From positions 1 to 64,000 of the IMG/VR virus record IMGVR_UViG_3300000172_000001: a DNA stretch of 64,000 nucleotides; one strand, given 5' to 3'. The stretch is from a virus. The notes beneath the pieces were generated by a model that saw only the letters and a program-made list of their open reading frames with translations, ran no database searches and was not told where the DNA came from. The position numbers were made by a program, and so were the translations under genes. Below, piece after piece: positions 1-64,000 of the stretch (position 1 is the first letter of the stretch; the number at the start of each line of letters is the position of its first letter).

Positions 1-2260
1 AGCTAAAGGGGTTCAAGGGGTAGACGGAGACCAAGGTGTCCAAGGACCTACTGGTTTTTCTGGACCAGACGGCCTTCAAGGTATAGATGGAGTTTCGGGA
101 CCTCAAGGGCCTTCAGGAATTTCAGGACCAGATGGAGCTCAAGGATTCTCAGGGCCTTCTGGATCTCAAGGGCCTTCAGGAATTTCAGGTCAAAGCGGTT
201 CTCAAGGATTACAAGGGCCTTTTGGATCAACAGGACTTCCCGGACCGACAGGGGCTTCAGGTATAAGTGGGGCTCAAGGGCTTTCTGGTCCCTCAGGAAT
301 TTCAGGACTTCCTGGGCCAACAGGGCCTTCAGGTATAAGCGGGGCTCAAGGGCTTTCTGGGCCTGTAGGATTTTCAGGCCCTCAAGGTGCAAGCGGTGTT
401 GTAGGATTTAGTGGTCCAGACGGAGTTTTAGGATTACCAGGAAGTGATAATTTAGTAACTAATTATGATTTTGAACATGCAGGTACTAATTTACCTGATG
501 ATGGTGGTATAATTTATGGCTGGATACAAAGTGCTACCTATTCTGTAGGAACTATAATGTCCTCTTTAGTTGACTTAGAGACTGGGCAGAGGAATACTAC
601 TGAGTCGAAGTCAGGGGAAATTTGTTTAACATTAAGTGATGGTCTTGGCCCAATTGATGGTTCCAACGTAATGACCCATCCAAATCATTTAATGCCTATA
701 TCTGATGATGAAAATTATTTTATATCTTTTTATCATAAAAAAACTAATTCTGAAAGTGCGGTGTCTGCTACACTTACTATAACTGAATGGGATATTGATA
801 AAAAATATATTGGTGAATTAGTAACTACAGAAACTTATAGTAGTTCTACTTCCTGAGCTAAAGGTTTAGCTATTATTGGTACCCATGTTGACACTTTAGG
901 TACCATTAATACTTCAACAAGATTTATAGGTATTACTCTAGCTAACGCTACAAGTTCAGAATCACCTGTATATGTAGAAGATATAAGGGTTAGTAGAGAA
1001 CTTTGAGCTGATTCAATTGCAATAGGAAAAATTAGTTCTTTAGATGGATCTACTTATTTTGATCTGGATAATAACGAAATAGGATTAGTGAGTGGATTAA
1101 ATACCGTAAAACTAAATGCCACGGATGGGCTGGTAGCAGAACATAATGGTATTAGACAATTTGACGCTGGGGTTAAAACTGGAAGAGGATACTTTAAAGG
1201 TGGCCATTTAACAGGTAGAATTGCCAGTATCCCTGAACATAACTATTCTTTTAATTTAGGAAACAACACATTTGCTGGAATAGAGGACATAACTATTACA
1301 ATCCCAGCTAATTATACCTTTGATGCTATATCTATGGTTTTTCTTAAAACAGACTTATTTATCTGTGGAGGATATACAGATGTACTGGGATTATCGTCTG
1401 TTCCTCGTATGTATAAAATAAATGTACATACTAAAACAGTTACTTCTCAAGATATTACAGTTCCTGGAGCTTCCACTACAGATTATCCAGCACTATACTC
1501 AATTACTACAGACGGCTCTCTGCTTTATACGGCTATTATCGATGACGAAACCGAAGAAAGCTATTTGTTTAGCGTAGACCCGGACGACATGTCAACACAT
1601 ACACACATTCATACGCTAGCAGTTGCCGCTTCTATGTTAATATGTGATGGTAGTAATATTTGATCGTGTAATGATGGTGCAGCTACTTGAGACACTAATG
1701 CTCTTGAGAAATATAGCATAGCAGGAGATTCCTCTGCTACTATTGCTGGATTTGATGGGGTAATGTGAACAGATCGTATATTATATGATGGTACTTATAT
1801 TTGAACAGCGGAACAAGGTACTTGAAATGGACTTCGTAAAATGGCAAAATATAATATTGACGGAGCGTCCTGAGATACCTCTCTTCCTGCGTGAGGAATA
1901 AAACCGATTTTTTATGATGGTATAGATGTCTGATGTTTTTATGGAGCATCACAATCAGCTAACCCTACATTAGCGCGTTTTAAGCAATCTGGAGATGTTC
2001 CATTTCAATGGCAATCATTGCTTGTATCTACGCAGGTAACTGGCGGGATATTTGCCGGAAGAAAAGCCTATTTAACATTAGCGTCTAGTGCTAGTTTAAC
2101 CATATTTAATACAGAAACAGCGGTAGAGGAGGGCAGTATTCCCGTAGGAAGTGCTTACGCTGGAATCAGAAACGCTGTGTGAGATGGTGCAAATATCTGA
2201 TTCCCTTCAACTAGTGGTGGTTCTGGAGAAAATTTAATTATTAGAAAAATACCAACTTAA
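1..2260 (+). CDS. Tail fibre / collagen-like adhesin, 5' truncated by the window edge
   Basis: The reading frame starting at base 2 is open to the TAA at 2258-2260 if TGA is read as Trp (about 752 codons visible). The first 150 residues are Gly-X-Y collagen-like triplets (GPQGPSG, GLPGPTG), typical of phage fibre shafts. A globular part follows, then a repeated pattern DG-x-x-IW (CDGSNIW, YDGTYIW, YDGIDVW, WDGANIW) that resembles beta-propeller or kelch blades, presumably receptor binding. Twelve in-frame TGA codons fall in the C-terminal half, many at the Trp of the DG..IW repeat, which is the clearest evidence that TGA means Trp. Two Trp are TGG. The gene runs with the next one in the late rightward module. 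Confidence 0.85.
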
Positions 2261-2262
2261 TC

Positions 2263-3141
2263 ATGATAGCATATTTAGATTTAACAAAACTTAACACATT
2301 CCAAGCCGTTAGTGCTAATGCTACTATTAGTGGAACTATTAGCGGTATTAACTATCTATCTGGACTTCCGTTCAGAGATCAATTATTAAATACTACTGTA
2401 ACTCTTGATAATTTTATAAGTGATATACAAACTAAAGTAGATACTATTAGAGACGCATTAGAGCTTATAGATCCTTATGTAGTTACTACGGTTAGTGGAA
2501 TCGGTCTTGTAAACACCTTAACTTCCAGTGGATACTATGATATAGACCCGCAAGTTAGAGCTGTTATACTAGTTAATAATATAGCAGAATCGGGTATATA
2601 TGTAGCCGCTGATTATTATAGAGATCAAAGCCAATTAGTAGCTAGACATCAAGTACATAACGATTTAATTAGTGATTTACATTCTTCTTTTGATCTTACT
2701 GGCGGAACTATTACTCCTAAAAAAAGTATGAGCTCTGCAGCTATATCTTATAAAGGATTATTAGATCATTATTCAACCCACGCATACTGGCCGTCAGATG
2801 CCGCAGCATATTACATACCACTTGCTGGAACTTTAAATGAACAAGCTGCGGTTGATTATTCTACTAAAATGATAGCTCCGTGAGATGGCAAACTACTTGT
2901 GGCCCAAGTATATCCTGACGCCACTGGCGGTACTACGGATATTGACATATATATAAACGGAGCTATTCCTGGAGGAGGGGGCTGAACTAACAAGCAAACT
3001 CTCACAGCAAAGACTCTTACCAACTTTAATTTTTCTGCAGAATTTTCAAAAGGTGATATTATTTCTATTAAAGTAGATCCAGCTACCGCGCCGGCGGCTG
3101 TAACTATAACTTTGAAGTGATTATATGATACTACTTCATAA
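2263..3141 (+). CDS. Virion-associated protein of the fibre locus, unknown function
   Basis: A 292-aa product when three in-frame TGA codons (2881, 2983 and 3118 regions) are read as Trp; with the standard code it stops at 206 aa. The start is the ATG two bases after the fibre stop. No motif is recognised. The C-terminal part is beta-rich (VAQVYPDATGG, IDIYINGAIPGGGG), as in fibre-tip or carbohydrate-binding domains. Position suggests a second fibre or tail-tip component. Confidence 0.75.
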
Positions 3142-3147
3142 TATTAG

Positions 3148-3176
3148 TTGATATTTACCTTAATAATTGTTATATT
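3148..3176 (+). promoter_or_regulatory. Sigma70-like promoter before the lysis/structural operon
   Basis: TTGATA (3148-3153), a 17-nt spacer and TATATT (3171-3176) lie in the 75-nt gap before the gene at 3217. The sequence around the -10 (AATTGTTATATTTAATAAAG) recurs almost exactly upstream of the glycosyltransferase operon at 15925-15955 on the other strand, so it may be a phage-specific element rather than a plain host promoter. Confidence 0.5.
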
Positions 3177-3216
3177 TAATAAAGAAAGATTATACAAACC
3201 AATAAAATAAAGTATT

Positions 3217-3408
3217 ATGGATTTAAAAGATAAAAGAGAGAAGTTAATTGAGGAAAATTTAAAACGAGAACATCTTGTTGATAATTTAAATGAGCAAATA
3301 ACTAATATACAAACTCAAATTGTTTTAGAAAAAGAGGCTCACGACTATACTAGAGGTCAAATAGAGTTATTGGATAAATTACTTAAGGAAAGTACGGAGG
3401 ATAAATAA
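3217..3408 (+). CDS. Small coiled-coil protein, unknown
   Basis: 63 aa, almost wholly charged and helical with heptad-like spacing (LIEENLKREHLVDNLNEQI), so probably a coiled coil. Its TAA overlaps the ATG of the holin-like gene (TAATG), giving translational coupling. In many phages a small coiled-coil protein sits next to the holin; a spanin or holin-regulator role is only a guess. Confidence 0.7.
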   Translation: MDLKDKREKLIEENLKREHLVDNLNEQITNIQTQIVLEKEAHDYTRGQIELLDKLLKESTEDK

Positions 3409-3815
3409 TGTCTGTTTTAAGCAAAGCTTTAGGATCTGTTTTAGGCAAGTCAGGGGTTGGCGAAATTTTAGGCAAGGGTGCTGATATTGTAGGAGAATAC
3501 ATATTAAGTGCTGATGAAAAAGCTGATATGCAAAAGTGGTTGGATGCTGGTCAAATGAAAATTAATTTGGCTGAAGCTTCTCATAAATCTATATTTGTAG
3601 CAGGTTGGCGCCCATTCATAGGCTGGGTGTGTGTCTTTGGCTTAGGGTATCAATATGTATTTGCTCCTATTTTGGGAGCTATACTTGCACTGTTCGGCTC
3701 TGTAGCTATTTTACCTGTATTAGATATGGCAGTATTATTTCCTTTAGTAACTAGTTTACTAGGTATTGGTGGAATGAGAAGCTGGGAAAAATGGAAAGGA
3801 GTTAACACTAAATAA
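3408..3815 (+). CDS. Holin-like membrane protein (GTA_holin_3TM type)
   Basis: 135 aa. The N-terminal half is soluble and helical; residues 65-125 contain the signature FVAGWRPFIGWVC followed by hydrophobic segments and end with GGMRSWEKWKG. This layout matches the 3-TM holin family first seen in gene transfer agents. It lies upstream of an amidase, as expected for a lysis cassette. All Trp codons are TGG. Confidence 0.75.
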   Translation: MSVLSKALGSVLGKSGVGEILGKGADIVGEYILSADEKADMQKWLDAGQMKINLAEASHKSIFVAGWRPFIGWVCVFGLGYQYVFAPILGAILALFGSVAILPVLDMAVLFPLVTSLLGIGGMRSWEKWKGVNTK

Positions 3816-4045
3816 TGAGTACTCTTCTCGAAGGGCATATAGACCCAATTGCGGGATCAAATAATTTTTCAATACAAATAAATGATCATATTGCGAAAAC
3901 TACTTATATTTTAGATGAGACTGTAGAAAGTAGAAAAGAGGGGGAGCTTGTAATTAAAAGAGAACTCTCAAAGTTAGCGAAGAAACATGAAGATAAACTA
4001 TTTCCCAGTTATATACCTATGAGTATGAGTTGTAAAAGCTTATAA
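3815..4045 (+). CDS. Small protein of the lysis region, unknown
   Basis: 76 aa, start overlapping the last base of the holin-like gene. No recognisable domain; the second half is charged and helical (RKEGELVIKRELSKLAKKHEDK). It ends 6 nt before the UCA tRNA. It could be a spanin or a regulator, but nothing in the sequence proves this. Confidence 0.6.
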   Translation: MSTLLEGHIDPIAGSNNFSIQINDHIAKTTYILDETVESRKEGELVIKRELSKLAKKHEDKLFPSYIPMSMSCKSL

Positions 4046-4051
4046 AAGTAT

Positions 4052-4148
4052 GGGTGCGTATTCCCATTTGGTTTATGGGAACGGTCTTCAAAACCGTATG
4101 CCGGGGTCCAAGCCGGTTATGAGGGTTCGACTCCTTCCGTGCCTGCCA
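4052..4148 (+). tRNA. UGA-decoding tRNA (anticodon UCA) with a tRNA-Sec-like architecture
   Basis: 97 nt including an encoded CCA. Acceptor 4052-4058 pairs with 4138-4144; the D stem is unusually long (6-7 bp, TTCCCAT/ATGGGAA); anticodon stem ACGGT/ACCGT encloses the loop CTTCAAA with anticodon TCA at 4088-4090; a long variable arm (CCGG..CCGG) follows, then the T arm GAGGG TTCGACT CCTTC and discriminator G73. Long D stem, long variable arm, length and the CTTCAAA loop are hallmarks of bacterial selC. The amino acid is likely Trp, because TGA codons in neighbouring genes sit at Trp positions. It lies between lysis genes in the module that uses TGA codons. Confidence 0.85.
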
Positions 4149-4182
4149 ATTTTAAATTAAATTAAACCAAAATAAAAAAAAC

Positions 4183-4755
4183 ATGTGGAATATTTGCAAT
4201 ATATTTACTAAATTCAAAAAAGAGGAAGAAATTCCATTAGAAATAAAAGATATGACTAGTGTCCTGCCCTGGCATGAAACTAGGGTATGGGCTAATAGAG
4301 CTTTTAATAGGATTAATAAAATAATTATACATCAAGCGTTAGTGTCTGGTGCTACAGCAGAGTCTGTTAATAACTATCATATTACTCCAGGAGAAAATAA
4401 TCATATTTCACCTAATGGGGCCCCTCACATTTGTTATCATTATGTTATAGAGAAAGACGGCTCAGTGTTGCTTTGTAATAACTTAAGTAGTATTGTTTGG
4501 CACTGTAAAGGCCAAAATACTTCTTCTATAGGTATTCTAGTTATGGGAGATTTTAACGGTGTAGATCATTCAGGAATGGACTCTCACCCTACTAAAGAGC
4601 AATTGCATAGTTTAAAACAACTATTAAATACTCTTTTAAAAAATGAAAAACTAGACTTAGATGAAACAGAAATTTATGGACATGATTCTTTTGGCAAGCC
4701 AGCTTGCCCTGGATATATCCTAATCAACTTTATAAAAAACTTTATTTTTTCTTAG
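4183..4755 (+). CDS. N-acetylmuramoyl-L-alanine amidase (Amidase_2 endolysin)
   Basis: 190 aa. It has the T7-lysozyme/PGRP-type zinc amidase pattern: INKIIIHQA (first His ligand), a YHYVIEKDGSV segment, IVWHCKGQN, and the pair H..C in YGHDSFGKPACPG. It would cleave the amide bond between N-acetylmuramic acid and L-alanine of peptidoglycan for host lysis. No signal peptide or cell-wall-binding domain is visible. It follows the holin-like gene and the UCA tRNA. Stop is TAG. Confidence 0.85.
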   Translation: MWNICNIFTKFKKEEEIPLEIKDMTSVLPWHETRVWANRAFNRINKIIIHQALVSGATAESVNNYHITPGENNHISPNGAPHICYHYVIEKDGSVLLCNNLSSIVWHCKGQNTSSIGILVMGDFNGVDHSGMDSHPTKEQLHSLKQLLNTLLKNEKLDLDETEIYGHDSFGKPACPGYILINFIKNFIFS

Positions 4756-4767
4756 GAGACACTAAAA

Positions 4768-5838
4768 ATGAAAAAATTAATGAGCAGAAGCTTAGACGTA
4801 ACAGATTTTATTCTTAACGAAGACTTACAAAAATTAGCTGAAGTAGTAGAGGAATTATCTGACTCTGTTAAGACAGCTCATGTACAATCACTTGAAGAAC
4901 TTGGAGCGTTATCCGAATCCAATGTAGCTTTAATTTTGTGGCATCCCAGTCATGGGAAATTGCAAAAATTTGCTACTACTACCCCAGAACTTGTAGAAAT
5001 TAATATGGCTTTCTTAGATGAGGAGAAAAACTCGTTACCAGAAGAAGTCGTAAAAATTGCAGCTACTAACTTGACATGTGCCGCTTTTAATTATGGTATA
5101 CAAGTTCCTGAGGGTTTAAAAAATTATCATTCTGATAAATTTGTTCCAAACACTTTAGATATTCGTACTATTAATGAAAAAGCTTTTGTAGAAAAAACTA
5201 GCGAAGTAGTTGAATCAATTGAAAAGTATGCGTGGGCTGAAGAAAAAAAATATCCCTTACATACCGAGTTAGCTGTAAAAAAAGCAGCATCTTATTTTGA
5301 TACACATCATCAAAAAATGGACACAGTTAAGAAAATAGAATTTATAAATAATACTATGGAAGCTGCCCAAGATATAGATATTGAACTTAGTGGTACTGCT
5401 ATTCAAAAATATTCAGAATTACGAGATGAATTTAATGAGGACTTTTTTAATTTAATACAAGTTAGGAAAGGATTTATTGGCGAATCTGACACAGCTAGCC
5501 ACTCATTATATGATGATTTAATAAAACAAGCTGATGACCTTGGAGCCATTAAGACTGCCGAAGCTTTATATAAGATTGATGAGAAGGTAGGATTACTAGG
5601 AAGGTATGGGCATGGAGTAGAAGACCCGATGGTTACTACTATGGCCTTTACTAAGGAAGCCTCCAGAGTAATAGACGGAGTGACAGTTACGAGAGAAAAA
5701 TTAGCTAATGTCCCAGATATGGATTTAGCTGCTGTTGTTGGTAATGGGGTTGTTTCCGAATTACGAGGTGAAGAAGCTTTAGATATTTTAGAATCATTAC
5801 CTACCCCTATTAAAAAAGACGTAATCAATTTATTATAA
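4768..5838 (+). CDS. Putative virion/prohead-associated protein, unknown
   Basis: 356 aa, preceded by a good Shine-Dalgarno (TTAGGAGACACTAAAAATG). Mostly helical and acidic. A central segment (residues about 160-180, KYPLHTELAVKKAASYFD) resembles a YPLHT motif I associate with phage capsid-associated proteins, but I cannot name the family. Followed with 1-nt overlap by a small membrane protein. Position before the actin-like and portal genes fits a structural or internal head protein. Confidence 0.65.
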   Translation: MKKLMSRSLDVTDFILNEDLQKLAEVVEELSDSVKTAHVQSLEELGALSESNVALILWHPSHGKLQKFATTTPELVEINMAFLDEEKNSLPEEVVKIAATNLTCAAFNYGIQVPEGLKNYHSDKFVPNTLDIRTINEKAFVEKTSEVVESIEKYAWAEEKKYPLHTELAVKKAASYFDTHHQKMDTVKKIEFINNTMEAAQDIDIELSGTAIQKYSELRDEFNEDFFNLIQVRKGFIGESDTASHSLYDDLIKQADDLGAIKTAEALYKIDEKVGLLGRYGHGVEDPMVTTMAFTKEASRVIDGVTVTREKLANVPDMDLAAVVGNGVVSELRGEEALDILESLPTPIKKDVINLL

Positions 5839-6146
5839 TGGAAATAATTATTTTAGCCGGAGCCGTATTCATACATGCGGCCGTTTCTCTATATCAAGCT
5901 TTTGTTATTAAAAATAAAAAAATTAATATTAAGAATGATAAATATATACAATATGGTTTAACAGACGAAGGGCCTATACGGGGAAAGCTTAAATCAAAAC
6001 CAGCAGAGTATATACCTGCTGAACAATTTGAAGTACCTATAGAAGAGGTTGATGGTAAAATTATGTTTGATTATGAAGTAGGGGCTTCAAACTTAGCAAA
6101 AAGTATAGATGATGAAATAATTAATAATGCAGGGAGCTTAAACTAA
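5838..6146 (+). CDS. Small single-pass membrane protein, unknown
   Basis: 102 aa with an N-terminal hydrophobic segment (residues 2-24, IIILAGAVFIHAAVSLY) then a charged tail. TAATG overlaps at both ends couple it to its neighbours. No family recognised. Confidence 0.65.
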   Translation: MEIIILAGAVFIHAAVSLYQAFVIKNKKINIKNDKYIQYGLTDEGPIRGKLKSKPAEYIPAEQFEVPIEEVDGKIMFDYEVGASNLAKSIDDEIINNAGSLN

Positions 6147-7126
6147 TGAAAGGATTGGATTGTGGAACTGGTAATTTTGTAGCTGTAGATGAAAACGGTA
6201 TGCGTTTACAACGTAATGCTTTTTTAACTATTGATAAAACTACTACTACTACTAGACAGCTAAATTTATTAAAAGTACCATACGTTGAAATTAATAATAG
6301 ATTGCATATTATAGGTAAGAAAGCGTACGAATATGCCCAAGTTTTTGGTAATAAAGAATTAAGTAGGCCTATGTCTCAAGGGTTATTAAACCCTACAGAA
6401 CAGGATGCTTTTCCAGTATTAAGGGAAATTATATTAGGGTTAGTAGGGAAAGCAGAAAAAGAAAAAGAACGCATAGTATATTGTGTTCCTGGAAAACCTA
6501 TAGATAAAGTCCAAGAAGTTAACTATCATGAAGATGTTTTAAAACAAATAATTGATTCTTTAGGATATGAAGCTAGAGCTATAAATGAAGCAATAGCTTT
6601 AGGATTAGCTGGATTACAAACTGCGGGGTTAACTGGTATTTCTATTTCGATGGGGGCTGGTATGTGTAATTTAGCTATTATGTATGCGGGGATGTCTACC
6701 TTAGAGTTTAGCGTAGCTAAATCGGGAGATTGGATCGATGAAAATGTAGCAAGAGATTGTGGCATTTCCTCAGCTAAAGCTCAGTATATTAAAGAAGCTG
6801 GAGACTACACTATAGCCCCTACTTCCGACGTAGAGCGCACTAGAGAGCAACAAGCTGTAAAAACTTATTATGAAGCTATGGTACGGTACTTACTATCTAA
6901 TATAGCAAATCAATTTGCATCTACAAGTATGCCTAATTTCCCAGACGCAGTTCCCATAATTATTGGTGGAGGGTCTTCAATGGTTAATGGGTTTATCGAT
7001 GTATTTAAGGACCAATTTCAACAAAAACAATTTCCACTAGAGATTAGTGAGATAAAATTAGTAGACGAACCACTTACTGCTGTAGCACGAGGATGCTACG
7101 TAGAAGCTCAGTTAGAGGAGAATTAA
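6146..7126 (+). CDS. Actin-like / MreB-ParM superfamily ATPase
   Basis: 326 aa. ASKHA signatures are visible in order: phosphate-1 GLDCGTGNFV at residues 3-12, connect-1 INEAIALGLAG near 150, phosphate-2 ISISMGAGMCNLAIM near 170 (the usual Asp is replaced by Ser/Met), and the adenosine motif IIIGGGSSMVNGF near 275. The family forms nucleotide-dependent filaments (ParM, AlfA, MreB, phage actins) or acts as Hsp70-type ATPase. It is embedded in the structural module, unlike plasmid segregation genes that sit beside a partner and centromere. Function may be positioning of phage DNA or heads; that is inference. Confidence 0.75.
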   Translation: MKGLDCGTGNFVAVDENGMRLQRNAFLTIDKTTTTTRQLNLLKVPYVEINNRLHIIGKKAYEYAQVFGNKELSRPMSQGLLNPTEQDAFPVLREIILGLVGKAEKEKERIVYCVPGKPIDKVQEVNYHEDVLKQIIDSLGYEARAINEAIALGLAGLQTAGLTGISISMGAGMCNLAIMYAGMSTLEFSVAKSGDWIDENVARDCGISSAKAQYIKEAGDYTIAPTSDVERTREQQAVKTYYEAMVRYLLSNIANQFASTSMPNFPDAVPIIIGGGSSMVNGFIDVFKDQFQQKQFPLEISEIKLVDEPLTAVARGCYVEAQLEEN

Positions 7127-7127
7127 A

Positions 7128-7406
7128 ATGGATAAAGCAGAATATGTATTTGAAAAATACGCAGTAATGAAGGTTCCCAATTGGGCAAAACCTTTTGCTA
7201 AAAATAAAAATAAAATATTACATATTACCAAGCAACCTAAAGATTATAATTTAAAGATTAAGCTTCGAATGTTACAAGGTGGCAGATTAGATTCTTATTT
7301 ATATAAAAATAAAGCTGCATTAAATAACCCAAAGGGTGGTTTATTTAAAGATATAGTAAAACCTAAATGGCGTGAAAGCATCTGGAGAAAACCACTCAAA
7401 AAATAA
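7128..7406 (+). CDS. Small basic protein, unknown
   Basis: 92 aa, very rich in Lys, with tryptophan-containing ends (PNWAKPFAKNKNK, WRESIWRKPLKK). Likely nucleic-acid or protein binding. It starts 1 nt after the actin-like gene, with AGGAG upstream. No family recognised. Confidence 0.6.
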   Translation: MDKAEYVFEKYAVMKVPNWAKPFAKNKNKILHITKQPKDYNLKIKLRMLQGGRLDSYLYKNKAALNNPKGGLFKDIVKPKWRESIWRKPLKK

Positions 7407-7407
7407 A

Positions 7408-7884
7408 ATGTTAATAGAAGACTTACTAAAAATACCAGGCGTAATAGAGCCGGAAACTTTACATAAGCTTTTTCCTAAATTAAATAATTTAGAAAGACAG
7501 CAAGTGTTAGTAATAAAGCTTTTAAGGGAAACTAGACAGGCTTACGAAGACATGGATGTCTTTGAGAACGTATGTTTAGTACTTAATGGTATTAACCCGG
7601 ATGTAGGTAAAACAGAAGGATGCCTTCCTGAATTTATTTGGAAGGCTTTGGATATCATACAAAATATGCATCCTAATTTAGAACTTAGTTTTGAAGTGAC
7701 TCAATATATTAAATTTATGTTTATAGATAATGGATATACCTTTTTCCACCCATTCGCTAATATAGACGATTCTATGCTTGACGTAGTAAAAGATAAAGCA
7801 GGCAGCGGGCCTTTTCCTCTTGAAGAGGATAGGTTGGGTATACAGGCTGCAAAATATTTAAAAATCATGGAGTACATTAAATAA
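7408..7884 (+). CDS. Unknown protein preceding the portal
   Basis: 158 aa from the ATG at 7408, which follows the previous stop by one base; a longer frame from 7372 would overlap the upstream gene and is not preferred. Helical, acidic. The TAA overlaps the portal start. Position suggests a packaging or head-completion role, without sequence proof. Confidence 0.65.
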   Translation: MLIEDLLKIPGVIEPETLHKLFPKLNNLERQQVLVIKLLRETRQAYEDMDVFENVCLVLNGINPDVGKTEGCLPEFIWKALDIIQNMHPNLELSFEVTQYIKFMFIDNGYTFFHPFANIDDSMLDVVKDKAGSGPFPLEEDRLGIQAAKYLKIMEYIK

Positions 7885-9749
7885 TGCCAGTACGTTACTT
7901 AACAGAAAACGACATAGATGAATATAAAGGTAAGAAGTACCCTAATCCATTTTTTGATTTATCACAGAATTTTTTACCAAGAAATATAAAAACGTTATTT
8001 AAGTTCTGTAAAACTTTTTATTATACTAATGAAATTTTACGAAATGTTATTAGTAAGATGACTGAGTATCCTATAACGGATATTATATATGACACCTCTA
8101 TTGAACCAGATATAAAAGAGCTATATGCTAAAGCGTTTAAAAAAGAAATACGCTTAAAGAATTTATTAATTGAAATTGGTTTAGATTACTATACTTATGG
8201 TAACTGTTTTGTATCTGCCTTTCTAAAGCAAAAGAGATTTTTAGCTTGTAATGTTTGTGGTACAGAGGCAGAAATAGCTTCTATGCGTGGGGTAAAATTA
8301 AAGAAATTTGTATTCCAGGCTATCTGTGAAAAGTGTGGGCACGAAACTCCAATGAATATTAAGGATGAACCTTTAACTACAATTAGTAGTTTAAAATTCG
8401 TTAGATGGTCTCCTGAAAATATTGATATAGACTATAACCCTATATCAGGTAATGCTCGTTATTATTATGCAATGCCTAATAAGATTAAGCAAGGAATTTT
8501 AGTAGGGAACATGGCCATACTAGAAGATATACCTGCAGTCTTCTTAGAAGCTTTAAAGAAAAAGAAAAAAATTATGTTAGATAACAATAATTTATATCAT
8601 TTTAAAGCTCCTACTTTAGCAGAGGAAGATATGGGATGGGGCAAACCTCGTATATTAGCCGCTCTTAGACTAATTTATTACCAACAAACTTTAAAACGTG
8701 GTAATGAAGCGATAGCTAATGACCATATTGTACCTAAAAAATTAATATCGCCAGCTAATACAGGCGCTATGGATCCTTATTCTATGATGAACTTAGGGAA
8801 ATGGCGCGCTAATATTGAAGAGCAAGTTAAAAAATGGAGAAGCGACCCTAACCATGTAGGTATTTTTCCTATTCCAGTTCAATATCAAGAGCTTGGTGGA
8901 AATGCTAGATCTCTATTATTAACTCCTGAAATGAAATTTTTAGAAGAAAACGTTATTAACAGTATTGGAGTTCCTGTAGAATTTATTAAAGGTGGAACTT
9001 CGTGGACTGGTTCTTCTATTTCATTACGTATTGTAGAAAATGGATTCCTAACTTATAGAGAAGATATGTTAGATTTCATTAATTATTTTGTTATCGATAA
9101 GATAGTTACCTTATTAAAATACCCTTCAATCGAAATTCAATTGAAGAAATTTAAGATGAGTGATGACTCTCAATCTAAACAATTATCATTACAATTAAAT
9201 GAATTAGGAGCTTTATCTGCGTCTACACTTCTTCAAGACTTTGGTTATTCCGCTGTCGAAGAAGAGATATCTAATACTAAAGAAAATAGCGCAATGATTG
9301 ATCAAGGAATTAAAAAAGCTATTAGAGAAGCCGAGGCTCAAGGCCAAGCTACTGTGATAATGACTAGGTATCAAGCTAGAGCGCAAAAAGCTGCTGAAGA
9401 CGAGCTATTAAGATTAAGAGCTGAAGTTTTTGAAAAAGAACTTATGGAAGAAAATGCAGGCTCCCCAATTGACCCATATGAAGTTATAGAAAAATATGCT
9501 AAAACCCTAATGTTCTTTGGGCCAGAGGAACAAACTCAGGCTATACAGGAAATTAGTAAAACTGCACCAGTAACTGCAAACTTAGTTATGGAGCGTTTAA
9601 ATTATTATATGCAAGCAGCAGAGGTTTCTGAAATTGGCGCCCAGGGAACTCAAACAGAGCCCAATCAAAAAACGCCTGGACAGCGTAATAGTAATAAGGT
9701 AAAAACTGGCCCGGAAAAAACTAAAGGACAAACCAGAGGAACGCCTTAA
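7884..9749 (+). CDS. Portal protein
   Basis: 621 aa. The N-terminal two thirds have the typical portal pattern: a DxYxYGN-like segment (GLDYYTYGNCFVS), LKFVRWSPENIDIDY, KRGNEAIANDHIVP, and VPVEFIKGGTSWTGSSISLRIVENGF. A zinc-ribbon insertion (CNVC at about 123 and CEKC at about 147) is unusual but occurs in large phages. The C-terminal region is helical with a low-complexity tail. It forms the dodecameric DNA channel at the capsid vertex. All Trp are TGG. Start overlaps the previous stop. Confidence 0.8.
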   Translation: MPVRYLTENDIDEYKGKKYPNPFFDLSQNFLPRNIKTLFKFCKTFYYTNEILRNVISKMTEYPITDIIYDTSIEPDIKELYAKAFKKEIRLKNLLIEIGLDYYTYGNCFVSAFLKQKRFLACNVCGTEAEIASMRGVKLKKFVFQAICEKCGHETPMNIKDEPLTTISSLKFVRWSPENIDIDYNPISGNARYYYAMPNKIKQGILVGNMAILEDIPAVFLEALKKKKKIMLDNNNLYHFKAPTLAEEDMGWGKPRILAALRLIYYQQTLKRGNEAIANDHIVPKKLISPANTGAMDPYSMMNLGKWRANIEEQVKKWRSDPNHVGIFPIPVQYQELGGNARSLLLTPEMKFLEENVINSIGVPVEFIKGGTSWTGSSISLRIVENGFLTYREDMLDFINYFVIDKIVTLLKYPSIEIQLKKFKMSDDSQSKQLSLQLNELGALSASTLLQDFGYSAVEEEISNTKENSAMIDQGIKKAIREAEAQGQATVIMTRYQARAQKAAEDELLRLRAEVFEKELMEENAGSPIDPYEVIEKYAKTLMFFGPEEQTQAIQEISKTAPVTANLVMERLNYYMQAAEVSEIGAQGTQTEPNQKTPGQRNSNKVKTGPEKTKGQTRGTP

Positions 9750-9756
9750 GGAGAAT

Positions 9757-9948
9757 ATGATGGAAAAATATGGAACATACGAAGTTTTTAGAAACATAAA
9801 AACTAATGAAATAAAAAGAATCCCTTATGAGGAAACTACTGATTTAGAAAAATTAGCAGAAGATGGTTGGGAACATTTAGACCATGACCCCCAAGATATG
9901 GGGATAGAAGATTTAGCAGCCAATGATCGTAAAAGATGGGGTGGCTAA
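9757..9948 (+). CDS. Small acidic protein, unknown
   Basis: 63 aa after a strong AAGGAG site; start ATGATG (9757 or 9760). Contains YEVFRNIKTNEIKR then an acidic stretch. Overlaps the next gene by one base (TAATG). Confidence 0.6.
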   Translation: MMEKYGTYEVFRNIKTNEIKRIPYEETTDLEKLAEDGWEHLDHDPQDMGIEDLAANDRKRWGG

Positions 9949-10148
9949 TGGTTAGTTTTTTTGGAAAGAAAAAAGTAGGCACTTTTCGCCTTAACTATGA
10001 GTCTGAAAAGGCTGAATACGAGGATATTATAAATAACCCTCGTTACTTAGTGGAAGATAGATTCACTGAGTTTACTTACGATAAATTTGGTAAGCCTATT
10101 ATCACAATTTGATATTTTGATTCAGTAATAGATGAGGCCCTCGAATAG
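9948..10148 (+). CDS. Small protein with in-frame TGA, unknown
   Basis: 66 aa, readable only with TGA as Trp at codon 55 (ITI-W-YFDSV). Starts in the TAATG overlap with the previous gene and ends with TAG at 10146-10148, directly inside the stem of a terminator. Last gene of the left rightward module. It also shows that TAG is a real stop in this code. Confidence 0.65.
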
Positions 10149-10162
10149 AGGGTCTTTTTTTT
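10135..10162 (+). terminator. Rho-independent terminator closing the left rightward module
   Basis: Stem CCCTC / GAGGG with loop GAATA, followed by TC and eight T (10153-10162). It separates the rightward structural genes from the convergent glycosyltransferase operon ending at 10161. Confidence 0.8.
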
Positions 10163-10871
10163 ATCCTAGAAATTTATAAGAGTGCCCATCTAAATTAGGC
10201 GATAGGAAGGGATTTAAGCTCATTATATTAATATATGCACCATAGGCACCCCTTATACGTTTAACAGTGTCTAGCCCTATGTTTTCGTTGTTCTTCATCC
10301 ATTTTACATAAGAGTCTTTGCTACCATAACGTTTATAGTCTTTATAATTCAATTTTCCATCTATACTGCCCAAATCATGGCCCACTAAAATAATATTATG
10401 AGCTCCCAAGTGAGCGGCTAAATGCATTGCTGTATGAGTACTACATTTAGTTATAGTTAGATATTCCTTATTAGTCCAATCTAGCTTTTTATTATTTACT
10501 CCTACATTATGTTGGTGTTTATAATAAAATAGCCTGTTGTACCTTTTTTCCTTAAATTCGGGAAATAGCTGCTCTTCTAATTTAACAAAAGATTTTGCAG
10601 TCTTCATCCCGCCCGCATGCTCAGGAATTATTAATTTTGGCCAGTCGTATAAACCAGACCCGGCTTCCTCAATTAGTTCTGAATTATAATCTTGCATAAC
10701 TATATAATCGCATATGTCTATAGTTCCGTAAGCCTTGTATGAAGCGTTTACACTTATGACAATTTTATCATTAAGGAATTGAGATTGTAGGTAATCAGCG
10801 GAAGGCCCTGAACATAATATGTATATGTCTGAAGCTGCCTGCATACCTGATAATTTTTTAATATTTTTCAC
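10161..10871 (-). CDS. MptE-like / DUF115-type protein (putative sugar transferase)
   Basis: 236 aa. Starts with a Rossmann-like YILCSGPSADYL, then VSVNASYKAYG and later STHTAMHLAAHLGAHNIILVGHDLGS, the pattern of the DUF115/MptE-like family associated with flagellin or surface glycan modification (Maf proteins). It is a paralogue of the C-terminal domain of the next gene upstream, and overlaps that gene by 14 nt. Probably modifies glycans or virion proteins. Confidence 0.65.
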   Translation of the reverse strand: MKNIKKLSGMQAASDIYILCSGPSADYLQSQFLNDKIVISVNASYKAYGTIDICDYIVMQDYNSELIEEAGSGLYDWPKLIIPEHAGGMKTAKSFVKLEEQLFPEFKEKRYNRLFYYKHQHNVGVNNKKLDWTNKEYLTITKCSTHTAMHLAAHLGAHNIILVGHDLGSIDGKLNYKDYKRYGSKDSYVKWMKNNENIGLDTVKRIRGAYGAYINIMSLNPFLSPNLDGHSYKFLG

Positions 10872-12729
10872 TAGTCTTAAAAGTATGTCCTTCTAGGTTA
10901 AAGTTTATGAATGGATTCAAAGATGTAATATTTACACCATAATGTTTTATTAATTTTTCTTTTAAATTAAGAGTATGAGCTTCTATTGTTTTTAACCAAT
11001 TAAGATACTTTTCATTAGTTCTTACTGACTCACCCCTTTTGGAAGTATTATATTCTTTTATTTCTGTAACTTCGTCTAAGGTACCACAATCATGGCCCAC
11101 TAAAATAATATTTTTAGCACCCATATAAGCCGCCAAGTGTATAGCTGTAGTGATAGTAGACTGGCTAACTATTAGTTTATCTAAGTTAAAGTCAAACTCT
11201 TCTGGGATTTCTATATTATTTTCATTATGGAAATACCTAATTGAGTTTTCTAAATCTATTTGATTAAGTGGATGTCTAGAATGGCCTTCTCTAAAATTAG
11301 AGAATAATAAAGTTGCGTTAGTTTTTTCTGCATAATCTATGACTTCCGGATTAGGATCCTTTATTACTATATATTCTGGATTATCTATAGCATAAGCTGA
11401 TTGGTTAACACAGATAGTAGTTTTATTATTAAAAAATTCTTTATCTATATATTCTACAGAAGCTCCGGAACCTAAAACCCAAACATCTTGATTCTTTTTT
11501 ATATTCTTTAATTTGCATAATTCTACAGGCGATTTCTCTAATGCTTTATCGCTAAAATAATTATGATAATTAGTTATATAAGGTTTATAGGTATAAAAAT
11601 CTTTATGCCCACTTTCCAAAAATCGATCAAAATACCACCCATTCTGTAGGTATTTATGAGAAATACATTTTTCAAAATAAGCAATAAATTTCGGGTATAC
11701 AGATTCTAAACTAAAATGTTTAATAGCCCAATCTCTACAATCTTGTGGGTCTATATCTTTAATATTTCTTATAGCATAAGTAAAATCTTCCCAGGTTCTT
11801 CCTCTAAAGCCTACAACTCCATGAGGAACTGTTTCTGTATAAACTCCCCAATCCGTGGTTACTACAGGCGTCCCAGACATTAGGCTTTCTATGTGCACGT
11901 TGCCAAACGGCTCTACATATTTACTTAAACAAAAAGTAAGGGTTGCGTTAGCTAATAATTCTTTTTTTCTATCTCCAGCAGCAACGCCTACATATTTAAT
12001 TAAACCTTCCTTATCTTTTAGTTTAGAAGAATCCCCATTGCCGGCCACATATAGTGTAGTTTTAAAATGTTTAGCCAATTGCACCGCTACATTCATCCCT
12101 TTAGCGTCTCCTAACCTTCCTAAGAAAAGAAAATAATCTTCTTTCTTCTTTTTAAATTCAAAATTTTTAGGATCAGTATACCCAGGAATAACTGAATGAA
12201 ACCATTTGTTGGTGTCTATATACCCATTAACTCCATAGTAAGTATTCATCCAGGCGTTACTTTCAAAACATAAGTAGTCGGCAAAAGTAGATAAATAGCC
12301 TATACCATATTCTATGGTAGCTCCTATAGCTTTTAATTCTCCTAATTTTGGAGACCAATTTCCATATCCCACTAAAATAACGTCAGTTAAAATATCTTTA
12401 AAATTTTCTTTAACTTCTTCAATTAGTGTAGCTTCCGCATGTTTATATAACTTTGATTCGGGTTTATATAAATGGTCTTCAAAGGAAGTATTTGGATCTC
12501 TATTTTCACAATGTGTTTTCCACATCTCTTTTGAAATGTATTCTATATTTTTAGTACAAATCATTTCATTCCCCTCTACTCCATAATATATTACCTCGTG
12601 ACCCTCTTCAGTAAACTTTTTACATAGAAGATACATTTTAGTAACGTAAGGATCTGTAGTTATATGTGGATCATTTATAATAACATTTTGATGCGGAGCA
12701 CCAATCATATGTATTCTTATTTTATTCAT
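10858..12729 (-). CDS. Two-domain protein: GT4 glycosyltransferase fused to a MptE-like domain
   Basis: 623 aa. Residues 1-370 form a GT-B glycosyltransferase (DYFLFLGRLGDAKGMNVAVQLA; EPFGNVHIESLMSGTPVVTTDWG, the GT4 E..E motif). Residues 410-620 repeat the MptE-like fold (WVLGSGASVEYID, STITTAIHLAAYMGAKNIILVGHDCGT). Likely transfers sugars to a phage or host surface target. Transcribed leftward with three related genes. Confidence 0.75.
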   Translation of the reverse strand: MNKIRIHMIGAPHQNVIINDPHITTDPYVTKMYLLCKKFTEEGHEVIYYGVEGNEMICTKNIEYISKEMWKTHCENRDPNTSFEDHLYKPESKLYKHAEATLIEEVKENFKDILTDVILVGYGNWSPKLGELKAIGATIEYGIGYLSTFADYLCFESNAWMNTYYGVNGYIDTNKWFHSVIPGYTDPKNFEFKKKKEDYFLFLGRLGDAKGMNVAVQLAKHFKTTLYVAGNGDSSKLKDKEGLIKYVGVAAGDRKKELLANATLTFCLSKYVEPFGNVHIESLMSGTPVVTTDWGVYTETVPHGVVGFRGRTWEDFTYAIRNIKDIDPQDCRDWAIKHFSLESVYPKFIAYFEKCISHKYLQNGWYFDRFLESGHKDFYTYKPYITNYHNYFSDKALEKSPVELCKLKNIKKNQDVWVLGSGASVEYIDKEFFNNKTTICVNQSAYAIDNPEYIVIKDPNPEVIDYAEKTNATLLFSNFREGHSRHPLNQIDLENSIRYFHNENNIEIPEEFDFNLDKLIVSQSTITTAIHLAAYMGAKNIILVGHDCGTLDEVTEIKEYNTSKRGESVRTNEKYLNWLKTIEAHTLNLKEKLIKHYGVNITSLNPFINFNLEGHTFKTSEKY

Positions 12730-12730
12730 T

Positions 12731-13573
12731 TTAATATTGTGAGTAAATTGTGGTATAAATATCGATCCAGTAATTAACTATGCCCTGAGGACCCCAATAC
12801 TGCTCTGCCCAAGTTCTATTTTTTGCACCTTCTATTAAAACTTCTTGTAATTGGTTAGTTACTACAAGATTTTCTAAAAAGTTTTCTAAGTCCTTTATAT
12901 AGACATTTCGTATAGGATTAGTTGACGCCCCGGAGATCTTTAATAAATTATTAGAAATCTGGGACGACATAGAACATATTACTAATTTTCCTAAACCTAA
13001 TCCCTCAAAACTAGACATGTGAAAGCTATCAGTGACACATTCGTCAATAATAATATTGCAATTAGCTTTTCTAGACATACATTCCTCAAAGGATACGTTA
13101 TATATAATATCAAAATCAAAGTCTTCGGGAAATTTTTCTTTAAGTTTTTTAAGTACAGCCGTTGTAACTTTAACTCCTTTATCGTAAGTATCTACTCCTT
13201 CTAAAGTGCTAGGTGAATACCCTACTTTTATTCTAGAATCTATTATTTTTTGACTATAAAGCTGTTTATCTTCTAAATCCATAAACATCCATTTACTAGG
13301 CATACAATCTTGATATTCTGGTAAAGTGGCATGGTATTGGGGGTTAACTACTTTAAAGCCTTTATAATTTAAAAGCACTCTCCAAGGTTCACTGTGATAG
13401 TGCATTAACGACGGAGTTCTAGTAAATACAAAATTATTATTAAAGTGTACAAAGTCCCCTATACTTGTATTTTGGCTAACTACTGCTCGATGCTCTGAAT
13501 ACTTATTTATACCAGAAGCTAAATGATCTGGACATTGTGCCAAATTTGTTGTCTTATAGAGACAAATATTCAT
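12731..13573 (-). CDS. Glycosyltransferase-like protein
   Basis: 280 aa. Contains KVGYSPSTLEGVDTYDKGVKV and a C-terminal FHMSSFEGLGLGKLVICS that mimics the GT-B donor-site region (SxxEGLGL). N-terminal NICLYKTTNLAQCPDHLASG fits an acceptor domain. It lies one base from its neighbours. Substrate unknown. Confidence 0.6.
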   Translation of the reverse strand: MNICLYKTTNLAQCPDHLASGINKYSEHRAVVSQNTSIGDFVHFNNNFVFTRTPSLMHYHSEPWRVLLNYKGFKVVNPQYHATLPEYQDCMPSKWMFMDLEDKQLYSQKIIDSRIKVGYSPSTLEGVDTYDKGVKVTTAVLKKLKEKFPEDFDFDIIYNVSFEECMSRKANCNIIIDECVTDSFHMSSFEGLGLGKLVICSMSSQISNNLLKISGASTNPIRNVYIKDLENFLENLVVTNQLQEVLIEGAKNRTWAEQYWGPQGIVNYWIDIYTTIYSQY

Positions 13574-15913
13574 CTAAACTTCTTTTAAAATTTTGAGTAA
13601 AGCTTCTCTTTTATCTTCCCATCTGAATTTAGTTTCAACATTCTTAATACACTCTAGATTAATATCCTTTTCTTTGTCGGATTCTTTCCATTTTTTGTAT
13701 TCAATATCTAAAGCTTTCATCATTTCAAAAGGGTCTACCACTGGGCGTAAATGCCCATTATCCATAGACATATTAAATATTGCTAAATTAGGTACTATAT
13801 GCCCCGTGTCTCCTAACATTTCAGGAATAGCGCTATTTTTTGGGGCTATACTTGGAGTACCTGTTGCTGCCGCTTCAATTAATGATAAACCACAATTATG
13901 GACAGTTACTTGAGCGCAGGTATATGATTCTCCATTAGGTACTTCTAAATCATAGCCTAAAAATTTAGGACTATTTGAAAATTCATCTGAAGAACTTATA
14001 CTCTCAATAGGTAAATACACAAACTCTTTATCCATCTCTATATTAGAATGAGAAGTTTGGTCAAACACTAACGTTATGATGTATTTGTAATTCTCTTCCC
14101 TAATAAAGCTTAATAGCCCTGTACTCAAATATAAGTCTCTTAACAAGTATGCAAACTCTTCAGACTTAACTTCATATGATAAAGTATTTTGTCCGTGAAT
14201 TACATCAGACATTATACCATTTAGTAACTCTCCCCTTAATTCTTTATCTAATGCTAAAAAATATGTAGGAATAGTTCTTTCTGATGCTTTTTCTCCAAAT
14301 AGATGTCTAAATAATTTTAATAAAGGTTTTGCTGCTATTCTAACATAGCCAGCTTGATCAGAATATGTACCATCATATGAACCTTCTACATTAAAATATT
14401 TATTAAATATATAATCAACATACTCAAATAATTCTGCTTTTCTATGTTTAAAATTAAACATTATACCTCTATCTGTTACATGCCCACATCCTAAGAAAAT
14501 TCCAAAAAACTTTAAAATCTCCGCATTTATTGGTATGAACCTTTGCAAACTACTTCTTCGTTGTTTACTATTTATTTGGGTATCTGTTATTTCATAGTTA
14601 GGGTGTGGAAGTCCCATATCTGCTAAGTCTATTTGTGTTGGAATTTTATTTTTCCATTTAGGACGTCGTAAAGCTACTATGTCTCCGACGTTCAATAGTT
14701 CCGCACGCTTATAACTTTTATCTTTTAATAAAAAAGGATGATCGTGAGAACAAAGAATTGGTTTTGAAAACACATCCATAGTTATGGAATATATTTTTCC
14801 ATCAAAAGGAGTTCCTAATGTTTTCTTTACTTTCGACCAATTACCCTCGTCATTTATTACTTCATCTTCAGGGGTAACATGCTCTATTCGTTTATACCCA
14901 TCTCTACATAAAATTAAGGTGCCTTCGTTTAGTTTTCCTTCCCCTATTGTAGAAGATATATTAATATTTGAGGCATTATAAATTTTGTTAATTTCTGAAG
15001 AAGGTACTTCACCGCTGTATATATTCCTAGCATTTACTCCTAGTATAGTATCGTCCCCATCAGTGTCGCTATCTACAAATCCAGCATTTAATAAGTGATT
15101 CTGTAATAAGTTTGCGGCTCCTGGCCCCATAGTCATTTCTGCTGACATCATATGTAAATACAAATAAACGTCCCGTCTATTCCTTTTAACTACTTCTACA
15201 ATATCACTTTCAGGACACATATTTAAATCGCATTTTTTACGATTAATAGGCATATGATTTCCACATTTACAAACTTTGTACCCTTTTGCAAACATACTGA
15301 AGGCTCGTGCAGTTCCGGGTATAAACTTCCGTGGTTGAAATCTATTAACATTACAAACAGCAAACTTATTTGCCCATTTATAGTCTTTTCTTATTTCTTG
15401 GATTTTATCGTAAGGTAGTGGATAAAAAGTAGTTTCGTTTACACCATGGTATAATTTGTGTATAGGTATTTTGATCTCGTAAGTATCTTTTAAAATTTCA
15501 ATTGCCCAATCTGTGTAAGCTACTACTGCTGAGGAATGCTCAAATATTTTCTGCCATCCCACGCTAGGAGGTGTACCGTCTATAGGGAAATAAGATACTA
15601 TCTTAGTATTTGGTAATACTTTTTTTAATTCGGGAATGATTTCTGAAATATGGAAGATATCTTGAAATAAGAATATTACGTCAGGCTTTTCTGCTTGTGC
15701 AAGGGCACACAGTTTCTGGCCGCCCAGGGGATCTTCTTTAGTTACAGGGTATACGAAATATTTAGAAGTATCGTATTTAGTATTTCCAAAGTAGTTTATA
15801 CCTAGTATAGATACTTCATAATAATTGTGTAAATCTTTAAATAAGTTTTCAGCTACTATTCCGAACCCCGTCGGTACTAAAAAATCACTCCAGATAAATA
15901 ATTTAGGTTTCAT
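13574..15913 (-). CDS. GT4 glycosyltransferase interrupted by an intein
   Basis: 779-aa precursor. The N-extein (1-326) and C-extein (674-779) join to give a GT4 enzyme: FIWSDFLVPTGFG at the start, NRFQPRKFIPG at 190, and the donor-site motif STIGEG+CGLSLIEAAATG split by the intein. A Cys cluster near 215-233 (CKC..C..C) may bind zinc. Mature extein length would be 432 aa. First gene of the leftward glycosylation operon. The intein lacks the usual Cys1, so splicing may be impaired. Stop TAG. Confidence 0.8.
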   Translation of the reverse strand: MKPKLFIWSDFLVPTGFGIVAENLFKDLHNYYEVSILGINYFGNTKYDTSKYFVYPVTKEDPLGGQKLCALAQAEKPDVIFLFQDIFHISEIIPELKKVLPNTKIVSYFPIDGTPPSVGWQKIFEHSSAVVAYTDWAIEILKDTYEIKIPIHKLYHGVNETTFYPLPYDKIQEIRKDYKWANKFAVCNVNRFQPRKFIPGTARAFSMFAKGYKVCKCGNHMPINRKKCDLNMCPESDIVEVVKRNRRDVYLYLHMMSAEMTMGPGAANLLQNHLLNAGFVDSDTDGDDTILGVNARNIYSGEVPSSEINKIYNASNINISSTIGEGKLNEGTLILCRDGYKRIEHVTPEDEVINDEGNWSKVKKTLGTPFDGKIYSITMDVFSKPILCSHDHPFLLKDKSYKRAELLNVGDIVALRRPKWKNKIPTQIDLADMGLPHPNYEITDTQINSKQRRSSLQRFIPINAEILKFFGIFLGCGHVTDRGIMFNFKHRKAELFEYVDYIFNKYFNVEGSYDGTYSDQAGYVRIAAKPLLKLFRHLFGEKASERTIPTYFLALDKELRGELLNGIMSDVIHGQNTLSYEVKSEEFAYLLRDLYLSTGLLSFIREENYKYIITLVFDQTSHSNIEMDKEFVYLPIESISSSDEFSNSPKFLGYDLEVPNGESYTCAQVTVHNCGLSLIEAAATGTPSIAPKNSAIPEMLGDTGHIVPNLAIFNMSMDNGHLRPVVDPFEMMKALDIEYKKWKESDKEKDINLECIKNVETKFRWEDKREALLKILKEV
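13895..14935 (-). other. Intein with degenerate homing-endonuclease domain
   Basis: Residues 327-673 of the precursor. Block A is recognisable (LNEGTLILCRDGYKRIEH) but the first residue, normally Cys, Ser or Ala, is Lys (codon AAA at 14933-14935). Block B is LCSHDHPF; block F LGYDLEVPNGESYTC; block G TVHN followed by extein Cys. A LAGLIDADG-like motif (FFGIFLGCGHV) has Cys where the catalytic Asp is expected, and the second motif is also poor. The HEN is probably dead. Confidence 0.75.
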
Positions 15914-15924
15914 TTATAATTATT

Positions 15925-15955
15925 GGTTATGTCCTTTATTAAATATAAACAATTT
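15925..15955 (-). promoter_or_regulatory. Putative promoter of the glycosylation operon
   Basis: On the minus strand the sequence AATTGTTTATATTTAATAAAG precedes the gene at 15913 by about 15 nt and closely matches the element at 3164-3183 before the structural operon. The -10 TATATT is clear; no good -35 is present at 17 nt. Confidence 0.4.
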
Positions 15956-15962
15956 TTAAGAT

Positions 15963-15999
15963 AAAAAAAAGGACCGATCCGAAAATCGGACCCTTTTTC
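15963..15999. terminator. Bidirectional terminator at the edge of the noncoding island
   Basis: A-tract, GGACCGAT, loop, ATCGGACCC, T-tract: symmetrical stem flanked by A8 on one side and T5 on the other, so it can stop transcripts in both directions. Leftward RNA coming from the island would end here. Confidence 0.75.
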
Positions 16000-16057
16000 T
16001 TAACTTGAGCTTGCACACTCGGAGTATTCCGATATTTTTAATAACCTTTTCCCAGAT

Positions 16058-16099
16058 TATACTAGAATTTTGGCCGGAGCGGCGGGCAAATCTAGTATA
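16058..16099. repeat. Inverted repeat, GC-rich hairpin
   Basis: TATACTAGA at 16058-16066 pairs perfectly with TCTAGTATA at 16091-16099 around a GC-rich loop (GGCCGGAGCGGCGGGC). Overlapping GTATAC/ACTAGT palindromes follow. Near the putative 3' end of a leftward RNA. Confidence 0.7.
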
Positions 16100-16597
16100 C
16101 TAGTATACCATTTTGGGGACGGGATTTCCTGAAGCGCTCTGAAGGCTGTGCGGCCTAAACGGCATCAGCTCGATCTGAGGTAGGCTTCGAAATCGTGGAC
16201 GTCTCGGCACGCGAGCTCATCCGGGCCCCGGGGGCCTTGTTGGCCAGTGGGCCGGCTGGATGAATTCACCACCATGTGGTTCTTCTGTCGACGGAGCGAT
16301 CGCCGATGACGGTCGCGGTCGCCAGCTGTTGACCGGTCGGTATGATCACGTAGATCTGGATGATGACGACGCGGCGAGTAGCAGGCCTACCAGTTGTCAG
16401 CATCTTCCTTAGTTAACGGCCATCATTTTCTACGGCGTCTTCTTTACCAGGTACCCTGGCGGACTGGGCCGGGCGGCAGGTGGGAGGAACCTTTTCGAAC
16501 ACGTGTCCAATTTGAGATCCGGATCCGGTGTCGGCGTACGCGTCAGCTGCTGCTGCAGTACTCTTCCGGAGGCGCCGCCGTCGGGCTTGATTCGAAT
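16095..16597. repeat. Segment saturated with palindromic hexamers
   Basis: By eye I count 33 six-base palindromes of 28 different kinds in 503 bp (about 8 expected by chance), such as AGCGCT, GACGTC, GAGCTC, GGGCCC, GAATTC, GTCGAC, CGATCG, ACCGGT, AGATCT, AGGCCT, GTTAAC, GGTACC, CACGTG, GGATCC, CGTACG, ACGCGT, CTGCAG, AGTACT and GGCGCC. Several extend to 8 or 10 bp (CCCCGGGG, GCGATCGC, GACCGGTC, ACACGTGT, CCGGATCCGG). Most occur once. Confidence 0.8.
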
Positions 16598-16655
16598 TAG
16601 TCTGGAAAGGATAGTAAACCGAAAAATGGAAATCCCAGAAAAAAGAAAATGTACT

Positions 16656-16753
16656 TGAAACACGGGGGACCTGTGGTAAAACGCTGGTAGGGAGCGGACC
16701 TTTCTCAGGGCCGTTCGCTACCCGGTTTTACCCGTGGTCGCTCCGTTGTTTCA
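16656..16753. repeat. Long imperfect hairpin, about 98 nt
   Basis: TGAAACA (16656) pairs with TGTTTCA (16747); GGTAAAAC (16675-16682) with GTTTTACC (16725-16732); GGTAG with CTACC; GAGCGG with CCGTTC; apex TTTCTCA. The overall size and shape resemble the msd stem of retrons, but no flanking msr features were identified. Confidence 0.7.
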
Positions 16754-17462
16754 TGTATCACTTTTCTTTTTGGGCGTTTTCATTTTGTTTACTTTCTTTC
16801 CATTTAAGTTCGAATCGGGTTATTTTTCTGCAAGGACGTAACATCCTTGTACAACGCTGCAAGCAAGTGCGTTTTTTTTGCGATTTCTCACACGTACCGA
16901 TGATTTTACTGTTATAAAATCTTCGGGACGACGTTCCTGAGATCCGAGAGAATGATTTTCGTGGCCAAAACGGTTCTCCGTAGTCATTCCATCATTTTTG
17001 GGGGTTAAAAACTTCCAAGTTGTTAACGCACAAAATGTGGAATACGGTGGAGACTGTTCTGGCGTATCGAAAAGCATTCTCGAGGTCCCGAAGGTCCGTT
17101 GTGTTTGGTTTTTGTTAACCTACTACGTAGCCGAAACAGCCACGCCGTCTATTTTGTATAGACTTTCAACTAAGAAAGCAGATAAGGAAAAAATCCCTAC
17201 CTAACACACTTTTGAAATTTTGTATATAGAGTCCCCACAACTCTTACTAGTTCCCATTCTGATTCCTTCGTTAGTCTAATAAGGGAACTTGAAGTAAATC
17301 TCCGTGGTCATAAGTGTTTAACCCTCTGGATTAAACAGTTTTAGCTCGGGGATTTGTTAGTTTGGGGTATTATTAGTTTTTTCCGTGTCCGAAGCAGACA
17401 CGACATTTATACTACGAGGATCGTTGATATAAATACAGCTAAGAGTTGTGAGGAAGAATTAG

Positions 17463-17660
17463 CTATTTGGCCTCTTCTAACGAAAGGACTCTATATTTCT
17501 TAATTATTCTTTTTAATTTTAATAAACTACTTCGAGCCATTTTGGCATATCTAACTTGCCATGTTTTGGCATATAATTGGTGAGCATTGCGAAAATTTGA
17601 AAATTCAATCGCTACGCTTTCATACGCTTCATTTAAATCACTAATTATTTCTTTATCCAT
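17463..17660 (-). CDS. Small protein of the RT operon, unknown
   Basis: 65 aa, helical and basic in the C-terminal half (RSSLLKLKRIIKKYR). Starts inside the end of the rad-SAM-like gene (8-nt overlap). Last gene of the RT operon, TAG stop. No family recognised. Confidence 0.55.
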   Translation of the reverse strand: MDKEIISDLNEAYESVAIEFSNFRNAHQLYAKTWQVRYAKMARSSLLKLKRIIKKYRVLSLEEAK

Positions 17661-18357
17661 TGCGTATATTGGTTATTGACGATCTCCAGCATTTTGAACA
17701 ATAAGAGCAACTTTCTTTATGCGCTAAAACCCCACTATCACATGGGCATTGTTCTTTAATTAATCTGGATTTCGCTCTTTCTTTTTGTTTTTTGGATATA
17801 TTGAAAAAGACATTGAACGGTTCGGTTACTTCGTTAAATTCATCCGCCATTCCTGTATAGCAAAAGCCTATTCTATCTTTTCCAAATAATTTTCCTAATT
17901 TTATGTAGTTTTGAAGATTTGCATTATCAAAACTTAATAGAATTTTTGTAACGTTTTGTGTTTTTAAGAGCTGACTTATATAAGTATAATATTCAGGTTT
18001 TGTTAAATTTTTGGATATGATAAAAAATTTAAAATCTAAATTTTGAATGAATTCCAAATGTTTTGGTTTAAAATCTCCTGATCCGTATAATCTTACGGGC
18101 ATTTTTCCTAATCTTTTATAAGATTTAGCTTTGCTTTTTGTCAGTTTTGTGTATTCAGTGTTCAGTTGCTGGGCGAACCCTTGTGGGTTTTCAGTTGCCC
18201 ATTGTGCGTTTCTCGTGATTTTATTGAGATAAGCAGAATAAATTCTTTCCATATTTTCGACATAACAGTATTCACATTTCTGTTCACATGTGAAATCTCT
18301 GTTAAAATCAACTGAAAGGATTGTTTTGCTATTCTCTGTAAACGCACGCAACTGCAT
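17653..18357 (-). CDS. Radical-SAM-like protein with a C-terminal Cys cluster
   Basis: 234 aa. FTCEQKCEYCYVEN near residue 23 is a CxxxCxxC 4Fe-4S/SAM motif of the radical SAM superfamily; MPVRLYGSGDFKPKHLEFIQ could be the GGE-like SAM-binding strand. A second cluster near the C terminus (CPCDSG..CSYCSKC) may hold another Fe-S centre or zinc. Phage proteins of this general type are known but substrates are not. Sits in the RT operon. Confidence 0.7.
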   Translation of the reverse strand: MQLRAFTENSKTILSVDFNRDFTCEQKCEYCYVENMERIYSAYLNKITRNAQWATENPQGFAQQLNTEYTKLTKSKAKSYKRLGKMPVRLYGSGDFKPKHLEFIQNLDFKFFIISKNLTKPEYYTYISQLLKTQNVTKILLSFDNANLQNYIKLGKLFGKDRIGFCYTGMADEFNEVTEPFNVFFNISKKQKERAKSRLIKEQCPCDSGVLAHKESCSYCSKCWRSSITNIRNG

Positions 18358-18370
18358 AGGCTACTGTGGT

Positions 18371-18607
18371 TTAGAATACAGCGTGGCTCTCGTTGGTGTA
18401 CTTCATATCTATACCCTTCATATAATGTTCATGGGTGATTCCTACGATTGACCTCAATCTTGAATCTCTAATTTTCCTTGATATATCCAGGGCGTATATT
18501 ATGCCGTCAACTGCCGGGTCTGCCGGTACTTTGACATATAATATCCTGTTGGTACTTTTTTTCTTTCCGGTCTCTAAAACTATCTTGTAATGTTTATATT
18601 TTCTCAT
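18371..18607 (-). CDS. Small basic protein of the RT operon, unknown
   Basis: 78 aa, start 2 nt after the stop of the small membrane protein. Contains KKSTNRILYVKVPADPAVDG and a helical middle. No recognised domain. Confidence 0.55.
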   Translation of the reverse strand: MRKYKHYKIVLETGKKKSTNRILYVKVPADPAVDGIIYALDISRKIRDSRLRSIVGITHEHYMKGIDMKYTNESHAVF

Positions 18608-18609
18608 TA

Positions 18610-18744
18610 TTAACTGTCACTTGAGTTGTCGCTAGGTTCTTCGGTTGTCAAATCAATAACTTTGGTTTCTGCTAATAGGATTGCAATTTTTGCAAAAGCT
18701 ATTATTAGCATCAGTCCAATTGTTTTGCCTAGCTTGACGTCCAT
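18610..18744 (-). CDS. 44-aa membrane protein of the RT operon
   Basis: ATG at 18744, TAA at 18610-18612. One hydrophobic helix (residues 9-25, IGLMLIIAFAKIAILLA) followed by an acidic Ser-rich tail. It begins 14 nt after the TGA that ends the RT frame; this arrangement argues that TGA is a true stop in this operon. Confidence 0.6.
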   Translation of the reverse strand: MDVKLGKTIGLMLIIAFAKIAILLAETKVIDLTTEEPSDNSSDS

Positions 18745-18757
18745 TTCTTTTAGTGCC

Positions 18758-19648
18758 TCATACTACATTCATTTTAGCTATTTCATCTATAAATTTTTGC
18801 CCTTGTTCAGGATTTAAAAATCTAATCCATTCGGCATAACCTCTTAATTGCTGGTATTCCCTTTCTGTTATGTCGACGTTTCGTTTTTGATGTAAAATAG
18901 CTCTAAATATTTTTCGTTTATATTTTGGAATACCGTATTTGTCGTTTATTACGATTCCAGTTACTGACATCCGTCTATGCGGCCTCATAATTCTAGTCTT
19001 TTTGTAATTTAGTTTAAAATGATATTTTTGTACCATTTTGGTAATTTCTATTATATGATCCAAAAGCGGATAGCGTTTGGAGAGATGACTAAAACTAATA
19101 TCGTCAGCGTATCTAGTAACTATTAGTTTATTTTGTTTTGCAAAGTCTTGTAAATCTATATCCATTTTGTAACATACTAAATTAGCCATAGCCGGACTCG
19201 TAGGAGATCCTTGCGGTAATGCCCCATTTAGCGTAATTAAAGACGTAAGTAGTCTTGCGTCTGCTTCATCCCATTCAAGGGTGTGTTGGTTATTATAACT
19301 ATGAAGCCTCTTAATCATTTCAGGTAAAACCATGCTAGCTGTTACAGAATCGAAAAAACCTCTTAAATCTATATTTAATAAAGTCTTATTTCCAAAATGT
19401 CGTTTAGCACCTTCTTTTACGCTGATATTACGTCTAAACCCTACCGCTATCGGGTGGGTCTTAAATTTATATAAGAAATTATTTAAAAACTTTGTTTGAA
19501 CTTGTTTTAAAGCCTCAGACGGCTCATTAAGCCACCTTAATTTTCCAGACTTTTTTGTAATCGGGAACCTTCTATACTGCTTTATTTTAGTAGTTACTAA
19601 TTGTTCTATTTCAGTTTTTGGTGTTTCTATTAATTCGTAAATTGTCAT
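18758..19648 (-). CDS. Retron-type reverse transcriptase
   Basis: 296 aa, size of retron RTs. RT motifs in order: LNIDLRGFFDS (91-101, first catalytic Asp), ALPQGSPTSPAMANL (143-157), RYADDISFS (179-187, YADD catalytic box), KLNYKKT, and VTGIVIN (239-245) that matches the VTG motif of retron domain Y; then QLRGYAEWIRFLNP, common in retron thumb regions. No clear NAxxH domain X was found. No maturase or endonuclease domain, so not a group II intron. Its ATG overlaps the previous gene (ATGA), and it ends in TGA. It likely copies an RNA encoded nearby; the 1.45-kb island downstream is the candidate. Confidence 0.85.
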   Translation of the reverse strand: MTIYELIETPKTEIEQLVTTKIKQYRRFPITKKSGKLRWLNEPSEALKQVQTKFLNNFLYKFKTHPIAVGFRRNISVKEGAKRHFGNKTLLNIDLRGFFDSVTASMVLPEMIKRLHSYNNQHTLEWDEADARLLTSLITLNGALPQGSPTSPAMANLVCYKMDIDLQDFAKQNKLIVTRYADDISFSHLSKRYPLLDHIIEITKMVQKYHFKLNYKKTRIMRPHRRMSVTGIVINDKYGIPKYKRKIFRAILHQKRNVDITEREYQQLRGYAEWIRFLNPEQGQKFIDEIAKMNVV

Positions 19649-19977
19649 TTGTTAAAAAGATTATATTGCCTTAATAAAGCGTCTGCGTCCTCTTCAAGAG
19701 ATACACAATACTTACTAAGAACTTCTAGTAAATCATTTTCTGTTATCATACTGGAGGGGGTAAGTCCTAAATGTATAATTTTTAATTCTGGAACATTGCT
19801 ATGAAATGTATAAAATATAGTATAAACCATATTAAATGCATTCTTTTTCACTGCAATATCTATTTTTGTTATAAATTTAGTATTTAAATGTACACAGGCC
19901 CCGTCCTTAGTTAGATTCGGTAGATGAGGACTTATCTTCTCCATCATTTGAATCTTTAATTGTTTCGTTGTCTTCAT
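19645..19977 (-). CDS. Protein coupled to the RT, unknown
   Basis: 110 aa, ending in TGA that overlaps the RT start codon (ATGA), so translationally coupled. Mixed alpha/beta, no motif recognised. If TGA were Trp, only four residues would be added before a TAA. Probably an RT partner; that is inference from coupling. Confidence 0.65.
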   Translation of the reverse strand: MKTTKQLKIQMMEKISPHLPNLTKDGACVHLNTKFITKIDIAVKKNAFNMVYTIFYTFHSNVPELKIIHLGLTPSSMITENDLLEVLSKYCVSLEEDADALLRQYNLFNK

Positions 19978-20065
19978 CGTTGTATACTAGTTCTATTGTT
20001 AATTCAGTTATATCTTGTACCGTTTTCGTAATCAGTTTTTTAATACGTTCTTTCTTCTCATTCAT
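19907..20065 (-). CDS. Possible 52-aa acidic protein overlapping the RT-partner gene
   Basis: ATG at 20065, TAA at 19907-19909. Helical Lys-rich start (EKKERIKKLITKT) then an acidic Ser-rich tail (DSNDGEDKSSSTESN). It overlaps the following gene by 71 nt in another frame, which weakens the call. Confidence 0.35.
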   Translation of the reverse strand: MNEKKERIKKLITKTVQDITELTIELVYNDEDNETIKDSNDGEDKSSSTESN

Positions 20066-20096
20066 TTTATTTCTTTTGATTACAATAACTTAATGT

Positions 20097-20131
20097 AAAA
20101 AAGAAATCAAGCGATGTTGACTTCTTTTTTT
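20097..20131. terminator. A/T-flanked hairpin between RT operon and small gene
   Basis: AAAAAAGAAATCAA, loop GCGATG, TTGACTTCTTTTTTT. Symmetric A- and T-runs allow termination in either direction. Confidence 0.55.
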
Positions 20132-20156
20132 ATAGCGTGTATTTTTTTTATTTTAT

Positions 20157-20273
20157 TTAGTCTTTTGGTGGAGTAAATATTTCGTCATTTGCGTTCTCAT
20201 TCTCTCCATCTGTAATTCTTTTTCTTGCATTAAAAAATATCAAGCTCTTGAATATATAAATTGGGATGAACAT
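20157..20273 (-). CDS. 38-aa membrane protein
   Basis: ATG at 20273 with an excellent Shine-Dalgarno (AGGGAGG, about 10 nt upstream), TAA at 20157-20159. N-terminal hydrophobic stretch FIPIYIFKSLIFF then a charged tail. Its promoter region is shared with the divergent RNA polymerase gene. Confidence 0.55.
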   Translation of the reverse strand: MFIPIYIFKSLIFFNARKRITDGENENANDEIFTPPKD

Positions 20274-20288
20274 TTTGCTCAAACCTCC

Positions 20289-20317
20289 CTTGACTCTTAA
20301 CCTACTTTGCTTTATAT
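20289..20317 (+). promoter_or_regulatory. Sigma70-type promoter of the RNA polymerase operon
   Basis: TTGACT (20289-20294), exactly 17 nt, TATATT (20312-20317), about 70 nt before the RNA polymerase ATG. It suggests that host RNA polymerase transcribes the phage polymerase gene. Confidence 0.65.
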
Positions 20318-20388
20318 TTAAAGACAAAGTTTAAAATGCAGATAGGTTCTTCATCTAACTTCTTATACCATAAAAATTTAAAAACAAT

Positions 20389-23300
20389 ATGGCAGATTTA
20401 TTAAATTACAACAAACAGAACTCAAATATCCAACAGGCTATCCTAAAGTCTATAAATAACGTTTTTCCAGTCACCGCCGGTGATAGAACTCTAGAAATAG
20501 CTAATTTAAAAATAGTTGACAATCTTAGTTCTGACGATTTCCCTAAACAGAAAGAGTTAAAAATCAATAGGCGTAGCTGACAAATACCTTTATACGCTGA
20601 TATACTTTTAAAAGATAGCACTGGAAAAGTTATTAACCAAAAAAAGAATGCTAAGATAGGAAATATCCCTAAATTAACAAATAGGTTTACTACTATTATT
20701 GAAGGAAATGAATACCAAACCGTTAATCAACTTCGAAGAAAGCCGGGTATATATGCTCGTATTAAGAAGAATGGTGAGTTAGAAAATGAATTCAATTTAG
20801 AAAAAGGTCTTAATTTTAAAATGCAATTAGATCCTATTTCTGAAAAATTTGTAGTTATTTTCGATAATAGAAAATATAGACTCTGAACTTTATTAAATTT
20901 ATTAGGTGTAGGCGATGAGGCTATGCGTAAGGTTTGGGGTACCAAACTATTAGAAGTTAATAAGAAGAATGCTCTCAACACAGAAATTTCTGAAATGACT
21001 TCTATTTTCACTAAAATTTATCATAGAGATCCTAAAGACTACTCAGAAGTTCTTACCAAATTAAAAGACTATTTTGAAAACTTCACTAAAGTAGACCCCA
21101 ACACTACCCTCTTAACTTTGGGTCGAAAACACTCTAATGTTAATGGACAAGCTTTACTAGACTCTTCTAAGAAATTATTAGATATTAATAAAGGTACAGC
21201 AGAACCAGATGACAGAGATAGTTTAGTTTTTAAACAAATTTTATCAGTAGATGACTTACTTATTAATCATTTTGATAAACAAAAAGACTCTCTTACTAAA
21301 AAATTACGATCATCTATGATGTTCAAAGATCAAGTACGAGAAATAGTAAGTGCTGGTACTTTTTCAAAACCTATTAAACTATTTTTTACTACTGGCGATT
21401 TAAGCTCAACTCCTCCACAAACAAATCCTGTAGCTATTGTATCCGAATGAAGAAAAACCTCTCCTATGGGTACTGGTGGAATAAAAAGTAAGCACTCAAT
21501 TACTGAAGAAACTAGGGATGTACAGCCTACACACTTAGGGTTTATAGACTCTACAGCTTCTCCAGAAGGTTCAAAAATTGGAGTAACTTTAGGAATGACC
21601 TCTGAGGTTGTTAAAGAAGGTAATGAGCTGAAATCTCCAGTATATAATACTTCTGGTAAACTAGTATATATTAGTCCTTTAGAATTCTTTGAAAGTTATG
21701 TAGTGTACCCAGATCAATATGAAATATCTGGCTCTACTATTACTCCTAAATTTAAGTCAATACACGCAATGTATAAGGGTGAACTTATACGTATTGCCCC
21801 AAGTAAGGCTAATTATTATATAAGGTCTCCAAGATCAATGTTTTCTTTTGCCGCTAATGCTATTCCATTTTTAGACGCAGTTCAGGGTAATAGAAGTGCT
21901 ACTGGTGCTCGTATGATGACTCAAGCTATGGCTTTAGATAATAAAGAAGCTCCTTTAGTACAAACCTATAGAGATAAAGATTCTACTTATGAAAAGATTC
22001 TTGGTAATTTTCTTAATCCAGTATACGGACCTAATTTAAAAGGGAAACCTCGTACTGGAACAGTTAGTAAAATTACTAAAGATTATATTTATATCATTGG
22101 AAAAGATGGATCTAAAACTAAAAAAGGTTTATATAACAATTTCCCATTAAATCAAGATGGTTATTTAGATTCTACTCCTTTAGTAAACGTGGGAGATGAG
22201 GTTAATAGTAAAACTATATTAGCTGAAAATAATTATTCCAGTGGAGATACCCTGTCTATAGGAAAAAATTTAACTACAGCCTATATGACTTATAAGGGTT
22301 ATAATTATGAAGATGGCGCTGTAATTACAGAATCAGCTGCTAATAAACTTTCTCATTCTATGCTCCATAAAGTAAATGTATTTTTTACTCCTAAATTATC
22401 TGCATTTAGTTTAGAAAAATTTAGTGCCTGGTACCCAGACGCTATAACCCCAGATAATAGAAAAAAATTAGATAGCTCTGGTATTATTAAGGTAGGAGAA
22501 ACAGTTAATCCAGAAGATGTATTAATTGCATTTTTAGTTAAGCGTGAAATGGACGACCATGAGGTAGCTTTACATAAATTAAGTAAATATACTTTTGGAC
22601 AATTTAATAAAAATTTAACTGAATGGTCTGAAGATGAGCCGGGAGTGGTAACTGATGTAGTTAAGACTGGTAGAAACATAGATATTTATGTTAAATCTAC
22701 CCATCCTTTTAAAGAAGGTGATAAACTTTCTGGGCGTTATGGTAATAAATCTATTGTTACTAAAATTATTCCAGACGCAGATGCCCCTCATAGAGAGGAT
22801 GGTACCCCTATTGACATAATGTTAAATGCTCATGGAGTTCCTTCTCGTATGAACATTGGTCAAATTTTAGAGACGGCAGCTGGTAAAATTGCTAAAAAAA
22901 CTGGTAAACCTTATATTGTTAAGAATTTTAATAATCCAGAAGGTGACAGATCTGCAGAAGTTTTAGCAGAAATGAAAGAACTTGGTATAGAACCTGATGA
23001 AACTTTAACAGATGGTAAAACTGGCAAAGCTTTTGATAATCAAATTTTTGTAGGACAACAGTATTTTTTCAAACTTCGACATATAGTCAACAAAAAATTA
23101 GGGGCTCATGGTATCGGCCAATATGATATAGACGAACAGCCTGTAGGAAAGGGTTCACAGCATGTAGGGATTTTAGATAATTATGCATATCTGGCCCACG
23201 GAGCAAAAGCCAATTTACGAGATATTGGAGAGATTAAAGGAAGGTCTAACGATGAATACTGAAGAGACCTACAATTGGGACTGCCGCCTAGTAAGCCTTC

Positions 23301-26300
23301 TAGAAACTTTGTATTTGAAAAGCTAACAACCTATATTCAAGGTCTAGGTGTTAATGTTACTAAAAAAGGTAATAAACTACAAATTTTACCATTAACTGAC
23401 AAAGATGTTACTAAGCTGTCTAATGGCGCATTAGAAAAGCCAGGAACTATGTTAGTTGGTAAAAATTTAATGACTAGAGCCGGTGGATTATTCGATGAAA
23501 AGATTACTGGTGGAATTAGCGGCACGTTATGGTCTCATATTAATTTAGCAACTAATTTACCTAATCCTATGTTTGCTCCTGCAATTACTAAAATATTAGG
23601 TATTACTGACAAGAAATATAGCGACATTATAGATGGGAAATTAAAGCTAAAAGGTAAGTCTGGAATTCCGGCTATTATCTCTGCTTTAGAAGCCTATGAT
23701 GTTGACGCTGAGCTTGTTAAGGCTACAGCAGCTTTAAAAACTGCCCCTGTATCCTCGGTGAATAGTTTAAATACTAAGGTTAGGTATCTACAAAATTTAA
23801 GTAGAATGAAATTAAACCCAAAAGAAGCCTATACTATTACTAAAATACCAATATTACCTCCTAAATTTAGACCTATCTATTCTTTACCTACTGGTGATTT
23901 AATGACTAGCGATATCAATAAACATTATAGAGATATTGGGGTTATAAACACAGCTTTAAAAAGTACTAAAGATATTATAGGCGCAGATGAGGTTTTAAGA
24001 GCTAATAGATCATTGTATGATTCTGTAAGAGCTATGCAAGGTTTTATAGAACCTATAACCTATGGCGGTGAAAAGTATAAAGGGATTTTAGAAGAAATAG
24101 GAGAAAGTAAAAAAGGCTTAATACAAGGAAAATCCTGGGGCAAGCGTCAAGACTTAAGTGCTCGAAGTACTATCATTGTTGACCCCGATTTAGGTCTAAA
24201 TGAGGTAGGTACTCCATTTAAAATAGCTTATTCTATTTATAAACCTTTTATTATAAAGAATTTAAAGGAATTTGGATTAAAAGCTACAGCCGCAGTAAGG
24301 GAATACAAAGATGAAACTGATTTAGCAAAATCAGCTCTCGTTGATGAAATGAAACGTAGACCCGTAATTATGAACAGAGCTCCTACACTTCATAAGCATG
24401 GAGTTCAAGCTTTTAAACCTCAATTAGTAGATGGTAAATCTATTAGAATGAATCCTCTTGTTATGAGAGGTTTCAACGCTGATTTTGACGGCGATACTAT
24501 GTCTGTAATGGTACCTGTTTCTGCTGAATCTGTAGAGGAAGCTAAAAACATGATGCCTAGCAAGATCTTATTTAAGCATGGAGATAACTCTATTGTTCCA
24601 GAGATTAGTAAAGAATATGTTTTTGGAATACACCAGCTAAGTCTTATTAAAGAAAAATCTAAAGAATCTTTTAAATCTATTTCTGACGCTAAAAAAGCCA
24701 AAATTCCATGGACTACTCAGTTTGATCTTAACGGTACAAAAGTGACTATAGGGCAGTTTTATATTAATTCTGAATTACCTGAAAAATTAAGGGATTACGA
24801 ACGAGTATTAACTGCTAAAGTGTCTGAAAAACTTTTAACCACTATCGCAACTACTTACCCTAATTATTTTACAGATGTAATTAATTCTTGGAAATCTTTA
24901 GGAGCTATGCAGGCCACTTTACATGGCAATACCTTATCATTAAATGACTTTGTAATAGATAGAGCCTATAGAGATGATCTTTTAAAAGAAAAACTTCCTG
25001 CAATTAATAAATTAAAAGGGCAGACTAGAATTGACTCTTTAAACAAATTAACTATAGAAGTTCAAAAAGCTCAGGATAAAAGTGTACGGGGTAGAAATAA
25101 CATCTACGACATGTTGGATTCAGGCTCATTTGGTAAAACTGATTCTGTACGACAAATTTTATCTATGCCTGGGGTTCTAATGGACACCAAAGGCCGTCCT
25201 ATCCCCTATCCTGTGTTAAAATCGTATGGAGAGGGTTTAGATACCCCTTCTTATTTTGCGTCCTTATATGGAGTTCGTAAAGGTAATATTGACAGGTCCG
25301 TAAATACAGAGCAATCTGGTGCTTTAAACAAAGCGTTATTAAACATTAATAGACGTTTGTTAATAACTGTAGAAGATTGTAATACTCGTAAAGGTTTAGA
25401 AATTGGCGTAAATGACAAGAATGTTATAGATCGCATGTTACTTAACTCTGTATCGGGTGTGGGGAAAAGAAATGACATTGTAGATTCAAATGTTTTATTA
25501 AGAGCTAAAAAGGATAAATTAAAAACTCTATGGGTTAGATCGCCATTAACTTGCGAAGCAGTTGAAGGGATTTGTCAAGCCTGTTATGGGTTAATGCCTA
25601 ATGGAAAATTATCTGTATTAGGAGAAGCGGTAGGAGTATTAGACGGACAGGCCATTACCGAAAGATCTACACAATTAGTTATGCAAACTTTCCATACAGG
25701 GGGAACTGCCTTAGGTGGCGGTGGTGGTGGTGCTGTAACTGGTTTCCCACGTTTAAAACAATTATTTTTTGTACCTCAAAAATTAAGTGGAAAAGCTACG
25801 TTATCTACTGTAAAGGGGACTATAAAATCTATTAAGAAAAATCTTACTGGAGGGTACTCCGTTAGGATAGAGGGTTATGGGGAAAAGAATGATAAAACCT
25901 TTACTATACCTTCCGGTAGACTGCCTATTGTAACAGAAGGAGTTAAAATAGGAATTGGAGACGCCATATCTGATGGAATTATAAAACCTCAGGAACTTGG
26001 AGAATTAAAGGATCACTTATCAGCTCAGAAGTATTTAGTAGAAGAAGCTTCAAAAGTTTATGGGGGAAAATTCTTTAATAAAACATTTGAAACCGTAATT
26101 CGTGGAATTAGTGATAATGCCCAAATTACAGTAGCTCCTGAGGGTAGCGGATTCCTAAGAGGAGATAGAACTACTATAAGTTATTTAAACGCTCTAAACA
26201 AAGATAGAAAAAAAGAAAAACTTCCATTAATCGAATATGACGCATATTTTAAATCAATAGACTCATTAAATGCTGATAGCGACGATTGGTTAACTAGAGT

Positions 26301-26448
26301 TAGTGCGAACAGAGTAAAACGGGGCTTAACTGTAGGAGCTGCAAAAGGCTTATGAGCTAACATTCGAGGTAAAGACCCTGTACCAGCGTTCATTTATGGA
26401 GATAACTTTGGTAAAAACACTAATTATCAAAAGGGGGAATTCTTTTAA
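20389..26448 (+). CDS. Phage multisubunit RNA polymerase, beta and beta-prime fused in one frame
   Basis: With TGA as Trp a single frame of 2019 codons runs from ATG 20389 to TAA 26446-26448; five TGA (codons 64, 166, 354, 958, 1989) would otherwise break it. The first ~960 residues are beta-like (GTGGIKSK, RDVQPTHLGFIDSTASPEG, YNYEDGA, GDKLSGRYGNKS, GKGSQHVGI). The rest is beta-prime-like: RRPVIMNRAPTLHKHGVQ, catalytic NADFDGD at 1363-1369, AVGVLDGQAITERSTQ, TFHTGG of the trigger-loop region. The junction (RSNDEY-W-RDLQLG) has no stop. Both subunits are compact versus bacterial ones. It would transcribe middle or late phage genes. Weak ribosome site. Confidence 0.85.
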
Positions 26449-26451
26449 TAA

Positions 26452-26943
26452 ATGCCCTTTTTTAAAAAGGCAGATAACCCTATAGTCGTTTGACGACAAT
26501 ATGAATTTAATGCTGAGGCCTTAGATGGCCGTATTATATTAATTTCAAATGAGGAGCCTTGCGCCCTTATATCCCACCACCCTAATAAACAATGGGGGTA
26601 CAATATTGGTACTATAAAATTAGTTAGTGCTGGAGAAGGTTGGCCTGAGGTAGAACGATTAGGTCATGCTAAAGAGCTACCTAATGTGTTTTACGAACTT
26701 GTACCTAAAAATGAATACCAAACCTATCTAAAAATACATCCAGAATATAAAGATAATTTAGAAACTGCCTCTGAACCAAAGGTAGTTCCTCCGATCAAAC
26801 AGCCGAAACCTACAATTATAGATATACCAAAAATAAAAAAAGAGGTTCCGGGACTTACCAAAAAACGATTAACTAAAACACGCTTAGCGAAAGATTCGGA
26901 AGCTCCAATATATACATATAAGACTCCCGGACAACGTTTCTAA
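26452..26943 (+). CDS. Protein of the RNA polymerase operon, unknown
   Basis: 163 aa when the TGA near codon 15 is Trp (NPIVV-W-RQYEFN); without it only an internal 85-aa frame from 26686 is seen. N-terminal half compact, C-terminal half Lys/Pro-rich (PPIKQPKPTIIDIPKIKKE). Starts 3 nt after the polymerase stop. Could be a polymerase accessory factor by position only. Confidence 0.65.
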
Positions 26944-26952
26944 GGAGGCTCA

Positions 26953-27675
26953 ATGCAACACAACTCTCAAGACTGTAGTAATAAACACCAAGCATTACGA
27001 CAATTGCACCATTTATTTTTTTCTTCAAAATCTTCTCCTGTAAAATTAGGGGATTTGAAATTTTTAACTAAAGCTCAGGAAAAATTTTATAAAGCTATGG
27101 AGAAGAAAACAATAATTTTCTCAAAAGGTCCTGCAGGTACAGGTAAGACTCATTTATCAGTGCACTTCGCTTTAAAACAATTAGCAGATAAAGAATCTCC
27201 TGTCGATGGAATAGTAATTTGTAAACCTTTAATTTGCGTAGATAATGAAAAATTCGGATGATTAAAGGGGGGTATGAAAGAGAAAACTGATCCTTTTATG
27301 AACCCATATTGGCAAAAGTTTGAAAAAATAATTGGGAAACAAATAACAGATATTTTGGAAACCACTGGTATTATTAATATTGTGGTACCAGCTTTTTTAA
27401 GAGGTATGGAATTTGAAAACAAAGTAGTTTTATATGACGAATCCCAGAATTCCTCTTGTACAGCTATGAAGACCTTTTTAACTAGATTAGGAAGAGATTC
27501 TAAAATGATTATAACTGGAGATCCAAAGCAAAGTGATAAGGATGATATCAGCGGTTTAGAAGACGCCATGGCACGTCTATCCAAAATAAAAGATATTACT
27601 ACTGCAAACTTTACCAGGGAGGATATTGTTAGGCACGGCTTGATACGAGAGATATTAGACTGTTACGAAGACTAA
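26953..27675 (+). CDS. phoH: PhoH-like ATPase
   Basis: 240 aa with one TGA (27259-27261) read as Trp. Walker A GPAGTGKT at residues 59-66, Walker B VVLYDESQN, and MIITGDPKQSD. The TGA falls in EKFG-W-LKGG, where PhoH proteins have an aromatic (GFLPG), supporting the Trp reading. Common in phages; proposed RNA-dependent helicase or ribonuclease-linked ATPase, exact role unsettled. Strong AAGGAGG site. Last gene before a terminator. Confidence 0.85.
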
Positions 27676-27697
27676 GAAATTAATGTAAAAAGGAAAG

Positions 27698-27727
27698 TAG
27701 GCGGGGATGTAACCCGCCTATTTTTTT
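27698..27727 (+). terminator. Terminator after phoH
   Basis: TAGGCGGG / CCCGCCTA stem, loop around GATGTAA, then seven T. It separates the rightward polymerase operon from the leftward accessory region ending at 27733. Confidence 0.8.
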
Positions 27728-27732
27728 AGTTT

Positions 27733-28101
27733 TTAGTCGAGCGTTACATGCGCGAATATTGACTCCGGAGGTGTACTAAAATACTTTAATAGCGCTGGGC
27801 ATAACCAGAAAGTCATTCCAGTAGTTGCTTCCTCATACCAAGTTCCCATTGGAAATTCATCCTCTTCCATTCTTGTAGCCTCCACAACACTGTCAGGGTA
27901 TTTGATTCCGCTAAAGAATAAGTTGAAACCAGTACGAACATCTTCTGGATGCCCTCCAGCCATAGTTATTAGGGCATCAATCATTTCTGGAGCCCCGGAT
28001 ACGAATGGTTCTCGTAATAGGCCTACGGCCTCATCATCGAAGACCCAGGTGCCCATATCCCAGTAAGGTCTTATAACCATTATTGAATTTTCTGTTGTCA
28101 T
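27733..28101 (-). CDS. Conserved protein (DUF6717-like), unknown function
   Basis: 122 aa. MVIRPYWDMGTWVFDDEAVGLLREPFVSG and GMTFWLCPALLKYF match a conserved pattern I recall for a small uncharacterised family. Last gene of the leftward region. Family name from memory, so tentative. Confidence 0.6.
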   Translation of the reverse strand: MTTENSIMVIRPYWDMGTWVFDDEAVGLLREPFVSGAPEMIDALITMAGGHPEDVRTGFNLFFSGIKYPDSVVEATRMEEDEFPMGTWYEEATTGMTFWLCPALLKYFSTPPESIFAHVTLD

Positions 28102-28115
28102 ATTATTCCTTTTTT

Positions 28116-28907
28116 TTATTTAGTTAATGGTACTAATAATTCTGCTAAGTCTTCAGCATTTATGGCTGGAGGCTCTGTCGCAGGCGCTTTAGGAGAACCC
28201 CAAGCACTGAAAAATCCGTCTGGGTGATGGAACCAGTCTGGCAAATATTCTTTTAAATGATTACCCACATGTATTTCTGGAGAACCATTGCAGCGTTTCA
28301 CACTTAGATTGTTTCCATCTTCATAAATTACAAAAAGAGCCCCACGTCTAAATAGATGGGTGCCTGTATACTTACTTTTTGAATTTTTTAAAATAGCAAT
28401 TTTGTCATAAACTGTATTAGCTAATTTAGCTTCTGTCTTAGCTAACATTCTAGTTTTATAGTCTAATAACATACCACCGATTACAGGATACCAAAGTTGA
28501 ACGAACTCGGCGTCGTCGGGACATTCTAGTCGTAAGAATTTCCATACATCCCAAATTCCTAAATAATCAGCTTTTTCTATATAATGATATATGTGTCCGT
28601 AGCGCTCTAATCCTTTTAGTAATAAATTTAATTTACTATAGGCGCTATTATATTCTCGGTTATTGAGAGTATTCAAAAGTTCTGTAAACGCAGCTCCTGT
28701 AAGTTCCCCAGATTTACCATCCCCCTTCATACCTTTTCCGTTAGCCCATATATCTATAGCTATATCTTCTTCTTTTAAACCTTCTCCATCCCAATTTGCT
28801 GGTACAAAAATTATGTCACTGTAATCCAACTCAGGATAGTGTAATAACAGCAACGCTAAACAACAAGAGTTATCTAAATCTACGTGCTGATGAGTATAAA
28901 TCTTCAT
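28116..28907 (-). CDS. DHH-like hydrolase candidate, unknown substrate
   Basis: 263 aa. Opens with IYTHQHVDLDNSCCLALLLL, an H-x-D-x-D pattern as in DHH or MYG1-type phosphoesterases, followed by IIFVPANWDGEG. No other clear motif. Could cleave a nucleotide or oligonucleotide. Proximal neighbours are unknown proteins. Confidence 0.45.
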   Translation of the reverse strand: MKIYTHQHVDLDNSCCLALLLLHYPELDYSDIIFVPANWDGEGLKEEDIAIDIWANGKGMKGDGKSGELTGAAFTELLNTLNNREYNSAYSKLNLLLKGLERYGHIYHYIEKADYLGIWDVWKFLRLECPDDAEFVQLWYPVIGGMLLDYKTRMLAKTEAKLANTVYDKIAILKNSKSKYTGTHLFRRGALFVIYEDGNNLSVKRCNGSPEIHVGNHLKEYLPDWFHHPDGFFSAWGSPKAPATEPPAINAEDLAELLVPLTK

Positions 28908-28917
28908 TCTAACCTTT

Positions 28918-36721: not shown

Positions 36722-37762
36722 TTATGCCATTTTTCTAAATGGCTCCATTATAGGTACATTGTCTGCTAAAAACCATTCTAAAGTACCTACCGTATCTGCC
36801 CCTATTAAGAATCCGTGATTCTTTAAATTTATAGCAAATAGAGTAGCTAATGGTTTTGTTATTTTAAGAATTTCCTCTACCTCTCTAAGATCCCCGCATG
36901 GGTAATAATGTTCAGTACTGCGTCCCTCTTTAAAAAAGGCATGCCCATGAATCATAAAATTAATTTTAGGAAGCTTTTTATATAATTCTAATTGAACCGG
37001 TGTATCTACAGAGGGTTTATTATCCCCAACATAGCCGTCATTAGTTACGTATACCATGTCTCCAGCTTCTAACTCAAGTTTACTAACGTTACGAGGGGAA
37101 ACTAAACAACCGCTTTCACTTCTTACAGATGGAAATGTAGACATACATCTAGTGCTACAGTTGCCAAAGTATCTATCGGAAGTTCCTTCCATTATATTTT
37201 TTGCATTTTCTCTTACTAAATGCATAAATTCTTCAATTTCAGTATGTTTTGGTGTAGAAACTCTTTTTTGCTGACTATTCCAGTTATAAAATGTATGAAT
37301 AGTATTAGCTAATGCTGAAGTATTACAAGTAGTTATCCAAATATTTCCTAAAGCGTCAATAAGACTAAAAGTTTTAAAATTAGGAGTATTTTCAATTGCA
37401 ATTACTGCATTTGCCCGCATTTTAAAAATTCGTTGAACAGCCTCAAAATATTTATGGTGGCCTGTTAGAGCTTTTTCTATTAACCTCTCTGTGCTTTCCG
37501 CCCTACGAACCACTTTAGAAACAATTAAGCAAGAACCTACTTTTTTTATTGGATACTGCTTAGTTACTGCATTAGAAATATTAGGCATCCAAATTGTAAG
37601 CCCGTCAACCTTTTCAGGTAAATCTTTGACATCTCCACCATTATAAACTGTAGGAACCTCAAAAAAGCGTGCTAATTTAATTATAATACTTGATTCTTTT
37701 TTTAAAGTTTTATCTCCAAAAATTGGTTCTTGCCAGTTGCCTCCTACTATTGTAGTTTTCAT
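36722..37762 (-). CDS. Class II aldolase/adducin-like protein
   Basis: 346 aa. The C-terminal half has NFMIHGHAFF and FAINLKNHGFLIGAD, reminiscent of the metal-His motifs of class II aldolases (HxH and a distal His); the N-terminal half (IWMPNISNAVTKQYPIKKVGS) is not recognised. May process sugar phosphates; catalytic residues not fully confirmed. Confidence 0.55.
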   Translation of the reverse strand: MKTTIVGGNWQEPIFGDKTLKKESSIIIKLARFFEVPTVYNGGDVKDLPEKVDGLTIWMPNISNAVTKQYPIKKVGSCLIVSKVVRRAESTERLIEKALTGHHKYFEAVQRIFKMRANAVIAIENTPNFKTFSLIDALGNIWITTCNTSALANTIHTFYNWNSQQKRVSTPKHTEIEEFMHLVRENAKNIMEGTSDRYFGNCSTRCMSTFPSVRSESGCLVSPRNVSKLELEAGDMVYVTNDGYVGDNKPSVDTPVQLELYKKLPKINFMIHGHAFFKEGRSTEHYYPCGDLREVEEILKITKPLATLFAINLKNHGFLIGADTVGTLEWFLADNVPIMEPFRKMA

Positions 37763-37786
37763 TTGTTTTCCTTTTCTTAAATTTGT

Positions 37787-37861
37787 GACCCCTGACGGAT
37801 TTGAACCGCCGACACCCTGGATGTAAACCAGGTGCTCTGCCCAGACTGAGCTAAGGAGCCA
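37787..37861 (-). tRNA. tRNA-Val(TAC)
   Basis: Acceptor GGCTCCT/AGGGGTC, stem CCTGG/CCAGG with loop TTTACAT, T loop TTCAAAT. Confidence 0.9.
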
Positions 37862-37913
37862 AAGGGCGGGCTTTTCACCCGCTCGTCGAGGTATAGGCCC
37901 CGCTACACTTTCT

Positions 37914-38663
37914 TTAGAATTCGACAGATAGTGCCAATATCTTAGACTCTCCGTCTTCGTATACTAAATAGGCGTTGCCGAATTTATAACCAATACCCCA
38001 AAGGGCTTCGTCATCCATTTCGCCATATAAACCTACCATATTACCCCACTGAAGTGAAGTAGTATACCAAAGAATCTCATCTTCAACGTATTCAAACTGA
38101 ACTTTTTCAGTCATATTGAAAAATGAAGCTTCTGTATTAAAATCCCAAATAGGTTCTGCGCCGGGGGCGTTACTATCTGAATATCCTAACTGAAGCGTGT
38201 CTATTCCTAAAAGATCATTAAAGTTTGGAGCAATTCTCCAACAATAATTATCGTTGTTCTGATAGAAAATTCCAAAATCTCTATCTCCTACTAAAACTCC
38301 AGTTTGCACGTCGTGCATTCTAGGAGTAGAATAGAAGTTGCTTTGAGAAGGTCTATGTAAGGCCCAAGCATTTCCATAAGGAAGTGGTTGTAGTCCTACT
38401 GTAAACAATCCAAAACGGATGTTGGCTTCTTCTACATTGACCAATTGACTCTCAATGTTGAGGCCCAGGTTCCAATTTTCGCCTTGAAGTTGGAATCCCA
38501 GATAGCCAAGATCGTTTGTTAGTGAATCGCTATCGCTAACATTTAAAAAGGTTTCAAAATCCCCACTAATAGTGATATCCTGCGAAACAGTAGTATCAAA
38601 TGTAGGGAACTGGGCCATTGTAAATGTAAACAGCGTTACACATAGCAAAAGTATCTTTTTCAT
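37914..38663 (-). CDS. Secreted beta-barrel outer-membrane-like protein
   Basis: 249 aa. Signal peptide MKKILLLCVTLFTFTMAQ with cleavage near residue 17, then a repeated beta pattern (LGFQLQGENWNLGLNIESQL, LWYTTSLQWGNMVGLYGEM, LWGIGYKFGNAYLVYEDG) ending in VEF, the aromatic C-terminal end typical of outer-membrane barrels recognised by BAM. This implies a Gram-negative host and could alter receptors (superinfection exclusion) or nutrient uptake. Confidence 0.65.
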   Translation of the reverse strand: MKKILLLCVTLFTFTMAQFPTFDTTVSQDITISGDFETFLNVSDSDSLTNDLGYLGFQLQGENWNLGLNIESQLVNVEEANIRFGLFTVGLQPLPYGNAWALHRPSQSNFYSTPRMHDVQTGVLVGDRDFGIFYQNNDNYCWRIAPNFNDLLGIDTLQLGYSDSNAPGAEPIWDFNTEASFFNMTEKVQFEYVEDEILWYTTSLQWGNMVGLYGEMDDEALWGIGYKFGNAYLVYEDGESKILALSVEF

Positions 38664-38707
38664 ATTTCTCCTTGTTTATTATTCTATTATCGTGACACAT
38701 GTCACTG

Positions 38708-38791
38708 TACCTTCGGAGAGACTTGAACTCTCAAGATCTTTCAACCAACGGTGTCTAAGACCGCCGTGTATACCATTTCCACCACGAAGGC
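38708..38791 (-). tRNA. tRNA-Leu(TAG)
   Basis: Acceptor GCCTTCG/CGAAGGT, loop CTTAGAC (codon CTA), class II variable arm, T loop TTCAAGT. Confidence 0.9.
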
Positions 38792-38795
38792 ATTG

Positions 38796-38871
38796 TGGCC
38801 GGGACAGGGCTCGAACCTGTAGCTGACAGGGATTTAGAGTCCCCCGCTCTATCCAATTGAGCTACCCAGCC
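38796..38871 (-). tRNA. tRNA-Arg(TCT), second copy
   Basis: Acceptor GGCTGGG/CCCGGCC, stem GGGGA/TCCCT, loop CTCTAAA. Second isoacceptor copy for AGA, a frequent codon in AT-rich DNA. Confidence 0.9.
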
Positions 38872-38876
38872 ACTAT

Positions 38877-39173
38877 TTATAAGGTTCTTAAGCTTTTAAA
38901 TAATTTATTATTATTTTCAACTGCAATAGCAGTTAGTTGCCCGTCTAAATCAGGCTCATAAAAAGAGGAATGACTAACATCCCGGGATGAAAGTTTGTAT
39001 TGCCATTTTTCGAGCTCCTGTTCATCCCGAACTGCAAGATAAATGAGATAATCGTTATTCCATTCCTGTGTGTTGCCATTAAGTAAAATTTCTGCAACTG
39101 CATGCCCTCCTTGGACTGCTGCGTAAACTGGATCTAAATCCTTTCTACATAATATAAATAAAAAAGGGGACAT
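38877..39173 (-). CDS. Peptidyl-tRNA hydrolase 2-like protein
   Basis: 98 aa. VYAAVQGGHAVAEILL and DLDGQLTAIAVENN resemble the PTH2 fold (Q-x-G-H-A core and a C-terminal strand). Would release peptides from stalled tRNAs, in keeping with the tmRNA and RNA repair genes. Residue match is partial. Confidence 0.55.
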   Translation of the reverse strand: MSPFLFILCRKDLDPVYAAVQGGHAVAEILLNGNTQEWNNDYLIYLAVRDEQELEKWQYKLSSRDVSHSSFYEPDLDGQLTAIAVENNNKLFKSLRTL

Positions 39174-39175
39174 GA

Positions 39176-39454
39176 TTATGACCCCTCCTGAATTCTTTCG
39201 ACGTATTCTTCTTTATATAATGTTATTCTAGTTTCATTTGGGGGATTTTTGGTATGTCTCTCGATCTGCTCACGAGTGCGACCTCTAAGCTCACAGCGCG
39301 CAATATGCCTATGTCTAAACTCTGTAGACTTTGTCTCAATATTACACTGTAATTGCCAATCTGATCCATTTCCTTTTCTTTCCTTTTTGAGATCTCTGAT
39401 CCCCTTTCCTAAACTTTTTTGTTCTTCTTTAATTTCTAAAATTGTTTTGTTCAT
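39176..39454 (-). CDS. Small charged protein with SD sequestered in a leader hairpin
   Basis: 92 aa, coiled-coil-like start (LEIKEEQKSLGKGIRDLKKERK) and Arg-rich middle. Its ribosome site AAGGAGA lies inside the inverted repeat at 39460-39517, so translation may be regulated. No family recognised. Confidence 0.5.
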   Translation of the reverse strand: MNKTILEIKEEQKSLGKGIRDLKKERKGNGSDWQLQCNIETKSTEFRHRHIARCELRGRTREQIERHTKNPPNETRITLYKEEYVERIQEGS

Positions 39455-39459
39455 GTCTT

Positions 39460-39517
39460 CTCCTTGAAGTTTGTTACTTAGTTACTTGTATTTTTATGTA
39501 ATCTAAGTTTCAAGGAG
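39460..39517 (-). promoter_or_regulatory. Leader hairpin masking the Shine-Dalgarno of the gene at 39454
   Basis: CTCCTTGAA (39509-39517 side) pairs with TTCAAGGAG that contains the ribosome-binding site; further pairing CTTAG-TTAC with GTAA-CTAAG extends the stem. Such a shape is expected for an RNA thermometer, riboswitch expression platform or autoregulatory leader. Confidence 0.5.
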
Positions 39518-39635
39518 GACCTCGCAAACAAATCTAGCTAAATTGCATTATGTAATTCTTCTTCATTTTTAAATATAACTATTAGTTTTGGTTAAATCAA
39601 TTGTTTTCTTTATCTTTCGCCACCGCCTTAATATG

Positions 39636-39709
39636 TGGTCCAGGATGGAGTTGAACCATCAACCTCCCGGTTATCAGCCGGGTGCTCTAACCAATTGAGC
39701 TACCGGACC
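39636..39709 (-). tRNA. tRNA-Ile(GAT)
   Basis: Acceptor GGTCCGG/CTGGACC, stem CCCGG/CCGGG, loop CTGATAA, T loop TTCAACT. Confidence 0.9.
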
Positions 39710-39715
39710 AGTTTA

Positions 39716-40090
39716 TTAAGATGCATTTAATAATAAGTGTTGAACGTATCCAGCCTCTATAAAGTGATAAAGCGCTGCAAAAGCTGGTACTAAAAAAGCC
39801 ACCCCTACAATATGTAAGATTATTATGTATTTAGCTATTAAGATTATTGCTATTGCGGCAATAACTTTTAAACTAGCTGAAGTCAAACTTAACTGTTGAC
39901 TATACTGTACCCCTGCGGTTTTATATGCGCTAATTGAGAGTAACCCTAACCCTGCAAATATAAAATTGCATACTATTATTTCCACAGAGGTAGTTAAGAG
40001 CCCTATTGCAAGAAAAATGCAATACCATAGAATCATAACGCTAAATCCGTTTTTTATTTGTATATTCCCTAATTGTATAAATGAGAACAT
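39716..40090 (-). CDS. Multi-pass membrane protein, unknown
   Basis: 124 aa with three or four hydrophobic helices (MILWYCIFLAIGLLTT, IVCNFIFAGLGLLSI, VIAAIAIILIAKYIIIL). No family recognised. Confidence 0.6.
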   Translation of the reverse strand: MFSFIQLGNIQIKNGFSVMILWYCIFLAIGLLTTSVEIIVCNFIFAGLGLLSISAYKTAGVQYSQQLSLTSASLKVIAAIAIILIAKYIIILHIVGVAFLVPAFAALYHFIEAGYVQHLLLNAS

Positions 40091-40102
40091 ATTTTTCCTT
40101 TC

Positions 40103-40471
40103 TTATTTTTTATATTTTATCCATTCCGCAAGCCATATATCTGCTCGAGAATGTATTTTTGGCCAAATAAGTCCCCTAACTTGCACAGGGATTATTTTGA
40201 GCTTGTTGAGACGTGTTTTAAACTGCGCTTTTTTGAAGGCCTCCGCAGCTTCTTTCGTAGGCAATAAATGCCAACCTGAAGTATATACCGTAGCATGACT
40301 TCCATCCTTTATTGGTTTCTGATCAGACTTTAGCCATTTATTAGGCTCTAAGTGTCTAGATCGGTTTGTTCCATGGAATAGTGTGCGTACTCCGCCCTTA
40401 TACTCTTCCACAATTCTATAATATATTGTCGTCGTTTTCAGTTGTCGAATATTAGGGCGATTGTCTTTCAT
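40103..40471 (-). CDS. Unknown conserved-looking protein
   Basis: 122 aa. RTLFHGTNRSRHLEPNKWL and YTSGWHLLPTKEAAEAF resemble an uncharacterised phage family. The FHGT motif recalls ADP-ribosyltransferases, but the other ART residues are not visible, so no activity is assigned. TAATG overlap with its neighbour. Confidence 0.5.
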   Translation of the reverse strand: MKDNRPNIRQLKTTTIYYRIVEEYKGGVRTLFHGTNRSRHLEPNKWLKSDQKPIKDGSHATVYTSGWHLLPTKEAAEAFKKAQFKTRLNKLKIIPVQVRGLIWPKIHSRADIWLAEWIKYKK

Positions 40472-40839
40472 TAATTATTTTTGATTGTTATCGTTATTTT
40501 TGTATCTTTGGGAATTAGTTCCTTTCCTGGGCACCATCTCGGACTTGGTATATCTCCAAAAGTAGTAAAGCAGTTTTCGCCTCCAATTTTTGGAAAAGTT
40601 GTTACCTTACAGCAATACTGCATGTACTGTATTCCCTGCCCATTTGCAGTATATTCATGAGTATCTACCAAGTATTTACAACCGTTACAATACTGATCGT
40701 AGTTATCTATTTCCCAAATGGTAGCTAAGTCATATCCTTTACTTTCACAGGTAGGGCAAGGAATTGGCCACGGTACTAAACCTTTAGCGTCATATTTACC
40801 CTTACCCTCGCACGTTTTACAAACTATTTTTACTTTCAT
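40471..40839 (-). CDS. Zinc-ribbon protein with DnaJ-like Cys repeats
   Basis: 122 aa. CKTCEGKGKY and CPTCESKGY are CxxCxGxG-like DnaJ zinc-centre modules at the N terminus; a later CNGC.. and CC hold further Cys. Protein or RNA binding, unknown target. Confidence 0.6.
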   Translation of the reverse strand: MKVKIVCKTCEGKGKYDAKGLVPWPIPCPTCESKGYDLATIWEIDNYDQYCNGCKYLVDTHEYTANGQGIQYMQYCCKVTTFPKIGGENCFTTFGDIPSPRWCPGKELIPKDTKITITIKNN

Positions 40840-41390
40840 TAGCAGTTACCTATAAATCCACGATCCTCTTGTAAAGAATCATAAATATCGGGAATTAACC
40901 CCTTTTTAAATCTTTGTTCTTTCCGATGAGCTAATACTACATTTACGGCTGCTGCTAAATTAGTACAGTGGGCCGTGGGTAGTACCACAAATCGATGACA
41001 ATGTTGTAATGTTTTCCAATCCAGCCCACCATCTTCTGGGCCGAATACATACACTGCGTTTTCAGGATGTTCAAAATCAAATAACATTTCAGATCCAGGC
41101 CTTAATTCTATTGCTACCGGAACTGTGTCTTCGCTAAAATTTTTCAATGTATGTTTTAACGTATCAACTCTATGCATAGATACTTCTTTGTATCCCTTCA
41201 TACGTTCTTCCCTTGGAAGTCTATATTTTTCTGTCCATTCATCTGGATGCTGCACTCTATGTCCAGTCCAATAAACTTGCTCTGCTCCCCAACATGACGC
41301 TGCCCTAACTGTAGCTCCAACGTTAACTGCAAACTTTGGGTTTGTCAGCATTATTGCAGGAGATATACCTTTAATTCTTTTAGGCTTCAT
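40839..41390 (-). CDS. SPOUT-class RNA 2'-O-methyltransferase (TrmH/TrmL-like)
   Basis: 183 aa. Motif 1 NPKFAVNVGATVRAASCWG, motif 2 YVFGPEDGGLDW and motif 3 LPTAHCTNLAAAVNVVLAHR form the SPOUT knot. Enzymes of this group methylate tRNA ribose. In this window many tRNAs are encoded, so a tRNA target is plausible. One-base overlap with its neighbours. Confidence 0.8.
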   Translation of the reverse strand: MKPKRIKGISPAIMLTNPKFAVNVGATVRAASCWGAEQVYWTGHRVQHPDEWTEKYRLPREERMKGYKEVSMHRVDTLKHTLKNFSEDTVPVAIELRPGSEMLFDFEHPENAVYVFGPEDGGLDWKTLQHCHRFVVLPTAHCTNLAAAVNVVLAHRKEQRFKKGLIPDIYDSLQEDRGFIGNC

Positions 41391-41750
41391 TTATAGCTCC
41401 TTAAACTCTTCCACAAATTTTGCCCAGGTTCCTGCATGGTCTAATCTAATGGATATTACATTATCATTATATCCGCATTGTATATAAGTACTAGATATGG
41501 AATGTAGTGTATAAGCCACTGCCATACAAGGGCCCGTGATATCCATATTAGCATACGGAGTCCCATGTAATATGCTAATTATGTCAGGATCTATTATTTG
41601 GGCATACTTATTAACATCGCATGAGTCGCGGAGTCCTGCCTGTACTATAGCTCCTCGTATTAGTGTTAGGGCTTCTATCTGCCAAGTTTTTTCTGAATAG
41701 GTAGGGACTACTGGGTTAGTATAATCTTTATATGTTTTAATTTGTATCAT
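41391..41750 (-). CDS. Unknown protein
   Basis: 119 aa; ends HAGTWAKFVEEFKEL and contains PDIISILHGTPYANMDITGPCMAVAYTL. One-base gap to the methyltransferase. No family recognised. Confidence 0.5.
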   Translation of the reverse strand: MIQIKTYKDYTNPVVPTYSEKTWQIEALTLIRGAIVQAGLRDSCDVNKYAQIIDPDIISILHGTPYANMDITGPCMAVAYTLHSISSTYIQCGYNDNVISIRLDHAGTWAKFVEEFKEL

Positions 41751-41774
41751 TTTATTTTTTGGTTAAGTTATCAG

Positions 41775-42345
41775 TTATAAACTAAATCGCCGAATAGAAG
41801 GGATCTTGGGGCTCTATTCGACGACTCTTCTCCAGTATTGCTACTGGGTAAAGGTGTTTCAAGTTGTTCAGGTCGCTCACCGAGGATCTCATGAATGTTT
41901 GGCGTTAGTTCGATCGGTGATCAACCCGATAGCGTAGGCCCTCTCAACAGATCGCTGTGTGCGATACATCCTCTGTTCCAATCGTACATCCTCTGTGCCC
42001 TCAAGGCAACTTGAAAGTTTAATTAATGTATATAAATAGTGTGCTGTTACGCCAAAGACAACTAGGAGGCACTCCTAGCTACAGCCCCCAATGCCTTTTC
42101 CCTGGAGGTAGATTTTATCCAACTGCTACGTCATGTTTAGAGCATGAGTTATCACTCTTTAAAAGATGGCTGCTTCTAAGCCTACTTCCTACTTATAATT
42201 TGGTCGCGAGTGTAGTTTATTACACTACATTCCCTCTCTAACAAAGAGGTTCCTAGACTTAGACGAACTCGCGTTAATTGGTGGGGAAGTACAGGATCTT
42301 GCACCTGCGCTGATATGCATCAGCATATATCCGGATAACTTCCCC
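41775..42345 (-). ncRNA. Large structured RNA (about 570 nt) with a 23S GTPase-centre motif
   Basis: A gene-free stretch inside a tRNA array. In minus-strand orientation it contains nested helices: GGGGAAGT/ACTTCCCC, CGCGAG/CTCGCG, GCTGAT/ATCAGC, CTAGGAG/CTCCTAG, TCAAG/CTTGA and a 3' hairpin CGTCGAATAGA/TCTATTCGGCG. At 42140-42190 the minus strand reads GGCTTAGAAGCAGCCATC then TTTAAAGA, matching helix 43 of the 23S rRNA GTPase-associated centre. Size and tRNA context recall the GOLLD/ROOL ornate RNAs, but I cannot assign a family. Exact ends unknown. Confidence 0.65.
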
Positions 42346-42350
42346 TCTAG

Positions 42351-42450
42351 CAGTTAGGATAGGACTTAAACCTATATATGTTACTAATCGCCAGTGACTG
42401 TTCACGCCACCCGTTTTTCACATGTCTTAGTCTATTTGGACGACCTAACT
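42351..42450 (-). tRNA. tRNA-like gene with oversized anticodon domain (100 nt)
   Basis: Acceptor AGTTAGG pairs perfectly with CCTAACT; T arm ATAGG TTTAAGT CCTAT is normal; D stem GTC/GAC. Between D and T arms there are about 50 nt (ATGT..ACAT helix enclosing GTGA-ACAG-TCAC) instead of a 17-nt arm plus variable loop, so no anticodon can be named. Confidence 0.5.
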
Positions 42451-42452
42451 AT

Positions 42453-42528
42453 TGGTTGCGGTGACAGGACTTTAACCTGTGTCCTCCCCCCTGCCTGGGG
42501 GGCGAGCTATTCTCTGCTCTACACCGCG
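42453..42528 (-). tRNA. Initiator-like tRNA with abnormal anticodon loop (GGC)
   Basis: Acceptor CGCGGTG/CACCGCA leaves a C1:A72 mismatch, the hallmark of initiator tRNA, and CCA is encoded. The anticodon arm is CCCCC-CAGGCAG-GGGGG; position 33 is A rather than U. By position the anticodon is GGC (Ala codon GCC). T loop TTAAAGT is also unusual. Could be non-functional or specialised. Confidence 0.55.
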
Positions 42529-42586
42529 CCTATTAGGTTTATTGTACCTTATTAACTAATAGGATTATTGCCTTCCGACAATGAAT

Positions 42587-42664
42587 TGGTTGCGGGGGAG
42601 GGATTCGAACCCCCGACCTCAAGGTTATGAGCCTCGCAAGCTACCAGACTGCTATCACCCCGCG
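42587..42664 (-). tRNA. Initiator tRNA-fMet(CAT)
   Basis: CGCGGGG/CCCCGCA with C1:A72 mismatch, D arm AGCAGTCTGGTAGCTTG, loop CTCATAA and encoded ACCA; close to bacterial initiator tRNA. Confidence 0.85.
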
Positions 42665-42733
42665 TTTGATTTTTAAATTGGTAGCTCTCAACCTCAGCTC
42701 ATGAGGCCACGGTTTTGTGCACTGAGAGCCTTG

Positions 42734-42805
42734 TAGCGGGAGCGGGGATCGAACCCGCGTTGAAAGAGTTATGAGTCCTTTCCGGAAGCCAACATCCTTC
42801 CCGCG
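42734..42805 (-). tRNA. tRNA with CAT anticodon (elongator Met or Ile2)
   Basis: Loop CTCATAA, T stem GCGGG/CCCGC; the acceptor pairs imperfectly. Could be tRNA-Ile2 if modified by TilS; sequence does not decide. Confidence 0.75.
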
Positions 42806-42806
42806 T

Positions 42807-42986
42807 CTATTTCTTTTCCGGAGCATTTTCCAATGGACAACCTTTTAAAAGACCTCTATTTTTAAAGTCCGCCTTTTCTCCAAATTGTAACGTCCATTTA
42901 TCCGGTTCTGACAGTTTGCTGATTAGAGGGCATCCAGTCCATTTAGGGCATTGGGAACAACTTCCCACCCTTATCATTTTTTGCAT
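42807..42986 (-). CDS. Small Cys-rich protein
   Basis: 59 aa from ATG 42986 with AAAGGAGC upstream; a longer frame from 43052 lacks a site. CSQCPKWTGCPLI and GCPL suggest four metal-binding Cys. Unknown role; TAG stop. Confidence 0.55.
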   Translation of the reverse strand: MQKMIRVGSCSQCPKWTGCPLISKLSEPDKWTLQFGEKADFKNRGLLKGCPLENAPEKK

Positions 42987-43035
42987 AACTGCTCCTTTAT
43001 TTTGTATACTGGTTATATACTTAAGTATAGTGGTT

Positions 43036-43419
43036 TTAATTCTCAAAATCAAATAAGAATTCTACATTATCTACTTCAATTAATTCTTTTAGTCTATTAC
43101 AAATGATTTTTTCCCAGATACCGTACTTATTAGCCAACCCGCTTCCTAGTTTTGATATGAGGAATATGTTATCATGTTTGACTTGTATCATAGCTGTTAA
43201 CATATCAAATTCGTTTTCAAAAACTGTTTTGTATTCTTCCGGATGGTAGTATGAGCTATCTTTATAATTAGGATACTTTTTTGTAATAAACCCAAGGACA
43301 TTAGGGAGGTCTCTAAGCTCTGAAGCACCTTTTTTACCTTTTCGTAATAAATTATCTCCAAACACAAAAATGTGTGTGGGATTTTCTATTAGATATTCTT
43401 CTGTAATTATTCTTTCCAT
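43036..43419 (-). CDS. Macro-domain-like protein candidate
   Basis: 127 aa. THIFVFGDNLLRKGKKGASELRD and FLISKLGSGLANKYGIWEKI resemble the Rossmannoid G-D/N-x-G patterns of macro-like ADP-ribose binders. It lies next to the NAD gene cluster. Assignment is weak and needs structural comparison. Confidence 0.4.
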   Translation of the reverse strand: MERIITEEYLIENPTHIFVFGDNLLRKGKKGASELRDLPNVLGFITKKYPNYKDSSYYHPEEYKTVFENEFDMLTAMIQVKHDNIFLISKLGSGLANKYGIWEKIICNRLKELIEVDNVEFLFDFEN

Positions 43420-43422
43420 AAT

Positions 43423-43959
43423 TTATTCTTTATATAGTTGATGTCCTATAATATAGCCAAAGATACTTCCGTCGAGTAATCTTCCAGCCAACTCATACTC
43501 AGCTTTACAAATGTGTTCTCTAACTTTACCGCTACTTGCGTGAGTATACTCTGAAATCTTTCCTAAATCAATCGACTCTATAGCTGCGCATTTTTTAATT
43601 TCATCAATATCCTGCCACTTATGAACTTCTAACCCAGTATCATCATCGCCTACATAAATTACAATATTCACATTATAATACATAATCTGTATATGATTAA
43701 TTAAACTCATCATATACGTATGGTTATAATGTAATATAAAGTTATTTGGGAAAGCTTTAGCACACATTGCTACTTTGTCGTTGTAATCGCTTTGAAGAGG
43801 TTGTTCTATTTTAAAGGGATTAAATGACGGGCAAATAAGTAATAAATCTGAACTAGGGTATTCGGAGTTATATATTTTATTATTTAAGTATTCAACAGCT
43901 GCCATATGTCCCAAGTGAGGAGGATCAAATGACCCCCCGTATATGTGAATTGTTCTCAT
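43423..43959 (-). CDS. nadD: Nicotinate/nicotinamide mononucleotide adenylyltransferase (NadD-like)
   Basis: 178 aa. GGSFDPPHLGH at the N terminus is the HxGH nucleotidyltransferase motif, and ASSGKVREHI fits the ISSTxIR C-terminal signature. It joins NaMN (or NMN) and ATP to give NaAD (or NAD). Start overlaps the preceding stop by one base, in an operon with a Nudix hydrolase and NadE. Confidence 0.8.
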   Translation of the reverse strand: MRTIHIYGGSFDPPHLGHMAAVEYLNNKIYNSEYPSSDLLLICPSFNPFKIEQPLQSDYNDKVAMCAKAFPNNFILHYNHTYMMSLINHIQIMYYNVNIVIYVGDDDTGLEVHKWQDIDEIKKCAAIESIDLGKISEYTHASSGKVREHICKAEYELAGRLLDGSIFGYIIGHQLYKE

Positions 43960-44552
43960 TATTTCATCCTTATATATTCGTAATTTGGAGATTCCATAAA
44001 AGATAATCCTGCTGCAAATGACAGAAGTCTGCTTGAGATTTCTACTTTTTTTGCTTTTTCAGAGGCTATGAAACTAAGTAAATTATAACCATTAATTAAG
44101 ATTATTTGGTCTATATCTTCAAAGTCTCCTAACGACTGTTGCTCTGGTAAGTAACTTCCTAAAGCTCCCATTACTAAATGAGTTGCTTCATCTGACATTC
44201 CTGCGGTATTGATGGCTGCAGGAAATACTCTACAAGCCCCGTCTACTTCATATCCAGTTTCCTCCAACAATTCTCTACGCATAGCGTCTTCTGGAGTTTC
44301 TCCCTCTTCTATCATACCTGCTGGAAATGACCAAATGTAGTTATCTAACGCAGGTCTCCACTCCTTAATTAGTAAGAATCTTCCAGAGCGGTCATGAAAT
44401 ACTCCCGCTACAGACTTTTGGTTTCCAATTCTTCTAACTATTTCCCAATCAGTAGTTTCTCCAGCTTCATTTTCTAGATTTAATGTTTCAGCTATTACAT
44501 GTTGGGGCTCTATTAAAGCGTCTGATACAAATTTAATCTTAATTTTTGGCAT
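43959..44552 (-). CDS. Nudix hydrolase (ADP-ribose pyrophosphatase-like)
   Basis: 197 aa. Nudix box GMIEEGETPEDAMRRELLEETG at residues 94-115 has G-x5-E-x7-REUxEExG. WSFPAGMIEEGE is typical of ADP-ribose pyrophosphatases. It would hydrolyse ADP-ribose, removing a product of NAD breakdown. Operon with nadD-like and nadE. Confidence 0.8.
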   Translation of the reverse strand: MPKIKIKFVSDALIEPQHVIAETLNLENEAGETTDWEIVRRIGNQKSVAGVFHDRSGRFLLIKEWRPALDNYIWSFPAGMIEEGETPEDAMRRELLEETGYEVDGACRVFPAAINTAGMSDEATHLVMGALGSYLPEQQSLGDFEDIDQIILINGYNLLSFIASEKAKKVEISSRLLSFAAGLSFMESPNYEYIRMK

Positions 44553-45343
44553 TAGGCTATGTCCCTTAAAAAGCTTGGAATATTATCGCGTTTATGACGG
44601 CTATTGTTTATCATACTTTCGATATTATTCATAACTTCTACAGAAACCGGAGATGGTACATTTTCACAGTCCATAGTACTCCACCAAATCAAATAAGAAT
44701 CTAGTTCTTGGTATGTAAATCCAAATTCTTGTTCATCAGTTTGTCCTTCCCATAATCCCGCAGAAGCTACCGCATTTGCATATTCGTTAGGTAGCTCTAA
44801 TTCTCTAGCTATTTCTCTAACTTCAAATTTGTAAAACTCTAACAATGGTTCAAAATCTACTCCACCGTCTCCATATTTAGTAAAGTACCCTATTTCGTAT
44901 TCAGACTTGTTAGTTGTTCCTATTACGAGGTTATTGGTACTATTTGCTAGCAGGTACAGTGCAGACATGCGGGCCCGGGCTTTCATATTCCCTTTTGTGA
45001 GGGTAGTTATTGCCTCTGTTTGGATATAAGTCATACCCTCTATCATGGCGTCTACAGAAGTGGTAATATCTATACAATTAAGGTTTAATTGGAGATGTTT
45101 TGCAAGAGCTAGTATATTATCAGCTCCATGAAATAAATTAGATATTGAGGGAATAACTGTTTCATGGTAAGGCAGCCACACCGCCATAACCTTCTCTGGC
45201 CCTAAAGCTCTTTGAGCTAAAGCCGCAATTACTGCGGAGTCTACTCCTCCAGATAATCCTATGACTACCCCATCAGCACCTGCATCTTCTACTGTTCTTT
45301 TTATAAAATCTTGTAAGTCAATTATGTCTTGTCTAAGTTTCAT
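44552..45343 (-). CDS. nadE: NAD synthetase, ammonia-dependent
   Basis: 263 aa, the length of short NadE without a glutaminase domain. VIGLSGGVDSAVIAA (residues 26-40) is the PP-loop; KARARMSALYLLAN and GTTNKSEYEIGYFTKYGDGG are NadE signatures. Converts NaAD and ammonia with ATP to NAD. Third gene of the coupled NAD operon. Confidence 0.9.
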   Translation of the reverse strand: MKLRQDIIDLQDFIKRTVEDAGADGVVIGLSGGVDSAVIAALAQRALGPEKVMAVWLPYHETVIPSISNLFHGADNILALAKHLQLNLNCIDITTSVDAMIEGMTYIQTEAITTLTKGNMKARARMSALYLLANSTNNLVIGTTNKSEYEIGYFTKYGDGGVDFEPLLEFYKFEVREIARELELPNEYANAVASAGLWEGQTDEQEFGFTYQELDSYLIWWSTMDCENVPSPVSVEVMNNIESMINNSRHKRDNIPSFLRDIA

Positions 45344-45360
45344 CTGTTTTCCTTTTTAAA

Positions 45361-45759
45361 TTAAGCAAAGCAGTTGTTTAATATGGTAACCGCCCTGTGT
45401 ATGTTGTTATCTATGTAAGCTATTCCTCCTGCAGCATTTACTAACTCTACAGTAGCTTTTAAACTTTTGAGCTGTCCTTTATCAAATCCATCAGGCCTAA
45501 CGTGCAATATAGTTCGTTTGCCGTGGGTGTGTGCGCTATTTACAACTTCTGCTATGGAAAATACTCCTTGCATTTCTTTAGAAATAAGATAAAAATGTAC
45601 ATTACATTTATTGTCTTTTTCATCCATTTCTATTGCTTGGCACGCCTCTGTCCAGTCTTCCACATCTGGATTAAAGTAGTCTATAGTTAGTTGAGGAATT
45701 ATTTGATTCCTCCAGGTTGTATGTGCGCAAGTGCCTCCTAAAAATACTCTGTTTATCAC
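45361..45759 (-). CDS. Nucleoside 2-deoxyribosyltransferase-like protein
   Basis: 132 aa with GTG start (45757-45759). VFLGGTCAHTTWRNQIIPQL, DYFNPDVEDWTEAC and EMQGVFSIAEVVN match PF15891-type 2-deoxyribosyltransferase-like proteins, whose fold is related to SLOG. The real substrate is unknown; the location beside NAD genes suggests a nucleoside or NAD-derived ligand. GTGA overlap with the upstream stop. Confidence 0.65.
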   Translation of the reverse strand: MINRVFLGGTCAHTTWRNQIIPQLTIDYFNPDVEDWTEACQAIEMDEKDNKCNVHFYLISKEMQGVFSIAEVVNSAHTHGKRTILHVRPDGFDKGQLKSLKATVELVNAAGGIAYIDNNIHRAVTILNNCFA

Positions 45760-45917
45760 TGTTCCTTTCCTTTTTTACTGTTTAAATCATCTTGGATATT
45801 GTTATAAGTTTTTAACAATTTAGCTTTTTCTTTGGCTCGTTTTTGATCATCTCCAATAGCCCATAATTTTAGAAACCCAGTCCATGTGACTTGTGGTTTT
45901 TCTTTCTTTTCTTTCAT
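45756..45917 (-). CDS. Small basic protein, unknown
   Basis: 53 aa. Starts at ATG 45917 and ends in TGA overlapping the GTG of the next gene. Helical Lys-rich (KEKKEKPQ, QKRAKEKAKLLKTYNN). Confidence 0.5.
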   Translation of the reverse strand: MKEKKEKPQVTWTGFLKLWAIGDDQKRAKEKAKLLKTYNNIQDDLNSKKGKEQ

Positions 45918-45936
45918 TTATCCTCTTTGTTATTAG

Positions 45937-46059
45937 TGGCTAGGACAGGACTCGAACCTGCATACGCACCATGCGTCCACTATATAGTATATCTACTGAA
46001 GTGTTACTGAGTCGAACAGCCTACTACGCGAAGATGTTTCCCAATTACATCACCTAACC
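45937..46059 (-). tRNA. tRNA-like gene with a large insertion in the anticodon domain (123 nt)
   Basis: Acceptor GGTTAGG/CCTAGCC, D arm GATGT/ACATC, T arm GCAGG TTCGAGT CCTGT. Between them lie about 75 nt containing a T-arm-like CTG-TTCGACT-CAG and a hairpin AGTA-GATA-TACT. A possible anticodon stem CGCGT/GTGCG encloses about 50 nt. No anticodon can be assigned; could be a tRNA with an intron-like insertion or a remodelled tRNA. Confidence 0.5.
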
Positions 46060-46069
46060 ATTTTTTTTG

Positions 46070-46142
46070 TGGGCCCTGCTGGACTCGAACCAGCATCCTA
46101 CACATTATGAGTGTGTTGCTCAGCCAATTGAGCTAAAGGCCC
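46070..46142 (-). tRNA. tRNA-Met(CAT), elongator
   Basis: Acceptor GGGCCTT/AGGGCCC, stem ACACA/TGTGT, loop CTCATAA. Confidence 0.9.
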
Positions 46143-46235
46143 TGGAGGAGAGGACAGGGATCGAACCTGCAGACCCCCTTGCGGGGGCGCACCGGTTTTC
46201 AAGACCGGCAGAATACCATTCTCTTACACCTCTCC
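46143..46235 (-). tRNA. tRNA-Ser(TGA)
   Basis: Acceptor GGAGAGG/CCTCTCC, loop CTTGAAA, long variable arm (CGCCCCCGCAAGGGGG), CCA encoded. Directly abuts tRNA-Met. It reads UCA codons, not UGA. Confidence 0.9.
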
Positions 46236-46329
46236 GTAAAGAGCGACGCGATACTTTTTTCTGCAGTTATTATATTGCGCGCTCCCATCTCCTTCTGCTC
46301 TTACACGCAAGCGATGGCAGATGAGTCTG

Positions 46330-46401
46330 TGGCGAAAGATGGAATCGAACCACCGTCGCGTGGATCTTCAATCCACCGCTCTACCCCTGAGCTACCCCGC
46401 C
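46330..46401 (-). tRNA. tRNA-Phe(GAA)
   Basis: Acceptor GGCGGGG/TTTCGCC with three G-T pairs, stem GTGGA/TCCAC, loop TTGAAGA. Its 5' end overlaps the 3' end of the HAD gene by 10 nt. Confidence 0.9.
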
Positions 46402-46895
46402 GGAGTATTTAATAATTTAATTGCTTGTTCTACATGCTCATCTTGTAGACCTAAATCTGTTTTTGTTTGTACTAGTCGATCCATTAAATGCTCCATGTCT
46501 GAGTCATCGTCCAAAATTATGAAGGAATCGGCTCTTTCGTGGTAATGTTCTTTAGAGAACTCAGGATCTGCGTCGTATTCGGCATTATGCTCATCAAGCC
46601 ATTGTTGAATTTCTATGCCTCTTCTTTTATGTAGTCTTGGGGTACTCTTCCCTATTACGAAGGGTAAATTGAATCCCAAGGCAGCAAATAGATGTCTAAA
46701 CATAAATGAATCACCATGAAGTCTCCAAGTTGAGGATACTACTATTTGTGCTCCAGTTGCGTCAATTATTTGCTTTAAGCGTTCTACTAGCGTTATGTCT
46801 GGAAGCCATACATTTCCTAACTTTTCTTCATGTCGTTTATGTACCGACTCACGATTATTGAGTACGCCGTCGATATCTAAAAATATTACTTTCAA
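46392..46895 (-). CDS. HAD-superfamily phosphatase
   Basis: 167 aa. FLDIDGVLNN (DxDG/nucleophile Asp), IVVSSTWR (motif II), and IILDDDSDM (motif IV) identify a HAD hydrolase. Small phage HAD proteins often act on polynucleotide or nucleotide ends. TAG stop lies inside tRNA-Phe. Confidence 0.75.
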   Translation of the reverse strand: MKVIFLDIDGVLNNRESVHKRHEEKLGNVWLPDITLVERLKQIIDATGAQIVVSSTWRLHGDSFMFRHLFAALGFNLPFVIGKSTPRLHKRRGIEIQQWLDEHNAEYDADPEFSKEHYHERADSFIILDDDSDMEHLMDRLVQTKTDLGLQDEHVEQAIKLLNTPAG

Positions 46896-47252
46896 TTATT
46901 CAATTCCTTCTTCTTTTTTCCATTTCTGGTAACGTTCAACTCTTTCCAAATATATCTCATACTCGGCTCGAGTTCCGCCTTTGCACCCTCCGTGACCGTC
47001 TGATCTGATCTGCCAACCAACAAAGGCATAATGATCCTTGCATTTAGCTTCATATTTCGCTAATTCGTCTTCTTCAATAGGAAAAAAGTCATAAATTTCT
47101 GTTAAACGTTTAAAGGTGTAGTTGTCATGAGCGTTTGCTCTTGTGCCGTCTGAATATTTTATAGGTTTATAGCTTCTATAGCAATTGTTTGATTCGTCTA
47201 ATTCCCATATATAGGAATCGTCTGGCCTGACTATATATTTTGGATTTTTCAT
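46896..47252 (-). CDS. Unknown protein
   Basis: 118 aa with DDSYIWELDESNNCYRSYKPI and HYAFVGWQIRSDGHGGCKGG. Compact, not recognised. One base apart from the HAD gene. Confidence 0.5.
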   Translation of the reverse strand: MKNPKYIVRPDDSYIWELDESNNCYRSYKPIKYSDGTRANAHDNYTFKRLTEIYDFFPIEEDELAKYEAKCKDHYAFVGWQIRSDGHGGCKGGTRAEYEIYLERVERYQKWKKEEGIE

Positions 47253-47272
47253 TTTTTAGTTCCTAAGTTAAT

Positions 47273-47360
47273 TGGGGTGTCGGACGGGATTTGAACCCGC
47301 ATGAGGAGCAACTCCAACTCGGGTCACAGCCGAGTGCATTACCAAATCTGCCACCGACAA
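47273..47360 (-). tRNA. tRNA with GTG (His) anticodon on a class II backbone
   Basis: Acceptor TTGTCGG/CCGACAC, discriminator C and encoded CCA (C73 is a tRNA-His trait). Anticodon arm CTCGG-CTGTGAC-CCGAG. A long variable arm (GGAG-TTG-CTCC) is atypical for His. Decodes CAC/CAT by sequence. Confidence 0.7.
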
Positions 47361-47362
47361 CG

Positions 47363-47446
47363 GGCTGATGGTAGGATTCGAACCTACGTGGACTTTCGTC
47401 ACCTGATTACAAATCAGGACCTTTCGACCGCTCAGGTAACACCAGC
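47363..47446 (-). tRNA. tRNA with TGT (Thr) anticodon on a Tyr-like class II backbone
   Basis: Acceptor GCTGGTG/CATCAGC, D region TTACCTGAGCGGTCGAAAGG resembles tRNA-Tyr, variable arm present, loop TTTGTAA. By position the anticodon is TGT (Thr ACA), but a loop shifted by one base would read GTA (Tyr). Identity uncertain. Confidence 0.65.
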
Positions 47447-47482
47447 TCTATTTAAAAGTGGGGACGCTTGGCCCCCACGTAT

Positions 47483-48628
47483 TTAAACCTTTAATATTTG
47501 TTTACATAACGCAATCTCGTCTGGATCGCCTGTATGTTTTCCCGGGGAATCTGACAACTTAATAGCTGGTTCCCATACATCATTTAATTTAACAGCGTTA
47601 ATTTTGATTACCATATTCAATGGTGTAACGTCTGTATCATTAGTGAAGTTGGTACCAATTCCGTAAGCCGTTTTAATGTGCTTATTCACTTCTTTTTCGA
47701 TGTGTACCGCTTTTTCGAGATTTAAACTGTCTGAAAAGATTATTAATTTACTTTTCGGATCAATGTTTAAATGCTCATAGTGGTTAATAATTTTGTTAGC
47801 AAACACAAGCGGGTCCCCACTGTCTTGCCTCACACCGTCAAATAGTTTAGAATACTTCATGGCAAATTCTTTAAGAAAAACGTCTGTAGTAAAGGTATCT
47901 GGTAAAGCTGTTCCCAGACTTCCTTGAAACACTTCTACCCATTTCTCTAATACCATAGTAGTTGCCATCTTGTAACCGTATAGGCGTGATAAGACCATAT
48001 ATACTTCGTGAGCTTGTGTACCTGTTGGGGTTAAATTATATTTTTTGGCAAAATGAACATTAGAGGTTCCTACCAATCCATGCTTTAAAATATTAAGAGT
48101 TTTATCATGTACGTCATAAGAGTGCCTTCGTCTAGTTCCGAAGTCGGCTACGCTTAAATGATTATCGTGTATAATTCTCAATTTTTCTATATTCTGTTTT
48201 TCTAACTCATACAGCGGGCTTAATTCCCCATTAGACATCTCTGAAATAATAGCCATAATAGGTACTTCCCACAGTATAGTCCTATACCAGGGACCTCTAA
48301 TACATATCTCAAATTGATGTTGTTTACCGGGTTCATAAATTACTTCTACTTCAGAAGAGTCATACGCATACCCTTTTAAAAAGTCCCTATACACGGGAGT
48401 GAAATAATAACATTTCTTTTTTAAAAAAGTTGCTTCTGAATCAGTTAACCGTAGTGATCCCATTGCGTTAATATTGCTTATCAATTTTGTAGCAAACGAG
48501 TCACTAAACTCAACTGGAGTTCTCAATATCCACTTGTATTCTACTTCCAGGTTTGGAAATTGCTGACAAACAAACATTTGTTGTGTAAATTTATATATGT
48601 CGTTATCTAAAATTGAATTAATTAACAT
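47483..48628 (-). CDS. pncB: Nicotinate phosphoribosyltransferase
   Basis: 381 aa. Clear PncB pattern: SILDNDIYKFTQQMFV, GPWYRTILWEVPIMAIISEM, DFGTRRRHSYDVH, GTSNVHFAKKYNLTPTGTQAHE, VRQDSGDP, IKLSDSPGK. Converts nicotinate and PRPP to NaMN, the first step of Preiss-Handler salvage after the amidase. Start overlaps the neighbour by one base. Confidence 0.9.
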   Translation of the reverse strand: MLINSILDNDIYKFTQQMFVCQQFPNLEVEYKWILRTPVEFSDSFATKLISNINAMGSLRLTDSEATFLKKKCYYFTPVYRDFLKGYAYDSSEVEVIYEPGKQHQFEICIRGPWYRTILWEVPIMAIISEMSNGELSPLYELEKQNIEKLRIIHDNHLSVADFGTRRRHSYDVHDKTLNILKHGLVGTSNVHFAKKYNLTPTGTQAHEVYMVLSRLYGYKMATTMVLEKWVEVFQGSLGTALPDTFTTDVFLKEFAMKYSKLFDGVRQDSGDPLVFANKIINHYEHLNIDPKSKLIIFSDSLNLEKAVHIEKEVNKHIKTAYGIGTNFTNDTDVTPLNMVIKINAVKLNDVWEPAIKLSDSPGKHTGDPDEIALCKQILKV

Positions 48629-48921
48629 TATTTGGTATCCTTTCCAGAGTGTATTGTACGTAATACGGTTAGGCTGGAAGAACCGTCAACCACCTCTATT
48701 ATACAACGCTCGATAGCATAGTCTTTCAATAAAAAGTGTCTTTCTGCTATCTTTCTCCAACCGTAGTTATCGTATCCTTGAACGTCTATTTTAGTGGGAC
48801 TAACTTTAGTTATTGCCCACCTACGTTGTGTCCAGTATGACGGAATGTGGTCTTCGCCAGTACTAGCTCGTACCGTTATAACGTCATCTACTTTTAATTT
48901 AAACATCTGTTTCCTCTCCAT
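48628..48921 (-). CDS. Unknown protein next to pncB
   Basis: 97 aa, beta-rich (FKLKVDDVITVRASTGEDH, KIDVQGYDNYGWRKIAE). Possibly an SH3-like fold. One-base overlap with pncB. Confidence 0.5.
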   Translation of the reverse strand: MERKQMFKLKVDDVITVRASTGEDHIPSYWTQRRWAITKVSPTKIDVQGYDNYGWRKIAERHFLLKDYAIERCIIEVVDGSSSLTVLRTIHSGKDTK

Positions 48922-49060
48922 TAAGTTTATCGAGTTTTCTACAAATTTGTAATAGAAGTATATCTGTAAGGGTTAGTCTGCCATTTCCAAATTTGGTTTC
49001 CAAAATAAGTTGTAAATCCTCATCTATGGTAGCTTCTAAAGGTAGTATAACCTCACTCAT
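48899..49060 (-). CDS. Small protein, unknown
   Basis: 53 aa from the ATG at 49060, which overlaps the pilin stop (TAATG); a longer frame upstream is rejected. Acidic helical (PLEATIDEDLQLILETKFGNG). Confidence 0.5.
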   Translation of the reverse strand: MSEVILPLEATIDEDLQLILETKFGNGRLTLTDILLLQICRKLDKLNGEETDV

Positions 49061-49395
49061 TAATAAACCTTCTCGAGTATTTCCCAACGTGCCTCGGGAA
49101 TATTAATTACTTGAACTATTTCGCCATTGACAAAAAAAGTTAGTTTGTTGTCACCTATTGACACACGATCCGCTAAGTATTCTTTGTCATATTTAATATT
49201 ATAAGCTTTGTCATAAACTGTAAGAGTATAGGTAGTTCTAGAATCATTTCCATAACCTAATTCTGTTTTCGTACCATTCGCATCTATAACACCAGAATTA
49301 AAAAGCTTTGGTATTGCCACTGAGCCTATAATCCCTGCAATTACTAGAACAATAATTAGTTCTATTATTGTAAATCCTTTTTTACTTCCATTCAT
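49060..49395 (-). CDS. Type IV pilin-like protein
   Basis: 111 aa. KKGFTIIELIIVLVIAGIIGSVAIPKL is a textbook type IV prepilin N terminus (G|F cleavage, Glu at +5, hydrophobic helix), followed by a short beta-rich head. Would need a prepilin peptidase of the host. Could integrate into or block host pili. Overlaps the NADAR gene by 14 nt. Confidence 0.75.
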   Translation of the reverse strand: MNGSKKGFTIIELIIVLVIAGIIGSVAIPKLFNSGVIDANGTKTELGYGNDSRTTYTLTVYDKAYNIKYDKEYLADRVSIGDNKLTFFVNGEIVQVINIPEARWEILEKVY

Positions 49396-49843
49396 TTTCT
49401 TTTAGTTCCTTTCTTACTTTCATTAATGCTTTTCCTAAAAGGTTTGTACCTTTACCATTTTTTCCGATGCCCCATATTGCGTCGTTCCATTCAGCCGCGT
49501 CTTCTATTAATTCTGCATCTTGTGTACATAGTAAAATCTTTTTGTAAAGATCTATTTTGAATTTTTCTCTTAAGCACATAACCATAATGTCATATTTTAC
49601 TTCTTCCCAATCTGGGCGAAGATTTACTTTATTACCCGCACGTTTAGATTTGCCAGGGGTTTTTAACTGTGCTATTTCTTTACGTATTGTGTTATTAAAT
49701 GTTTTATGTGCTTGAAACGCATGCTCTACTGTTGGATATTCAATACCTTCTATAGTAATAGGGGAATGTGCAAAATTAGAAAAATATTGATCATAGCCTG
49801 ATGGCTTCTTTGCGGAGAAAATTATTTGGTTTGTGTTTTTCAT
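49382..49843 (-). CDS. NADAR-domain protein
   Basis: 153 aa. YDQYFSNFAHSPITIEGIEYPTVEHAFQAHKT and DAIWGIGKNGKGTNLLGKALMKVR match the NADAR (YbiA/RibX-like) family, which acts on ADP-ribosylated or NAD-related N-glycosides. Fits the NAD theme of the window. Start after a GAAAGGAAC site. Confidence 0.8.
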   Translation of the reverse strand: MKNTNQIIFSAKKPSGYDQYFSNFAHSPITIEGIEYPTVEHAFQAHKTFNNTIRKEIAQLKTPGKSKRAGNKVNLRPDWEEVKYDIMVMCLREKFKIDLYKKILLCTQDAELIEDAAEWNDAIWGIGKNGKGTNLLGKALMKVRKELKENEWK

Positions 49844-49874
49844 TTGTTAGTTTGATTTTTATTATTTAAAAGTG

Positions 49875-49957
49875 TGGGCAGAGAAGGATTCGAACCTCCG
49901 AACCCCGTAGGGACCAGATCTACAATCTGGCGCTTTTGACCGCTCGGCCAGCTGCCC
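49875..49957 (-). tRNA. tRNA-Tyr(GTA)
   Basis: Class II: variable arm CCCTACGGGGTTCGG, loop TTGTAGA, stem CCAGA/TCTGG, T loop TTCGAAT. Confidence 0.9.
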
Positions 49958-49964
49958 AACTTAA

Positions 49965-50672
49965 TTATCGTTCTCTTCCATGGTAGTCGTTCGGATATAA
50001 ATCTTCTGATAAGTCTGATTGCCAGTACTCATGCGTATTTACATCCATGATAGTAAGTTTTCCTTCCCAACCTGATCCGGTGTCTAACATCCATAGATTG
50101 GAAATATTTAAAGGTTTATCCGTTCCAAACATTCCTGTAGTTGTATGCCCAACGAATACCTCTTTATAATCTTTAAATTCACGCTTTTGAGTTACGTAAA
50201 TTTTTGCCACTTCAATGATGTGACGATTCCAATACAAATTATACGGATCCTGATCCCGGATAGGGACCTTTTGATCGAATCCTCCGTGTACGTAGATTTT
50301 GTTCTCATCATCGATGTGGTAAAATACTGTTTTGTTACGTAGATAATGTAGGTGCTTAGTTCTCCATTCTAGTGGGGCTGACACGTAGCTGGCAATTGTA
50401 GCCATACCACCTTGTCTAGTCCACAATGAGGGAGTTTGTCCATATTCTAACCACCCAAGTAGCCATACGTCGTGATTACCTATAACCTATATTAAATTCT
50501 TAATCTTTAAAAGTTCTTCGAAACACTTTGCCGTATCTGGCCACCCGTCATTTATATCGCCAAGAAAGACTAATGTATCCTCCTCATAATTGAAGTTAGA
50601 ACGTTCGAAACATTGGAGCATGCCCTGGTAATTACCATGTACGTCTCCCAGTACAAATATTTTATTTTTCAT
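49965..50672 (-). pseudogene. Serine/threonine-type metallophosphatase with in-frame TAG
   Basis: One frame from ATG 50672 to TAA 49965 is broken by TAG at 50487-50489. The joined product (about 235 aa) has FVLGDVHGNYQGM, FLGDINDGWPD (GDxHG and GDxxD motifs), and VIGNHDVWLLGW (GNHD) of PP2A-like phosphoesterases. The TAG falls just before GNHD. No tRNA with a CUA anticodon is seen, so it may be a nonsense mutation; reinitiation at 50426 would lose the active site. Confidence 0.65.
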
Positions 50673-50890
50673 CCTTCATCCTTTGTAATGTGGTTTATAC
50701 AGGCAGCTATTCTACTATCCTGGTAAAATGGATCCATTGCTGTAGCTCTAATCTCTTCTGCTACTTCCGGATAAAGTATATAAAGTGCATTAAAAATACA
50801 TTGCCCACGTCTCCAGAGGGGGTTGTTTAGTCCCATTTTATTTGTTGTTTGAAAGAGGGTTTTCATTTCCTCTTGAGTTAATTTATTCAT
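50669..50890 (-). CDS. Small helical protein, unknown
   Basis: 73 aa from ATG 50890 (MNKLTQEEM), overlapping the upstream stop. Ends in TGA that overlaps the phosphatase ATG (ATGA). If TGA were Trp, about 30 extra residues would run into the next gene, so here TGA is most likely a stop. Confidence 0.6.
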   Translation of the reverse strand: MNKLTQEEMKTLFQTTNKMGLNNPLWRRGQCIFNALYILYPEVAEEIRATAMDPFYQDSRIAACINHITKDEG

Positions 50891-51075
50891 TACCAACGTC
50901 TCCCGCACTCACACTCCCAGCGTCCTTTATAAACTTTGGTTGCTAATAGTCCGCAACTATGGCATGTCATTTTTGGGGCTATACGGGTATTTATTCCGAA
51001 TAGTACTCCTTTTAAAAAGGTGTCAATTACTTGGAAAAGCCCGGTAGTAATTTTATCTTTAGTTTCTTGTTTCAT
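50890..51075 (-). CDS. Small protein with zinc-ribbon C terminus
   Basis: 61 aa from ATG 51075 (a longer frame starts in the tRNA). Helical first half then CHSCG and CECG Cys pairs. No family recognised. Confidence 0.55.
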   Translation of the reverse strand: MKQETKDKITTGLFQVIDTFLKGVLFGINTRIAPKMTCHSCGLLATKVYKGRWECECGRRW

Positions 51076-51097
51076 AATTATTTCTCTTTTTTTTCTG

Positions 51098-51170
51098 TAG
51101 CACGAGTGGGCGTCGAACCCACCTTCCCAGGTTTCCAAAACCCAAGAGCCTCGCCCCCGGTCACCGCACT
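51098..51170 (-). tRNA. tRNA-Pro(TGG)
   Basis: Acceptor AGTGCGG/TCGTGCT with several wobble pairs, loop TTTGGAA, T loop TTCGACG. D arm is irregular. Confidence 0.8.
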
Positions 51171-51182
51171 AAACCTATTTAG

Positions 51183-51419
51183 CTACCTAACTTTCCTAGC
51201 TACCGCTATTATTTCATGTACAAATACATCTCCCAATTCATAGCTGCCATAAGTATAGGGAGACTTAACTCCGCAAAACCATCTAGCGCCTTCTTTGTTA
51301 TCATCTATTTGCCATTTTTTTAAAACTTTCCATTCCCAAGACTGATCTAAAGTTCTCCATATTTCATATGGGTTGTCAAGAGGTCTGGTCTTTCCACATA
51401 AATTCTTCTGTCTTGTCAT
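51183..51419 (-). CDS. Unknown protein
   Basis: 78 aa from ATG 51419 (MTRQKNLCG); a longer frame would enter tRNA-Glu. PYEIWRTLDQSWEWKVLKKWQ and FCGVKSPYTYGSYELGDVF resemble a phage-specific fold. TAG stop. Confidence 0.55.
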   Translation of the reverse strand: MTRQKNLCGKTRPLDNPYEIWRTLDQSWEWKVLKKWQIDDNKEGARWFCGVKSPYTYGSYELGDVFVHEIIAVARKVR

Positions 51420-51445
51420 TTTATTTTTCTGGTTTGTTACCTTCG

Positions 51446-51517
51446 TAGCGCATAGGAGAATCGAACTCCTGTACCCAGACTGAAAACCTGGTGTCCTAGC
51501 CATTAGACGAATGCGCC
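51446..51517 (-). tRNA. tRNA-Glu(TTC)
   Basis: Acceptor GGCGCAT/ATGCGCT, loop TTTTCAG, T loop TTCGATT. Confidence 0.9.
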
Positions 51518-51529
51518 GTTATTAATGAG

Positions 51530-51603
51530 TGGAGAAGAGGGGATTTGAACCCCTGACCCTCTGCGTGCAAAGCAGTTGCTCTCCCAGACTGAGCTACAAC
51601 CCC
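51530..51603 (-). tRNA. tRNA-Ala(TGC)
   Basis: Loop TTTGCAC, D arm GCTC/GAGC, T loop TTCAAAT. Acceptor GGGGTTG/CTTCTCC has two T-T mismatches. Confidence 0.85.
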
Positions 51604-51609
51604 ATTAAT

Positions 51610-51846
51610 TTATTCTGTTTGTTCTGTTGCTTGTTTTTCTTCTTCTGCCATGACTACTTCTGATTCGGCCCATGAAAGTATTAAAAGATACCACACGATT
51701 CCACAAATGGCATAACAAGCTAGTCCATATGTTTTTGCCCATCCGGCTTTCTTTGTATACTTTGGCATTAGCGACATTACTAGGAACATAGTTCCAAGCC
51801 CAAATATAATTCCCACTGGTATGAGAAGTACTATAATTCCCATCAT
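51610..51846 (-). CDS. Membrane protein, unknown
   Basis: 78 aa with two hydrophobic helices (GIIVLLIPVGIIFGLGTMFLV, GLACYAICGIVWYLLIL) and an acidic tail. AAAGGAC site precedes ATGATG. Confidence 0.6.
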   Translation of the reverse strand: MMGIIVLLIPVGIIFGLGTMFLVMSLMPKYTKKAGWAKTYGLACYAICGIVWYLLILSWAESEVVMAEEEKQATEQTE

Positions 51847-51871
51847 AACGTTGTCCTTTCTTTTTATTTCG

Positions 51872-51944
51872 CAGAGCGCACGGGGATCGAACCCGCAGTC
51901 TCCGGCGTGACAGGCCGGCGTGTTACCATTAACACTTCCACCCT
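51872..51944 (-). tRNA. tRNA-Asp(GTC)
   Basis: Stem CCGGC/GCCGG, loop CTGTCAC, discriminator G, T loop TTCGATC. Acceptor has one mismatch. Confidence 0.85.
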
Positions 51945-51953
51945 ATAAATTAG

Positions 51954-52025
51954 AGCCTAGGGAAGGAGTTGAACCTCCATTTCTCTTAGCGGACTAAGAG
52001 CGTCTTACCATTAGACGACCACGGC
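51954..52025 (-). tRNA. tRNA with an 8-nt anticodon loop, identity uncertain
   Basis: D arm GTC/GAC and T arm GGAGG TTCAACT CCTTC are normal. The anticodon arm is CTCTT-AGTCCGCT-AAGAG, an 8-nt loop. Reading after T33 gives CCG (Arg CGG); TCC (Gly) is the alternative. Acceptor has two mismatches. Confidence 0.6.
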
Positions 52026-52027
52026 GT

Positions 52028-52100
52028 TGGTTGGGGGTGTGGGATTTGAACCCACATTCGCCTGCCTCTGCAGACGTCCTTTACGTTGGATGAGCCCCCA
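52028..52100 (-). tRNA. tRNA with a 6-nt anticodon loop, identity uncertain
   Basis: T1:A72 acceptor TGGGGGC/ACCCCCA, encoded CCA, T arm GTGGG TTCAAAT CCCAC. The anticodon stem GTCTG/CAGGC closes a 6-nt loop CAGAGG, so the anticodon is not definable. Confidence 0.55.
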
Positions 52101-52137
52101 TTAATTTTTTCTCTCTATGTCAAAAAACTAGAATCTT

Positions 52138-52377
52138 CTATAGAAGGTTCTTTTGTTTTAAAATACGATTTACATGTAGTTTTGTAATTACAGGCTGTTT
52201 ATTTTGACTAGCCATATGTAACGCAATTTTAACCTCTTTACCTTTGTGCCCTGGTTTGCTTGTTGCAAATTTTACAATTCGTCTTGCTATGTTCATTTCC
52301 CGTGTTTCACGCCCCAGGTATCGTTGGCATTTTATTTTGTCTCTACCCTGTTTGTTAGAGTTTGATTTTTGTGACAT
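52138..52377 (-). CDS. Small basic protein, unknown
   Basis: 79 aa, Lys/Arg-rich (QGRDKIKCQRYLGRETREMNI). Probably nucleic-acid binding. TAG stop. Confidence 0.5.
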   Translation of the reverse strand: MSQKSNSNKQGRDKIKCQRYLGRETREMNIARRIVKFATSKPGHKGKEVKIALHMASQNKQPVITKLHVNRILKQKNLL

Positions 52378-52386
52378 TAGCTTTCC

Positions 52387-52782
52387 TTATTTTTTAAATC
52401 TTTTTTCCAATTGTTTATAAAGCTCAAAATCGTCTTTTTCTTTCTTATTCTTCCGTCTTGTCGCGTTTCGCTTTCTAGTTATTTCAGATTTTTTTGCTCT
52501 ATCTTTTAATACATTCGTTCTAATAGTAAATTCCTCATCCGTCTCTTTTCGACTCACGCTAACCTCTAATTCGTCGAGCTCTATCCTATCGTCCCACGAG
52601 TTGAACTGGCTACAAACTGCGGTAAACCTCACATCTGGGTTGTCTACCCCTGTCTGTTGTCTAGAAAGAGCTATGATGTGCCTTAGTACCTCTTGTACGT
52701 CTTCAAGTTTTCCTTCTAGATCATCATAATCATACGGGTGTGCTATTATTATTTTAACTGTTTTCTTTTCATAACTTGCCAT
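52387..52782 (-). CDS. Basic protein, unknown
   Basis: 131 aa; alpha/beta N-terminal part (VKIIIAHPYDYDDLEGKLEDV), then Lys/Arg-rich coiled-coil tail. Unknown. Confidence 0.5.
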   Translation of the reverse strand: MASYEKKTVKIIIAHPYDYDDLEGKLEDVQEVLRHIIALSRQQTGVDNPDVRFTAVCSQFNSWDDRIELDELEVSVSRKETDEEFTIRTNVLKDRAKKSEITRKRNATRRKNKKEKDDFELYKQLEKRFKK

Positions 52783-52804
52783 TGTTTTTTATTGGTTTTA
52801 TTTG

Positions 52805-52875
52805 AGCAACTAGAGAGAATCGAACTCTCATCGTCTGAGTGGAAGTCAGAAGTCTTACCGTTGGACCATAGCCGC
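52805..52875 (-). tRNA. tRNA-Gly(TCC)
   Basis: Acceptor GCGGCTA/TAGTTGC, stem TCTGA/TCAGA, loop CTTCCAC, T loop TTCGATT. The 5' part overlaps the end of the gene at 52855. Confidence 0.9.
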
Positions 52876-53124
52876 TTTAATTGGTAAAGCTGTGACAATT
52901 TCATTAGTTTTCTTATCATATACTACTTTGTATCTAATGCTATTTTGCTCAATAATCATAACTAACCTGTGTCCTACTTTTTCTAGAACGCTTACTCCTT
53001 GGTCGTTATACTCGTTCCTAATTCTATTCAATAATTCTTTTCTTAGCTTTTTGGTCAACGTAATATCATAACGCTCTTCAAATCTTTTTACAGCGTGTTG
53101 TCGTTGATTGTGTTTATAACTCAT
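52855..53124 (-). CDS. Small basic protein, unknown
   Basis: 89 aa from ATG 53124 (MSYKHNQRQ); a longer frame enters tRNA-Gly(GCC). HAVKRFEERYDITLTKKLRKEL then KVVYDKKTNEIVTALP, a short beta-hairpin as in RelE-like or phage proteins. Its last 7 codons are inside tRNA-Gly(TCC). Confidence 0.55.
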   Translation of the reverse strand: MSYKHNQRQHAVKRFEERYDITLTKKLRKELLNRIRNEYNDQGVSVLEKVGHRLVMIIEQNSIRYKVVYDKKTNEIVTALPIKAAMVQR

Positions 53125-53145
53125 GTTGCCCTTTCTATTTATTTG

Positions 53146-53216
53146 AGCAGCTAGACGGATTTGAACCGACATTCCAACCATGGCAAGGTTGTGTCCTACC
53201 ATTAGACGATAGCCGC
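53146..53216 (-). tRNA. tRNA-Gly(GCC)
   Basis: Acceptor GCGGCTA/TAGCTGC, stem CAACC/GGTTG, loop TTGCCAT, T loop TTCAAAT. Confidence 0.9.
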
Positions 53217-53217
53217 A

Positions 53218-53895
53218 TTACCAAGAAACTTTTCTTATTTTTAATAGAAAATCATTTACTAATTTTGAGTTAGCTTCTTTTTTTGTAGACTTATTAAACG
53301 CGTCTTCTAGTTTTTCTTCCCAAGAGCTACAAGTTTTTATAACCTCTGGTATAGTAGATTCGCCTTCCTTATATTTTCTGCAAAGAATGCCTACTTCTGT
53401 ATCAGCTATTCTGGCTGTAAAATCGCCAGTTTGTAATAGTTCGTATCCATTATATAACATTCTTAACCAGGCCGCTGATGATTTTCTTTTTCTAATGGTA
53501 TCTAATTCTACATTTCCATTACTAAGGGCTTCATCATTTTCTAAAAGCTTTTTGCGTTGCGATTGAGCATAACCCCTGTACGAGTGGAAAACTAATTTAG
53601 AACTCCAAACGTCTGGAAATAGACTTCTTAACTCTTCACACCAGTTCTCGTTTTCTGTAGTAAATGTCGCTTTAAAAGTTTCCAGAATTGTAGGATTACT
53701 TCTTAATGCGAAATGTAGAAATCTAGCTAATTCCCAGGTATCTGCTGGATCCTTTGGATCGCTGGGCTGGTGCTCTGGTAAAGCTAAAATATTTGAAGTA
53801 GTCTCAATAAATACAGTTTTATAATCGAAATCACTTATAGGAGTATCTAACCCATGCAATCTACTTCCTACTAACGCTCTCATTAATAATCTCAT
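53218..53895 (-). CDS. Predicted nucleotidyltransferase (YcgL/RlaP-like)
   Basis: 225 aa. RALVGSRLHGLDTPISDFDYKTVF has GSxxxG..SDxD, the nucleotidyltransferase fold of the DNA polymerase beta superfamily; similar enzymes occur in RNA-repair loci. The helical C-terminal half (RKRKSSAAWLRMLYNGYELL) fits the family. Confidence 0.7.
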   Translation of the reverse strand: MRLLMRALVGSRLHGLDTPISDFDYKTVFIETTSNILALPEHQPSDPKDPADTWELARFLHFALRSNPTILETFKATFTTENENWCEELRSLFPDVWSSKLVFHSYRGYAQSQRKKLLENDEALSNGNVELDTIRKRKSSAAWLRMLYNGYELLQTGDFTARIADTEVGILCRKYKEGESTIPEVIKTCSSWEEKLEDAFNKSTKKEANSKLVNDFLLKIRKVSW

Positions 53896-53922
53896 TTATA
53901 ATTCCCTATTGTTAATAATTGT

Positions 53923-53957
53923 TAAAAAAAAGACCCAGCGAGTGATCGCCGGGCCTA
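53923..53957 (-). terminator. Terminator before the gene at 53895
   Basis: Read leftward: GGCCCGGCGATCACTCGC, stem closing with GGGTC, then eight T. It would stop transcription of the kinase-triad operon. Confidence 0.75.
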
Positions 53958-54020
53958 ATTTCAAAGATATAAAGCGGTTAAGCTTTATAATGTCTTTTAT
54001 TGACGATCTACATAGAAGCG

Positions 54021-54407
54021 CTAGCCTTCGCTAACTGTGAACTCCTGTGGAGTGAATTTCCCTTTTACAGGTATGGCGATGGTTAAAACACCACGAACTA
54101 GCGAACTAGTTAATTTTCCATAATTAAAATGTTCACCGTTCTGTAATGGAAATTCGTTATAGAAACCTTTACAGAAAGTTCCTTTACCAATCTCTTTATC
54201 CGGTCCAGCTGTCACTAACAGGCGGTCATGAGTTGAAGGCGAATTGCCGAACGCAGTTCCAGCCTTAGCTATTCTAATTTTAATGTTAGAAGCCTGATAA
54301 CCTGGTACTAATAGCTCAACCATTACGTTTGGCTCGTTCCAGTACAGTACGAAGTCTACTGCATCATATTTTTTATCGTCACTTAATTTTGAGTATAAAT
54401 TGCTCAT
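54021..54407 (-). CDS. Hsp20/alpha-crystallin-like protein
   Basis: 128 aa. NVMVELLVPGYQASNIKIRI, LLVTAG, NEFPLQNG and SSLVRGVLTIAIPVKG follow the small-heat-shock beta-sandwich pattern (A.L.nGvL.i.iP). May be a chaperone or a P23-like adaptor beside the signalling triad. TAG stop. Confidence 0.6.
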   Translation of the reverse strand: MSNLYSKLSDDKKYDAVDFVLYWNEPNVMVELLVPGYQASNIKIRIAKAGTAFGNSPSTHDRLLVTAGPDKEIGKGTFCKGFYNEFPLQNGEHFNYGKLTSSLVRGVLTIAIPVKGKFTPQEFTVSEG

Positions 54408-54419
54408 TTGTTGTCTTGA

Positions 54420-56111
54420 TTATTTCATTTTTAGTTGATACATCCGATTCATTTCATAGAACCGAACAATATTGCCCTCGTGGGCCAGTGTCATCGACGA
54501 CTTGATGGCAGAGTCTTTGTAGACCTGCACATCACTTGAAGCCTTAGCGCGAAACATTTCTAAAGCGCCATCTTCATGTATACTTATAGTTAATCCGTTA
54601 GGTAGGCAGATAAAATTCAACATATTATCTGCGTCCTTCAAGATTCTTATATCATATTTTTTGAAATTTTCATCGAATACGATAATAAATTTATCATACT
54701 TGCTGCCTGATTGTCCTATTATCATACAAACCCTGTCTCGGCATTTTGCATCAATTATCTTGTACTTATCTAGTTCAGGAATTGCTACAATTGCACATTT
54801 GTTGGGTGCGTATGGTAAATATAAATGAGTTTTACCTAAAATACTAGAACATAATACTCCATCTAACATTTCTGTAGAATTATTGAATATTTCCCAAGTA
54901 TTTAAAATATAAAACGTAGGCTTTGAGCCGGTATCTAATACATCTATTTCAAAAAATCTATCCTTGTTTACGCCATATAGCCTATTTTCGTATATCATAG
55001 TTTTTTCAACCTTAATATTTGTACTATGATAAGGAGATTGGCTATCTTCCAATGATCTGTATACTAAAGATTCATCCTTAGTTTTCACAAGAAACGTCTT
55101 TTGAGACATACTGTGTGAAAAAACCTTGGAGGTGGTATCTTTAATATAACTATTATTGTTATATATGACAACATCTTTTTTGGTATATATTATATACTGT
55201 CTACCAAAATAAGTGCAGTCAATTATGTCGCCAGGATAATCGTTTAATTGTTGTATTGTAAAATATTTGCTTCCGGTGTGTGTTGTTATTATAGGAGTTA
55301 TTGGAAGTATAATGTACTGCCCTTTCATGTCTGGAGGAGTACTTCTATAACCATTTTCAAATACTTCTTTAAACCAATCATAATAACTCTTAGGTATATT
55401 TGTAAAGTCCCTTACTGCGCCCGGAACACGCGTTTCAGGGTTAAAGATTGATACGTTTGCTCTCATACGTTCTTCTAATGTAGCTCGTTTAAAGTGAGAA
55501 TTCTTTCCCTTATATGGGTGAATTCCTATAAACAGTTGACAAGCTATTACAGCGAAGGAAAACCAATCTGAAATTTCTGTGAATTCTGTAGCATGCCAAT
55601 CTCTAATAGAGGGCATAATTACTGTAGCTGGATAATTAGGAGTTTGCCATGAGTTTACATCTATACAATAAGCAGTAGTATGCTTTCTAGTTTCTATTAA
55701 ATAATTTAATTCGTTACCATCGACCATTATTATGTCATGATCGTGCACATGACTAATTGTATCCTTAATATTTGTAACTAATTTAGTAACGGTATCGTTA
55801 TTTAAATTGTTTCTATTAAGATACGCAGATGTAAACATTCTTGGTAATGGAATAGACTGAGGTACAGTCTGCATCATAAATCCTATTAACGTGTTTTTTG
55901 TAGTGTAAATTAAATTCTCAGGTTTTATAATGGTATTCTTAGTAAGAACTGACAGTTCCCTAATTTTTTCTTCAGGTATCATAGTTTTTGGGTCATGAAA
56001 TATTTTATAAGCTCTTCCACCTTTTACATATACTTTACCCTCTCCACCTTGAGCTACAAAATTAGAGTCTAATAATGATACTTGCCCCTTTCCTTGTACT
56101 AAAACCTTCAT
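54420..56111 (-). CDS. Protein kinase-like protein with C-terminal beta-propeller-like region
   Basis: 563 aa. Residues 20-230 form a kinase fold: FVAQGGEGKVYVKGGRAYKIF (Gly loop and Lys), MVDGNELNYLIE in place of HRD, YCIDVNSW in place of DFG, then ISDWFSFAVIACQLFIG with the APE-like DxW region. Activation-related residues are altered, so activity is uncertain. Residues 280-563 are beta-rich repeats. Its start overlaps the PP2C stop (ATGA). Confidence 0.7.
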   Translation of the reverse strand: MKVLVQGKGQVSLLDSNFVAQGGEGKVYVKGGRAYKIFHDPKTMIPEEKIRELSVLTKNTIIKPENLIYTTKNTLIGFMMQTVPQSIPLPRMFTSAYLNRNNLNNDTVTKLVTNIKDTISHVHDHDIIMVDGNELNYLIETRKHTTAYCIDVNSWQTPNYPATVIMPSIRDWHATEFTEISDWFSFAVIACQLFIGIHPYKGKNSHFKRATLEERMRANVSIFNPETRVPGAVRDFTNIPKSYYDWFKEVFENGYRSTPPDMKGQYIILPITPIITTHTGSKYFTIQQLNDYPGDIIDCTYFGRQYIIYTKKDVVIYNNNSYIKDTTSKVFSHSMSQKTFLVKTKDESLVYRSLEDSQSPYHSTNIKVEKTMIYENRLYGVNKDRFFEIDVLDTGSKPTFYILNTWEIFNNSTEMLDGVLCSSILGKTHLYLPYAPNKCAIVAIPELDKYKIIDAKCRDRVCMIIGQSGSKYDKFIIVFDENFKKYDIRILKDADNMLNFICLPNGLTISIHEDGALEMFRAKASSDVQVYKDSAIKSSMTLAHEGNIVRFYEMNRMYQLKMK

Positions 56112-56887
56112 AATATTATTCCAGCAATTCCAATATCGTCTGCGTTAGTAATATAATTTCTATTCCAGGTTTTCTTAAGAAACCTTAGTTTTCTTACAGC
56201 GAATGCTCCTGCGGCACTTGGGAAATGAGTGATGATATCATCAATCACTACTCTCTCTCCAGTATCCCTATCTATTACTTGGTCTATACCATCAGTAGTT
56301 AAAATTACCGAAGCTATCGGGTAATCAGGCTGAAATATAAAGGGCATTCCAGTTTCTAATGCTACATTGGTAGGATCCTCGTCACCATCATTCATGTGAA
56401 CAACTGTTTGTCCTTTGTCCTTTAAACACTCTTTGTATTCTTCCTGATCTTTTCGAGTAATGTTATACGCAGGATAGTATGGAGTATTATGAGGTGATTG
56501 AATATCTATATGAAGCGGTCCTTCTTTTGAATCTAAGAAACAATGTCCATCTCCGGCCATAAGAATATAAAAGCTTTGTTTTTCTTTATTATAGATAGCT
56601 ACCAACACAGTTGACAGCAGCATACGGCGGTCCAGGCCTTGGACATCAGTATAACCTTTACATAATTGAAGTTGCCACTCTAATTTTTGACGAGTCAGCT
56701 CTCCAAATTCTCTAATGGCTTGTTCTACACTATGGGCTATTAATCTAGCTCCAAAATCTGTGTGAGGAGCGCTTGAACACCCATCACATACAATAATATA
56801 AGCTATCTCATCTGTTTCCCCATGAAGTGTATAATCTTCACAAACCCGATGAGTGGCCCCTTGAATAAAATGTGAATCTATGTTCAT
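56108..56887 (-). CDS. PP2C-type protein phosphatase
   Basis: 259 aa. RVCEDYTLH, IIVCDGCSSAPHTDFGARL, LMAGDGHCFL, LTTDGIDQVID and NADDIGIAGIIL give the PP2C metal-binding aspartates in order. Mn/Mg-dependent Ser/Thr phosphatase. Partner of the kinase and vWA genes. Ends in TGA overlapping the kinase ATG. Confidence 0.8.
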   Translation of the reverse strand: MNIDSHFIQGATHRVCEDYTLHGETDEIAYIIVCDGCSSAPHTDFGARLIAHSVEQAIREFGELTRQKLEWQLQLCKGYTDVQGLDRRMLLSTVLVAIYNKEKQSFYILMAGDGHCFLDSKEGPLHIDIQSPHNTPYYPAYNITRKDQEEYKECLKDKGQTVVHMNDGDEDPTNVALETGMPFIFQPDYPIASVILTTDGIDQVIDRDTGERVVIDDIITHFPSAAGAFAVRKLRFLKKTWNRNYITNADDIGIAGIIL

Positions 56888-56916
56888 AGTTTTCCTTTTA
56901 ATAAGAACGAACGTAA

Positions 56917-56984
56917 CAGCGCGGATTGGATTCGAACCAATGTCTAGGGTATCCCCTAACTCTACCCTGCTGAGATACCGCCCC
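56917..56984 (-). tRNA. Short tRNA-like gene, anticodon unclear
   Basis: 68 nt. Acceptor GGGGCGG/CCGCGCT with one mismatch, D arm CTC/GAG, T arm ATTGG TTCGAAT CCAAT. The anticodon arm is TAGGG-GATA-CCCTA: a 4-nt loop, so no functional anticodon is visible. Confidence 0.5.
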
Positions 56985-57015
56985 GTTACGCCGTTTCTTA
57001 CGTACGTTTTGTAAG

Positions 57016-57780
57016 TTAGAATTTCATACTAGCTTGAGCAGAAGGTCCGCCAGTGCCAAGTGAATGGCTCTGTGAACTAATGCTTTGGCTAATGAAATTC
57101 CCTAATTTTGCAAGAGTTTTAGCATTTGCATTGCCCGCATCAATATATTGCGTGAGGTCTGCATCATCTTTAAACTCTTTTAATAGTTGTGAAACCCTAG
57201 AGCCCCAACCATGGTTGCCGTCTGTGCCTATCCCGATTAATACGGAAATTAAAGATTCAATTGATTCTTCGGCACGTTTAATGGAGTGTATTCTGTCCTT
57301 TACATTAGTGGCTGTCATAGTCGAAGAATTATCATCTCCGTCTGTAATAACATACACGGCAGCATTTACACTGTATTCCTGGTCCGCTAGGGATTTACCA
57401 TACTGTTCAATTGATCCGATCATATCATAAGTGGCATCAAACAGGTTAGTAGCTGCGTCAGGTACTAATTTCCCTGAATACTCACTTAAATCTATATCGT
57501 TTACAGGCTTAAATCCATGGATTTCCAAAATATCAGTCTGACTATTAAACAGTGTTACCCTAACAAGTAGATTTTCAGAACGTGCAGACATTTTACATGC
57601 CCCCACTATTTCTTCAATCATCTTTTGTAACATAGTTTCATAACCGCCCACTGATCCGGTAATGTCAACGACTATACCTACTAAGGTATATTCGGAGGCT
57701 TCTAGTTCATCTAAGCCTATTGCTGAAAACTTAAAATTTCCAGCTCCTAATAAGTCCACACTTTGCATGGTATCTACCAT
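57016..57780 (-). CDS. vWA-domain protein (TerY-like)
   Basis: 254 aa. VGIVVDITGSVGGYETM contains a MIDAS DxTGS motif; VYVITDGDDNSSTM completes the metal site. vWA proteins of this size that neighbour PP2C and kinase genes form the TerY-P triad. Binds metal and partner proteins. First gene of the triad in the leftward operon. Confidence 0.75.
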   Translation of the reverse strand: MVDTMQSVDLLGAGNFKFSAIGLDELEASEYTLVGIVVDITGSVGGYETMLQKMIEEIVGACKMSARSENLLVRVTLFNSQTDILEIHGFKPVNDIDLSEYSGKLVPDAATNLFDATYDMIGSIEQYGKSLADQEYSVNAAVYVITDGDDNSSTMTATNVKDRIHSIKRAEESIESLISVLIGIGTDGNHGWGSRVSQLLKEFKDDADLTQYIDAGNANAKTLAKLGNFISQSISSQSHSLGTGGPSAQASMKF

Positions 57781-57810
57781 TGATAATCTCCTTTATCTTT
57801 GTGTGTTTGT

Positions 57811-58674
57811 TTATTTCAAAAAGTCTTCAGCTTTACAGATCTGCATACCGCGTGAAACCATTTCCGTTACAAAGTCGGTACCCAATTTCTCAAACCCAGT
57901 AACATTTGAAGAAGTGTCTTCAAGCAGTACTAGTTTTTTGATATTCTCTTCTCCGAAGTTGTCTGCAATATCTTTAACTGTATTAGCTACACAGTGTGAT
58001 AGAGCCTGACCTGAAAGGGCAATTATGTCTGCGTCTTTTAAAAGTTTTAAAAGAGTGACGTTTAACTGCGTAGTAGGATCTTCATCGTCAGGTACATCAG
58101 CAATAACGCCAGAGTAATGTTCTGTCCAAGGGTTGTGTCCTTTTGTAACATAGTTTATTCTGCGTTTTCTGCTTTCTTCCCAGGCTTCAAGTTCTGCGTT
58201 TACAACATCTACTACATTGTGGCCCCATGTGCCCACTTTACAATGTGGTGGCCATATACACAGAAGGTATCTGTCGTTGTCTTGGAGAGCTTGCAGGTAA
58301 GCTCTGGCTCTTGGAATTCGATCTGGGCTAGTCGGTGTCCAAACTGATCCGTTTAAGTCGTCTAGACTTATAAGTGTAAACGGGCCCGGATGTTCTCCAG
58401 CACTATTCATCCAAAATAATGGATGCGAAATATCCAACAATTGGTGGGTATCTAGCGTCACGTGGATCCCAGTAATTTTACCTCTTAAGCGGTTAAGCAC
58501 CATAGCTAACCTCTCAGAGTCCTCATAAGCCCCCGGTACCGGTAATTCTGGTTCTGGAAGTCGTAATCCTATATCCGCCAAATTTATGCCGGCTTTTTGA
58601 AGTAAGACTAAATCATTGTTTCGATCCATAAAAGAGTTTTGTGGATCAATTATTAAGAAGTGCAATTTTTGCAT
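57811..58674 (-). CDS. pncA: Nicotinamidase-like cysteine hydrolase
   Basis: 287 aa. FLIIDPQNSFM (catalytic Asp), HVTLDTHQLLDISHPLFW (metal His/Asp), VTKGHNPW (Lys) and GQALSHCVANTVKDI (nucleophile Cys) are the isochorismatase/PncA elements. Converts nicotinamide to nicotinate. Together with pncB, nadD-like and nadE it completes the Preiss-Handler route. Longer than E. coli PncA because of an insertion in the middle. Confidence 0.8.
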   Translation of the reverse strand: MQKLHFLIIDPQNSFMDRNNDLVLLQKAGINLADIGLRLPEPELPVPGAYEDSERLAMVLNRLRGKITGIHVTLDTHQLLDISHPLFWMNSAGEHPGPFTLISLDDLNGSVWTPTSPDRIPRARAYLQALQDNDRYLLCIWPPHCKVGTWGHNVVDVVNAELEAWEESRKRRINYVTKGHNPWTEHYSGVIADVPDDEDPTTQLNVTLLKLLKDADIIALSGQALSHCVANTVKDIADNFGEENIKKLVLLEDTSSNVTGFEKLGTDFVTEMVSRGMQICKAEDFLK

Positions 58675-58728
58675 TTTGTTTTTTTTCCTTTTCTAACTTG
58701 TATGTTATTATTTCGTCAGTTTATTAAT

Positions 58729-59643
58729 TTAGAAGTTTCCGTAGTTTACTTGGAAACATTGTAGACCTAAGTCTTTACGCCATAGACCAACTACTTGGTC
58801 TCTATCATCAAACACGCAAAATACGTTGTATTTATCTTTAACGTGTTCATCATAAAGTTTGCGTTTAAGAATTGAATCTCTTATATTATGCTCAAACAAT
58901 GGTCTCATGAACATCTTCCAATGAGGAAACGGAAGGTTTGCTTTCAAAAACTGTCTAGTTTCTGAAAGGTATTTTTCCGATCTTCCAGATAAAAAGATTA
59001 TTTGGTATCCCTGTTTGTCCATAACGTGAAGAATTTCCCCCAAAATCGCATTGTAAGTATCGTTCTCACAAGTAGAGGCGTCATAAGGGTTACGGCCTTT
59101 AAGGAATGCCATCGTGCCGTCTAAGTCACAAATGATTGCCTTAGGTAAGCCGTCTACCAACTCAACCGTGCCTGGAGGCTCAGGATAGTCGTGAGGCTCA
59201 TCTTTCTTTAGAAACCTACTGTACATATCATAAATAACTTTAGAGCCTACATGGGCCGATCCTGTACGTAATGCGTCTCGATCAATGGCATCAAATACAT
59301 CTGTAGGGAATTCTCTAACCACAACTAATACGTCGTGCTTAACTTCCCGTAAAATGTTATAGTCCGCCACTATTTTTCTAATATGCTCCTCATTTGAGCT
59401 GTGTAAGTTTGTATCATCTACGAATACTGATCTTCCGGCATCTAAGTATCTAAAGATTAAAGAGTCTCTAATTGCTTTAATTATTTTCTCATTTCCTTTA
59501 GAGTATACTCCACCATCAACCATGCTTCGTAGACTATCCCTATTTACACGTTTGTATGTATCTGGCATTTTATCCATCATATCTACGGCATACGAAGTCT
59601 TACCGCTTGCGGGTAACCCCCGTAGTATTATTACTTGTCTCAT
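58729..59643 (-). CDS. pseT: Polynucleotide 5'-kinase/3'-phosphatase (PseT-like)
   Basis: 304 aa. N-terminal kinase with ILRGLPASGKTSYA (Walker A) and VFVDDTNL; C-terminal HAD phosphatase with ICDLDGTMAF and FLSGRSEKY, as in T4 Pnkp. Repairs RNA ends for ligation, for example after host anticodon nucleases. Confidence 0.9.
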   Translation of the reverse strand: MRQVIILRGLPASGKTSYAVDMMDKMPDTYKRVNRDSLRSMVDGGVYSKGNEKIIKAIRDSLIFRYLDAGRSVFVDDTNLHSSNEEHIRKIVADYNILREVKHDVLVVVREFPTDVFDAIDRDALRTGSAHVGSKVIYDMYSRFLKKDEPHDYPEPPGTVELVDGLPKAIICDLDGTMAFLKGRNPYDASTCENDTYNAILGEILHVMDKQGYQIIFLSGRSEKYLSETRQFLKANLPFPHWKMFMRPLFEHNIRDSILKRKLYDEHVKDKYNVFCVFDDRDQVVGLWRKDLGLQCFQVNYGNF

Positions 59644-59667
59644 TTTGTATTTCCTTTTATTTATGGC

Positions 59668-60051
59668 TTAGTCTCTATCCCATAACTTTATAGAACTCTC
59701 CGCCGTACTCTGGGCGTGTTTGTACTCAACGTCAGAGTATTGGTATAAAGATGCTTTCCACATATCTTTATTTCGTGCAAATTGTTCAAGATGCTCGGGA
59801 GCTATCACTTCTGTTATTGACAAACAGTTTCCAGCTGATTCACCTAACTGTGAACTATGTACGCGAGTATTTACATACAAAGTGTCAGAGTCAAAGTCTA
59901 ACCAGTCGAAAGAGCGCCCCTCACCCTTTGGAATGAATTTAGTATTTTTGAGTTGGCATATCTCTAACACTGAAGGCTCATATAACCCAGGAAGCACCAT
60001 TAATACTATATCGCCATCTTTCAGTGTTTTTAAAAGCTGGTTACTTTTCAT
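59668..60051 (-). CDS. Unknown protein between RNA repair genes
   Basis: 127 aa. LKTLKDGDIVLMVLPGLYEPS suggests a small beta-barrel; the rest is unrecognised. Follows the RNA ligase with a zero-base gap. Confidence 0.5.
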   Translation of the reverse strand: MKSNQLLKTLKDGDIVLMVLPGLYEPSVLEICQLKNTKFIPKGEGRSFDWLDFDSDTLYVNTRVHSSQLGESAGNCLSITEVIAPEHLEQFARNKDMWKASLYQYSDVEYKHAQSTAESSIKLWDRD

Positions 60052-61116
60052 TTATTCTCCAAACTTAATTAAGAAGTCAGGGTTAATTACTTTAAAACTA
60101 AAGCTACCATCTCTCGCTCTAATCACAATTCCCTCTCTTGGGATATCAGGATTTAGAAGGCTTGGGCCTTTAGAAAGCTCTACTAATTCGTCTACTGTAT
60201 GGTTTAACACCATCTTTGGATTAAGGACAGGTACAGTATTAAATATTCTATCTAACCCTCGTACGCGAACTTCCCCCTCAGTTGTGTAGTCCCCAAATAT
60301 AAGATTTAGAAAGCTCTCAATACTTCCAAAGCCACCATCTTGTATAGTAAAAGCGTTAAACATTTTTACTTCTGTAGCAGACAATTTGTATTTATTTTTC
60401 TGAATCCCTGGCCCCAGTAATTCTCCTTGGAAAATTACATTTATACCAAGTTTAGACATTTTCTCTTCTGCGTCAATATCTCTAGCGACTTTCCAGAAAG
60501 AATTTTTGTCATTCTCTATTAGGTCAAGCTTCCGACTGCATACTCCGAAAGGTGTTGCTTTTCGGTAGTTAGGTGCATAATAAAAGGTAGATGACGATCC
60601 ATCTAATTTCTCTGTTATGTAGCACTCTGTTCCTGCCCATTCTTTTATTTCATCTACAAGATTCTGTACACGTTCTTCATCCGTCTTAGGAATCCAGGAA
60701 GGTCTGTGGCCTTTAATCTGGCCACTTAAGCATGCTGGAATGGGTGCTTCATATTTTACTACTTTCAAAAGTTCACTTACGTCTGTTCCCACTTCGGGGC
60801 CATCGGCGAGCTCTTCGAAAGTATCTAATGGCATGGCTAGCCCTTGACTAATTTGCTTACGCAATTTTATAGTTCGTAAGCGATAACCTCTTGTGCCGTC
60901 ATCTATTGTTTTGACACCGTTTTTCTTTAAGAATTCAAACGGCTCTATTTCTGGCAACAAAGAGTCCACTTCAAAGTAGACGCATTTATCACCTATTTGA
61001 AATTCCCCCTTCTTAACTACTAGATGCCAGCCTTTTACAGTTGCTTTTTCAATTACATCTGCTCCAGAGATAGGCTCTAAATTAGCTATGAGTTGGATTG
61101 TTGCTAAATGTCTCAT
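60052..61116 (-). CDS. RNA ligase, DraRnl/Rnl5-like
   Basis: 354 aa. N-terminal OB-like domain (KGWHLVVKKGEFQIGDKCVYFEV), then nucleotidyl motif I TEKLDGSSSTF with catalytic Lys, motif IV EGIVIRARDG and motif V SFKVINPDFLIK. Adenylates and seals RNA breaks. N-terminal OB before ligase domain is typical of Rnl5. Confidence 0.8.
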   Translation of the reverse strand: MRHLATIQLIANLEPISGADVIEKATVKGWHLVVKKGEFQIGDKCVYFEVDSLLPEIEPFEFLKKNGVKTIDDGTRGYRLRTIKLRKQISQGLAMPLDTFEELADGPEVGTDVSELLKVVKYEAPIPACLSGQIKGHRPSWIPKTDEERVQNLVDEIKEWAGTECYITEKLDGSSSTFYYAPNYRKATPFGVCSRKLDLIENDKNSFWKVARDIDAEEKMSKLGINVIFQGELLGPGIQKNKYKLSATEVKMFNAFTIQDGGFGSIESFLNLIFGDYTTEGEVRVRGLDRIFNTVPVLNPKMVLNHTVDELVELSKGPSLLNPDIPREGIVIRARDGSFSFKVINPDFLIKFGE

Positions 61117-61117
61117 T

Positions 61118-61639
61118 TTATAATTTCCATTCTTGTTTTAAAAAGTTTATTCTGGCTGTTATACTTTTATAATATTGCCAACCTGCTGGAGACTCCCAGC
61201 GATTGCCCGCCCTGTAGGATCTTACAGTTTTGGACCAGCTACCATTATGTCTCTCATTCTTCCAATAGGTTAGTTCAGTTATTGCTTCTCTACAACTAAG
61301 TATGTGACTATCTATGAGCCATTGGGCCACTACATTCCTATTAAAGGGTGTGTCCTCTATCTCATCTCTATGTCTACTCATATATGTGTTGATATTGATA
61401 TGGTGAGCTCCTGCGGAAGGGTCTTGCAAATTTACAAGGTATTTACCTCCTGCAGATTCTTGCCACTCAATAGCAGCTAATGTCCACCCTAAATCAAAGG
61501 GCACCCCATATTCATAGGATGCCCGTATTGATTCTTGTTGATGGCTTGTTAAAGCTTTCCATTCCTCAGGTAAGGCTCCAACGCATAAACATATATTTGT
61601 GAGTAGTATTAGTAAATATCTAATCGAGCCAACTTGCAA
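61118..61639 (-). CDS. Transglycosylase/lysozyme-like protein
   Basis: 173 aa. N-terminal hydrophobic signal (RYLLILLTNICLCVGA), then TLAAIEWQESAGGKYLVN with a Glu as in SLT lysozymes, and AGAHHININTYM. Would cut peptidoglycan in the periplasm. Overlaps the next gene by 20 nt. Confidence 0.6.
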   Translation of the reverse strand: MQVGSIRYLLILLTNICLCVGALPEEWKALTSHQQESIRASYEYGVPFDLGWTLAAIEWQESAGGKYLVNLQDPSAGAHHININTYMSRHRDEIEDTPFNRNVVAQWLIDSHILSCREAITELTYWKNERHNGSWSKTVRSYRAGNRWESPAGWQYYKSITARINFLKQEWKL

Positions 61640-61784
61640 TTGCAGCTATACCGCCTACAGCTAAAAATAATAAGACGAAGCCAAGCCACAGCGGGGCAGT
61701 TATCCACCACCAACTCCATGTAATGACTCCAACTAACTTTAGGACAAGTAATACTATAAATAGTATGAATCCGGGATTTTTCAT
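61620..61784 (-). CDS. Small membrane protein (Fragile-X-F-type)
   Basis: 54 aa from ATG 61784, whose ATGA overlaps the previous TGA stop. Two hydrophobic helices with WSWWWITAPLWLGF, a pattern of short phage membrane proteins. Confidence 0.65.
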   Translation of the reverse strand: MKNPGFILFIVLLVLKLVGVITWSWWWITAPLWLGFVLLFLAVGGIAAIASWLD

Positions 61785-62854
61785 TTTTTCTCCGTTTGTT
61801 TTGGTTTTAAATATTTCCAAATTAAGGGCTTTATGTTTTTCCCTTGTAACATTGTAAATACTAAAGAAATTATTTGTTTATTTCCAATATTTATGACTTT
61901 TTCTGCTACTGCTTTGGAAGTTCGTTTTTTCATATCAATTGATTCTGGGAAACTAGTTATAAGGTGCATGTATTGTTTACAAGCAGTGTTTGCTAATATC
62001 ACATAATTCTCTCTAAAGTTATCTATAGAGGTATGAAGCCATTTATAGTATTCATCTGGTACAATATCAATTAACTCTTGTATATCTAATTCTGGATCTG
62101 ATAAGTATTTCCATACCGTTTTATCATTGCAAAGCTGCAATATACGGTGATGTCTTACATACCAGTCAAATTTTACTTTAACTCTGAACCCGTTATCATA
62201 TGCTAACACAAATCCTTCTTTGTTTTCTTGATTTGGTACATTATATAACTCACTTACATCGCAATCATGTTCATATAGCTCTGTTCTTGGTATACAAGTA
62301 GTAACAGCGTGCAACCCTATCTCTCTGCCAGTAAACGTATCGCGTACTGCCAATAGCCTTAGGTCGCTCTCTGGGTAGGTGATACAGGTCATCCCCCCTT
62401 TCTTAAGAGTAGGTGTTAAGAACTCATAGCAGTATGTGAAGTCCTCCCTTATAGTAAGGTCAGGGTATTTTTCTTCTAAGACTACATTGGCCTCTGTAAT
62501 ATATTCATTATCAAAAGAGCCTCTTGTAGATTTAATTAAATGCCCCCTCCACATAACCATTATAAATAGACATCCGTCTAGTTTATTAAAAATGCTGTAG
62601 TGGTCATCTGGGAGCTCGATACCTAGTCCTTCTAATTCTGTATAGTTGAAAAATTTTCTAAAAGGGTTGGCTACTACAGTTCCATATTCATCTAGTATAA
62701 GACCCCTACATCTAGTAGTGGTATCGTTCCAATTTCGAGCATACTGTGTGGCATGGGTATAATTATATATCCAAAGTGGAAACTCTGGATGTTTTCTTCG
62801 CTTTACCCACCCTTCCTTTATTTGGGTTTCTAAAACTGTTAGGACTGTATTCAT
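61781..62854 (-). CDS. RNA ligase, T4 Rnl1-like
   Basis: 357 aa. TRCRGLILDE, IFNKLDGCLFIM (motif I Lys), CYEFLTP, NKEGFVLAYDNGFRVKVKFDWYV (motifs IV-V) are as in RnlA. Seals tRNA cleaved by host anticodon nucleases, together with PseT. Ends in TGA (ATGA overlap). Confidence 0.85.
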   Translation of the reverse strand: MNTVLTVLETQIKEGWVKRRKHPEFPLWIYNYTHATQYARNWNDTTTRCRGLILDEYGTVVANPFRKFFNYTELEGLGIELPDDHYSIFNKLDGCLFIMVMWRGHLIKSTRGSFDNEYITEANVVLEEKYPDLTIREDFTYCYEFLTPTLKKGGMTCITYPESDLRLLAVRDTFTGREIGLHAVTTCIPRTELYEHDCDVSELYNVPNQENKEGFVLAYDNGFRVKVKFDWYVRHHRILQLCNDKTVWKYLSDPELDIQELIDIVPDEYYKWLHTSIDNFRENYVILANTACKQYMHLITSFPESIDMKKRTSKAVAEKVINIGNKQIISLVFTMLQGKNIKPLIWKYLKPKQTEKK

Positions 62855-62857
62855 TAT

Positions 62858-63874
62858 TTACCTTTTTGTTTTAAAGCCTATATTATGAGAAGAAATTGCT
62901 ACTTCAGACGTAGCTACCTCTTGCCTTAGTTTATTAATTCTGTCTATTGATACTTTATAATCTGTATCTAACATTATGACGCTTACTATGAGTTCTTTAA
63001 TATGTGCGAAAGACCAGTTATTAGTATCTTTTACCCAAGTATTTAATTCTTTACCCTTTAAACTACTCTTTAATTGTAAATATTTTTTACGAGTAATTTC
63101 ATCTGGGTAATCCTGGTGCATAACCCTGTCAAACCTCGAAGGTCTATTTTTTAAAGATGTAGGAAGCCGTTCTGGATAAGCAGTTGTAGCTAAAAATACA
63201 ACATTATTTATTACTCCTATTCCATCTAGTAAATCCAGAATCTTTGCTTCAGCTACTGGATCCATTATAATTCTGTCAATGTCTTCAATTATAACAAGTA
63301 TGGGCCTATTCCCCTCAATATCTCTTATTCTAGTAATACCTTCTGATACTACAAAAGAGCTATCAAATACTAAATATCCTTTTTGAATACAATTTGACAT
63401 TACTATTTTCATTGTACTATTTTTTCCTGAGCCGTCTCCACCATAAATTAGAATTCCTCTTTTATGGCTTTCTCCCCAAGCTTTATAAGCTGATCCAAGT
63501 TTCCAAAATTTTCCTAATTCTAATAATATTTCTTCAGCTATTGAATTACTAAATAAAATTAGGTCCGAGGCTTCTAGCTCAATATTTAAGAACTCTACGG
63601 CGGCTCCTCTAGATTCTAATACTTCATAATACCCTGCTGGTAAAATTTTTACAAAAGCTGAAGCTGGTAAAAAAGTTCCTTGTTCATTGGTTAAATATCC
63701 AGAGGTTACGTTTTCAAGATTTAGGTTTTTATCTTCGGGGAGTAGGGCGCTATTCTGGCTATCTTCGGATAAAAAAGTTTCAGGTTCACTATTATTATAT
63801 AATTCTGAACTTGTAATCTCTTTTTTCCTAAATTTATCAATTTGTTTTTTATCTACTTCTATTTTGCTAGTCAT
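62858..63874 (-). CDS. AAA+ ATPase
   Basis: 338 aa. Walker A GGDGSGKNSTM (Asn where Ser/Thr is usual after Lys), Walker B ILVIIEDIDRII, sensor-1 FLATTAYPE and an Arg-finger-like RPSRFDRVMHQDYPD, as in FtsH/BCS1/katanin-type AAA+. Unknown target. GGAG site before ATG. Confidence 0.75.
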   Translation of the reverse strand: MTSKIEVDKKQIDKFRKKEITSSELYNNSEPETFLSEDSQNSALLPEDKNLNLENVTSGYLTNEQGTFLPASAFVKILPAGYYEVLESRGAAVEFLNIELEASDLILFSNSIAEEILLELGKFWKLGSAYKAWGESHKRGILIYGGDGSGKNSTMKIVMSNCIQKGYLVFDSSFVVSEGITRIRDIEGNRPILVIIEDIDRIIMDPVAEAKILDLLDGIGVINNVVFLATTAYPERLPTSLKNRPSRFDRVMHQDYPDEITRKKYLQLKSSLKGKELNTWVKDTNNWSFAHIKELIVSVIMLDTDYKVSIDRINKLRQEVATSEVAISSHNIGFKTKR

Positions 63875-63884
63875 AAATCTCCAT

Positions 63885-63913
63885 AAAGAAAAACGGGGCC
63901 GAAACCCCGTTTA
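63885..63913 (-). terminator. Terminator upstream of the AAA+ gene
   Basis: Leftward: AAACGGGG, loop TTTCGG, CCCCGTTTTTCTTT. Ends the upstream zinc-ribbon gene before the AAA+ gene. Confidence 0.75.
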
Positions 63914-63917
63914 TATA

Positions 63918-64000
63918 TTAATATCTAGTTGTACACGCTGGACAACATATCCAGGTAGACTTTTTTCGTCTAAGTCCACATTTTTGGCAATAACGTTTCT
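63918..64000 (-). CDS. Zinc-ribbon protein, 5' end beyond the window
   Basis: Partial, about 26 C-terminal residues visible, ending TAA at 63918-63920. RYCQKCGL..KSTWICCPACTTRY has two CxxC pairs, forming a zinc ribbon. The remainder is outside the window. Confidence 0.55.
   Translation of the reverse strand, partial: KRYCQKCGLRRKKSTWICCPACTTRY

Follow-up and report, generated by a model that had tools for sequence, protein, structure and literature searches.

The window, a 64,000-nucleotide stretch of viral DNA, carries a retron reverse transcriptase (RT) operon and, beside it, a noncoding island packed with different 6-bp palindromes. Unalignable islands with the same property recur beside related RTs in other phages. 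We lean slightly toward reading the locus as a phage retron in which an RNA-encoded library of type II restriction sites is reverse-transcribed into a broad-range restriction decoy.

The features of the locus are collected in Table 1. The preliminary description had listed an RT with YADD and VTG motifs, a coupled 110-aa partner, a 44-aa transmembrane (TM) protein and a radical-SAM-like protein, all of which are confirmed by the ORFs and Pfam matches. A 38-aa membrane protein also listed there is not found as such; the 78-aa protein occupies that slot. The 110-aa ORF is kin to an ORF that lies upstream of MoxR/VWA genes in relatives, and these genes are absent from the window locus. The slot of the 44-aa protein is filled by a 42-aa ORF in L017, the cysteines of the GP88-like protein are conserved in an alignment with relatives, and small basic proteins stand at the place of the 65-aa protein in relatives. 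The promoter-like motif upstream of the operon is also found at the island 5′ end in several relatives; taken alone, it is no more frequent in the window than chance predicts. Three other assemblies are 100% identical across the locus, and a fourth is identical over the part covered. A DNA similarity search for cultured phages returned no match.

Table 1. Features of the RT locus and its noncoding island (positions in the window).
Feature	Position	Strand	Basis or remark
Promoter-like motif GGTATAAGA	20361..20369	-	Upstream of operon
52-aa ORF, first in operon	19907..20065	-	ORF list
110-aa ORF	19645..19977	-	4-bp overlap with RT gene
Retron RT gene	18758..19648	-	296 aa; YADD, VTG, C-terminal LRGYAEWIR; Pfam RVT_1 E=4e-22
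44-aa single-TM protein	18610..18744	-	ORF list
78-aa operon protein	18371..18607	-	Kept alongside RT in most relatives
GP88-family radical-SAM-like protein	17653..18357	-	PF17338 E=1.3e-8; C24-x3-C28-x2-C31, C-terminal Cys cluster
65-aa basic protein	17463..17660	-	Weakly Hc1-like; Pfam Hc1 E=0.064, below cut-off
G-CUU-C triloop hairpin CGUGUCUG-CUU-CGGACACG	17384..17402	-	Like retron RT recognition hairpin (Eco1 P3 loop, NUU)
Structured 5′ part of putative noncoding RNA, msr-like	16623..17462	-	Fold z=-8.4 for 16600-17462
Polylinker core	16063..16622	-	33 hexamer palindromes, 28 different, 33% of bases
Bidirectional intrinsic terminator, island end	15974..15992	.	Terminator prediction

By sequence and predicted fold, the window RT is an ordinary retron RT. 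Its best matches in PADLOC are retron RT models (down to 7.5e-70), with types II-A, III-A, X and XIII nearest by RT, and the Ec86 RT profile matches at 1e-58. The top 17 PDB fold matches of its AF2 model (pLDDT 92) are all retrons, and the VTG/ITG motif is kept in all 15 RTs aligned. In both the fold and the profile comparison, DRT2 and DRT9 come far behind the retrons, and the RT is not nearest to the DRT, UG or Abi groups. The earlier impression that no known layout fits is half right: it does not hold for the RT, but it stands for the downstream position of the island, which is unusual in the window clade.

The island spans about 1.5 kb, with no convincing ORF between 17462 and 15914 under table 11 or table 4. 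Together with the predicted terminator, this agrees with the earlier account of a noncoding island closed by a bidirectional terminator beside the RT operon. A search of the island against Rfam gave no match. The island had also been called hairpin-rich. This holds for its 5′ part, which folds far better than shuffles, as the corresponding parts in relatives also tend to do, but not for the GC-rich 3′ part, which folds as well as shuffles do (z = 0.0). Since this 3′ part, which holds the palindromes, has no folding advantage over shuffles, we rejected the island as structured RNA alone.

In the GC-rich half, palindromic restriction sites of many kinds are closely packed, a feature that the preliminary description had overlooked. 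This polylinker core holds 33 six-bp palindromes, 28 of them different, versus 9-10 expected (z = 6.7, order-2 Markov), and is unequalled among 7205 GC-matched control windows. Its sites include GAATTC, GGATCC, CTGCAG, CCCGGG, GGCGCC, GTCGAC, AGATCT, GGTACC, ACGCGT, CACGTG and CGATCG. Nowhere else in the 205-kb contig of this phage does a palindrome peak come close to that of the core. A genome-wide palindrome excess was rejected, the contig being slightly depleted (3683 versus 3877 expected).

Different 6-bp duplex palindromes are under strong, repeated selection in the linked islands. When 18 non-alignable cores are pooled, 422 Watson-Crick hexamer palindromes are counted versus 144 expected (z = 24.2). 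No excess is seen for G-U wobble self-complementary hexamers (169 versus 170 expected), mismatched hexamers or 4-mer palindromes outside hexamers (333 versus 358); 8-mer palindromes are only as numerous as chance extension gives, and gapped palindromes stay at background level. The enrichment is restricted to uninterrupted Watson-Crick hexamers, with a unit of exactly 6 bp. Because only these are enriched, selection favours type II restriction sites in duplex form and not an RNA shape. The sites are of more kinds than random drawing would yield (313 distinct versus 290 ± 6 over 14 cores), and all 64 hexamer palindromes are present in the pooled cores. On a provisional list of hexamers without a known enzyme, these number 23 versus 15.6 expected, and the others 343 versus 116.5, a difference in the direction that selection for restriction sites would give. 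The choice of hexamers shows no link with their avoidance in the phage genome (p = 0.84).

The polylinker lies beside the RT in the window phage and about 17 relatives. Relatives whose RTs are 36-51% identical to the window RT have mostly kept the gene order, and their islands, although not alignable with that of the window, likewise abound in different hexamer palindromes. Homology between the cores of different phages is limited to 11-18-base matches, except for the terminator end that they share. The noncoding region ranges from 0.2 to 2.4 kb across phages. In the window clade it sits at the operon end, 1.3 kb downstream of the RT; in L030, L223, L237 and L079 it immediately precedes the RT, as a retron RNA classically does. 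Two RT lineages, that of the window clade and that of L237/L079, combine RT and polylinker. Far from being consistently found without the island, a case the preliminary description had considered, the RT is accompanied by it in 14 of 16 distinct phages with a syntenic RT and in most of the more divergent RT phages found later. The RT occurs without a polylinker in L098/L220, L219 and L224, and the GC-rich island of L099 shows no palindrome enrichment. No such cores were found in RNAP relatives lacking the RT or in the other viral or bacterial retrons examined, nor was a polylinker found at the Machias, LPJP1, SA 1306 Kay and faecal phage RT loci. Two high-palindrome bacterial retrons (L139, L184) were discarded, their peak lying in GC-rich coding sequence and disappearing against order-2 shuffles; a moderate palindrome excess remains in two others (L178, L196).

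The islands also carry hairpins of the kind that retron RTs recognize. The recognition loop of the Eco1 RT is UUU, with NUU tolerated (PMC11754653). G-NUU-C triloop hairpins number 22, distributed over 14 of 20 islands, versus 0.65 ± 0.75 in shuffles. Pairing of the RNA ends (a1/a2) is significant only in L079 (z = -3.2) and is inconsistent elsewhere. RT and island are linked as a retron. The earlier proposal that the island may serve the RT as template or cofactor RNA is well supported indirectly, because the island recurs with the RT in distant phages, takes the upstream position in some of them and contains the triloop hairpins. The earlier interpretation as a whole, which also had the island transcribed, is supported in part.

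Our proposed mechanism begins with an island RNA that would consist of a folded 5′ part, NUU-loop hairpins bound by the retron RT, the polylinker as template and the terminator. The RT would copy the polylinker into many DNA copies, which could become recognizable duplexes as RNA:DNA hybrids, by mutual annealing or through second-strand synthesis. Host type II restriction endonucleases would bind or cut these duplex copies instead of the phage genome, the outcome being a sequence-coded, broad-range restriction decoy. That the island is transcribed, that the RT copies the core, that the copies form duplexes and that they act as decoys is inferred. Once host RNase H1 has stripped off the RNA, retron DNA is normally single-stranded, and a palindrome in an unpaired single strand is not a restriction site. 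No operon protein accounts for second-strand synthesis. RNA:DNA hybrids can be cleaved by type II enzymes (PMC9605241). The palindrome excess, the RT linkage, the G-NUU-C hairpins and the finding of no DNA methylase families (PF01555, PF00145, PF02086) in the phage contigs tested speak for the decoy; the single-stranded state of retron DNA, the exceptions (L099, L098, L220, L219, L224), the lack of consistent a1/a2 pairing and the avoidance test against the phage genome speak against it.

Cleavage of the polylinker could also serve as a signal. An msDNA complex might hold a partner (the 44-aa TM protein, gp88 or p187) inactive until cleavage by any host restriction enzyme frees it to block restriction or speed the infection programme. 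Known retrons are guard systems whose effector is freed when msDNA is disturbed (PMC12887533, PMC13405049); small proteins of the operon repeatedly accompany the RT, and many different sites would fit broad sensing. However, profile searches with p44, p78, gp88 and p65 gave no match to known retron effectors, and the predicted structure of p187 matches no known fold. The partners are also inconstant, p187 being absent in the window and gp88 in L030, L098 and L223, and a sensor needs fewer sites than the dozens present. We give sensing a low chance. A sponge for methyltransferases, in which multicopy sites titrate host modification enzymes so that the host genome, left undermethylated, falls to the host's own restriction enzymes, has a slightly lower one. 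Methylases recognize the same 6-bp palindromes, and the sequence evidence is the same for a nuclease decoy and a methylase decoy; however, the host chromosome needs new methylation only after replication, which would be slow for a lytic infection, and this reading has no direct support.

The enrichment concerns duplex DNA, and the polylinker might work only within the phage genome, as a sacrificial site cluster or methylation receiver, its nearness to the RT being incidental. This is quite improbable: with many sites already present in about 200 kb, a single genomic copy would contribute little and would itself be cut in cis; core and RT stay together across two positions and two RT lineages; and the islands contain retron-like hairpins. 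Self-complementary hexamers driving RNA dimerization or condensation would suit a region that is noncoding and structured, but the missing excess of G-U wobble hexamers, free 4-mers and 8-mers beyond chance, together with the unremarkable folding of the window core, makes an RNA-level function very improbable. The likeness to the multiple cloning site of a vector raises the question of a vector polylinker or chimaeric assembly. However, 18 different versions of the array occupy matching places on separate metagenome contigs, with conserved phage genes around them, and other assemblies contain the window version unchanged. Such an artefact has a negligible chance; the relatives already refute it.

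Put more broadly, we hold it somewhat more probable than improbable that the locus is an RT-driven, sequence-programmable form of phage anti-restriction, in which a fast-evolving site library is turned into many copies of decoy DNA to soak up restriction enzymes (or methylases) and the polylinker records the specificities met. Bacteria are known to use retrons for defence, and the role of phage-borne retrons is poorly understood. A retron RT tied to a natural polylinker suggests a concrete, testable job for a phage retron against the commonest bacterial defence. To our knowledge, a nucleic-acid decoy against restriction enzymes would be the first of its kind; judged by their titles and abstracts, the papers that text searches on phage decoy DNA and retron anti-restriction brought up describe no such element. 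If the proposal is true, a cargo sequence would for the first time account for what a retron does, and polylinker contents could reveal the restriction specificities of uncultured hosts.

With retrons of the Ec86/Eco1 type, the locus shares the RT family and fold, an RT-adjacent noncoding RNA and NUU-triloop hairpins. It differs in that the phage noncoding region encodes many different restriction sites, no known effector is present and the island of the window clade lies downstream of the RT. Because the locus is phage-borne and conserved like core phage genes, it probably serves counter-defence rather than defence. DRT2 and DRT9 likewise use a neighbouring noncoding RNA as RT template, the role proposed here for the island, but they make repeats or homopolymers for bacterial defence, and the phage RT falls with the retrons. 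T7 Ocr and ArdA also occupy restriction enzymes with a decoy, the outcome proposed here; they are protein mimics of DNA, whereas in the phage an RT would write the decoy as nucleic acid, sequence-specific for type II enzymes. The jumbo phages Machias and LPJP1 have a retron-type RT beside 1.1-1.2 kb of hairpin-rich noncoding sequence, which, unlike the window island, consists of repeated AT-rich hairpin units without palindrome enrichment and lies directly upstream of the RT. The polylinkers of cloning vectors share the dense, overlapping and mostly unique 6-bp sites (for example, GTGCACGCGTACGGCCGGC in L223), but those of the phages are natural, have evolved many times and are tied to a retron RT.

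The minus-strand operon of the window runs in the order p52, p110, RT (reverse transcriptase), p44 (one TM), p78, a GP88-type radical-SAM-like protein, and p65, the numbers giving protein lengths in amino acids. The RT operon, gene-poor island, and bidirectional terminator of the preliminary description are confirmed (table). The island, which lies on a 102-kb virus contig, is identical in three other assemblies and, over the part covered, in a fourth; it is therefore not one sample's assembly slip. An Rfam search of the island matched nothing. The best PADLOC models for the window RT are retron RTs, a profile built from 15 relatives matches the Ec86 RT at about 1e-58, and the 17 best PDB fold matches of its AlphaFold2 model (pLDDT 92) are retron RTs only, with group II intron, DRT, and DGR enzymes ranking behind. 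By model, profile, and predicted fold, the window RT is a retron RT.

Coordinates of features in the window and in compared phage loci (L-numbers)
Feature	Position	Strand	Remark
Structural gene	557-2260	+	reads through 12 TGA
tca-anticodon tRNA	4052-4148	+	
Glycosyltransferase	13574-15913	-	split by intein of ~330 aa, absent in relatives L010, L011, L017
Stretch without convincing gene	17462 to 15914		after p65, 3' of operon
Bidirectional terminator	15974-15992		closes island
Polylinker core	16063-16622		
Radical-SAM-like protein	17653-18357	-	
RT	18758-19648	-	
Fused RNAP	20389-26448	+	reads through 5 TGA
tmRNA	30299-30670	-	tag GRPAVKLAA
NAD-synthesis-like genes	43423-48760	-	NadE, NadD, a phosphoribosyltransferase (assigned by eye)
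GC-rich island	L099:1910-3923		
RT start	L223:6908		
Radical-SAM-like protein	L237:3838-4647		
Hairpins ahead of polylinker	L023:9469-11906		
Interrupted RT	L125:5436-6629		
Hairpin array, Machias	L133:8246-9347		
Hairpin array, LPJP1	L134:8328-9536		
~31-bp tandem repeats	L029 near 9705; L042 near 10087		contain CCTAGG

The palindrome-dense core of the island (GC 0.58 vs 0.36 for the genome) had been missed. It holds 33 hexamer palindromes in 561 bases, 28 of them different, against 9.1 expected by base composition and 10.4 ± 3.4 by an order-2 Markov model. They include ACTAGT, AGCGCT, TTCGAA, GACGTC, GAGCTC, GGGCCC, CCCGGG, GCCGGC, GAATTC, GTCGAC, CGATCG, CAGCTG, ACCGGT, TGATCA, AGATCT, AGGCCT, GTTAAC, GGTACC, CACGTG, TCCGGA, GGATCC, CGTACG, ACGCGT, CTGCAG, AGTACT, and GGCGCC, among others. 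The core reaches 28 palindromes against a mean of 5.0 and a maximum of 19 in 7205 GC-matched 400-bp control windows, and on the same phage's 205-kb contig it is the strongest palindrome peak by far (p = 3e-9; next peak, 5e-5). The reason for interest is other and stronger than first stated: the core is a naturally occurring polylinker linked to a retron.

Across 18 cores, perfect hexamers number 422 against 144 expected (z = 24.2), whereas those with one G-U pair are at background (169 vs 170) and other one-mismatch hexamers are near or below it. In 14 cores, 4-bp palindromes that are not part of a hexamer occur at the background rate (333 vs 358 expected), the number of 8-bp palindromes is explained by chance extension of hexamers, and gapped palindromes (gap 1-11) are near background, against z = 23 for uninterrupted hexamers. 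Because only perfect, uninterrupted hexamers are enriched, selection acts on exact 6-bp Watson-Crick palindromes of the duplex rather than on RNA self-pairing. Such palindromes are what many type II restriction and modification enzymes recognize in DNA. The sites are more diverse than if they had been drawn at random (313 distinct vs 290 ± 6; 14 cores), and the commonest hexamers (TTCGAA, CTGCAG, GGATCC, CCCGGG, GGCGCC, AGGCCT, GAATTC, and GCATGC; 18 cores) are ones we take to be common type II specificities.

Relatives were found using the RT, the RNAP fusion, and GP88 as queries. The RT lies between the RNAP and glycosyltransferase genes in 16 distinct phages, in most of which the order is RNAP <- MoxR - VWA - RT - p187 - small TM protein - p78 - GP88 - small basic protein - island -> glycosyltransferase. 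A palindrome core occurs within the island in 14 of these 16 (z 3.1-7.7 each); no alignment between the cores is possible, yet each is full of different hexamer palindromes. The exceptions are L099, whose syntenic GC-rich island beside the RT lacks hexamer-palindrome enrichment (z = 1.1), and L098/L113, with no island. RNAP relatives without the RT lack the core. With more divergent RTs, the polylinker sits directly upstream of the RT, where a retron RNA is expected, in L223 (31 palindromes in 300 bp vs 4.6 expected), L030, L237, and, in shorter form, L079; the case is weaker for L222 (z = 2.9), and L219, L220, and L224 have none. The RT tree pairs L237 with L079 and places both outside the window clade. 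The association is thus present in two RT lineages, which could reflect two gains, losses, or transfer. No such core was found in about 70 viral and 80 bacterial retron loci; the few bacterial loci with high palindrome peaks come from GC-rich genomes, and their peaks become smaller or disappear when order-2 shuffles serve as the control.

Several side observations concern these loci. The near-identical phages L029 and L042 carry tandem repeats inside the core, one of the two having a single 31-bp unit more than the other. In L125, an insert of ~300 bp with stop codons interrupts the RT frame beside the YADD motif. Radical-SAM-like proteins of differing kinds recur beside polylinker retrons, in the window, in the unrelated phage L237, and in the L026 and L028 islands.

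The window island is strongly folded in its 5' part (z = -8.4; relatives, -1.0 to -3.9), whereas the core has no fold excess (z = 0.0). Of 20 islands, 14 contain G-NUU-C triloop hairpins, 22 in all; shuffles give 0.65 ± 0.75. The RT of retron Eco1 recognizes a UUU loop; it needs U at the second and third positions but tolerates variation at the first (PMC11754653). Complementary a1/a2 ends were looked for in the islands and could not be shown. Five G-NUU-C hairpins over ~1.3 kb ahead of the L023 polylinker suggest several msr-like units in a row. The cultured jumbo phages Machias (Staphylococcus) and LPJP1 (Listeria) carry 1.1-1.2 kb repeated-hairpin arrays directly upstream of a retron-type RT, but without palindrome enrichment; these are possibly multi-unit retron RNA arrays.

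On the reading we favour, the locus makes a retron RNA whose polylinker serves as the template for decoy DNA that occupies type II enzymes. The earlier proposal of an RT template or cofactor RNA holds in part. An msr-like recognition part would accompany this template, which would be copied into numerous DNA molecules; these would divert type II enzymes from the phage genome. As a rule, retron RTs have no RNase H of their own, and a host enzyme is needed to strip the RNA (PMC8989520), so RNA:DNA hybrids exist at least for a time; such hybrids can be recognized by type II enzymes (PMC9605241). The polylinker may be recognized as this hybrid, and a second strand might also form on its DNA. The chief competing explanations, a restriction sensor and a methylase sponge, likewise depend on the polylinker being read as DNA. 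Self-methylation by three DNA-methylase families is not an obvious alternative, since these have no members in the phage contigs tested.

Elsewhere in the window, which holds ~25 tRNAs, TGA seems to encode Trp in plus-strand (late/structural) genes, and a tRNA with a tca anticodon lies close by; internal TGA is absent from most minus-strand genes. A tmRNA, NAD-synthesis-like genes, and an intein are also present.

The RT chassis is already known, but we found no described counterpart for its payload or for counter-defence by reverse-transcribed decoy DNA as proposed here.

Follow-up and report, generated by a model that had tools for sequence, protein, structure and literature searches.

The locus and its surroundings

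We analyzed a window of 64,000 nucleotides of viral DNA (positions 1 to 64,000 of IMG/VR record IMGVR_UViG_3300000172_000001). Positions 41775-42345 of this window contain two tRNA-like genes, an RNA that carries a copy of the GTPase-associated center (GAC) of 23S rRNA, and a second, unrelated folded RNA (Table 1). An earlier reading of this DNA, made from the sequence only, had taken the span for a single RNA of about 570 nt with nested helices, but it consists of four units.

The GAC (positions 1051-1108 of 23S rRNA; we use E. coli 23S numbering for all positions in the GAC copy) is the minimal domain for binding ribosomal protein L11, and it touches translation factors. The sequence-only reading had noticed an 18-nt copy of helix 43 (H43) on the minus strand, and this is borne out: GGCTTAGAAGCAGCCATC, at 42182-42165(-), has no other match in the window even if 3 mismatches are allowed, and none of 100 shuffled sequences had any match. 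It had also judged the next hairpin to be unlike helix 44 (H44). In fact, the tip of H44 (GGCGTAACAGCACAC) is present at 42053-42039, and it was overlooked because an insert of about 100 nt separates the two halves. So, the idea of a ribosomal copy within an RNA of a tRNA-array phage stands, but the copy extends to the whole GAC instead of H43 alone. The observation is confirmed, in that the window encodes a whole GAC that is split by an insert.

Table 1. Features at positions 41775-42345 of the window.
Feature	Position	Strand	Remarks
tRNA-like sequence	42345-42279	-	Read by eye, without an ARAGORN call
tRNA-Asn-like gene, anticodon GTT	42201-42272	-	Read by eye, without an ARAGORN call; ends 3 nt before the element; context, outside the GAC RNA
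GAC-mimic RNA, whole, from closing stem to closing stem	42031-42197	-	About 167 nt; from anatomy, family, covariation, and covariance-model match
H42-like closing stem, 5' strand, TATAAGTA	42190-42197	-	Pairs with 42031-42038; covaries across the family
GAC copy, 5' half (23S 1055-1089: H43 and the 1082-1088 junction), GGAAGUAGGCUUAGAAGCAGCCAUCUUUUAAAGAG	42155-42189	-	
Variable domain, inserted at 23S position 1090; has a separate closing helix	42054-42154	-	About 100 nt; closing helix covaries across the family
GAC copy, 3' half (23S 1090-1104: H44 tip), GGCGTAACAGCACAC / GGCGUAACAGCACAC	42039-42053	-	
H42-like closing stem, 3' strand, TATTTATA	42031-42038	-	Covaries
Second structured RNA, about 245 nt	about 41775-42022	-	z = -3.2; closed by TTAAACT/AGTTTA-type pairing

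With Infernal (cmscan), 42196-42138(-) aligned to positions 1089-1152 of the bacterial LSU rRNA model (LSU_rRNA_bacteria, RF02541) with 29.2 bits and E = 6e-7. The model's gathering threshold of 50 bits was not reached here or in two other members of the family (19-20 bits). The tRNA model (RF00005) had no match at 42197-42031. By itself, the GAC RNA of the window folds with ordinary stability (z = -0.8), so the case for its structure rests on covariation among its relatives and not on folding energy. As for the second structured RNA, its relatives among the loci that we compared were all within the same phage species, and a joint query of the phage collection found none.

Several other genes of this phage are of note. 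Genes for beta- and beta-prime-like subunits of a multisubunit RNA polymerase (Pfam Rpb2_6 and Rpb1 domains, 21466-26355(+)) imply that it has its own RNA polymerase. At 60052-62854(-), there are genes for RNA ligases of two different families (RNA_ligase/PHA02142 and T4 Rnl1-like), a set that recalls phages in which cleaved tRNAs are repaired. The window also encodes a phage tmRNA with the tag GRPAVKLAA (30297-30670(-)) and a tRNA with the anticodon CTA, which would read TAG (38795-38871(-)). A SpoU-family (SPOUT) methyltransferase gene (40839-41390(-)) is 0.6 kb downstream of the element. We considered this gene as an A1067-type methyltransferase and rejected it: it has no sequence relative in the PDB, and its matches to TrmJ, RlmB, and TrmL of NCBIfam are far under the cut-offs. 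Finally, a glycosyltransferase-like gene (13574-15913(-)) is apparently split by an intein (the Pfam Intein_splicing match is slightly under its cut-off).

Members of the family

The sequence-only reading had named conservation in related phages as a check, and both halves of the copy recur in 15 isolated phages and in many viral contigs. In viral contigs, a pattern for the H43 half found 57 loci, and only one of these (L050) is ordinary 23S rRNA. With a pattern restricted to the H44 half, there were at least 119 matches. Together, the patterns and the isolates yielded 146 elements (115 of them distinct), with inserts of 44-366 nt among the matches listed, and a covariance model matched several loci that the simple search had overlooked. 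A collection of bacterial genomes gave 45 pattern matches, with the full element in 18, including one with an insert of just 26 nt. The records from this collection include assemblies of Clostridia, Bacteroidota, Neisseriaceae, and Bdellovibrio. In a Clostridia assembly (L181, 3180-8000), the element is within an array of 25 tRNAs, in a stretch that may be viral or chromosomal. All 115 viral elements and all 18 from bacterial assemblies carry both halves.

In cultured phages, BLAST located the H43 half, and both halves were then confirmed in the 15 isolates: GAP32, CBB, Aeromonas 4_4572, UNO-G1W1, pf16, Milchi, Astolliot, Vibrio 2.275.O, ME3, XacN1, Serratia BF, Erwinia SNUABM_12, Erwinia Kaldavass, Xanthomonas XbC2, and Xanthomonas XaC1. 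In pf16, the element is near 29,562 of KU873925. None of these 15 records has an annotated RNA at the element. (In UNO-G1W1, Milchi, and Kaldavass, small called ORFs overlap part of it.) In a control set of 27 large contigs with tRNAs, the element was present in one, so perhaps a few per cent of large tRNA-bearing phages have it.

Could these matches be contamination with rRNA, fragments of rRNA, or chance similarity? This is true of L050, L064, and small records that are named as phages, which do hold 23S rRNA. The remaining loci are another matter: the split architecture, the covariation described below, and the shared position of the element in sister phages rule out all three for the family, and we give this explanation almost no weight. 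Also, no other segment of LSU rRNA is present in the window, and the element is between tRNA-like genes, so it is not within an rRNA gene.

Covariation and conservation of the core

We aligned the scaffold of 48 sequences with less than 80% mutual identity, with the insert trimmed to 7+7 nt. In this alignment, 93.3% of the cells were paired, versus 68.5% in shuffled alignments, and 315 cells had double changes (versus 102±8 if shuffled). The covariation score was 0.606, as compared to 0.138 for shuffled alignments and at most 0.194 if the partners were slid by 1-3 columns. The covarying pairs are in the closing stem, in H43 (1057-1081 and 1058-1080), in the four-pair helix that closes the insert, and at 1082-1086. 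This last pair, which we take to be part of the tertiary core of the GAC, swaps between U-A, C-G, and A-U and is paired in 98% of cases. For example, it is swapped between related jumbo phages (UUUAAAGAG in GAP32 versus UAUAAUGAG in BF). It is also marked as paired in the Rfam consensus for rRNA. The covariation extends to the features that define the GAC fold, namely the H42, H43, and H44 helices and the tertiary pair. At the level of aligned sequences, this demonstrates that the secondary structure of the GAC and the tertiary pair 1082-1086 are under selection.

Because the search patterns had fixed some of the letters, we recounted conservation on the halves that had not been selected for. 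In the 5' half (57 elements), positions 1060, 1066, 1072, 1084, 1085, 1087, and 1088 were invariant, 1067 was A in 79%, and the E. coli letters were kept at 1068 and 1070 in 74%. Among the 46 elements used for the 3' half, positions 1096 and 1097 are variable. A is found at 1095 in 43 of the 46, and also in 43 at 1101, which is U in rRNA. Positions 1060 and 1088 presumably make a tertiary contact in the L11-bound fold, and the tip positions (1067 and 1095-1097) presumably face tRNA and factors.

The conserved letters stop at 1055 and 1104, and beyond these positions only pairing is kept. The copied unit thus coincides with the 58-nt L11-binding domain (1051-1108), and this 58-mer has been described in complex with L11 (PMC10161774). 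The conserved sequence does not reach into the adjoining L10/L12 region of 23S rRNA.

A variable insert at a fixed site

Across the viral and bacterial elements, the insert ranges from 26 to 366 nt. The insertion site is fixed at 1090, and the helix that closes the insert is near-universal. We sorted 103 inserts into one class of 28, one of 8, one of 5, several of 2-3, and many singletons, of which the insert in the window is one. Most of the 28-member class conserve GGCACCCCGKAAMYGGUAAGGCU near the 3' end, and the 8-member class has GGGGAAGGACAAG ... GACCCUUAGAGCA. A fold common to the class I inserts comprises the closing helix and a terminal hairpin. By eye, these inserts seemed to have stretches that resemble RNase P or the peptidyl transferase center, which we rejected as Rfam lends them no support. 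Two other inserts besides the window's had no match in Rfam at E ≤ 10. In some members (L076, L105, L122, L123, and L166), H43 is itself interrupted by another inserted hairpin near 1077-1079, so there are two sites at which the copy tolerates inserts.

The inserts thus fall into many unrelated classes on an unchanged core, and the core is the constant part of the RNA, the insert the variable part. As read from these comparisons, the elements form a family of phage RNAs whose core is a copy of the GAC, opened at the internal loop of H44 to receive a variable domain.

Variable inserts would suit an arms race, and one possibility is an enzyme decoy: in place of the ribosomal GAC, the element would be recognized by a host ribonuclease, toxin, or rRNA modification enzyme, which would spare host rRNA or phage translation. 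The tRNA arrays of these phages and the two RNA ligases of the window's phage would fit with a setting of defense that targets translation. However, we know of no phage-defense nuclease that cuts the GAC, and the SpoU methyltransferase gene is not associated with carriers of the element (2 of 39 carriers versus 2 of 27 controls). We consider an enzyme decoy to be quite improbable.

Genomic setting

A tRNA is found within 1 kb of 75 of the 115 elements, and in all 75 cases, the nearest tRNA is on the same strand. The density of tRNAs is 1.19 per kb by the elements versus 0.63 per kb elsewhere in the same loci. In 28 cases, no more than 10 nt separate the end of the upstream tRNA from the stem (the commonest spacing is 5 nt), and in 29 cases, the downstream tRNA starts within 15 nt of the element. 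As these tRNAs are flush with the stem, ordinary tRNA processing would presumably free the RNA.

The strong association with tRNA arrays also suggests that the element might act on tRNAs or translation factors. Specifically, like the ribosomal GAC, the copy might directly touch the elbows of phage or host tRNAs, translational GTPases, or RelA, and it might hold, protect, or inspect the tRNAs of the array. In RelA complexes, the tRNA elbow does touch the L11 stalk (PMC4974054). However, the GAP32-, XacN1-, and BF-type elements stand apart from tRNAs. Furthermore, it is the tip that faces tRNAs and factors (1067 and 1095-1097) that is relaxed, while the inner core is fixed. A binder of tRNAs or factors therefore seems unlikely.

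In GAP32, CBB, BF, and their relatives, the element is in a gene-free gap that follows a small ORF (198 bp) of conserved position. This conserved location might indicate a leader that acts in cis: the GAC copy would sense L11 and regulate the downstream gene or genes, much as ribosomal protein leaders work by mimicking rRNA in cis. But the downstream neighbor is most often another tRNA, without any consistent gene, and the GAP32/BF elements have a closing stem that, with a run of Ts, resembles a terminator. Also, no L11 gene is present in the 39 carrier genomes or records. We view regulation in cis as very unlikely, even more so than an enzyme decoy. As for L12 as a partner gene, there is none in the record of the window's own phage.

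HD hydrolases were found in 15 of 39 carriers versus 4 of 27 controls (P = 0.03, raw, or P = 0.06 once near-duplicates are removed), and the carriers have larger genomes; the co-occurrence of ppGpp hydrolases with the element is suggestive only. The record of the window's phage encodes a relative of small alarmone (ppGpp) hydrolases near 93.2 kb, outside of the window (L223, 1315-1917(-)), and XacN1 (L218) has stronger relatives of these enzymes.

Proposed function

The copied unit is the L11-binding 58-mer, it stops short of the L10/L12 region, its core is kept, and its factor-facing tip is relaxed, so we infer that the RNA probably binds L11. Neighboring tRNAs are flush with the stem and, in all 75 cases with a tRNA within 1 kb, on the strand of the element, which argues for action in trans. 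We propose that the element is a trans-acting mimic of the GAC that binds host uL11, as a decoy or as a scaffold, and that the likely benefit to the phage is weaker synthesis of (p)ppGpp. We put the probability of this joint reading at about 0.5.

In the proposed mechanism, the RNA would be freed by tRNA processing or, in the GAP32/BF group, ended by the terminator-like closing stem. The freed RNA would fold like the ribosomal GAC domain and would bind host uL11 through the C-terminal domain of that protein, so that it would work as a decoy or else as a scaffold for docking. With less functional L11 at ribosomes or in RelA complexes, (p)ppGpp synthesis during infection would be weaker, which would resemble the relaxed state of relC mutants. 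The insert may bring in a partner, or it may protect the RNA.

The activation of RelA requires the N-terminus of L11 (PMC4974054), so the capture of L11 could weaken this activation. Still, that capture of L11 has an anti-stringent outcome is doubtful. Similarly, it is a speculative idea that viral mimicry of rRNA strips or diverts uL11 (or RelA with uL11), leaving relaxed ribosomes and no rise of (p)ppGpp during infection, as a form of counter-defense. As ribosomes far outnumber the likely copies of the RNA, stripping L11 from ribosomes would demand very high expression, or else the RNA would act on new or free L11. Also, the GAC copy differs from the Rfam LSU model at 1101 (A for U) and at 1089-1090, differences that might affect L11 binding. 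That the GAC is conserved as a whole is not enough to tell which of its partners is the target. Variation at position 1067 among the copies makes a thiostrepton-like ligand, which the sequence-only reading had suggested along with L11, less likely.

To our knowledge, mimicry of rRNA is known mainly from the cis-acting leaders of ribosomal protein genes. Here, a whole GAC is on a free-standing phage RNA that is selected in phages of many hosts and is not annotated as an RNA in the isolates examined. The element points to a viral route for acting on the translation machinery. Also, a hundred-odd natural variants of the GAC, with a permissive site for inserts, inform the folding of the GAC and RNA engineering.

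Comparison with known RNAs

The phage GAC-mimic RNA belongs to none of the RNA families that we searched. The sequence-only reading had proposed a search of Rfam with Infernal, and no Rfam class turned out to contain the phage element: LSU rRNA was the only family in Rfam 15 to match, and it did so below its threshold (the window and 20 further loci were searched at the gathering threshold and three elements at E ≤ 10). Around the element (41700-42480), the only matches at E ≤ 10 besides LSU rRNA were two at chance level. We found no published description of such a GAC-mimic RNA in the full-text literature, whose scope leaves out most subscription papers.

The closest relative is the GAC of 23S rRNA (RF02541), which shares the secondary structure, the pair 1082-1086, and the boundaries of the L11-binding domain, and whose sequence in H43 and at the tip of H44 is nearly equal. 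In contrast to the ribosomal GAC, the phage RNA is free-standing and outside of rRNA, is opened at 1090 by 26-366 nt of inserted sequence that has a separate closing helix, has A at 1101, has a relaxed tip, and is closed by a stem of free sequence.

GOLLD (RF02032) and ROOL are also structured RNAs of phages and prophages, with functions that are not known, and are often near tRNA islands. GOLLD has been reported to pull down ribosomes (PMC12286853). The sequence-only reading was reminded of these RNAs by the size of the span, but most members of our family are roughly 100-470 nt, so the phage elements are much smaller. They do not match either RNA in sequence or by model, and no copy of the GAC has been described in GOLLD or ROOL. 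Specifically, the GOLLD model (threshold 150 bits) had no match in the window, nor at E ≤ 10 in 41700-42480, and the Rfam searches of the window, of the 20 further loci, and (at E ≤ 10) of the surroundings of three elements gave no ROOL match. The GOLLD model does find a genuine GOLLD above threshold at another locus (L012, 685-1176(-)), where it and a small GAC-mimic RNA are separate genes of one tRNA array.

The autoregulatory leaders of ribosomal protein genes (for example, those of L10, L20, and S15) resemble the phage element in that an RNA mimics the site in rRNA that a protein binds. However, these leaders act in cis on ribosomal protein genes and lie upstream of the cognate gene, while the phage element has no linked ribosomal protein gene and is mostly between tRNAs. 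Finally, OLE RNA binds the ribosomal protein RpsU and has been suggested to sequester it (PMC12286853). OLE is thus another non-ribosomal RNA that binds a ribosomal protein, but it is bacterial, it binds a different protein, and it does not contain a GAC.
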